Origin: a virus
DNA: 22,553 nucleotides
Virus record (IMG/VR): IMGVR_UViG_3300020370_000303
Coordinates: 1 to 22,553 of that record
Strand: one strand, 5' to 3'
Shown: positions 1 to 22,553 of the stretch, one piece after another
Layout of the letters: every line of letters begins with the position of its first letter
Numbering within the stretch: the first letter of the stretch is position 1
Position numbers and translations under genes: made by a program
Notes under the pieces: generated by a model
What the model was told of the DNA's origin: nothing
The model's database searches: none
The model's input: the letters and a program-made list of their open reading frames with translations, nothing else

Positions 1-2
1 CT

Positions 3-41
3 TGTCCTGTACAAGAAATAGAAATGGAAGATGATTGGTGA
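3..41 (+). CDS. C-terminal tail of an upstream gene (partial)
   Basis: Frame 3 is open from the window edge to a TGA at 39-41 and gives a 12-residue acidic tail, CPVQEIEMEDDW. The other two forward frames also stop within the first 35 bases, so the choice rests only on the plausible acidic ending and the position just before the next small gene. No function can be assigned from this fragment. Confidence 0.35.
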   Translation, partial: CPVQEIEMEDDW

Positions 42-71
42 TATATAGTTATGATATCGTAACATTTTGTA

Positions 72-236
72 ATGACTAGTAAAGTAAAAACACTATTAAA
101 AGTTGGATTACCACTCGTTATAGTAATCCAACTTATTTCAATTACAGTTTTATTGGCAAGACTCAACAGAGATAAAGCATTCTCATGTAAAACTGCTAGA
201 GAGTATTTGGTGTGCAGACAAGTAGAACTACCATAA
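72..236 (+). CDS. small single-pass membrane protein, unknown function
   Basis: This open frame encodes 54 residues from an ATG to a TAA. A short basic N-terminus (MTSKVKTLLK) is followed by one hydrophobic segment at about residues 11-29 and then a basic tail with two cysteines. That pattern suggests a small inner-membrane protein with a short soluble tail. It sits between a partial gene and the Cys-rich gene at 263 and fills an otherwise empty 220-base stretch, as expected in a dense phage genome. No family is recognised. There is no clear Shine-Dalgarno sequence before the ATG, so the call rests on length, hydrophobic pattern and gene packing. Confidence 0.6.
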   Translation: MTSKVKTLLKVGLPLVIVIQLISITVLLARLNRDKAFSCKTAREYLVCRQVELP

Positions 237-262
237 TTAAAGTAGATATATAATAAAAACAA

Positions 263-565
263 GTGAATGAAGCAAAGGTTAGAATGTTGAAGATGGAACC
301 GATTAGAGTAAGATGTCGTAGTTGTGGTAAAGAAATTAAAGCTTGTGCAGGAAAGTCTGTATGTTGTGGATGTTCAAATATGACTACTATAAAAGGAAAT
401 GTAATATCTGCCGTTGATATGGCAAAGGTTATAATGTTGAATACTTATAACCCTGTTGATATTGATACTAGAAATAGTCTCACAGAATCCGAATTAGAAT
501 GGCAAGAAAAGAGAAACAAACGTAAAGTTCGTAAACTAGACTTTGAAGATAGATCTTTTAGATAG
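263..565 (+). CDS. Cys-rich zinc-ribbon-like phage protein
   Basis: The protein is 100 residues from a GTG start. It carries a CxxC pair in RCRSCGK (about residues 18-21), then further cysteines including a CCGC cluster (about residues 34-37), an arrangement typical of a small zinc ribbon. The C-terminal third is highly charged and basic. This resembles small conserved cyanophage proteins of unknown function that carry a Cys-rich N-terminus, but no specific role can be stated. The start is uncertain: ATG codons at 284 and 293 are in frame, and AAAGG before the ATG at 284 could be a weak ribosome binding site. The 3' end overlaps the convergent gene at 558-1175 by 8 bases. Confidence 0.7.
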   Translation: MNEAKVRMLKMEPIRVRCRSCGKEIKACAGKSVCCGCSNMTTIKGNVISAVDMAKVIMLNTYNPVDIDTRNSLTESELEWQEKRNKRKVRKLDFEDRSFR

Positions 566-1175
566 GACGTAGTATACAGTTCTCATCATAACGAGCATAT
601 TGAAAATCATCATCTTGTAGATTACCAAAACCAAGTCTCTTAGCAACCATTGCTCTTTGTCTTTGTCCAATAACTAAAGATGATTCTGTAAACCCTTCAT
701 CTATCTTTGGACCATGTGGTTTTGCTACAAGAACATCGCCTGGTTGTGGAGATAGTTCTGCCATACCCTCTGCAAGATGAGTGTATGTCATTTTCATAAA
801 ATCAAGAAGTATTTTCTTTCTTTCTTTTAAAGTAAATTGATTTGGTTGTTGAGTGTACTTTGCTTCATATCCAACTTCTGCAAGTCTTGTTTTTTCTTTA
901 TACTTAATTCTTTCTGCTAGTTCTGAAATGATATCTTCTAAATCATCTTCTTCATAATTATCTAGAAATTCTAACCATAGGTAACTCTTTTTTGTTTTGT
1001 ATAGTATAATGAATGTAGAAATCATGATTGCTCCAGTAGAGCACATATATTGTTTTTCTTTAATTCTTTTTTCTTCTTGTGAGAAAACAGGACTTCTATC
1101 TCTATAACCAAGTTTCCTTAACAATCTTTCAAATTCTATCCTTTTTTTATCTTTTACTAACATAATTGGTATCAA
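558..1175 (-). CDS. hypothetical protein, the only minus-strand gene
   Basis: This 205-residue protein is not recognised. It starts with a basic segment, has a moderately hydrophobic stretch at about residues 45-60, an acidic Asp/Glu-rich middle (about 72-90) and a conserved-looking C-terminal half containing PGDVLVAKPHGPK. There is no signal peptide or clear catalytic motif. It is the only credible coding region on the minus strand; it converges on the Cys-rich gene (8-base overlap) and diverges from the gene at 1256. A second in-frame ATG at 1163 (MLVKDKK) is an equally likely start. A possible promoter with a TATAAT -10 element lies just upstream at 1200-1229. Confidence 0.7.
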   Translation of the reverse strand: MIPIMLVKDKKRIEFERLLRKLGYRDRSPVFSQEEKRIKEKQYMCSTGAIMISTFIILYKTKKSYLWLEFLDNYEEDDLEDIISELAERIKYKEKTRLAEVGYEAKYTQQPNQFTLKERKKILLDFMKMTYTHLAEGMAELSPQPGDVLVAKPHGPKIDEGFTESSLVIGQRQRAMVAKRLGFGNLQDDDFQYARYDENCILRPI

Positions 1176-1199
1176 ATAACACTAAACACTTTTCTTGAT

Positions 1200-1229
1200 A
1201 TTATAGCATGGTAAATACTATTGACACAA
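1200..1229 (-). promoter_or_regulatory. possible sigma70 promoter for the minus-strand gene
   Basis: Read on the minus strand, a perfect TATAAT -10 element (plus positions 1200-1205) is preceded at 18 bp by TTGTGT (plus positions 1224-1229), which matches only the TTG of the -35 consensus. The predicted start of transcription would lie about 15-30 bases before the two candidate start codons. The -35 overlaps that of the opposing promoter at 1221, giving a shared divergent control region. Confidence 0.4.
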
Positions 1230-1249
1230 GACAGTAACAATACTATACT
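1221..1249 (+). promoter_or_regulatory. sigma70 promoter giving a predicted leaderless mRNA
   Basis: TTGACA at 1221-1226 and TATACT at 1244-1249 are separated by exactly 17 bp, close to the ideal host vegetative-sigma promoter and typical of an early phage promoter. The ATG of the next gene begins at 1256, only 7 bases after the -10 element, where transcription would be expected to begin. The transcript would therefore have little or no 5' leader. Confidence 0.8.
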
Positions 1250-1255
1250 AACTTT

Positions 1256-1657
1256 ATGTCTAACTTACAACAACTTGTCCGTAATTTCCCATTATCGGAT
1301 GTATCTTTTTCAAAAATAAAAAGCAACGAAGAGGTTCCTACTCAACCTTGGATAGGAGGTTTCTATACTAAAAAAGAAGTAGATGATCTCATCAAAGAAG
1401 CAGTTGCAGAAGCAAGACGAATTGATGAAGAGTCGATGCGTAAGCATAATCGTGATGCAACTGTCATCAGTATGATACTAGGGTTTACTACCTTGGCATT
1501 ATTTATTGACGGATTGTTAAGAATTTTAGGAATCATTCCACCATTTATGAATATTGATGTTAATATATTAGATGACATTGCAAATAAAACAAAAGTCATT
1601 GTAGAAAATGATTTAGTTCAAGCAGGTTTAAACAAAATACCTAAATTATTAAAATGA
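1256..1657 (+). CDS. membrane-anchored hypothetical protein
   Basis: This 133-residue protein has a soluble N-terminal part with a charged helical region (about residues 38-65, rich in Glu, Lys and Arg). A hydrophobic transmembrane segment follows at about residues 69-94, then a short C-terminal domain. It is the first gene after the strong promoter at 1221-1249 and its ATG sits at the predicted transcription start. The stop codon overlaps the next micro-ORF as ATGA. No family is recognised. The N-terminal half would probably lie in the cytoplasm, but topology is a guess. Confidence 0.75.
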   Translation: MSNLQQLVRNFPLSDVSFSKIKSNEEVPTQPWIGGFYTKKEVDDLIKEAVAEARRIDEESMRKHNRDATVISMILGFTTLALFIDGLLRILGIIPPFMNIDVNILDDIANKTKVIVENDLVQAGLNKIPKLLK

Positions 1658-1734
1658 TTGTATTCCTTTCGTTATGTGTTATAATTACTATAACAATATA
1701 TTTTATACTTAGATTTTTTAATCCACACAACTAA
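1654..1734 (+). CDS. 26-residue membrane micro-protein
   Basis: A 26-codon frame starts in an ATGA overlap with the preceding stop codon and ends at a TAA that is part of the TAAGGAG ribosome binding site of the next gene. Its product is almost wholly hydrophobic (starts MIVFLSLCVI) and ends with a short polar tail, so it could be a single-pass membrane peptide. The evidence is the perfect stop/start overlap, the hydrophobic composition and the fact that it fills the gap between two genes. No homologue is recognised. Confidence 0.55.
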   Translation: MIVFLSLCVIITITIYFILRFFNPHN

Positions 1735-1738
1735 GGAG
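1733..1738 (+). promoter_or_regulatory. Shine-Dalgarno site AAGGAG
   Basis: A perfect AAGGAG stands 5 bases before the ATG at 1744 and fixes that start. Strong Shine-Dalgarno sites are uncommon elsewhere in this window, where most starts are coupled to the previous stop codon. Confidence 0.8.
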
Positions 1739-1743
1739 ATAGA

Positions 1744-1902
1744 ATGGGATTACCAGATATCACACAAAAGTACTTTGATAAAGTCGTTGCTTGGGATAGA
1801 AATCTTGCAAAGAGATTTCAAGAAAAATTTAATTTAACTGATTATCAAATGCTTTGCATAGCATTTGCAAAAGGATTCGTTATTGGAGCTATACTTCTTT
1901 GA
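1744..1902 (+). CDS. small conserved-type cyanophage protein with C-terminal hydrophobic tail
   Basis: This frame encodes 52 residues from an ATG with a perfect AAGGAG 5 bases upstream. The N-terminal two thirds is amphipathic and charged (GLPDITQKYFDKVVAWDRN), and the last 15 or so residues are hydrophobic, suggesting tail anchoring in a membrane. It overlaps the start of the 2OG-oxygenase gene through a TTGA junction. Function is unknown. The strong ribosome binding site and clean codon pattern make it a confident gene despite its size. Confidence 0.75.
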   Translation: MGLPDITQKYFDKVVAWDRNLAKRFQEKFNLTDYQMLCIAFAKGFVIGAILL

Positions 1903-2585
1903 ACAATAATTATAAAATACATGAGTTTACTAATAATCTTGGATATGTTGATGAGAAAATACCTGATGATGTATACCAGATTATTTTAGATGAAATAGAT
2001 ATTGCTGCAGAAACAAAGATTGCACATAATAAAACGTTGGTTGGGAACATAGAAGAAGAATATTTGATGAATTTTAAAAATCAAATCAATATGTATAAAG
2101 TAGAAACTTATCTACGTGGTTTAGCAAGTATATACGAAAATAAATTTAAATACACTCAGAACATGGGAAATCAAACTATGTCTTTAGATGAGGGTACGTC
2201 CTTTGATCTTAGACTTAGAAATTGTTGGGTTAATTTTATGAAAAAGCATGAATTTAATCCAATTCATAATCATAGTGGTTTGTATAGTTTTAATATATTT
2301 GTTAAAATTCCTTATGATCTCAAAAAAGAATTTGATTCTCCAAGAACTCAAAATAAAAATCAGAAATTTCCTGGTTGCTTTGCTTTTTATTGTGGTAATG
2401 GTTTAGGTGAATTCGTACCTCATGTTATAGAGGCAGATAAAGAGTGGGAACAAGTTATTATATTATTCCCTTCTATAACACAGCATTGCGTATATCCCTT
2501 TTATACAAGCGATGATTACAGAATTACTGTTTCTGGAAATTTATATTTGAATCCCGTTACTAAATCATCAGTAAGTTACTATTGA
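1899..2585 (+). CDS. 2OG-Fe(II) oxygenase-like protein (HxH variant)
   Basis: The 228-residue product resembles the 2-oxoglutarate/Fe(II)-dependent oxygenases common in cyanophages. The putative metal ligands are H123 and H125 in NPIHNHSG and H196 in FPSITQHCV. R208 in the following strand could bind the 2OG carboxylate. The first ligand pair reads HxH, not the usual HxD. The same pattern occurs in the gene at 5148, so the two look like distant paralogues. I chose the TTG at 1899 as start because it forms a TTGA overlap with the previous stop; an upstream in-frame TTG at 1854 would run deep inside the previous gene. The substrate is unknown; a protein or sugar-linked hydroxylation is possible. 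The stop codon lies inside the -35 element of the next promoter. Confidence 0.75.
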   Translation: MNNNYKIHEFTNNLGYVDEKIPDDVYQIILDEIDIAAETKIAHNKTLVGNIEEEYLMNFKNQINMYKVETYLRGLASIYENKFKYTQNMGNQTMSLDEGTSFDLRLRNCWVNFMKKHEFNPIHNHSGLYSFNIFVKIPYDLKKEFDSPRTQNKNQKFPGCFAFYCGNGLGEFVPHVIEADKEWEQVIILFPSITQHCVYPFYTSDDYRITVSGNLYLNPVTKSSVSYY

Positions 2586-2610
2586 CAAATATTAGATCTT
2601 GGTCTATAAT
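2582..2610 (+). promoter_or_regulatory. consensus sigma70 promoter for the glycan operon
   Basis: TTGACA (2582-2587) and TATAAT (2605-2610) both match the consensus perfectly and are spaced by 17 bp. The TGA stop of the preceding oxygenase gene (2583-2585) lies inside the -35 element. Transcription is expected near 2617, before the ATG at 2635. No other comparable promoter was noticed before 18158, so this one may drive the whole 15 kb sugar cluster. Confidence 0.85.
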
Positions 2611-2634
2611 CAGAATGTAAACTGTTATAGAGCA

Positions 2635-2844
2635 ATGACTCTCACAACTAAATTTAAAAAAGATATAAGCACTCTCCGTGCTGCAGCAAACAAAGAAATA
2701 TTCTTGGATGTAAAACATCCGAAATTATATAAGAAAGTAAGAAGATATTACGAAGGATTACAATATATTGATTTATCGGGGGAAGACCCTGACGCAGACT
2801 ATAATGCTGTGATAGAATGTATCATAGAGGACTTAAAACTATGA
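2635..2844 (+). CDS. small hypothetical protein, first gene of the glycan operon
   Basis: This 69-residue protein starts at the ATG at 2635 (MTLTTKFKKD). An upstream in-frame TTG at 2599 is rejected because it lies within the promoter spacer, upstream of the expected transcript start. The N-terminal half is basic (Lys/Arg-rich, including KLYKKVRRYY) and the C-terminal half acidic. No family is recognised. It lies about 18 bases after the predicted transcription start and its stop overlaps the next gene as ATGA. A basic small protein in the first position of an early transcript could be regulatory, but nothing in the sequence shows this directly. Confidence 0.65.
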   Translation: MTLTTKFKKDISTLRAAANKEIFLDVKHPKLYKKVRRYYEGLQYIDLSGEDPDADYNAVIECIIEDLKL

Positions 2845-3068
2845 TTGATGTATTATGCCAGAATGATCCATACAGGTATGTAAAAATGCCTGATCTCTTG
2901 GAGAATGGACAACCAGACTATCGCATTCAAAAGTGGAACAACCACAATGGATACAAGGACATGTATCTCTGCGATAATTTTATGCAGTTCAAAACTGCGA
3001 TTGAAGATTTTGAATATACAAAATGGTTAGATCCTGCAGGAGTGCCTTGTTACGTACACGATGTCTAA
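2841..3068 (+). CDS. small hypothetical protein upstream of gmd
   Basis: The product is 75 residues starting at the ATG at 2841, in an ATGA overlap with the previous stop. An earlier in-frame ATG at 2817 would give 8 more residues but loses the coupling. It is rich in aromatic residues, Asn and Asp, with no membrane segment and no recognised motif, and looks like a small soluble protein. It overlaps gmd by 8 bases, so the two are almost certainly translated from the same message. Confidence 0.6.
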
Positions 3069-4065
3069 AGTTGCTTTAATTACAGGTATTACAGGACAAG
3101 ACGGATCATACCTTGCCGAACTTCTTTTAGAATTAAAATATGAAGTTCATGGTATAGTTCGTCGTTCCTCTTTGATTAATACTCATAGAATAGATAAGAT
3201 CTATGAAGATATACATCTTCATTATGGAGATCTAACTGATGCTACTAATATGATTAGTGTTATTCAGAAGGTTCAACCAGATGAGATCTATAATCTTGGT
3301 GCTCAAAGTCATGTAAAAGTTTCTTTTGAATTACCAGAATATACAGGACAGGTTGATGGTCTTGGTACTCTTCGTATATTAGAAGCAGTTCGTCTTCTTG
3401 GTATGGAGAAAAAGACAAGAATATACCAAGCATCTACATCAGAACTATATGGTTTAGTGCAAGCAAATCCTCAAACAGAGACAACACCTTTTTATCCAAG
3501 ATCTCCATACGGAGTTGCTAAGTTATATGGATACTGGATTATAAAGAATTATCGTGAAGCATATAATATGCATTGCAGTTCTGGAATTCTTTTTAATCAT
3601 GAATCTCCACGCAGAGGAGAAACTTTTGTTACTCGTAAGATAACACAAGGTCTTTCAAGAATATCTGTTGGACTTCAAGATTGTCTTTATCTTGGTAATC
3701 TTAATGCTAAAAGAGATTGGGGTCATGCAAAAGACTTTGTAGAAGCAATGTATCTTATGCTTCAACAAGATGAACCTGATGATTATGTAATCGCAACTGG
3801 AGAACAACATTCAGTTCGTGAATTTGTAGATGAAGCAGCACCAATATTTGGTTTGAAGTTAGAGTGGATGGGAGAAGGTTTAGATGAGGTTGGTTATGAT
3901 TGGAATACAAAGAGACCTGTTATTAAAGTTGATAAAAGATATTTTAGACCTGCTGAAGTAGAATCTCTTCTTGGAGATCCTACAAAAGCAAAAGAAAAGT
4001 TAGGTTGGGAACCTACAACAACATTCAAACAATTAGTTGAGGACATGTGCATCTATGGACAGTAA
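3061..4065 (+). CDS. gmd: GDP-mannose 4,6-dehydratase
   Basis: Gmd converts GDP-D-mannose to GDP-4-keto-6-deoxy-D-mannose, the first step to GDP-L-fucose, in the cytoplasm. The 334-residue protein is close to the usual length. It has the NADP-binding GITGQDG motif (residues 9-15), the catalytic STSE region (125-128) with T126 and E128, and the SDR pair Y150 and K154 in YGVAK. The nucleotide-sugar-binding region contains [13 protein letters not shown]. It is followed directly by the next enzyme of the pathway, fcl, with a short overlap. Alternative short-chain dehydratases such as RmlB are excluded by the GQDG motif and the RDWGHAKD block. The one missing precursor step, GDP-mannose synthesis, would come from the host. 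Confidence 0.95.
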
Positions 4066-4981
4066 TTCTAAAATCTTTGTTGCAGGACATAAAGGATTAG
4101 TTGGTTCTGCAATTGTTCGTAACCTTGAATCTAAGGGATATAATAATATTATTACGTTAAATCGTAGTCAACTCGATCTAACAAAAGAGAATGATGTTTA
4201 TTGTTTCTTTATGATGGAACAACCTGAGTATGTCTTCAATGCAGCTGCCAAGGTTGGTGGTATTATGGGTAATAAAAATCATCCTGCAGATTTCATATAT
4301 GAAAATTTAAGAATACAAAATAATATTATACATAATGCATATAAAGGAGGAGCAAAGAAACTTATATTTTTAGGATCATCATGCATCTATCCTAAGTTTC
4401 CTAATATTCCAATTACAGAAGATCAACTAATGACAAGTCCTCTTGAGGAATCTAATAGTGCATATGCAATAGCAAAGATTGCAGGTATGAGAATGTGCCA
4501 AGCATATAGACAACAATATGGATTTAATGCAATATCTCTAATGCCCACTAACTTATATGGTATTAATGATAATTTTGATTTAGAAAACTCTCATGTTTTA
4601 CCCGCAATGATTAGAAAGTTTTATCAAGCAGATGAAAAAGTTACACTATGGGGAGATGGATCTGCAATGAGAGAATTTTTACATGTAGACGATCTTGCTG
4701 AAGCATGTTATGTTTGTATGCAAAAGTATGATGAAGAAGAACATATTAATATAGGAACAGGAGAAGATGTTTCTATTAAAGAACTTGCTGAAACTGTTGC
4801 TAAAGTTGTCGGTAATAAAAAAATAGAGTGGGATACATCTAAACCAAATGGTACACCACGAAAAGTACTAAATGTAGATAAGATAAAATCATTAGGTTGG
4901 GAACCAAAAATTGGTTTGGAAGAAGGTATTAGATCAACCTATGAATGGTTTCGTGTTTTATATGGGTATTTAAAAAAATGA
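4055..4981 (+). CDS. fcl: GDP-L-fucose synthase (GDP-4-keto-6-deoxymannose epimerase/reductase)
   Basis: Fcl performs the 3,5-epimerisation and NADPH-dependent 4-reduction that turn the Gmd product into GDP-L-fucose. The 308-residue protein shows GHKGLVGSA near the N-terminus (nucleotide binding, about residues 11-19) and the characteristic AKVGGIMGN block. The catalytic serine lies in GSSCIYP (about 107-113), with Y137 and K141 in YAIAK. The start at 4055 overlaps gmd by 11 bases; an in-frame start at 4037 would add six residues. With gmd it completes GDP-fucose synthesis, and a GT11 fucosyltransferase three genes downstream would use the product. The stop is coupled by ATGA to the next small gene. 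Confidence 0.95.
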
Positions 4982-5151
4982 AATATCATCTGTACGACGA
5001 TCAACAAAGACATCAAGGAACTTTTGAGTCAATAGAAAAACTAAGAAATTTTCTATGTGATCGAAAGTATGATATAAGTTGTGATGCAGATTTGTCATGT
5101 ACATTTGATTATATTAAACATATTAAATGGCATTTTGATATAGAAGAATGA
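4978..5151 (+). CDS. small acidic hypothetical protein
   Basis: This frame encodes 57 residues starting in an ATGA overlap with the fcl stop and ending in an ATGA overlap with the next gene. The product is soluble and rich in Asp, His and aromatic residues (starts [10 protein letters not shown]), with three cysteines, and has no membrane segment. No family is recognised. The double coupling to flanking genes makes it a credible coding region. A role linked to the sugar pathway can only be inferred from position. Confidence 0.65.
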   Translation: MKYHLYDDQQRHQGTFESIEKLRNFLCDRKYDISCDADLSCTFDYIKHIKWHFDIEE

Positions 5152-5741
5152 TTAACGAAAATAATATAGTTGATTTGTTTCCTACACCTTTGTATGTTGC
5201 AACTGATGTTCTAACAAAAGAAGAGAATCAAGAATTAATAGATCATATTATTTCAATACAAGATAAACAAGTTGGAAGGGGAAAAGAACTTTGGCACTCT
5301 GGGATAGGAAGTCCTAAAAATTCTTTTGGATTGGATATAAAAGATAAGCAATTTGATCTTATACTTAAACGTGCTCATTACCATGTGGAGCAATATACTA
5401 AGACTATAAAAGCTGATGTACGCATGGATTACATGAATAAAGAATGGTGGTGGAATCTTTATGAAGGACATAATTATCAAGAATATCATAATCATGTTCC
5501 TCACTTGTTTAGTGGAGTATATTATGCTAAAGTACCACCAGGATCTTCAGATATAAAATTTAGACATCCTGCATGGAGTCTTTATATCCCACATCAAAAT
5601 CAAACTGCATATAATAGTGATGCTTGTAATTTTAAACTTTATGAAAGAGTTATGATAATTTTTCCATCTAGTCTTTTACATTGTGTTGCTTGTGGTCAAA
5701 ACACTGAACCCAGAATATCTTTCTCATTTAATTATGGTTAA
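5148..5741 (+). CDS. 2OG-Fe(II) oxygenase-like protein (HxH variant)
   Basis: The 197-residue protein fits the putative 2OG-Fe(II) oxygenase family widespread in cyanophages (TIGR02466-like). An N-terminal LFPTPLY element typical of that family is followed by H114 and H116 in YHNHVPHLFSGVYYAKVP. H178 lies in FPSSLLHCV and R189 in PRISFSFN. The first ligand pair is HxH, which I believe is usual for this family but should be checked. The gene at 1899 shares the same two motif blocks. It sits between the GDP-fucose genes and the fucosyltransferase with tight coupling on the 5' side, so a role in modifying a sugar or a glycosylated protein is possible but unproven. Confidence 0.8.
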   Translation: MINENNIVDLFPTPLYVATDVLTKEENQELIDHIISIQDKQVGRGKELWHSGIGSPKNSFGLDIKDKQFDLILKRAHYHVEQYTKTIKADVRMDYMNKEWWWNLYEGHNYQEYHNHVPHLFSGVYYAKVPPGSSDIKFRHPAWSLYIPHQNQTAYNSDACNFKLYERVMIIFPSSLLHCVACGQNTEPRISFSFNYG

Positions 5742-5743
5742 CT

Positions 5744-6547
5744 ATGCTATCTATTAATCGTCTTGGTAATTTAGGCAGACTTGCTAATCAAATGTTTCAG
5801 TATGCTTCTTTAAAAGGTATTGCTACTAATAGAGGTTACTCTTTTTGTGTACCTCCTAAAGATGCATTTGGATCTCAAGATGAATTGGTATCTCAATCTG
5901 ATGTTACCATATATGATGTTTTTAAAAATGTAGAGAAAAATGAAATAGGATTTCAAAATAATCAAACTTTATGGGAAAGAATGCATCAGTTTGATGAGGA
6001 ACTATTTGTTAATTGTCCTGATAATGTTGACCTAGTTGGATACTTCCAGACAGAAAAATATTTTAAACATATAGAAGATGATATAAGAAAAGATTTCAGT
6101 TTCTCAACAGACATCACGGAAACCTGTAAAGAGTTGTATGATAGTATTATAGGAGATAAAGAATCTATCTCTCTTCATATTAGGAGAGGAGATTATACTG
6201 TTAATCCTAATCATCCTACTCAATCTATAGAGTATTATGAAAAAGCACTAAGTAAATTTGATGCAAAGATTCCAGTAATTGTTTTTTCAGATGATCCATC
6301 ATGGTGCCATCAACAAGAATTGTTTTCTGATGATAGGTTTATGATTTCTGATGAAAACACAACAGAGTTTGATTTGTGTCTGATGTCTCTTTGCACTTAT
6401 CATATTATTGCTAATTCATCATTTTCATGGTGGGGTGCATGGTTAGCAAAGAGTCAAAAAATTATTGCACCTAAAAATTGGTTCGCTGCTGAATGCGGTA
6501 ACAAAAGTATTCAAGATGTTCCTTTTGGTGATTTTACATTCTTATGA
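5744..6547 (+). CDS. GT11 family fucosyltransferase (alpha-1,2 type)
   Basis: Family GT11 enzymes transfer fucose from GDP-fucose, most often in alpha-1,2 linkage to galactose. The 267-residue product shows the N-terminal GRLANQMFQYA block (residues 11-21). The donor-binding HIRRGD motif is at 145-150, FSDDPSWC at 181-188, and the C-terminal ANSSFSWWGAWL block at 223-234. All are in the expected order and the length is near that of bacterial members. It lies two genes after gmd-fcl, which would supply its donor. It probably acts at the cytoplasmic face on a lipid-linked or LPS-like acceptor. The acceptor sugar cannot be read from sequence. Confidence 0.92.
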   Translation: MLSINRLGNLGRLANQMFQYASLKGIATNRGYSFCVPPKDAFGSQDELVSQSDVTIYDVFKNVEKNEIGFQNNQTLWERMHQFDEELFVNCPDNVDLVGYFQTEKYFKHIEDDIRKDFSFSTDITETCKELYDSIIGDKESISLHIRRGDYTVNPNHPTQSIEYYEKALSKFDAKIPVIVFSDDPSWCHQQELFSDDRFMISDENTTEFDLCLMSLCTYHIIANSSFSWWGAWLAKSQKIIAPKNWFAAECGNKSIQDVPFGDFTFL

Positions 6548-7404
6548 AAACAATTATTATTTCTTCTGACCATAATGGGGTAGAAGACAAACAACAATTA
6601 AAAACTTATCTGAAAGGAGAAGGATATAGAGTTATTGATATAGGTCCTTATACCCCAGAAGTTAGTGTAGATTATGTTGATTATGCTGCTCAGTTATCAA
6701 CAATAGTTGGTAACAAAGAAGCAGATAGAGGTATTCTTATCTGTGGTACTGGAGTTGGGATGAGTATTGTTGCTAATCGTTTCTCTGGTGTTCGTGCTGT
6801 TCTTGCACATAATGAACTTACTGCTGTTAAATCAAGAGAACATAATGATTCAAATGTTCTTTGTTTAGGATCTTGGTTATCTTCTCAAATTGAAATGAGA
6901 GATATGTCTAAGATGTGGTTAGATGAAGCATGGGGAGAAGGAAGGCATGTTAAGAGAGTAGAAAAGATAGATGAACATAGTGGCATAGTTCTTACTAATG
7001 GTGTTTTTGATATTTTACATAAGGGACATATTGAACTTTTAAAATTTTCTAAAAATCAAGGAGATAAACTTATAGTTGCTATTGATTCTGATGAAAGAGT
7101 TAGACAATTAAAAGGAGAAGATAGACCAATTAATAATGAAGAGGATCGCAGAAAAGTATTAGAAACTAATAGGTATGTCGATTCTGTAGTTACTTTTAGT
7201 ACATCAGAAGAACTTAAGAGTTTGTATGAAACTTTACGTCCTAATGTTGTTGTTAAAGGATCAGAATGGACTGCTGATGAATTAAGAAAAAGAGATTCTA
7301 TACCAGATACAATACAAGTTAAGGTATATCCGTTGATTGGAGATTATTCAACTACTAATACAATGGAAAAAATTAGGAATATGGAATCATGCGAGAAGAT
7401 CTAA
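6544..7404 (+). CDS. fusion: RpiB-type sugar-phosphate isomerase + HldE-C (RfaE) nucleotidyltransferase
   Basis: The 286-residue protein joins two enzymes. Residues 1-~140 are an RpiB/LacAB-type aldose-ketose isomerase: SDHNG (8-12), ICGTGVGMSIVANR (66-79) with the presumed catalytic C67, and REHNDSNVLCLG with H100. Residues ~147-280 are a cytidylyltransferase-fold domain of the HldE-C type: TNGVFDILHKGH (151-162) with the HxGH signature, LKGEDRP, VVKGSEW (236-242) and a C-terminal YSTTN. RpiB normally interconverts ribose-5-P and ribulose-5-P. HldE-C loads a heptose-1-P onto a nucleotide. The fusion suggests the isomerase makes the sugar phosphate that, after kinase and phosphatase steps, the second domain activates. 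The kinase partner follows immediately. Confidence 0.92.
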   Translation: MKTIIISSDHNGVEDKQQLKTYLKGEGYRVIDIGPYTPEVSVDYVDYAAQLSTIVGNKEADRGILICGTGVGMSIVANRFSGVRAVLAHNELTAVKSREHNDSNVLCLGSWLSSQIEMRDMSKMWLDEAWGEGRHVKRVEKIDEHSGIVLTNGVFDILHKGHIELLKFSKNQGDKLIVAIDSDERVRQLKGEDRPINNEEDRRKVLETNRYVDSVVTFSTSEELKSLYETLRPNVVVKGSEWTADELRKRDSIPDTIQVKVYPLIGDYSTTNTMEKIRNMESCEKI

Positions 7405-8162
7405 AATTTTTAATAGTTGGAGATACTATAATTGATGAGGATATTTTTCTTATTGCATCAGGTATTTCTTTGGAGACTCCTACATTAAAAACTACTTATG
7501 ATACAAATAAAGTTAAGTATGGTGGTGCAGCTAATGTCGCAAGACAATTGGCAGATTATGATTTAGATGTTACTTTTTTAACTTCTGTATCAAAAGAACA
7601 TATTAATCCTATTAGTTCTACTGGAGCAAAGGTTCTTAATTTTTATCAAGGTAAAAACAATACTAAAACTAGGTATTGGGTATCTCATGGAGATTCTACA
7701 TACAAATATCTTCAAATTAATAATGTAAATGATGAGAATGTTCATCCCTTAATTGATGTGGATTTATCTAAGTATGATATAGTTGCATTTTCCGATTATA
7801 GATGTGGGTTAATAACAGAATCATTTATTGATACATGTACAAATCTTGAATCTACTGAAACATATGCATCATCTCAGATATCAAGTAGAGAATCAAATTA
7901 TTCTTTATATGAGGATGTAGATTATATTGTATGTAATGAAAAAGAATCTAAGTCAGTAGATAGGGATTATGATATCTGTATAACTAAAGGTAGTAAAGGA
8001 TGTTCTTTGAATGGGACTGAATACCCTGTATTTGAACTTGAGAATATTGTCAGTACAATGGGAGCAGGAGATGCTTTCTATGCTGCTTTTTTGGCATCTG
8101 GAGATCCAGAGTTTGCGAATGCAGAAGCTTGTAATTTTATAGAAAGTCAGACGTATGTATAA
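7389..8162 (+). CDS. PfkB-family sugar kinase, HldE-N (RfaE domain I)-like
   Basis: The 257-residue protein has the PfkB/ribokinase signatures in the order seen in the heptose-7-phosphate kinase domain of HldE. These are IVGDTIIDEDIF (9-20), KYGGAANVARQL (43-54), FSDYRCGL (134-141, matching the SDYxKG block of HldE with Lys replaced by Cys), VCNEKE (181-186), ITKGSKG and the catalytic GAGDAF (225-230, D228). It is shorter than typical HldE-N domains of about 310 residues, so loops are trimmed. It overlaps the RpiB::HldE-C gene by 16 bases; together they carry both halves of HldE split and rearranged. A kinase for another sugar phosphate remains possible. Confidence 0.88.
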   Translation: MREDLKFLIVGDTIIDEDIFLIASGISLETPTLKTTYDTNKVKYGGAANVARQLADYDLDVTFLTSVSKEHINPISSTGAKVLNFYQGKNNTKTRYWVSHGDSTYKYLQINNVNDENVHPLIDVDLSKYDIVAFSDYRCGLITESFIDTCTNLESTETYASSQISSRESNYSLYEDVDYIVCNEKESKSVDRDYDICITKGSKGCSLNGTEYPVFELENIVSTMGAGDAFYAAFLASGDPEFANAEACNFIESQTYV

Positions 8163-8853
8163 AGCGATTGAAGATTGTCTGTTACTTAATAAAAGTATCA
8201 AAGATAATAATTTAGTCAAACTTACTTGGGGTAATGCTAGTGTTCTTTCTGAAGATGGGAAGTACATTACTATAAAACCTTCTGGTGTTGATTTCTCTAA
8301 ACTGTCTTACAGTGAAATATGCATCATAGAACTTTATACAGGAAAACAAATATCAGGAAAGAAACCATCTGTAGATACTGCTATTCATTTAGAAATATAC
8401 AAAGCATTTCCAGAGATAAAATCAATAATTCATAGTCATTCAAAGTTTGCTACCTCTTGGGCACAAGCAATGAAACCTATTCCTATATTAGGAACTACTC
8501 ATGCTGATTATTTTTTATCAGATATTCCTTTAGCAAAAGAACTTGAGATTAATGATTTAGAACAATATGAAAAAAGTCTTGGACAATCTGTAGTGGATTA
8601 CTTTCAAGAACAAAAAATTAATCCATTGAACATTCCTGCAATTCTTCTTCCTAAACATGGTGTTATGGTTTTCTCAGATTCACCTGACAGAACTCTAGAG
8701 TGTGCTATAGTATTAGAAGAGATTGCTGAAATGGCATACTATACTACTAATATAAATCGTAGTGTAACAGATGAATTTGATGAGTTCACTGAAGAACTCT
8801 ATACTAAACATTTTGAAAGAAAAAATGGAATCAACAAATACTACGGACAATAG
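8155..8853 (+). CDS. class II aldolase family, AraD-like L-ribulose-5-phosphate 4-epimerase
   Basis: The 232-residue protein matches AraD, which interconverts L-ribulose-5-P and D-xylulose-5-P with a divalent metal. Metal ligands are H93 and H95 in IIHSHS and H168 in PKHGV. The catalytic D118 lies in GTTHADYF and a C-terminal tyrosine pair precedes YGQ (Y229), the positions known for E. coli AraD. The C-terminal KYYGQ ending and the HADYF block favour AraD over fuculose-phosphate aldolase FucA, which belongs to the same superfamily. It overlaps the kinase gene by 8 bases and the cupin gene by 29. In this operon it might feed or drain the pentose-phosphate pool, or act on a related ketose phosphate. 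Confidence 0.88.
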   Translation: MYKAIEDCLLLNKSIKDNNLVKLTWGNASVLSEDGKYITIKPSGVDFSKLSYSEICIIELYTGKQISGKKPSVDTAIHLEIYKAFPEIKSIIHSHSKFATSWAQAMKPIPILGTTHADYFLSDIPLAKELEINDLEQYEKSLGQSVVDYFQEQKINPLNIPAILLPKHGVMVFSDSPDRTLECAIVLEEIAEMAYYTTNINRSVTDEFDEFTEELYTKHFERKNGINKYYGQ

Positions 8854-9247
8854 TTACGGTAGACAAGAATTACCTCCTGTCTTCAAATGCGAAGAGAAGA
8901 GAGATAAGTACTGGGGTTACATTACTACAGTGTTTGCTACTGATGACTTTACTTTGAAAGAAGTCTTCATGAAAGCTGGCACTCAGAGTAGTATGGAGTA
9001 TCATGTAAGAAAGGATGAATATTATTATATTCAATCTGGTAAACTTAAAGTGGGAATGCGAATAGGTCGTGCGAAAAACAAATCCCTTATCCTTGAAAAG
9101 GGAGATGTGTTTCATATTCCACCAGGTTTAATGCATATGCGTATTGCATTAGAGGACACTATTGTGATAGAATGGTCAAACAAGGACGATGATACCGATT
9201 CAAACATCGTTGAAGACGGTAAAACTTATACTTTTATTGAAGACTAA
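8825..9247 (+). CDS. cupin protein, sugar-phosphate isomerase type II-like
   Basis: This 140-residue single-domain cupin has motif 1 in GTQSSMEYHVRKDEYYYIQSG (52-72) with H60 and E65, and motif 2 in KGDVFHIPPGLMHMRI (92-107) with H104. Small cupins of this kind are found next to sugar-nucleotide genes and often resemble the C-terminal isomerase domain of type II phosphomannose isomerases. A sugar-phosphate isomerase or epimerase, or a sensor, is plausible; the reaction is not known. I chose the ATG at 8825, which leaves a 29-base overlap with the AraD-like gene; longer in-frame starts go deeper into it. The start of talC overlaps its stop by one base (TAATG). Confidence 0.8.
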   Translation: MESTNTTDNSYGRQELPPVFKCEEKRDKYWGYITTVFATDDFTLKEVFMKAGTQSSMEYHVRKDEYYYIQSGKLKVGMRIGRAKNKSLILEKGDVFHIPPGLMHMRIALEDTIVIEWSNKDDDTDSNIVEDGKTYTFIED

Positions 9248-9918
9248 TGAATTATCTTTTTGCTGATACTGCCAATCTTGATGAGATTATAAAGGCAAAT
9301 GATATGGGTGTTATACAAGGTGTAACTACAAACCCATCAATTATTGCGAAAGAACCAACAGGAAGTTTTGATAGTCTTATTGAAAAACTTGCTAGGTACT
9401 GTGGGAAAGAAGGTTTATCTTTAAGTGTAGAAGTTTTTGCTGAAGGTTACGAACCTATGGTAGAACAAGCTTCTGAGATATATGATAAATTTGTTGGTTA
9501 CTGTCCAGAACTATATGTAAAGATTCCTGTTAGTGTTGATGGTCTAAAAGCAATCAAAACTTGTAGTAAAGCAGGAGTTAAAATTAATGCTACTATTTGT
9601 TATAGTGAACAACAATTAATACATTGTGCTTCTGCGGGTGCAAAGTATGTTTCATTATTCTACTGTCGTTTGAAACAACATGGTGGAGACGTAAAGAGAG
9701 CACTTAGAAGAACTAAACAATACATCAGAGAGAATGGTTTAGATACACAGATCATTGCAGGTAGTATTCGTACACAACAAGATGTATGTGATGCTTGGGA
9801 TTATGGTGCAGATATTGTTACCACAGGTTTACCTGTAATAAATGAGATGATTCATCATCCTAAAACAAACGAATCTTATGATGGGTTTATGAAGGACTTT
9901 GCTGCATGGATAAAATAA
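9247..9918 (+). CDS. talC: TalC-type transaldolase / fructose-6-phosphate aldolase family
   Basis: The 223-residue protein belongs to the small transaldolase family. It has FADTANLDEI (5-14), GVTTNPSIIAK (25-35), the Schiff-base lysine K92 in LYVKIP, INATICYSEQQ (113-123) and QIIAGSIR (168-175). Phage TalC proteins have been shown to act as transaldolases and are standard host-like metabolic genes of cyanophages. Here the segment after AGAKYVS reads LFYCRLKQHGGD, whereas typical members read PFVGR, so this copy looks divergent. It sits inside the glycan operon. A transaldolase can make sedoheptulose-7-P, the entry metabolite for heptose synthesis, which suits its neighbours. Confidence 0.9.
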   Translation: MNYLFADTANLDEIIKANDMGVIQGVTTNPSIIAKEPTGSFDSLIEKLARYCGKEGLSLSVEVFAEGYEPMVEQASEIYDKFVGYCPELYVKIPVSVDGLKAIKTCSKAGVKINATICYSEQQLIHCASAGAKYVSLFYCRLKQHGGDVKRALRRTKQYIRENGLDTQIIAGSIRTQQDVCDAWDYGADIVTTGLPVINEMIHHPKTNESYDGFMKDFAAWIK

Positions 9919-10238
9919 AAACCTATGTAGTTGATATAGATAATACCATTTGTACGCAAACATTTGGCGATTATTCTAAAGCAAAACCTTATCAAGATCG
10001 AATTAATAAAATTAATGATCTATATGATAAAGGGCATAAGATAATATATTTCACAGCAAGGGGTATGGGTAGAACTAATGATGATCAAGTTTTATCCTAT
10101 GCTTTTTGTTATGAAGAAACACATTACCAATTGACGGATTGGGGATGTAAATTTCATAGACTTATGTTAGGTAAACCTTTTGCTGATCATTATATTGATG
10201 ATAAAGCAATTTCAGATGGAGATTTTTTTAAAGACTAA
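9906..10238 (+). CDS. small HAD-superfamily phosphatase of polysaccharide clusters
   Basis: The 110-residue protein is a minimal cap-less HAD phosphatase. Motif I is VVDIDNTIC with nucleophile D10 and D12; motif II is IIYFTARG (T50). K90 lies in GKPFADHYIDDKA, whose DD (98-99) is motif IV. Such short HAD proteins are common in capsule and LPS clusters, where they probably dephosphorylate sugar phosphates. In this context it could remove a phosphate from a sugar bisphosphate between kinase and nucleotidyltransferase, the GmhB step, although true GmhB proteins are longer and carry a zinc-binding loop not seen here. It overlaps talC by 13 bases and abuts the FkbM gene. Confidence 0.85.
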   Translation: MDKIKTYVVDIDNTICTQTFGDYSKAKPYQDRINKINDLYDKGHKIIYFTARGMGRTNDDQVLSYAFCYEETHYQLTDWGCKFHRLMLGKPFADHYIDDKAISDGDFFKD

Positions 10239-10924
10239 TGACTACAAAATATGAACCATCATCTATAGATAATTTCCGTAAATTTATATCATATAAATTT
10301 AAAGATCCAGATGAAGTATCTGTTATATTTGATGTTGGATCTCTTCATTGTTTAGAATCTATAGAATTATCTAAAGTATATAAAAATGCACGTATCTATG
10401 CTTTTGAAGCAAATCCAGATTCTTATCAAGTTTGTTTAGAAAATACAAAAGATTATGATAATATAACTGTAATTAATAAAGCAGTACATGATCATGATGG
10501 AACATGTATTTTTAATGCAATTGATGCAGATAAAACTGAAACACCTTGGTTTGATGGTAACAGAGGTGCATCTAGTATTTTCAAATCGAATGGTGCTTAT
10601 AATCACATAGAAAAGTATATTCAAAAAGAAATAGAGGTTCCTTGCATACAGTTAGGAACCTTTTGTAAAGAGAATAGTATTAACAACGTAGATGTAATGT
10701 GGATGGATCTTCAAGGTGCAGAACTTATTGCTTTAGAATCTATGGGAAAAGAATTATTAAGTACAGTACAAGTTATTCATACAGAACTTGAAACAACTCC
10801 AATCTATAAAAATCAATGTTTATTCCAAGATGTAAATCATTTTTTAAAAAATAATAATATGTATAGAGCAGAGGGAAATTATGCAGCTCAGTTTGGGCAA
10901 AACTTTATCTTTGTAAGAAAATGA
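10238..10924 (+). CDS. FkbM-family SAM-dependent methyltransferase
   Basis: The 228-residue protein fits the FkbM family of class I methyltransferases, which usually O-methylate sugars. Motif I is IFDVGSLHCLES (30-41), the acidic end of strand 2 is YAFEANPDSY (54-63), and a later strand carries the DVMWMDLQGAEL block typical of the family. The start overlaps the HAD gene by one base (TAATG), and its end overlaps the next gene by four bases. O-methylation of a glycan is the likely role, judged from family and neighbours; the position methylated cannot be inferred. Confidence 0.88.
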   Translation: MTTKYEPSSIDNFRKFISYKFKDPDEVSVIFDVGSLHCLESIELSKVYKNARIYAFEANPDSYQVCLENTKDYDNITVINKAVHDHDGTCIFNAIDADKTETPWFDGNRGASSIFKSNGAYNHIEKYIQKEIEVPCIQLGTFCKENSINNVDVMWMDLQGAELIALESMGKELLSTVQVIHTELETTPIYKNQCLFQDVNHFLKNNNMYRAEGNYAAQFGQNFIFVRK

Positions 10925-11652
10925 TGAAAGTATACTTTGGACAACCTTGGGGTGGTTTAGGAGACAATCTTCAATTCACAACTCTACCAAAACTATTCTC
11001 TGAAAAGGGAGTAGATTTTTTCATATCTCAACATAACACTTATAGAAATCCTGAAATATATGAATTTTGTTGGGCAAATAATCCTTATGTGAAAGGTATA
11101 GTTAGTAATGTAGCAAACGTTGGTTCGTGTGCTCCAGATCTTCAGAAAGGAAGAACTGATAATATTGTATCTGCTGCAGAGATACGTCATGGATTTTTAG
11201 GATCTGGTAGATATCCTGAGATATATTATGATGCTAAAACTTTAGATGAATATAAAGATAAAACTATCGTTGATTTATCTGCACACACTTTGTTAAAAAA
11301 TAATGTTAACGAATTTTATGATGCAGACAAATTGTTTTCCCTTGTAGGAGAAAGAGTTCCAGAGGATGCTTTATTCGTTTCATTCAAAAAAGTAAATTCT
11401 CTTTCTTTATCTGGAGGGTTTCCTTTTGAGAATAATGAATTAGTAGTTGAAAATATCTTTCAGTATGCTAATATAATTAATAGTGCAAAGAGTTACTATT
11501 GTCTTTATTCTGGAGGAAACTCTATGGCAGCTGCTGTTAAATATAAAGAGCAGTCCAAAGTAGAATTAAATTGTTTCCTTCATGGGACAGTTCAAGAACA
11601 TAAAGACAAAGGATTCTTTATTTTCGATAATGTAAATTACATTGAGGTTTAA
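10921..11652 (+). CDS. GT9-like (heptosyltransferase-type) protein, short
   Basis: The 243-residue protein starts with GQPWGGLGDNLQFTTLPKLF (8-27), the GxGDxL...TxxL signature at the N-terminus of GT9 glycosyltransferases such as ADP-heptose:LPS heptosyltransferases. Near the C-terminus YCLYSGGNSMAAAVK resembles the donor-domain block where GT9 enzymes have a Gly/His-rich loop and AAxL. It is clearly shorter than the roughly 340-residue norm, so the C-terminal Rossmann domain appears trimmed. Whether it transfers heptose is uncertain. Its position behind NDP-heptose-type genes supports that reading, but the call rests mainly on the N-terminal block. Confidence 0.6.
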   Translation: MMKVYFGQPWGGLGDNLQFTTLPKLFSEKGVDFFISQHNTYRNPEIYEFCWANNPYVKGIVSNVANVGSCAPDLQKGRTDNIVSAAEIRHGFLGSGRYPEIYYDAKTLDEYKDKTIVDLSAHTLLKNNVNEFYDADKLFSLVGERVPEDALFVSFKKVNSLSLSGGFPFENNELVVENIFQYANIINSAKSYYCLYSGGNSMAAAVKYKEQSKVELNCFLHGTVQEHKDKGFFIFDNVNYIEV

Positions 11653-11653
11653 G

Positions 11654-12349
11654 ATGAAAATTTTGATACTAACTATCGCAACAAACAAATACATTCAATT
11701 TGTAGAAAGGTTGTATGACAATATTGCTGATAACTTTTTAAAAGGACATGATATGGAGTGTCTTTTGTTTACAGACCATGATGTAGAAGCATCAAGTAAT
11801 GTTAAAGTGTCTAAGATAGAACATGAAGATTGGCCAATGCCAACTCTAAAGAGATATAATTATTTTGTAAAAGAAAAAGAATATATTTCTCAATTTGATT
11901 ATTGTTATTATTTTGATATTGATATGGGAATTGTTGAAGATGTAGGAGATGAAGTGTTAAGTGATTTGGTGGGAACAATGCATCCATATCAAACATTTTC
12001 TCCTAAAGAACAAAGAACATATGATCGTAATCCAAATTGTTTGGCATGTGTAAAACCTGGTGAAGAAGGTAATTATTATTATGCAGGTGGTTTTAATGGT
12101 GGTTCTACAGAAAAATTTTTAGAAATGTCAGAAGTTATTGCTGATCGTGTTACTAAAGATCTTGAAAAAGGTATTATTGCTTTGTGGCATGATGAATCAC
12201 ATATGAATCGTTATATGATAGATAACCCTCCTTCATTAAGTTTGACACCTTCTTATTGTTTCGCAGAAGAACAAATGCAAAATCCAGACTATCCTTTTAA
12301 ACCAAAAATTATTGCTTTAAAGAAAAATCATTCTGAACTTAGAACATGA
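11654..12349 (+). CDS. GT6 family glycosyltransferase (histo-blood-group ABO-like)
   Basis: GT6 enzymes transfer alpha-1,3 Gal or GalNAc, in the ABO group onto Fuc-alpha-1,2-Gal acceptors. The 231-residue product has the family blocks in order: KILILTIATNKY at the N-terminus, WPMPTLKRY, FDIDMGI with an intact metal-binding DxD (88-90), YYAGGFNGGS (142-151), LWHDESHMNRY (177-187) and LTPSYCF. Many bacterial GT6 proteins carry NxN at the DxD site, so a phage copy with DxD is notable; a GT6 has been reported from P-SSM2. The start at ATG 11654 follows the previous stop directly; a TTG at 11642 is in frame but overlaps. The downstream gene is coupled by ATGA. Confidence 0.92.
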   Translation: MKILILTIATNKYIQFVERLYDNIADNFLKGHDMECLLFTDHDVEASSNVKVSKIEHEDWPMPTLKRYNYFVKEKEYISQFDYCYYFDIDMGIVEDVGDEVLSDLVGTMHPYQTFSPKEQRTYDRNPNCLACVKPGEEGNYYYAGGFNGGSTEKFLEMSEVIADRVTKDLEKGIIALWHDESHMNRYMIDNPPSLSLTPSYCFAEEQMQNPDYPFKPKIIALKKNHSELRT

Positions 12350-12990
12350 AATTGAAACTTACTGATCTTCCAGTAGTTTATATCAACCTTGATGAACAGG
12401 AAGATAGAAAGGTAACTCTAGAAAAAAATTTAAAAAATCTAGGATTTAAAAATATTATTAGAGTATCTGGATTTAAAGATCCAAACGCAAATAGAGGATG
12501 TGCATATTCTCATGCACTTGCTTTAGAAGAAGTAGATGCTCCTTTTATAGTATTGGAGGATGATAGTGTGCCTCTTAATTTTATTGATGAAATAGAAATA
12601 CCAGATGAGACAGATGCCCTTTATCTTGGAATATCATCTTGGGGACGTATGAATGGACACTCTGGTCCTTGTGTACAATGGGAGTATGCAGATCAAAGAA
12701 CTGATTTGGTTAGAGTATGGAATATGTTAGCTGCACATGCAATTCTATATCTTAATTCGGAGTATGTAGATCTATGTAAAAGAATTGCATATCATGGATA
12801 TTTAATTTCAGATCATCATGATATTGGGTTTGCTGATATTCAAAAATATTATGATGTGTATGCGTTTGATAATCCAATGTTTTATCAGACAAGTTCTAAT
12901 GGAACTGATCAACCATTATCATCATACCCTAGTGTTAGAATAATGGGATATGATGAAAGATTTTGGCTACCTCTAGAAGTTAAAGAATGA
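12346..12990 (+). CDS. GT25-like glycosyltransferase
   Basis: The 214-residue protein resembles family GT25 (LPS glycosyltransferases such as LgtB/LpsA). Its blocks are VYINLDEQEDR (11-21), NRGCAYSHALAL (49-60) and FIVLEDD (67-73). GT25 enzymes are typically galactosyl- or glucosyltransferases acting on lipooligosaccharide cores. The EDD motif is the probable metal and donor site. Both ends are coupled to neighbours by ATGA overlaps. A second GT25-like gene closes the operon at 17303, so this cluster has two. Donor and acceptor cannot be read from sequence. Confidence 0.85.
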   Translation: MKLKLTDLPVVYINLDEQEDRKVTLEKNLKNLGFKNIIRVSGFKDPNANRGCAYSHALALEEVDAPFIVLEDDSVPLNFIDEIEIPDETDALYLGISSWGRMNGHSGPCVQWEYADQRTDLVRVWNMLAAHAILYLNSEYVDLCKRIAYHGYLISDHHDIGFADIQKYYDVYAFDNPMFYQTSSNGTDQPLSSYPSVRIMGYDERFWLPLEVKE

Positions 12991-13907
12991 AGATAGTTAT
13001 TTGGGGACATAAATTACATTCTCATACTCATTCTTATATTCATTATGGATATTGGAGAGCAGCAGATTACTTAGGACATGAAGTATACTGGTATGATGAT
13101 AAAGATGCTGTGCATGATGTAGATTTCTCAAATTCTATTTTTATAACAGAACATCAGGTTTGTAAAAATATACCTTTAAGAAAAGATTGTAAATATTTTA
13201 TTCATAACTCTGATGAACCATTTAAATATGAAAAAAGACAAAAGTATGTTGGATATAAAGTTTATAATTTTGTACACGATTCAAAGCACTGGCATTATGG
13301 AGATAGTTATGTCTGGCCAAGTGTAGAAAACATAGGAGGAAGTTTTTATGAACATCCTACTAGAACTATTGTAACTAAATGGGCAACTGATTTACTACCC
13401 TCAGAAATTGATAAATGTCCAGTAGATCCTTATGATGAAGAAAAGGAAAATATATTTTTTGTAGGATCTATGCAAGGAGAGAACATAAGAAGGTTTGCTG
13501 ATATTGTAAAATCAAAAGGAAAGAACTTTGTAAATGTTGGTGGATATAGTGGAAGATATTCTTTGTATGACGGAAATCCTCCTGATATAAACCAGAACAT
13601 TGCAATGGTTAGAGACTCTTATATATCTTTTGATATTAGAGAGAAACCTTTTTTTGATATGGGTAAATATTATCCTTGTCGAATATTTAAAAGTATTAGT
13701 TATGGAAAATGGTGTGGAAGTAATATGCCAGCAATAAAAGATTTGTTTGGAGATCATGTTACATTTGACAATAACCTAGATACCCTCTATGATAGAGTTG
13801 TAGAAGATTATAAATCTTGTACAGAACAGAAGATGCGTGAAGCAATGAACTTCGTCCGTGATGAACATACATATGTTAATAGACTAAATGATCTACTAAA
13901 GTTATGA
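12987..13907 (+). CDS. putative GT-B glycosyltransferase
   Basis: The 306-residue protein begins with a Rossmann-like strand (MKIVIWGHKLHSHTH) and a YWRAADYLGHEVYW helix/strand, as in GT-B enzymes. Its second half has IFFVGSMQGEN (about 156-166) and a YYPCRIFKSISYGKWCGSN block (about 227-245). That block resembles the region where group 1 and related glycosyltransferases select the donor and keep a dynamic C-terminal arm. The protein is rich in His and Tyr. No CAZy family can be named confidently. The ATGA coupling at both ends places it firmly within the glycan operon. Confidence 0.65.
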   Translation: MKIVIWGHKLHSHTHSYIHYGYWRAADYLGHEVYWYDDKDAVHDVDFSNSIFITEHQVCKNIPLRKDCKYFIHNSDEPFKYEKRQKYVGYKVYNFVHDSKHWHYGDSYVWPSVENIGGSFYEHPTRTIVTKWATDLLPSEIDKCPVDPYDEEKENIFFVGSMQGENIRRFADIVKSKGKNFVNVGGYSGRYSLYDGNPPDINQNIAMVRDSYISFDIREKPFFDMGKYYPCRIFKSISYGKWCGSNMPAIKDLFGDHVTFDNNLDTLYDRVVEDYKSCTEQKMREAMNFVRDEHTYVNRLNDLLKL

Positions 13908-14845
13908 TTAAAAAACTAAGAAGAACTAAAATAGAACCAAAACCAGTAATACCACCAAAACCAAAGTTGAGTGTTGTAACTGGTGGTGCAGGATTTATCG
14001 GATCAAATCTTGTAGAAAGATTACTAGAGAGAGGAGATCAAGTTGTAGTTATAGATAACGAATCTGCAAATACTCATGATGAAGTTTATTGGAATCCTAA
14101 TGCTATGAATGTAAAGGGGGATATAACTGATTTTACTCTTTTAAAAAATGCATGTACAAATGCGGATTGCATTTATCATATGGCAGCAGATATTTCAATT
14201 CAATATTCTATAGAGAATCCAACTGAATCATATAAAAATAATGTTATTGGTACATTAAATGTTTTAGAAGTAGCAAGGGTATTAGGTATTAAGAAGGTGG
14301 TTTTTTCTTCTACTGCAGCAATTTATGGCAGTACATCTGAACCATGTGTAGAGACTGATAGACCTGATCCTTTAAATCCATATTCAGTATCTAAACTTGC
14401 AGGAGAAAACCTGATGAAGATGTATAATGATTTGTATGGTATGCAAACTGTATCTCTTAGGTATTTCAATGTATATGGTCCTCGTCAAGCACACAAGGGA
14501 CAGTACGCTCCTGTTATAGGAATATTTCAAAAACAAAAATTTGAAGGTAAACCTTTAACTATCATTGGAGATGGAAACCAAACAAGAGATTTTATTCATG
14601 TTGCTGATGTAGCACATGCGAACATGATGGTTGCTGAGAGTGATGTAGTTGGTGTATTTAATGTTGGATCTGGTGTAGAGTATTCAGTTAATCAAATTGC
14701 AATGCTTACAAATAATTCTCATGGTACAACTACAATCCCTTCGAGAGAAGGAGAAGCAAGAAGAAGTCTTTCTGATAACACTAAACTTAAAGATATAGGT
14801 TGGCAACCTAGAATAGGATTGGAGGCATGGATCGCTAAACAATGA
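13904..14845 (+). CDS. NAD-dependent nucleotide-sugar epimerase, GalE / UDP-GlcNAc 4-epimerase type
   Basis: The 313-residue extended SDR protein has TGGAGFIGSN (26-35), the catalytic SSTAAIYG (135-142) with S136, YSVSK (160-164) with Y160 and K164, and LRYFNVYGPRQ, a block usual in UDP-sugar 4-epimerases. It also has GDGNQTRDFIHVADVA. It would supply UDP-Gal or UDP-GalNAc from the gluco epimer, the donors used by GT6 enzymes. The first 22 residues form an unusual basic, proline-rich extension (EPKPVIPPKPK) before the nucleotide-binding fold. An alternative is a 4,6-dehydratase or a heptose epimerase, but the block pattern favours a C4 epimerase. Confidence 0.85.
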   Translation: MIKKLRRTKIEPKPVIPPKPKLSVVTGGAGFIGSNLVERLLERGDQVVVIDNESANTHDEVYWNPNAMNVKGDITDFTLLKNACTNADCIYHMAADISIQYSIENPTESYKNNVIGTLNVLEVARVLGIKKVVFSSTAAIYGSTSEPCVETDRPDPLNPYSVSKLAGENLMKMYNDLYGMQTVSLRYFNVYGPRQAHKGQYAPVIGIFQKQKFEGKPLTIIGDGNQTRDFIHVADVAHANMMVAESDVVGVFNVGSGVEYSVNQIAMLTNNSHGTTTIPSREGEARRSLSDNTKLKDIGWQPRIGLEAWIAKQ

Positions 14846-15882
14846 CTAAAGTATTACATTTATCCCACCATTATGGTTGTCTTAAAGATCACCAATATGT
14901 GTGCGATAAACTTGGATTGGATTTAACAAACAAACTTTCTATATGGAATGATATTATAAAGAGAGATGTCTATCGTATTACCAAAGCGATAGCAGACTCT
15001 ACTTGGAAAGAACATAAAGATTATTTTAATTCTTTTGATTTTATTATTACATCTGATACCGCACCTCTATCAAGAATATTCTTAGAGAATATTGATGAGT
15101 TTAAAGGACAGCTAATCGTATGGGTATGTAATAGATTTAATTATGAGATGCATGATGATATTGGTTATCATAACCTTATGAATGAATCTGTAGGTAAAGA
15201 TAATGTAAAAATAATTCCATATACAAAGTTTGAAAGTATGTGGGCTGAAGCATATAAGGTTAATTTGACCGAAGATGTAATTCGCCCTATCGGAGTTTCG
15301 ATTGATAAACCACTCTCTGAAAGCGAAGATTTAAACTTGATTGGTTTTGGTGGAGATTATGGGGATGAATTAAAAGGAGGGGATGTATTAGTTTCTAGGT
15401 ATCATAATGATACTTTATGGCAAGACTCTGTAAAGATGATGGAACATTTTAATCTATCAGCAGATCCATGTAAGTATAGAGGATATAAAGGATTAGTAGA
15501 ACTTGCTAAAAAATATGAAGCATATTTTATTTTACCAGAACAGTATTCTAAATTTGCTGCTTTTGAATTAATGAATATAGGTTTACCTGTTATTCTTCCA
15601 TCAGAAGAGTTTCTTCTTCATCTTTCATCTGCTAAAAATCACTCAACAGGTAATAACTATTGGTTTGGTAGTGGATTATATAAAGATACTACAAACGTTT
15701 GTGAATGGTATAATGAATACTATGATCAGTTCGCTCTTTATATTGATGATTTTGAAGATATTCCAGAAACATTTAAAATAGTAAAGGAGCATAAAAAGAA
15801 AATTCGTGGTATAATGAAGAAGTGTGCCAAAGAACACCAGAGTAAGACCTTAGATCAGTGGAGGAAAATTTATAATGTCTAA
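14842..15882 (+). CDS. putative GT-B glycosyltransferase
   Basis: The 346-residue protein has an N-terminal KVLHLSHHYGCLKD block and a C-terminal block EQYSKFAAFELMNIGLPVILPS (quoted key part: AFELMNIGLPVILPS). The C-terminal block matches the donor-site region of GT-B enzymes, where a Glu-containing segment precedes a Gly-x-Pro-Val-Ile strand. Length fits a two-domain GT-B enzyme. A precise family cannot be named. It is coupled by ATGA to the epimerase gene and overlaps the next methyltransferase gene by 8 bases. It probably adds one sugar of the same glycan. Confidence 0.65.
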   Translation: MTKVLHLSHHYGCLKDHQYVCDKLGLDLTNKLSIWNDIIKRDVYRITKAIADSTWKEHKDYFNSFDFIITSDTAPLSRIFLENIDEFKGQLIVWVCNRFNYEMHDDIGYHNLMNESVGKDNVKIIPYTKFESMWAEAYKVNLTEDVIRPIGVSIDKPLSESEDLNLIGFGGDYGDELKGGDVLVSRYHNDTLWQDSVKMMEHFNLSADPCKYRGYKGLVELAKKYEAYFILPEQYSKFAAFELMNIGLPVILPSEEFLLHLSSAKNHSTGNNYWFGSGLYKDTTNVCEWYNEYYDQFALYIDDFEDIPETFKIVKEHKKKIRGIMKKCAKEHQSKTLDQWRKIYNV

Positions 15883-16594
15883 TGCCTTAGAAACATATAA
15901 AAATTATATGGATAATGCTCATTGGAATTACACAACCAAAGAGCAATTTGAACAGTATTATGGCAGAGTACCAAAGTTCAGATACGATACAATGAAGTAT
16001 TGTTGGGATCAGGTTGTAAAATATAATTTTAAAACTATTGTAGAATTGGGTACTACAAGAAGTTTTGTTGATGGTAAGTTTCCTGGTTGCAATGAAGATG
16101 ATACAAAATACTGGCAACCAAATGTTCCTGCTATATGGGATTGGTCTGCAGGATGTTTTACTCGTGTTATTGGCGAAATGGTTCAAGGAACTGATATAGA
16201 GTTTATAACAGTAGATTTAAATCCATTACATATTGCAAGAAGTAAAGTAGTATCAGAAGGTCTTTCTAATATAGAGTATCATATAATGTCATCTGAAGAT
16301 TTCTTATCTTCTGGAGAAGGACAAATAGATTTTCTTTATATGGATACAGGAGATATGCATCCTATAGAACCAACAGCAGAGTTGCATTTAAGAGAAGCAG
16401 AGTTGATTGCAGGGTGTGATATAATAAGTAAGAATGGTGTAATACTTATTGATGATGTAAGAAATACAACACCTAAGATTGTTGATAGTGATGAATCTGA
16501 TTATGGTAAAGCAAAGTATTCGATTCCTTTTCTTTTGAGAAATGGTTTTGATTTAGTTATGGATGAATATCAGGTGGTGCTTCAAAAGAAATGA
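15875..16594 (+). CDS. class I SAM-dependent methyltransferase (Methyltransf_24-like)
   Basis: The 239-residue protein has an aromatic N-terminal region, then motif I-like TIVELGTTRSF (54-64). The acidic strand is EFITVDLNPLHIARSK, followed by IDFLYMDTGD and NGVILIDDVRN, as in Methyltransf_24-type enzymes often seen in glycan clusters. A small-molecule or sugar O-methyltransferase role is likely. It differs in fold detail from the FkbM enzyme at 10238, so the operon carries two unrelated methyltransferases. The end is coupled by ATGA to the next glycosyltransferase gene. Confidence 0.8.
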   Translation: MSNALETYKNYMDNAHWNYTTKEQFEQYYGRVPKFRYDTMKYCWDQVVKYNFKTIVELGTTRSFVDGKFPGCNEDDTKYWQPNVPAIWDWSAGCFTRVIGEMVQGTDIEFITVDLNPLHIARSKVVSEGLSNIEYHIMSSEDFLSSGEGQIDFLYMDTGDMHPIEPTAELHLREAELIAGCDIISKNGVILIDDVRNTTPKIVDSDESDYGKAKYSIPFLLRNGFDLVMDEYQVVLQKK

Positions 16595-17310
16595 AAGTAA
16601 AAATAATCTCCCCAGTAGTAAACATTCCTTCGTTTCTTGATATACAGATATCAAAGTTCAAAGAAAATCTTCTTTCTGATTTTGAACTTATATGTATTGA
16701 TGATTCAAAACAAAAAGGTTTAGATCAACAATTCAGAAATGTTTGTTCTGAACATGATGATGTAGCAACATGGTTTAAAAATACAAGACCTCCTGTTTCA
16801 GGTCCTTCAATGGGTCATGCAAATGCTATTCAGTTTGCATTGGATAATATTGTATATACATCTTGTTTAAATGATATTGTATTTCTTGTAGACAGTGATA
16901 TATTCTTAATGGAGAAGATAGATTTAATTGAGTTTATGAAAGATAAGGAGATTGCTTCTTTCATGCAGAGTAGAGAGAATGTTGATTACCTTTGGCCAGG
17001 TCTTACTATATTAAATATGCCTGAGATAAAGAAATATGATTCTGATATTAAATTTTTTCCTGGTTGGTTTGGTGGACAAATGTGCGATACTGGAGGAGAG
17101 TCTCATAATTTTATTTTTGAAAACAACATTCAACCTCATCCAATAAATTGTAAGTTTGAGGGAGAATATAGAGGAGAAACTTTAGTAAACATGGAAACTT
17201 TTATGGATGAAAAGTTCCTTCATTTTAGAGGTGGAACTATATGGGATAATAAAGTTGATGTCTTTAAACAAAAAATTGAAATCTTAAATAACATTCTTGC
17301 ACATGGATAA
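16591..17310 (+). CDS. putative GT-A (GT2-like) glycosyltransferase
   Basis: The 239-residue protein has a GT-A layout. A beta strand at the N-terminus (KVKIISPVVNI) is followed by FELICIDDSKQKG (31-43), SMGHANAIQFAL (73-84, an alternation helix) and IVFLVDSDIF (96-105) with the metal-binding DSD at 101-103. A later segment, HFRGGT, may supply the third metal ligand. It looks like a divergent GT2-type enzyme. It overlaps the last gene of the operon by 8 bases. Donor and acceptor are unknown. Confidence 0.7.
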   Translation: MKVKIISPVVNIPSFLDIQISKFKENLLSDFELICIDDSKQKGLDQQFRNVCSEHDDVATWFKNTRPPVSGPSMGHANAIQFALDNIVYTSCLNDIVFLVDSDIFLMEKIDLIEFMKDKEIASFMQSRENVDYLWPGLTILNMPEIKKYDSDIKFFPGWFGGQMCDTGGESHNFIFENNIQPHPINCKFEGEYRGETLVNMETFMDEKFLHFRGGTIWDNKVDVFKQKIEILNNILAHG

Positions 17311-18088
17311 AAACAAAGCATTATATAAGATAAAGGGTTTACCCCCAATATATTGTATTAACCTTGATGGAAAACCTGATAGGTGGAAATACATGGAGGA
17401 TCAGTTTAAGTATTGGGAGATTACTGATTACAAGAGAGTATCAGCATATGATGGTAGAGAAGATGATTTAAGTGATATATTAAAAGGAAGATACCCTGAT
17501 AACATGAGTTCTGGTGAGGTTGGATGTACAACATCACATTTGAAAGCACTCAAAGAATTTTTAGAGACTGATGCTCCTTGTGCATTGATCATGGAAGATG
17601 ATTGTGATTTAGGACCGATATCTCATTGGGCATTTACATGGAGAGACTTCTTTGCAAAGATACCATATTGTTATGATGTAGTTCAGTTAGCAATTATCAA
17701 CCCTGCACAGATAGCAGTTCAACTTCATAGAAGATTTGTAAATGATTTTTCTACTGCTTGTTATTTGATTACTAGACACCATGCAGAGAAATTGATTAGA
17801 TTACATTGTAGAGGAGATAAGTATAAACTTGATAATGGATCTAAACCTAGAGCAGTAGCAGACGATCTAATTTACAATTCTGGTATGACTTATGCGATAC
17901 CTTTACTTCTATACAGAATTGAATTAGGTTCAGATATACATGATGTACACGTAGATGTATTCCATAAAAGTAGTCATGCAGGATTATGGCAGTTCTGGAG
18001 AAATCAAGCTTCTGATCAAGATTGGGATGCTCTATTTGAGTTTAATGCCTACTATGGAACACTCCCACCAGGCTACGAAGGTAAGTAA
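17303..18088 (+). CDS. GT25-like glycosyltransferase, last gene of the operon
   Basis: The 261-residue protein has YCINLDGKPDR (17-27), GEVGCTTSHLKAL (71-83) and ALIMEDDCD (94-102), the three blocks of family GT25. It also has VADDLIY, which matches the conserved D-D segment that closes the active site. The ATG at 17303 is preferred; an upstream TTG at 17297 is also in frame. It is longer and more canonical than the GT25-like protein at 12346. After its stop there are about 125 non-coding bases before the hli genes, holding a strong promoter but no evident terminator hairpin. Confidence 0.88.
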   Translation: MDKNKALYKIKGLPPIYCINLDGKPDRWKYMEDQFKYWEITDYKRVSAYDGREDDLSDILKGRYPDNMSSGEVGCTTSHLKALKEFLETDAPCALIMEDDCDLGPISHWAFTWRDFFAKIPYCYDVVQLAIINPAQIAVQLHRRFVNDFSTACYLITRHHAEKLIRLHCRGDKYKLDNGSKPRAVADDLIYNSGMTYAIPLLLYRIELGSDIHDVHVDVFHKSSHAGLWQFWRNQASDQDWDALFEFNAYYGTLPPGYEGK

Positions 18089-18157
18089 AATTTATATCAT
18101 TCATAAGGTTTTTTAAAGTATATACGGATATTACCACAAACCCAATTGTTAAGTTTC

Positions 18158-18186
18158 TTGACAAAATTTTATATTTGCTATATAAT
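18158..18186 (+). promoter_or_regulatory. consensus sigma70 promoter for the hli cluster
   Basis: TTGACA (18158-18163) and TATAAT (18181-18186) are both perfect and spaced by 17 bp. Expected transcription starts near 18193, about 20 bases before the ATG at 18214. It is identical in design to the promoter at 2582. Confidence 0.85.
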
Positions 18187-18213
18187 AATGTTACATAACT
18201 TAATAAAACTTAA

Positions 18214-18411
18214 ATGACTGTTACAACAGAATCAGGTGGAAGACAAAATGCTTTCCCAACTGAAACTCGTCCTTACATTGATGAGAGTGCTTCTTACGAA
18301 GGATATCCACAAAATGCTGAAAAAGTAAATGGTCGTTGGGCAATGATCGGATTCGTAGCACTTCTAGGTGCTTATGCAACAACAGGACAAATTATTCCAG
18401 GTATATTCTAA
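18214..18411 (+). CDS. hli: high-light-inducible protein (Hli)
   Basis: Hli proteins are single-helix relatives of plant light-harvesting proteins; they bind chlorophyll and carotenoid and protect photosystem II in the thylakoid membrane. The 65-residue protein has a polar N-terminal half and the signature EKVNGRWAMIGF (36-47) with E36, N39 and R41. One transmembrane helix follows, with the ending TTGQIIPGIF. It is the longest of five consecutive hli genes and the first behind the promoter at 18158. Its stop overlaps the next start as TAATG. Cyanophage hli genes are thought to sustain photosynthesis during infection. Confidence 0.93.
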   Translation: MTVTTESGGRQNAFPTETRPYIDESASYEGYPQNAEKVNGRWAMIGFVALLGAYATTGQIIPGIF

Positions 18412-18524
18412 TGAACTACTGGAAGAACGCAGAGTTGATCAATGGTCGTCTCGCAATGCTCGGTTTAGTAATCGGCACAATCAATTATGGTCTATTCGGA
18501 TGGATAGCACCAGGTTTCTTCTAA
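18411..18524 (+). CDS. hli: short high-light-inducible protein (Hli)
   Basis: The 37-residue protein begins at an ATG overlapping the previous stop (TAATG) and is almost all core motif: AELINGRLAMLG with E8, N11 and R13, the canonical chlorophyll-binding pattern. A short membrane helix and the ending WIAPGFF follow. The C-terminus differs from the TTGQIIPG ending of its neighbours, resembling the form with a trailing aromatic patch. It is a genuine hli gene by motif, although very short. Confidence 0.85.
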   Translation: MNYWKNAELINGRLAMLGLVIGTINYGLFGWIAPGFF

Positions 18525-18561
18525 AGATGAAACTGACTACTCAATTCACAACACAAAAAAC

Positions 18562-18566
18562 AGGAG
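18562..18566 (+). promoter_or_regulatory. Shine-Dalgarno site AGGAG for the third hli gene
   Basis: AGGAG lies 8 bases before the ATG at 18575 and supports that start over the in-frame ATG at 18527, which lacks a ribosome binding site. Confidence 0.55.
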
Positions 18567-18574
18567 CAAAACTC

Positions 18575-18682
18575 ATGACACCAGAAGCAGAAAGATTTAA
18601 TGGATGGGCAGCAATGCTAGGTTTCGTAGCAGCAGTCGGTGCATACGCAACAACAGGACAAATCATTCCAGGTATTTTCTAA
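18575..18682 (+). CDS. hli: short high-light-inducible protein (Hli), NGW variant
   Basis: The 35-residue protein (51 residues if the ATG at 18527 is used) has AERFNGWAAMLGF followed by a membrane helix and TTGQIIPGIF. E6 and N9 of the pigment-binding motif are present but the Arg is replaced by Trp (W11), a variant I recall in picocyanobacterial and phage Hli proteins. The AGGAG at 18562-18566 favours the short form. The last 40 bases closely repeat the 3' end of the first hli gene at the DNA level, suggesting duplication. The stop overlaps the next start as TAATG. Confidence 0.85.
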   Translation: MTPEAERFNGWAAMLGFVAAVGAYATTGQIIPGIF

Positions 18683-18804
18683 TGTCAGATAAAGAATCAA
18701 AAACAGTAGCAGAAAAACTTAATGGTAGACTAGCAATGCTAGGTATCATCGCAGGATTAGGTGCTTACCTAACAACAGGACAAATCATTCCAGGCTTTGT
18801 ATAA
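18682..18804 (+). CDS. hli: short high-light-inducible protein (Hli)
   Basis: The 40-residue protein starts in a TAATG overlap. After a charged N-terminus (MSDKESKTVAEK) it has AEKLNGRLAMLG with E11, N14 and R16 intact, one membrane helix and the ending TTGQIIPGFV. It is a canonical single-helix Hli protein. The stop again overlaps the next start. Confidence 0.9.
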   Translation: MSDKESKTVAEKLNGRLAMLGIIAGLGAYLTTGQIIPGFV

Positions 18805-18917
18805 TGAACAACAAAGACATTTTTGAAAGAGCAATCGGTAGACCTGCAATGATGGCATTTGTGCTATTCAGTGGCATCTACTTAGCAACAGGTCAACTTA
18901 TACCAGGTATCGTATAA
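18804..18917 (+). CDS. hli: degenerate high-light-inducible-like protein
   Basis: The 37-residue protein has FERAIGRPAMMAF. E8, G12, R13, A15 and M16 of the Hli signature remain, but the Asn that binds chlorophyll is replaced by Ile (I11). A membrane helix and ATGQLIPGIV follow, the same ending as the other copies. It is probably a diverged member of the array that may bind fewer pigments. It overlaps both neighbours by TAATG junctions. Confidence 0.78.
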   Translation: MNNKDIFERAIGRPAMMAFVLFSGIYLATGQLIPGIV

Positions 18918-19006
18918 TGAAAAGCGTACCAGTACCATTTAAAGTTGTACCATATATCTTCATGGTGGCAGTTATTTCTGCTATTCCTACAGGTATAATG
19001 GTCTAA
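18917..19006 (+). CDS. 29-residue membrane micro-protein after the hli array
   Basis: This 29-codon frame starts in a TAATG overlap with the fifth hli gene. The product has a basic, proline-containing N-terminus (MKSVPVPFKV) and one hydrophobic helix. It lacks the Hli signature. The exact overlap continues the coupling pattern of the array, so it is likely translated. It could be an eroded hli copy or a photosystem-like micro-protein; neither can be shown. Confidence 0.55.
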   Translation: MKSVPVPFKVVPYIFMVAVISAIPTGIMV

Positions 19007-19040
19007 GGTCTAATTTTTTTTCCTTTAAAACTTTACAAAA

Positions 19041-19047
19041 CTAAATA
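19041..19047 (+). promoter_or_regulatory. possible T4-like late promoter motif CTAAATA
   Basis: CTAAATA lies about 44 bases before the ATG at 19091, in the 84-base gap after the hli group. Cyanomyovirus late promoters have a similar core. The AT-rich setting makes chance matches common. Confidence 0.4.
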
Positions 19048-19090
19048 ATTATTCGTAACTTTAATTGCAAACCAACACAATAGGTAATAA

Positions 19091-19258
19091 ATGGGCGAAC
19101 TTATCGCAGAAAATACAATCTCACCCTTCATGACAATACTTTGGTGTTTTTACCCAGTGGCATTAGTGGTGGGATTGGAGTTATTTTTAAGAGCATCAGA
19201 TGATGACGATGATGATGAAGGTGGTGGAGTAATGACACCAGTATATCAAGGAGCATAA
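19091..19258 (+). CDS. small membrane protein with poly-Asp tail
   Basis: The 55-residue product has a hydrophobic segment at about residues 13-33, then an Asp6-Glu run (37-43), a glycine patch and a short tail. One membrane helix with a strongly acidic soluble tail suggests docking to a basic partner or complex. It is not recognised as any photosystem subunit with certainty, though its size and place beside hli genes suggest a thylakoid location. It starts the second small-protein group, after a possible late-type motif. The next micro-gene begins two bases after its stop. Confidence 0.65.
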   Translation: MGELIAENTISPFMTILWCFYPVALVVGLELFLRASDDDDDDEGGGVMTPVYQGA

Positions 19259-19260
19259 AC

Positions 19261-19335
19261 ATGATTTACACATTAACATTTGCATGTGCAGTAGCATTTA
19301 CTGCAGTTAACGGACTACCGTTCGTATTTTCGTAA
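19261..19335 (+). CDS. 24-residue hydrophobic micro-protein
   Basis: This 24-codon frame lies between two better-supported genes, two bases after the stop of one and 29 bases before the ATG of the next. The product is hydrophobic (MIYTLTFACAVAFTAV) and could span a membrane once. Its size matches the smallest known photosystem or cytochrome subunits, but no identity is recognised. Support is from packing and composition only. Confidence 0.45.
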   Translation: MIYTLTFACAVAFTAVNGLPFVFS

Positions 19336-19364
19336 AACTTAATAGCTGAGGAGTACAAGCTTAA

Positions 19365-19469
19365 ATGACCAAAAACTTTTTAAATATCCCACCTGCATGG
19401 ATGGGACTCGCAGAGTTCGCATTTTTCTTAGTAGTAGGAACTGCAGCAGGATCGGCAGGATTAATCTAA
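19365..19469 (+). CDS. 34-residue membrane micro-protein
   Basis: The frame starts at an ATG with GAGGAG 11 bases upstream (19348-19353) and ends in a TAATG overlap with the next gene. The product has a polar start with a PPAWMG turn, then a hydrophobic helix at about residues 14-30 ending in a glycine/alanine-rich stretch. It is plausible as a thylakoid or plasma-membrane micro-protein. Function is unknown. Confidence 0.6.
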   Translation: MTKNFLNIPPAWMGLAEFAFFLVVGTAAGSAGLI

Positions 19470-19825
19470 TGAATTATCACGATGTAATGGAAGCATACAA
19501 ACAACCAATATCAGTAAGATATATCCCAAGGATATTTGGTTGGATGTTTGCATTCTTTATACTTCTTGGAGTTCATTCCACAGCATATGCAATGGATAAA
19601 GAACCCGTCATCTGGGTACAAGTTCCACAATGGACAGATGATTGGGCAGTATGTGCAGTAGATATTCCAGACGCAGCATGTCATTGGTATATTGCAGAAG
19701 CAGATAATACATTTGGAGAAGGATTTGACTGGGAAACAGCACCTTGGTTCGATGCAAATGGTTTAAATGATGTATCAGCAATGCAAGCATCAACAGTAGT
19801 ACAGAGATTACAAGAGAAAAAATAA
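19469..19825 (+). CDS. secreted or lumenal Trp-rich protein with signal anchor, unknown
   Basis: The 118-residue protein has a basic region, then a hydrophobic segment at about residues 22-38 and a possible AYA cleavage site at 39-41. A roughly 77-residue exported domain follows, rich in Trp, Asp and Glu, with two cysteines (C62, C71) that could form a disulfide. It would sit in the periplasm or thylakoid lumen. A longer in-frame reading from 19397 is possible but would overlap the previous gene; the ATG at 19469 keeps the TAATG coupling seen throughout this cassette. No family is recognised. Lumenal electron-carrier or assembly roles are conceivable but unsupported. Confidence 0.7.
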   Translation: MNYHDVMEAYKQPISVRYIPRIFGWMFAFFILLGVHSTAYAMDKEPVIWVQVPQWTDDWAVCAVDIPDAACHWYIAEADNTFGEGFDWETAPWFDANGLNDVSAMQASTVVQRLQEKK

Positions 19826-19938
19826 TGAATCCATTTCAATTGAGAGAAGCACTTCAGATGTTTCTATTGTTCTTTTCGGGGACGGTTATAGTAACTGGGG
19901 TTGTCTTTTTTATGATGAGTGCTATGATAGATACATGA
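19825..19938 (+). CDS. 37-residue membrane micro-protein
   Basis: The frame starts in a TAATG overlap and ends in an ATGA overlap with the next gene. The product has a short polar start (MNPFQLREAL) and one hydrophobic helix rich in Phe, Val and Met. It is likely a single-pass membrane protein of the same cassette. No homologue is recognised. Confidence 0.6.
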   Translation: MNPFQLREALQMFLLFFSGTVIVTGVVFFMMSAMIDT

Positions 19939-20132
19939 CACTTCCATCTTTACAACATTTAATAAGGAAGTACTTTCGTCTTCCTCGTAAGAAATTATGG
20001 ATAGCTGCTTTGAAACTTCAAAGGTGGCCAGTAAACTGGTGGGATGAGAAATTAGAAGAGAAAAGAAATAAAGAAAAACTCCGTAAAGAAAAGGTAGAAA
20101 GTCTATATCCTAAGAAGAGTAAACGAACATAA
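19935..20132 (+). CDS. small, very basic hypothetical protein
   Basis: The 65-residue product is strongly basic, with many Lys and Arg residues (for example EEKRNKEKLRKEK) and a Trp-containing amphipathic middle (KLQRWPVNWWDEK). It is soluble or peripheral. The start overlaps the preceding stop by ATGA. The high charge suggests binding to nucleic acid or to an acidic partner, such as the poly-Asp membrane protein at 19091, but this is speculation. It is followed by the petF promoter. Confidence 0.6.
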   Translation: MTLPSLQHLIRKYFRLPRKKLWIAALKLQRWPVNWWDEKLEEKRNKEKLRKEKVESLYPKKSKRT

Positions 20133-20136
20133 ATTG

Positions 20137-20165
20137 TTGACTTTTGATACAGATGACGCTATATA
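20137..20165 (+). promoter_or_regulatory. sigma70 promoter for petF
   Basis: TTGACT (20137-20142) and TATATA (20160-20165) are spaced by 17 bp; each has one or two mismatches to consensus. Transcription is expected near 20172, giving a leader of about 15 bases before the ATG at 20187. Confidence 0.7.
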
Positions 20166-20186
20166 AGAGAAGTAGTTTGAACTCTT

Positions 20187-20477
20187 ATGGCAACAATAAC
20201 ATTAAAAACACCCGAAGGTGAAACTGAAACTTTTGAATGTGATGAAGACACTTTTATACTAGATGCACTAGAAGAAGCAGGTATTGATCATCCATATTCC
20301 TGTAGAGCAGGTGCATGTTCATCATGTGCTATGAAAATTGTAGAGGGATCTGTTAATCAGGAAGATCAATCTTTCCTAGAAGATGAACAAATGGAAGAAG
20401 GATTTGTGCTTACATGTGTAGCACTACCAGAATCTGATCTTACATTATTAACAGAGCAAGAGGAGAATATACTTTGA
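20187..20477 (+). CDS. petF: plant-type [2Fe-2S] ferredoxin
   Basis: The 96-residue protein is a soluble electron carrier of the PetF type. The cluster ligands are in [13 protein letters not shown] (three cysteines of the CxxxxCxxC pattern) and TCVAL (the fourth). The acidic surface (many Asp/Glu) fits docking to host reductases. Cyanophage ferredoxins of this length are known and have been shown to deliver electrons to enzymes such as bilin reductases and sulfite reductase. Its own sigma70 promoter and the neighbouring hli genes fit a role in redirecting photosynthetic electrons. The stop overlaps the next start as TTGA. Confidence 0.96.
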
Positions 20478-20656
20478 ACGACGAAGATAGACACGTAAAC
20501 GATCTATGGGAAGACATGGATCGTCTAAATGCCTTATATGAAGAACTCATGTGGGATACTGATGATGTTTTAGAGTTCTCTGCTGATTATGATAACGATC
20601 AGATTATAATAAGAAATAGAACAAGAGAGATTGAAATAGAAGAAGGACTGAGATAA
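20474..20656 (+). CDS. small acidic hypothetical protein downstream of petF
   Basis: The 60-residue product is strongly acidic (Asp and Glu throughout, for example DYDNDQ and EIEIEEG) and has no membrane segment. The TTG at 20474 makes a TTGA overlap with the petF stop, like the junction at 1899; an internal ATG at 20517 is the alternative start. It is likely co-transcribed with petF. No family is recognised. Confidence 0.65.
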
Positions 20657-20659
20657 ATA
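20653..20659 (+). promoter_or_regulatory. T4-like late promoter motif ATAAATA
   Basis: ATAAATA (within GATAAATATT) matches the core of T4-type late promoters and lies 17 bases before the ATG at 20677, which starts a group with a structural-type gene. It overlaps the end of the previous gene. Confidence 0.55.
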
Positions 20660-20676
20660 TTTAAAAAAGTTTAAAG

Positions 20677-21228
20677 ATGGCTTGTAGGTCAGGGATATTA
20701 ATTGATAATTTTTTGGAGCAAAGTAAGTTTGATGCTTTATCTGCAAAGGTAGCATCATCTTCTACTTACAATACTTCTGTCATAAAAGATTTGAGAGATG
20801 ATCTTTTTACAGAGGCATATACATTAGTATTTGAAAGATTAAAAGAGATAGGATTATATCAAGAACATTATGCAGAATCAATAAAGTTGTTTGGTTATAA
20901 TCAATTCCGTCCTGCTAATGAAGGGTACGGTAATTTTAACGGTCCTCATTTTGATCATGGTGGATATGTTTTTTACATACATCCAGATTGGGATGAAACT
21001 TGGGAAGGTAAAATTAAATTTACTCATGCTATTACAGAAGAATATCGAAACGGTATTTACGCAAAACCAAATAGGTTTATTTGGATAGAACCATCAACTT
21101 ATCATGATGTAACAACTACCGCATCCAATACAACTCATGCTAGAGTAGCTAATATTTCTTTCTTAGGTGGAAATATTACTGTAAATCCTGTTGGAACAGA
21201 ATACATAAATATAATGACGGAGAAGTAA
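20677..21228 (+). CDS. 2OG-Fe(II) oxygenase-like protein (HxD type)
   Basis: The 183-residue protein fits the 2OG-Fe(II) oxygenase fold. H91 and D93 in GPHFDHGGY are the first two metal ligands, H143 in TYHDV the third, and R156 in ARVANISFLGG would bind 2OG. An IDNFL block near the N-terminus resembles prolyl-4-hydroxylase-like members. Unlike the genes at 1899 and 5148 it has the usual HxD. It follows a late-type motif and precedes a structural-type gene, so it may modify a virion protein; this is inference. Confidence 0.75.
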   Translation: MACRSGILIDNFLEQSKFDALSAKVASSSTYNTSVIKDLRDDLFTEAYTLVFERLKEIGLYQEHYAESIKLFGYNQFRPANEGYGNFNGPHFDHGGYVFYIHPDWDETWEGKIKFTHAITEEYRNGIYAKPNRFIWIEPSTYHDVTTTASNTTHARVANISFLGGNITVNPVGTEYINIMTEK

Positions 21229-21234
21229 TTTAGA

Positions 21235-22553
21235 GTGGCAAAAAGTTTTAGAAGAGCATTAAAACATCTTAAATCTGATCATAAGACTACAAAGTTGGAT
21301 GAGAAGAAGCAGACGCTCAATGAGATACCAACTATGCATACTGGTGGGGTTTATTCAAAAAACCCTGCAGGATTTCGCTATGATCCACCTTCCCCTGCAA
21401 AGAGATTTATTCCTGATGTAGACGGTAACTGGCCAGCAGGAGTTCCTGGTACACCTGGTGCATCAGAGTATATAAGACCACAAGGGTATTGGGTTAATGA
21501 TAGTGATTGGGAAATAAAGTTTGCACCCAATATGAGTAATGATTCAATAGTAGAATCTCCCACAAATACTGATGGTTTTATTGATGCTCAATCTGGAACT
21601 GTAAAGACTGCATTACCTCCAAACAGTAGAAGTTTTATTTTAGGACCTTTAGTAGATGGATATAGTTATAATCATGGGTATGATGATTTTACAAACATAG
21701 GTTATATTCAAAAAGATACAAGACAGTTTGTTTTATTAGCAACAATATCAGGACATTGGGACGCTACCTCTCATCGCACTGGTTACACTGCAAGAGTGTG
21801 GGATGGTACATCTGGTCAGTTTACTGCATATAATTCTAATTTTACTTTAGCCATGGCACAATGGTTTAAAGATAAATTAACTGCTAATGATTTTACCAAA
21901 AATTTTCCTTACTTTTATAGTGGCGGTGTATTTCAAGGAGCTTTAAGTCCTCAACCACCAGGATCACCAGGTGGTATGAATGGAGGAAATGCTCCAGGAA
22001 CTGGAGGTGGAGGAAACGATCCTAGTGATGGAGATGGAAAAGACATAGTTGGATCAGGTGGATCCCCAGATACAGGAGAAGAAACTCCACAAGGAGATCC
22101 AGAAGGAGGAGATGCTGCATCTCAAGGATTCCCATGGGGATTAGGAGATTTTATTAAAAAGAAATGGGACGAGTTTTATAATAATGCACAAGATTTTGGC
22201 GATAAACTTGATAAAGGTATAGAAGATTTTGTAGATGATGCAATGGATTGGGCTCAGGATAAAAGTCAAGATGTATTAGATTGGGCAGGTGATTTCTTTG
22301 GAAAAGATTCTGATTTATGGGAATATAAAGATGCAATTGGTGATAAGATTAATGCGTTAGATAATTGGGTTGAAGATAATATTACAGATCCAAGTGGAAC
22401 TAATAGGCAACTATTTACAGATTTTGCAGAAACAGTATCGAATTGGGTCGGTGAGGCACAACAATGGGTAACGGGTCAAGACATAACAACATCGGTTAAT
22501 TTAATGAATGACTTTAACCAACATGGTCTTGACATGATAAATGATCCAAACAC
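21235..22553 (+). CDS. large structural-type protein, N-terminal part (runs off the window)
   Basis: From a GTG at 21235 the frame stays open for 439 codons to the window edge. The N-terminus is basic, then comes a mixed region with aromatic beta-like segments (about residues 45-235). A Gly/Pro/Asp/Glu-rich linker follows (about 239-302), then an acidic helical region with repeated Trp-Asp and Phe-Asp pairs (from about 303). The layout suggests a virion or tail-associated protein. A specific family is not recognised. An alternative start is the ATG at 21334. The preceding late-type motif and the short gap to the oxygenase gene place it in the late group. Confidence 0.7.
   Translation, partial: MAKSFRRALKHLKSDHKTTKLDEKKQTLNEIPTMHTGGVYSKNPAGFRYDPPSPAKRFIPDVDGNWPAGVPGTPGASEYIRPQGYWVNDSDWEIKFAPNMSNDSIVESPTNTDGFIDAQSGTVKTALPPNSRSFILGPLVDGYSYNHGYDDFTNIGYIQKDTRQFVLLATISGHWDATSHRTGYTARVWDGTSGQFTAYNSNFTLAMAQWFKDKLTANDFTKNFPYFYSGGVFQGALSPQPPGSPGGMNGGNAPGTGGGGNDPSDGDGKDIVGSGGSPDTGEETPQGDPEGGDAASQGFPWGLGDFIKKKWDEFYNNAQDFGDKLDKGIEDFVDDAMDWAQDKSQDVLDWAGDFFGKDSDLWEYKDAIGDKINALDNWVEDNITDPSGTNRQLFTDFAETVSNWVGEAQQWVTGQDITTSVNLMNDFNQHGLDMINDPN

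Follow-up and report, generated by a model that had tools for sequence, protein, structure and literature searches.

The window, a stretch of 22,553 nucleotides that spans positions 1 to 22,553 of IMG/VR virus record IMGVR_UViG_3300020370_000303, carries the surface-glycan cluster of a P-SSM2-type T4-like cyanophage. In the reading that we favor, to which we assign a probability of about 0.6, this operon directs the addition of a fucose- and α-Gal(NAc)-containing glycan to a host-exported acceptor and thereby alters the surface of the infected cell. Gmd and Fcl would make GDP-L-fucose during infection, while the epimerase would supply UDP-Gal or UDP-GalNAc. GT25-type transferases, GT11, and GT6 would build an oligosaccharide that contains fucose and α-Gal(NAc) on an acceptor exported by the host, most likely its lipopolysaccharide; the resulting change in the cell surface might, for instance, counter superinfection. 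Midway through the operon, a separate cassette may make a heptose-type activated sugar. The model builds on observed gene content, packing, protein families, catalytic residues, and purifying selection, from which we infer the donors, linkages, order of transfer, acceptor, and biological role. To our knowledge, none of these phage enzymes has yet had its chemistry measured. A change of the host surface is plausible and is the usual published suggestion for such clusters (PMC9602691).

According to the ORF list and gene spacing, 21 tightly packed genes lie on the same strand between positions 3061 and 18088 (Table 1). Gaps between neighbors range from -37 to +2, that is, the genes overlap or abut; domain starts rather than start codons were used in this count for fcl and the cupin gene. 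The packing is consistent with one operon. An earlier sequence-only reading had placed a single operon at 3061-14845, which agrees with this packing except that the run continues past 14845 to 18088. The enzymes listed in that reading (Gmd, Fcl, GT11, GT6, and an SDR epimerase) are all present and appear intact.

Table 1. Genes of the glycan cluster, with window coordinates and the matches that support each assignment (E-values, or scores where a cut-off is given).
Feature	Position	Strand	Evidence
gmd, GDP-mannose 4,6-dehydratase	3061..4065	+	PF16363 4.5e-149; TIGR01472; 1db3; [17 protein letters not shown] present
fcl, GDP-L-fucose synthase	~4055..4981	+	PF01370 1.2e-65; GHKGLVG, GSSCIYP, YAIAK
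Small ORF (68 aa) between fcl and oxygenase	4945..5151	+	ORF list; overlaps both neighbors
2OG-Fe(II) oxygenase	5148..5741	+	PF13759 8.3e-16; phrog_81 1.7e-36
GT11 fucosyltransferase	5744..6547	+	PF01531 2.1e-26; 93.3 bits vs cut-off 23.9
RpiB-type sugar-phosphate isomerase fused to RfaE-domain-II-type nucleotidyltransferase	6544..7404	+	PF02502 + PF01467
PfkB-type sugar kinase, nearest RfaE domain I	7389..8162	+	PF00294 8.3e-11
Class II aldolase/AraD-like	8155..8853	+	PF00596 8e-40; NF006047 229.3, under cut-off 257
Cupin	8825..9247 (start approximate)	+	PF00190 1.3e-8
Transaldolase/FSA-like	9247..9918	+	PF00923 2.7e-42
Small HAD-type phosphatase, EcbF/BcbF-like	9906..10238	+	TIGR01689 41.9, under cut-off 162
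FkbM-type methyltransferase	10238..10924	+	PF05050 1.3e-17
Protein without family match	10921..11652	+	Pfam (E<=0.1) and PHROG (E<=0.01) negative
GT6 glycosyltransferase	11654..12349	+	PF03414 2.1e-36; 125.8 bits vs cut-off 25
GT25-type transferase, usual downstream neighbor of GT6	12346..12990	+	phrog_24091; AF2 pLDDT 90.2
Protein without family match	12987..13907	+	Pfam (E<=0.1) and PHROG (E<=0.01) negative
SDR nucleotide-sugar epimerase	13904..14845	+	PF01370 7.4e-62; GGAGFIG, YSVSK
Protein without family match	14842..15882	+	Pfam (E<=0.1) and PHROG (E<=0.01) negative
Methyltransferase-like protein	15875..16594	+	PF13578 4.9e-4, below gathering score
Possible GT2-like protein	16591..17310	+	PF00535 0.04 only
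GT25 transferase, last gene of cluster	17303..18088	+	PF01755 1e-14; phrog_2835 5e-123

Gmd exceeds the equivalog cut-off of TIGR01472 (548.6 bits vs 415), and its closest solved relative is E. coli Gmd (1db3, 8.6e-145). The start of fcl was picked by eye at the ATG at 4055. For Fcl, all of the 18 best solved sequences represent GDP-L-fucose synthases (in one case the entry carries the name of the reaction), led by 7ll6 (1.8e-98) and 1bsv (1.7e-96), but its score on NCBIfam NF047922 is 445.3, under the cut-off of 500. Profile search and structure prediction, the checks proposed for GT11, agree with its being a fucosyltransferase. Motifs HxRRxD and SxSWWGA are both present, and residues H145, R147, R148, D150, N224, S225, and S228-G231 are invariant among 54 aligned sequences. 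Foldseek ranks 1-43 for the AF2 model (pLDDT 95.1) are occupied exclusively by fucosyltransferases (NodZ, FUT8, POFUT1, AtFUT1) with TM-scores (query) of about 0.5, and heptosyltransferases stand at ranks 44 and 50. In the model, GT11 has a GT-B fold resembling the one seen in enzymes that use GDP-fucose; the GT11 family also includes an α1,3 enzyme, HhFT2 (PMC4202792). The closest solved relative of the epimerase is a UDP-glucose 4-epimerase (4zrm, 2.9e-56). Since its score on the GalE equivalog TIGR01179 (183.7 bits) falls under the cut-off of 262.3, we file it only as an SDR nucleotide-sugar epimerase; it is probably a UDP-hexose(NAc) C4 epimerase, and its earlier designation as GalE-type can be kept as likely. 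The sub-threshold equivalog scores of Fcl and the epimerase weigh against the favored reading of the operon, as do its three proteins that lack a Pfam or PHROG match.

The kit itself is not new. In the LPS gene cluster of P-SSM2 (AY939844, PSSM2_257-271), where GT11 and GT6 are already annotated, Gmd, an Fcl-like SDR, GT11, GT6, a homologue of the 12346-12990 protein, an SDR epimerase, and GT25 occur in the same order as in the window, and hli and ferredoxin genes come after both clusters. GT6 and GT11 share 73.6% and 60.3% identity, respectively, with their P-SSM2 counterparts, and in megablast approximately 10% of the window aligns with P-SSM2 and P-SSM5. The two clusters differ in that GT1- and GT2-type genes precede GT11 in P-SSM2 and two genes separate GT11 from GT6, whereas the window has eight intervening genes, among them the RpiB/RfaE-type cassette. 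Like P-SSM2, ACG-2014f encodes Gmd, GT11, and GT6 together with a second SDR and one more epimerase. The DSL-LC02 set includes Gmd, Fcl, GT11, and GT6. The cell-wall set of cyanophage S-SCSM1 shares Gmd, Fcl, and an α1,2-fucosyltransferase with the window and was read as GDP-L-fucose synthesis plus fucosylation; GT6 is not among the genes mentioned in the available part of that account (PMC9602691).

The closest solved relative of the window GT6 is BoGT6a (8e-37), followed by ABO enzymes from 7e-34. BoGT6a, an A-type α1,3-GalNAc transferase of Bacteroides ovatus, transfers GalNAc onto fucosylated acceptors (PMC3961637). Of the 21 active-site positions compared, the two enzymes have the same residue at 16; three of the five that differ belong to the DxD stretch. 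The DxD motif, which had been described as intact, is indeed present as D88-I-D90 (Asp-Ile-Asp). By alignment it is of the vertebrate type, in contrast to the NxN of BoGT6a and most other bacterial GT6 proteins. This motif has been tied to metal dependence (PMC3961637), and its presence suggests that the window GT6 is probably metal-dependent. The catalytic Glu is E181 in WHDESH (the HDE motif), which aligns to E192 of BoGT6a. The donor triplet A143-G144-G145 (AGG) is identical to that of BoGT6a and recurs in 45 of the 85 GT6 representatives from phages; the corresponding triplet of α3GT is HAA. His110 matches the acceptor-site His of BoGT6a (H122) and the ABO chain, a position occupied by Gln in α3GT. 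Tyr112, however, aligns with Gly124 of BoGT6a, with Ser of the ABO chain that served for comparison, and with Trp of α3GT. This site corresponds to position 235 of the ABO enzymes, which is Gly or Ser (PMC4202792), and the window GT6 thus lacks the small residue. In bacterial GT6 proteins, the position is Gly in 59 of 80 and Tyr in 1 of 80.

These residues bear on the proposal that the operon builds a blood-group-like glycan. GT11 would generate Fuc-α1,2-Gal, to which GT6 would add α1,3-GalNAc (or Gal), yielding a true A- or B-like determinant, an outcome that is quite possible but against which we lean. The GDP-fucose genes within the operon, the fucosyltransferase-like model of GT11, the AGG triplet, and His110 all fit this chemistry, and E. 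coli O86 uses a GT11 fucosyltransferase and the GT6 enzyme WbnI in one B-type surface-glycan pathway for which sequential transfer has been described from experiment (PMC4202792, PMC4506291); its likeness to the window is one of families. Of 80 bacterial GT6 loci, viewed with at most 6 kb of flanking sequence, 41 also carry GT11, which often touches GT6. Among all phage GT6, GT11 lies directly upstream more often than in permutations at 75% clustering (13/38 vs 2.9 expected, p = 5e-6) and at 60% (5/13 vs 1.0 expected, p = 0.002), but not significantly at 45% (2/7, p = 0.17). This adjacency is mostly a property of another class of GT6, designated QGC/Cys (16 of 24 representatives), rather than the AGG/Tyr class of the window (3 of 32). 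Co-occurrence adds no information because GT11 is nearly ubiquitous in cyanophage glycan clusters: 47 GT25-anchored clusters contain GT11 and GT6, 52 GT11 only, 10 GT6 only, and 4 neither, placing GT11 in 99 of 113 with no enrichment beside GT6 (one-sided Fisher p = 0.98). Enzyme order, which the sequence-only reading had taken as a sign of blood-group synthesis, is a weak argument here, since eight genes (~5.1 kb) separate GT11 from GT6. The blood-group proposal is therefore only partly supported, and Tyr112 is the acceptor-site residue that sets the window GT6 apart from the ABO-type enzymes compared.

A galactosyltransferase-like protein and an epimerase accompany the window-type GT6 more steadily. 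In a survey of 32 viral-contig GT6 representatives (90% clusters of 86 loci), 29 had 3.5 kb of downstream sequence; of these, 26 had a GT25-type gene within 1.5 kb downstream of GT6 and 25 had an epimerase within 3.5 kb. The best structural matches to the model of the GT25-type neighbor in the window are galactosyltransferases, with COLGALT1 as the best VIA-align match (Z 15.6, rmsd 2.9, 171 aligned); PF01755 at E<=0.1 matches 19 of 43 aligned relatives of this protein but not the window protein. GT6 might therefore resemble α3GT, whose acceptor is unfucosylated Gal-β4-GlcNAc (PMC4202792), and act on an unfucosylated β-galactose provided by this neighbor, with the fucose of GT11 placed elsewhere in the glycan. 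The aromatic residue at the acceptor position, the habitual GT25-type neighbor, and the separation of GT6 from GT11 in most members of its class point in this direction, yet His110 and the AGG triplet are not those of α3GT, and Tyr, being smaller than Trp, might still admit fucose. We regard this arrangement as possible, with the odds somewhat against it. The site of attachment allows a further alternative. By a simple hydropathy criterion, none of the operon genes reaches the threshold for a membrane span. The operon accordingly shows no evident flippase, polymerase, or ligase, a point against the favored reading; either the host performs export or the acceptor is cytoplasmic. The latter would be expected if the glycan were placed on a virion protein or on phage DNA inside the cell, which we consider unlikely given that published accounts treat such clusters as LPS genes (PMC3037559, PMC9602691). 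The suggestion in the sequence-only reading that the glycan might coat virions gained no support. It has also been raised for cyanophage LPS clusters that such DNA is non-functional filler ("stuffer") for headful packaging (PMC3037559). dN/dS was 0.05-0.30 in all 18 of the 21 operon genes that were compared with L013, and these 18 genes are under purifying selection. Moreover, DxD, the acceptor His, and the catalytic Glu are retained in 85 of 85 normal-length phage GT6 representatives. These results render the filler explanation highly improbable.

Should any GT6 of a cyanophage use the product of GT11 as its acceptor, ABO-type chemistry would operate in very abundant ocean viruses, through enzymes that in their DxD are nearer the animal enzymes than most bacterial GT6 are. 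Even without such chemistry, the AGG/Tyr and QGC/Cys classes sharpen the label "LPS genes" into donor and acceptor predictions that are open to testing on two enzymes of a cultured phage. More speculatively, and on balance doubtfully, two specialized cyanophage GT6 lineages (QGC/Cys with GT11 directly upstream; AGG with a GT25-type galactosyltransferase and epimerase) may provide A-like determinants and variants thereof as interchangeable surface serotypes of marine picocyanobacteria, to which the window phage would add a heptose-like activated sugar from a transaldolase-fed cassette.

Resemblance of that cassette to the HldE/RfaE heptose pathway should be read as one of possible function, given that scores for both RfaE domains fall under their equivalog cut-offs. 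The fusion protein scores 145.2 on TIGR01120 (rpiB), over the cut-off of 138.65, and 129.5 on rfaE_dom_II, under the cut-off of 181.5. The kinase reaches 58.7 on rfaE_dom_I, far under the cut-off of 345, and has no solved relative at E<=0.001. The transaldolase/FSA-like protein is 33% identical to P-SSM2 talC and is thus a distant relative. The small HAD-type phosphatase matches phrog_1238 (7.5e-31), a family labeled phosphoheptose isomerase.

The sequence-only reading had named five activities, and each has a matching protein in the window, a virus record of 22,553 bases. Gmd scores above the TIGR01472 cut-off. GDP-L-fucose synthases are the best solved relatives of Fcl, which scores below the NCBIfam cut-off, and UDP-glucose 4-epimerase is the solved chain closest to the SDR epimerase, which scores below the GalE cut-off. 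GT11 is also present, as is GT6, with its catalytic site (WHDESH) and a DxD site of Asp-Ile-Asp. The genes belong to a tight run on the plus strand that extends about 3.2 kb beyond the end originally assigned to the operon. An attempt to read the substrate of the epimerase from its gate residue, which is Ser by alignment with 4zrm and which we take to be Tyr299 in E. coli GalE, was dropped because Ser is probably common at this position among short epimerases.

Features of the gene run and its surroundings in the window
Feature	Position	Remarks
ORF	1854-2585	resembles the 5148-5741 protein by eye
Gene run	3061-18088	21 plus-strand genes (ORFs of the window)
2OG-Fe(II) oxygenase	5148-5741	Pfam-supported
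Five-gene cassette	6544-9918	RpiB/RfaE-II-type nucleotidyltransferase fusion, PfkB kinase, AraD-like protein, cupin, transaldolase (TalC); first five genes of the insert
Transaldolase	9247-9918	33% identical to P-SSM2 talC
Other insert genes, up to GT6		small HAD phosphatase, FkbM methyltransferase, unknown-family protein
GT25-type gene	12346-12990	gene after GT6
GT25	ends 18088	last gene of the run
hli-like ORFs	18214-18804	downstream of GT25; match hli genes from known cyanophages by alignment
Putative ferredoxin ORF	20187-20477	by-eye reading

Among annotated systems, the nearest match found is the LPS cluster of the Prochlorococcus phage P-SSM2, which contains, in order, Gmd, epimerases, glycosyltransferases, GT11, GT6, a homologue of the window's 12346-12990 protein, an epimerase, GT25, hli, and ferredoxin. 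P-SSM2 has its hli and ferredoxin genes where the window has the hli-like and putative ferredoxin ORFs, and its GT6 (PSSM2_268) and GT11 proteins are 73.6% and 60.3% identical to those of the window, respectively. The P-SSM2 record already annotates 'Glycosyltransferase family 6' and 'family 11'; the window cluster is a further example of this annotated type of cyanophage LPS cluster. ACG-2014f carries Gmd, GT11, and GT6 together with two further SDRs. DSL-LC02 carries Gmd, Fcl, GT11, and GT6; an epimerase was not detected in its fetched stretch. GT6 in 'two cyanophages' was mentioned in 2014 (PMC3961637), and Gmd, Fcl, and an alpha1,2-fucosyltransferase were described in S-SCSM1 in 2022 (PMC9602691). 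In the available portions of the literature on cyanophage GT6, fucosyltransferase, and histo-blood group, we did not find an ABO-like glycan proposed for a phage; searches on P-SSM2 LPS, phage GT6, BoGT6a with fucosyllactose, and phage heptose or transaldolase returned nothing useful. GT6 occurs in 2 of 72,556 plasmid records.

The partners of GT6 were counted among 32 representatives near the window GT6 (the best matches to the window, all but one AGG/FAGG-type by pattern). Among the 29 whose downstream sequence reaches 3.5 kb, 26 have a gene of the 12346-12990 type within 1.5 kb downstream of GT6, and 25 have an epimerase within 3.5 kb. The predicted structure of the 12346-12990 protein (pLDDT 90.2) most resembles GT25-type galactosyltransferases. 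Its best match is COLGALT1 (VIA-align Z 15.6, rmsd 2.9 over 171 residues), and a beta-1,4-galactosyltransferase gives Z 12.8 with an rmsd of 3.3 over 153 residues; the Foldseek TM score is middling (0.5), and sugar-nucleotidyltransferases also appear in both the Foldseek and VIA-align lists. Pfam GT25 is matched at E<=0.1 by 19 of 43 aligned relatives and, at this threshold, is not matched by the window's own protein. Together, the partner genes and the galactosyltransferase-like model fit a unit in which UDP-Gal(NAc) would be made, beta-Gal added, and alpha-Gal(NAc) then attached.

BoGT6a transfers GalNAc onto fucosylated acceptors, and its ligand contacts have been tabulated (PMC3961637). 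The aligned window GT6 is identical to BoGT6a at 16 of the 21 positions compared, which comprise most of the tabulated contacts and a few neighbours, and three of the five differences fall within the DxD stretch. The window enzyme shares the AGG donor triplet with BoGT6a, and the donor reading rests on this identity; the third triplet position makes no contribution to the A/B difference, according to one report (PMC4202792). Judging from the alignment, the difference from BoGT6a that matters would be Tyr112, which corresponds to Gly124 of BoGT6a, Ser of the ABO chain used, and a Trp of alpha3GT. This Trp is presumably Trp249, which packs against the GlcNAc of the acceptor. Residue 235 of ABO is Gly or Ser (PMC4202792). 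Because the window enzyme shares AGG with BoGT6a but places Tyr112 at a Gly/Ser position, its donor side looks A-like and its acceptor side mixed.

Among 85 phage GT6 representatives (90% clusters of 195 locus GT6 sequences, 200-320 aa only), the catalytic Glu, acceptor His, and DxD are all kept in every one. The position aligned with Tyr112 holds Tyr 38 times, Cys 30 times, and Gly 10 times, and L077 is a natural relative that carries Gly there; the donor triplet is AGG in 45, QGC in 36, AAA in 3, and QGS in 1. The QGC triplet defines a second phage GT6 class, found in L003, L005, L006, L011, and other loci, and the GT6 of S-CAM9 belongs to it. In the best 80 of 206 bacterial GT6 loci, Gly predominates at this position (59 loci); Tyr and Trp occur once each, and 4 sequences are unaligned. 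A cruder pattern count in an earlier set found DxD in 31/32, WHDES in 31/32, and AGG in 30/32, where the DxD and AGG misses (L085, L086, and L098) are pattern artefacts rather than real losses. L095, a representative of that set, has a GT6 ORF at about 6458 without WHDES, which may reflect a shift of reading frame or a degenerate copy.

Among the representatives near the window GT6, 26 have 9 kb of upstream sequence, and 24 of these carry GT11 there. With GT25 as the anchor (113 of 160 loci had 9 kb upstream; the others were dropped), GT11 is present in 99 of 113 clusters: 47 contain both genes, 52 GT11 only, 10 GT6 only, and 4 neither (one-sided Fisher p 0.98; 34, 31, 5, and 3 after clustering at 90%, and 15, 19, 4, and 1 at 80%). 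Because GT11 is found near GT25 whether or not GT6 is there, the presence of the pair is uninformative, and co-occurrence was rejected as a sign of joint action. Anchoring on GT11 places GT6 downstream in 17 of 38 loci having 8 kb of downstream sequence, and 7 of the 17 are adjacent.

Immediate adjacency separates the GT6 classes. At 75% clustering, 13 of 38 phage GT6 representatives have GT11 immediately upstream, against 2.9 expected from permutations that ignore shared ancestry; at 60% the count is 5 of 13 against 1.0, and the 2 of 7 at 45% are not significant. Among representatives with 3 kb upstream, classed by donor triplet and the residue at the Tyr112 position, such adjacency occurs in 16/24 QGC/Cys enzymes, 3/32 AGG/Tyr enzymes (the window's class), and 0/6 QGC enzymes without Cys; the AGG/Tyr value is close to the permutation mean per locus from the test on all phage GT6. 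Therefore, a link between GT6 and fucose is credible for the QGC/Cys class and, by gene position, unsupported for the AGG/Tyr class. The adjacent pairs in S-CAM9, DSL-LC02, B23, and S-8S55 likewise fail as support where the window's class is concerned. The proposal that the operon builds a histo-blood-group-like glycan is thus partly supported: the donor side of GT6 agrees with it, the acceptor side is mixed, and the position of GT11 does not bear it out.

Of the 80 bacterial loci analysed (the best of 206), 41 carry GT11 in the GT6 flanks, which reach at most 6 kb, including 25 of 39 with NxN enzymes and 7 of 31 with DxD enzymes. These 31 DxD enzymes among the 80 loci (L336-L415) include many from MAGs titled Dependentiae, Babeliales, and Chlamydiae, and for 24 of them GT11 was not found in the fetched flanks.

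The GT11 model (pLDDT 95.1) retrieves NodZ, FUT8, POFUT1, and plant FUT1 at Foldseek ranks 1-43, with heptosyltransferases at 44 and 50; the GT11 sequence has no match among solved structures (best E 0.024, unrelated). Membership in GT11 leaves the linkage undecided because the family also includes an alpha1,3 enzyme (PMC4202792).

A hypothetical heptose-type route can be drawn from the genes between GT11 and GT6. Transaldolase would yield sedoheptulose-7-P, which RpiB would isomerise; PfkB would phosphorylate the product, the HAD phosphatase would then remove a phosphate, and the RfaE-II domain would carry out activation. The RfaE parts score under their cut-offs, and the route does not yet account for the AraD-like protein or the cupin. 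The RpiB/RfaE-II fusion matched 145 of 50,697 phage records, none with 80% coverage. In viral contigs, the five cassette genes recur together at L013/L014, L023-type, and L093/L094, which are three further groups of GT6 loci, and in L418 and L419. Phmmer with the window proteins as queries found no GT11 or GT6 within about 7-8 kb in L418 and L419, so the cassette can occur without them. Its transaldolase diverges from P-SSM2 talC and may serve the cassette's own pathway, not act as a pentose-phosphate TalC.

Activated sugars would be made in the cytoplasm, and the oligosaccharide would be assembled and then exported. Host machinery is proposed for export because a simple hydropathy threshold predicts no membrane span in the product of any cluster gene. 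Such clusters are usually suggested to alter the surface of the host (PMC9602691); coating of the virion or modification of DNA is a possible alternative destination.

The function of the cluster is under selection, with dN/dS of 0.05-0.30 in all 18 genes compared, of 21, between the window and contig L013, whose GT6 is 94.8% identical. Between the same two sequences, gmd is 97.0% identical and fcl only 70.6%, and no FkbM gene was detected in L013, a pattern that suggests gene exchange within the cluster.

Follow-up and report, generated by a model that had tools for sequence, protein, structure and literature searches.

A hli-linked cassette of small, mostly single-helix proteins in T4-like cyanophages, with relatives in picocyanobacterial chromosomes and a possible role in photosynthesis

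Many cyanophages carry Hlips. To our knowledge, the binding partners of these phage Hlips are not settled. In T4-like cyanophages, the stretch bounded by hli and psbA/psbD contains the gene clusters T4-GC 436-438, 554, 594 and 285 (Sullivan et al. 2010, PMC3037559). T4-GC 438 was counted among the host-like genes and named "carboxylesterase" (PMC3037559); it probably corresponds, by name match only, to PRO2575, "Core HL" in PMC3686209. Surveys file the "carboxylesterase" under carbon metabolism (e.g. PMC10452541). Host hli genes are induced in a light-dependent manner during P-HM2 infection (PMC5082946), and Psb34 (Ssl1498), a one-helix PSII assembly protein, competes with HliA/B on CP47 (PMC9458560).

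We analysed an IMG/VR virus record over its full length of 22,553 bases, hereafter the window, to which all positions refer. It comes from a T4-like cyanophage whose closest relatives are the Prochlorococcus phages MED4-213, P-HM2 and P-HM1. We lean, if only modestly, towards the view that it carries an auxiliary cassette derived from the host, whose products, mostly membrane proteins with a single helix, would be expressed alongside Hlips and ferredoxin and would aid photosystem assembly, repair or photoprotection.

The cassette and its promoter

A five-gene hli array, assigned from sequence, occupies the + strand at 18214-18411, 18411-18524, 18527-18682, 18682-18804 and 18804-18917, its genes being joined through TAATG overlaps, except at the third gene. 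The fifth gene (18804-18917) is degenerate, FERAIGRPAMMAFVLFSG, yet matches phrog_178 and is, judged by its sequence, a divergent true Hli.

Behind this array the sequence-only reading had placed seven small frames of 24-118 residues. All seven were recovered on translation as consecutive + strand frames at 18917-20132, encoding 29, 55, 24, 34, 118, 37 and 65 aa (A to G), with TAATG at the hli/A, D/E and E/F junctions, ATGA at F/G, and a purine-rich Shine-Dalgarno-like stretch ahead of C and of D. Most frames had been credited with one helix, and a single hydrophobic segment is present in six of the seven (best 19-residue Kyte-Doolittle mean 1.6-2.3), G having none. In A (29 aa, 18917-19006) the helix follows a PVPxKVVPYIF motif. 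B (55 aa, 19091-19258; phrog_7843, T4-GC 437) carries the poly-Asp tail that had been noticed: its helix leads into DDDDDDEGGGVMTPVYQGA, with D6 and then EGGGVMTPVYQGA. C (24 aa, 19261-19335) consists of one helix and a C-terminal NGLPFVFS; D (34 aa, 19365-19469; phrog_17067, T4-GC 554/594) contains the helix EFxFFxxxGxxAGxxGLI. The signal anchor and Trp-rich domain ascribed to one frame are those of E (118 aa, 19469-19825; T4-GC 438), where an n-region, termed the N-module below, and a hydrophobic helix are followed by a signal-peptidase-like site, AYA|M, and a Trp-rich domain of about 70 aa. F (37 aa, 19825-19938) has one helix and a C-terminal MMSAMIDT, and G (65 aa, 19935-20132), with its motif LPRKKLWIAALKLQRWPV, is the very basic protein (pI 10.6). 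The [2Fe-2S] ferredoxin gene petF (20187-20477, + strand; Fer2 4.6e-26, phrog_844) lies 3' of the cassette and is followed by a DUF7191 gene.

A perfect sigma70-type promoter, TTGACA-N17-TATAAT (18158-18186, + strand, 12/12 match), stands 28 bases 5' of the first hli, ahead of array and cassette alike. A match to at least 11/12 positions stands in the same place, ahead of the first hli, in 55/62 viral loci; among random 110-mers the figure is 7/186. By consensus match, this is a putative host-type (early/middle) rather than late promoter. The late-type motif ATAAATA occurs on the + strand of the window only at 20653 (20653-20659) and 21205, just 5' of genes at 20677 and 21235; the first copy lies after the hli-cassette-petF unit and before the next genes. 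Since the sigma70-type promoter precedes hli and late motifs come only after petF, the cassette would group with hli and petF and not with the structural genes.

Two side observations concern these signals. ATAAATA is strongly depleted in the window (3 copies on the two strands together, where shuffles average 17.4). A second perfect TTGACA-N17-TATAAT (2582-2610, + strand) is found at a small gene (2599-2844) upstream of a large block of sugar-nucleotide, glycosyltransferase-like and methyltransferase-like genes (3061-18088), within which lies a TalC-like transaldolase gene (9247-9918; all these identities were assigned by eye).

An overlapping run of small one-helix proteins resembles the architecture of lysis cassettes, and one could picture holin-, antiholin- or spanin-like proteins that disrupt the envelope, the more so as the start of E is signal-anchor-like and G is basic. 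The promoter held in common with hli and the downstream position of the late-type motifs speak against such a function. So do the neighbours listed for the cassette, which include neither a lysozyme nor an amidase, and the fact that A, B, D and E have relatives on host chromosomes, where E is widespread. We regard a lysis cassette as very improbable; holin/lysis or virion roles are disfavoured.

Coding evidence and recurrence in phages

In viral contigs, 195 stretches with a relative of B and 496 with a relative of E were confirmed, of which 80 of 195 and 80 of 496 were kept. These B and E loci also yielded relatives of A, C, D and F, and relatives of G were identified in 28 viral loci of their own; across dozens of contigs, related frames stand in conserved order. 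For A to F, the frames covered by the test, pN/pS was 0.47 (A; pN<pS in 252/254 pairs), 0.39 (B; 453/453), 0.35 (C; 163/164), 0.52 (D; 421/423), 0.31 (E; 511/511) and 0.59 (F; 176/180), the values being uncorrected and the pairs not independent; the alignments of A, C and F held 26, 19 and 26 rows. From these sequence comparisons we conclude that the seven frames are genuine genes, A-F by virtue of purifying selection and G by virtue of its conservation.

It is hardly credible, then, that they are chance open frames which are never translated. The frames are short, and A, C, F and G are without annotation or family matches (A and C lack annotation in P-HM2, and D does so in several phages); but sequence, start position and order are conserved across many contigs and pN falls below pS in almost all pairs, a codon-level signature of selection that refutes the notion for A-F, while for G the case rests on the 28 loci. 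Codon-level evidence, promoter type and host relatives together argue against both untranslated frames and virion or lysis proteins.

The cassette keeps constant company. Among 93 viral B loci with sufficient flanking sequence, picked by similarity to the window and with some contigs counted twice, hli is present within the 900 nt 5' of B in 93/93, whereas the genes downstream vary (D in 88/93, E in 66/93, F in 44/93 and C in 22/93; A is nearby in 38/93). The tie to photosynthesis that had been proposed thus finds support in an hli array preceding the cassette in every informative phage locus and in the common sigma70-type promoter. The link of the cassette to Hlips is strong.

Gene order is frequently B-D-E(-F), and A-B-C-D-E-F in close relatives of the window. 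Three loci (L355-L357) show hli-A-B-C-D-G-F followed by a heme-oxygenase-like gene and then E; in two others (L349, L360) G adjoins E and the N-terminal module of E. Because the members recur in such reshuffled arrangements, all seven belong to one exchange pool. The sequence-only reading had imagined that the proteins might build a complex of their own or modify an existing one; a reshuffled cassette whose members come and go is at least as easily explained by separate accessory proteins as by a single stoichiometric complex.

In P-HM1, P-HM2, MED4-213 and P-SSM4, the cassette genes sit between hli and psbA/psbD, a stretch that in the first three also contains ho1. As petF directly follows the cassette in the window, and related clusters in P-SSM5 and P-SSM7, the products might instead be regulators or assembly factors of ferredoxin or cyclic electron flow, and not partners of Hlips. 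We consider this improbable: petF is missing beside the cassette in P-HM1, P-HM2, MED4-213 and P-SSM4, whereas hli is there in all 93 loci.

As to RNA elements, a manA RNA (RF01745) lies immediately 3' of petF in P-SSM7 (L003 8159-8352), and PhotoRC-II is found 5' of psbA in P-SSM7 and P-HM2. Candidates in the window itself were rejected as sub-threshold chance matches.

Relatives in host chromosomes

Four of the frames (A, B, D and E) are represented by relatives on the chromosomes of marine picocyanobacteria, as befits host-derived auxiliary genes. In a search of the 201 genomes of the MIT 9302 family that was restricted to A-D and F, matches were obtained for B in 184/201 (many via the tail only), D in 62/201 and A in 10/201; C and F had none in these genomes. 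The E domain was confirmed in 381 genome stretches, the best 80 of 381 all being titled Prochlorococcus, with the reservation that one locus of this host search (L165) looks like a phage contig. Within the phylum, E occurs in 28/292 genomes, all of 1.6-2.9 Mb and often with two copies. In an unrooted tree of 72 columns, limited to phage and Prochlorococcus forms, the E domains split into a phage group and a Prochlorococcus group (99/95 support); the sampled phage lineage is therefore no recent acquisition from the sampled hosts.

Linkage to hli is seen in hosts as well. Among the best-scoring loci, related strains not having been removed, hli lies beside host relatives of B in 12/34, of D in 4/30 and of A in 2/15, compared with 2/280 host 3-kb windows. 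Two host loci (L248 and L291) have the phage-like order hli-B-D-hli; A lies near hli-D-B in L328, and hli-D-B recurs in L294-L297, L305 and L308. Numerous copies of host D have no hli nearby, and none of the ten host E loci has hli beside the gene. A gene neighbourhood can reflect shared regulation or location in an island without any physical link. Even so, the proposed photosynthesis tie is strengthened here: since at least four of the genes have host copies, and three of them often stand beside hli, the cassette probably helps the virus tune photosynthesis.

The same data bear on a quite different function, in which independent small membrane proteins act on host enzymes, transport or signalling, hli being a mere neighbour in the same expression slot. 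A cassette that is reshuffled and whose members come and go would suit such takeover effectors, C and F look phage-restricted, and E in MIT 9302 adjoins pheT (identified by eye) and not photosynthesis genes. What makes us judge this rather unlikely is that relatives of A, B and D are enriched beside hli in hosts, where there is no need of a phage expression slot, and that within the phylum E relatives occur only in small genomes. We retain the photosynthetic reading as the preferred one.

Several features of the host loci deserve mention in their own right. Five loci (L245 227-361, L246 247-378, L247 234-368, L320 and L321) contain a second family of one-helix proteins of about 44 aa, which end in a DDDDQDGG tail and are encoded on the strand opposite host B, about 1.2 kb away. 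Host D genes adjoin a signal-peptide protein of about 132-141 aa in L265 and L271, and peroxiredoxin-like genes in L265 and L290. As the host relatives of A are about 35 aa long, the Yfr6/Yfr14 peptides of Prochlorococcus were considered as relatives; they were set apart by description, the published account placing the Yfr6 peptide with another gene group. No Rfam element was found near the host A loci.

Protein E and the proposed role

Phage E proteins start with an N-module, YHDVMExYKxPxSxRYIPRIF, which precedes the helix, an AxA-type site in most copies, and an invariant-rich domain with many Trp and two invariant Cys (C62 and C71 in the window protein). Other phages have a short start, e.g. 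MIRRIF, in place of the N-module. In S-TIM4 and P-TIM40 (L158 4680-4814; L162 3980-4132) the gene encodes the N-module and helix only and ends at or just after an AxA-like site, as if a "signal peptide without cargo" had been retained as a gene. The N-module also has a free-standing relative in frame A (hhalign probability 86%, E 5e-6). Whether C or F might share an ancestor with D was likewise considered, and the idea set aside, the signal being weak or nil.

In phage records, E carries the annotation of the "carboxylesterase" of Prochlorococcus and cyanophages (T4-GC 438), and yet it shows no hydrolase feature. An alpha/beta hydrolase was rejected, as there is no GxSxG and no invariant Ser in alignments of 37 or 108 rows; neither phage nor host E, with a soluble domain of about 70 aa, matches Pfam or NCBIfam even at E 10. 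AlphaFold gave no confident fold (pLDDT 57.7 for the whole protein and 50.5 for the soluble domain, with 57 and 108 rows). The "carboxylesterase" is probably a small exported protein, its export being predicted; in the host forms export is unsure because the hydrophobic start is short. If E is such a protein and not a hydrolase, its placing under carbon metabolism should be revised. In phage ACG-2014d, the "carboxylesterase" (L157 3965-4207) probably has its true start 39 nt upstream, overlapping the end of psbD: an in-frame upstream ATG extends this copy of E by MIKSLFSFIFAAV.

The statement that none of the proteins is recognised holds in part. It stands for A, C, F and G, which have no convincing PHROG match, and for Pfam, where nothing matches A-G; it does not hold for B, D and E, which fall into phrog_7843, phrog_17067 and phrog_14182/1187, families whose function is unrecorded or doubtful, E being moreover catalogued as T4-GC 438. 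The suggested resemblance to photosystem or cytochrome micro-subunits did not extend to family membership. Pfam gave no match, and profiles of A-F hit no PDB chain significantly, subunits of PSI, PSII and cytochrome b6f included; the matches of B to PsaJ and PsbM, at E 1.2-1.4, were not significant. Very short families can escape searches of this kind (Pfam, NCBIfam, PDB profiles).

The biochemical role of the cassette in photosystem assembly, repair or photoprotection is one that we infer from sequence. One could envision that the proteins reach the infected cell's thylakoid membrane alongside the phage Hlips, where A, B, C, D and F would serve as one-helix accessory proteins and E would contribute an exported (lumenal) Trp-rich domain. 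Together with the Hlips, and in many phages also phage D1/D2, they might take part in building, repairing or photoprotecting photosystems and so keep electrons flowing while host synthesis shuts down. Likely docking elements would be the poly-Asp tail of B and the PxPxKxxPxIF module of A and of the N-module of E. More tentatively, and with some doubt, we speculate that marine picocyanobacteria and their phages share one set of one-helix Hlip partners (A, B, D and the exported E domain), that the PxPxKxxPxIF module is used either free (A) or as a signal anchor joined to an exported domain (E), and that the phage carries this set as a unit with which to remodel Hlip-photosystem complexes in the course of infection. 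The cassette names candidate Hlip partners which travel with hli in phages, three of them lying beside hli in hosts also, and which include genes of 24-37 aa skipped by annotation pipelines. The proposal is directly testable, since cultures exist of P-HM1, P-HM2 and their host MED4.

Among described systems, the Hlips themselves come closest in genetic setting: A-G resemble them in gene unit and host neighbourhood, and most of A-G are likewise one-helix proteins. Hlips carry the chlorophyll-binding NGRxAMxG, however, whereas in A-G the (E/N)xxNGRxAM(x)G motif of the Hlip/one-helix LHC superfamily is absent and no Hli profile of Pfam or PHROG is matched. As a small one-helix partner in the Hlip/CP47 system, Psb34 provides a working analogy, and an analogy only, for a protein that modulates Hlip binding to CP47; it shows that one-helix partners of this kind exist, although PDB-wide profile searches with A-F brought up no kinship to any chain. 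In our search of the literature, which included host gene names near hli, we found no study of A-G proteins and no report on their expression, localisation or interactions, nor a description of the host relatives of A, B and D or of their linkage to hli. The nearest counterparts remain the clusters of P-HM1, P-HM2, P-SSM4 and MED4-213, which occupy the same neighbourhood and share B (GC 437), E (GC 438) and D (GC 554/594); in the window, A, C, F and G are added, and petF, not psbA, follows. That T4-GC genes lie near hli was known. The cassette is now more fully defined, and our main new result is that four of its seven genes have relatives in marine picocyanobacteria, those of A, B and D often lying beside host hli.
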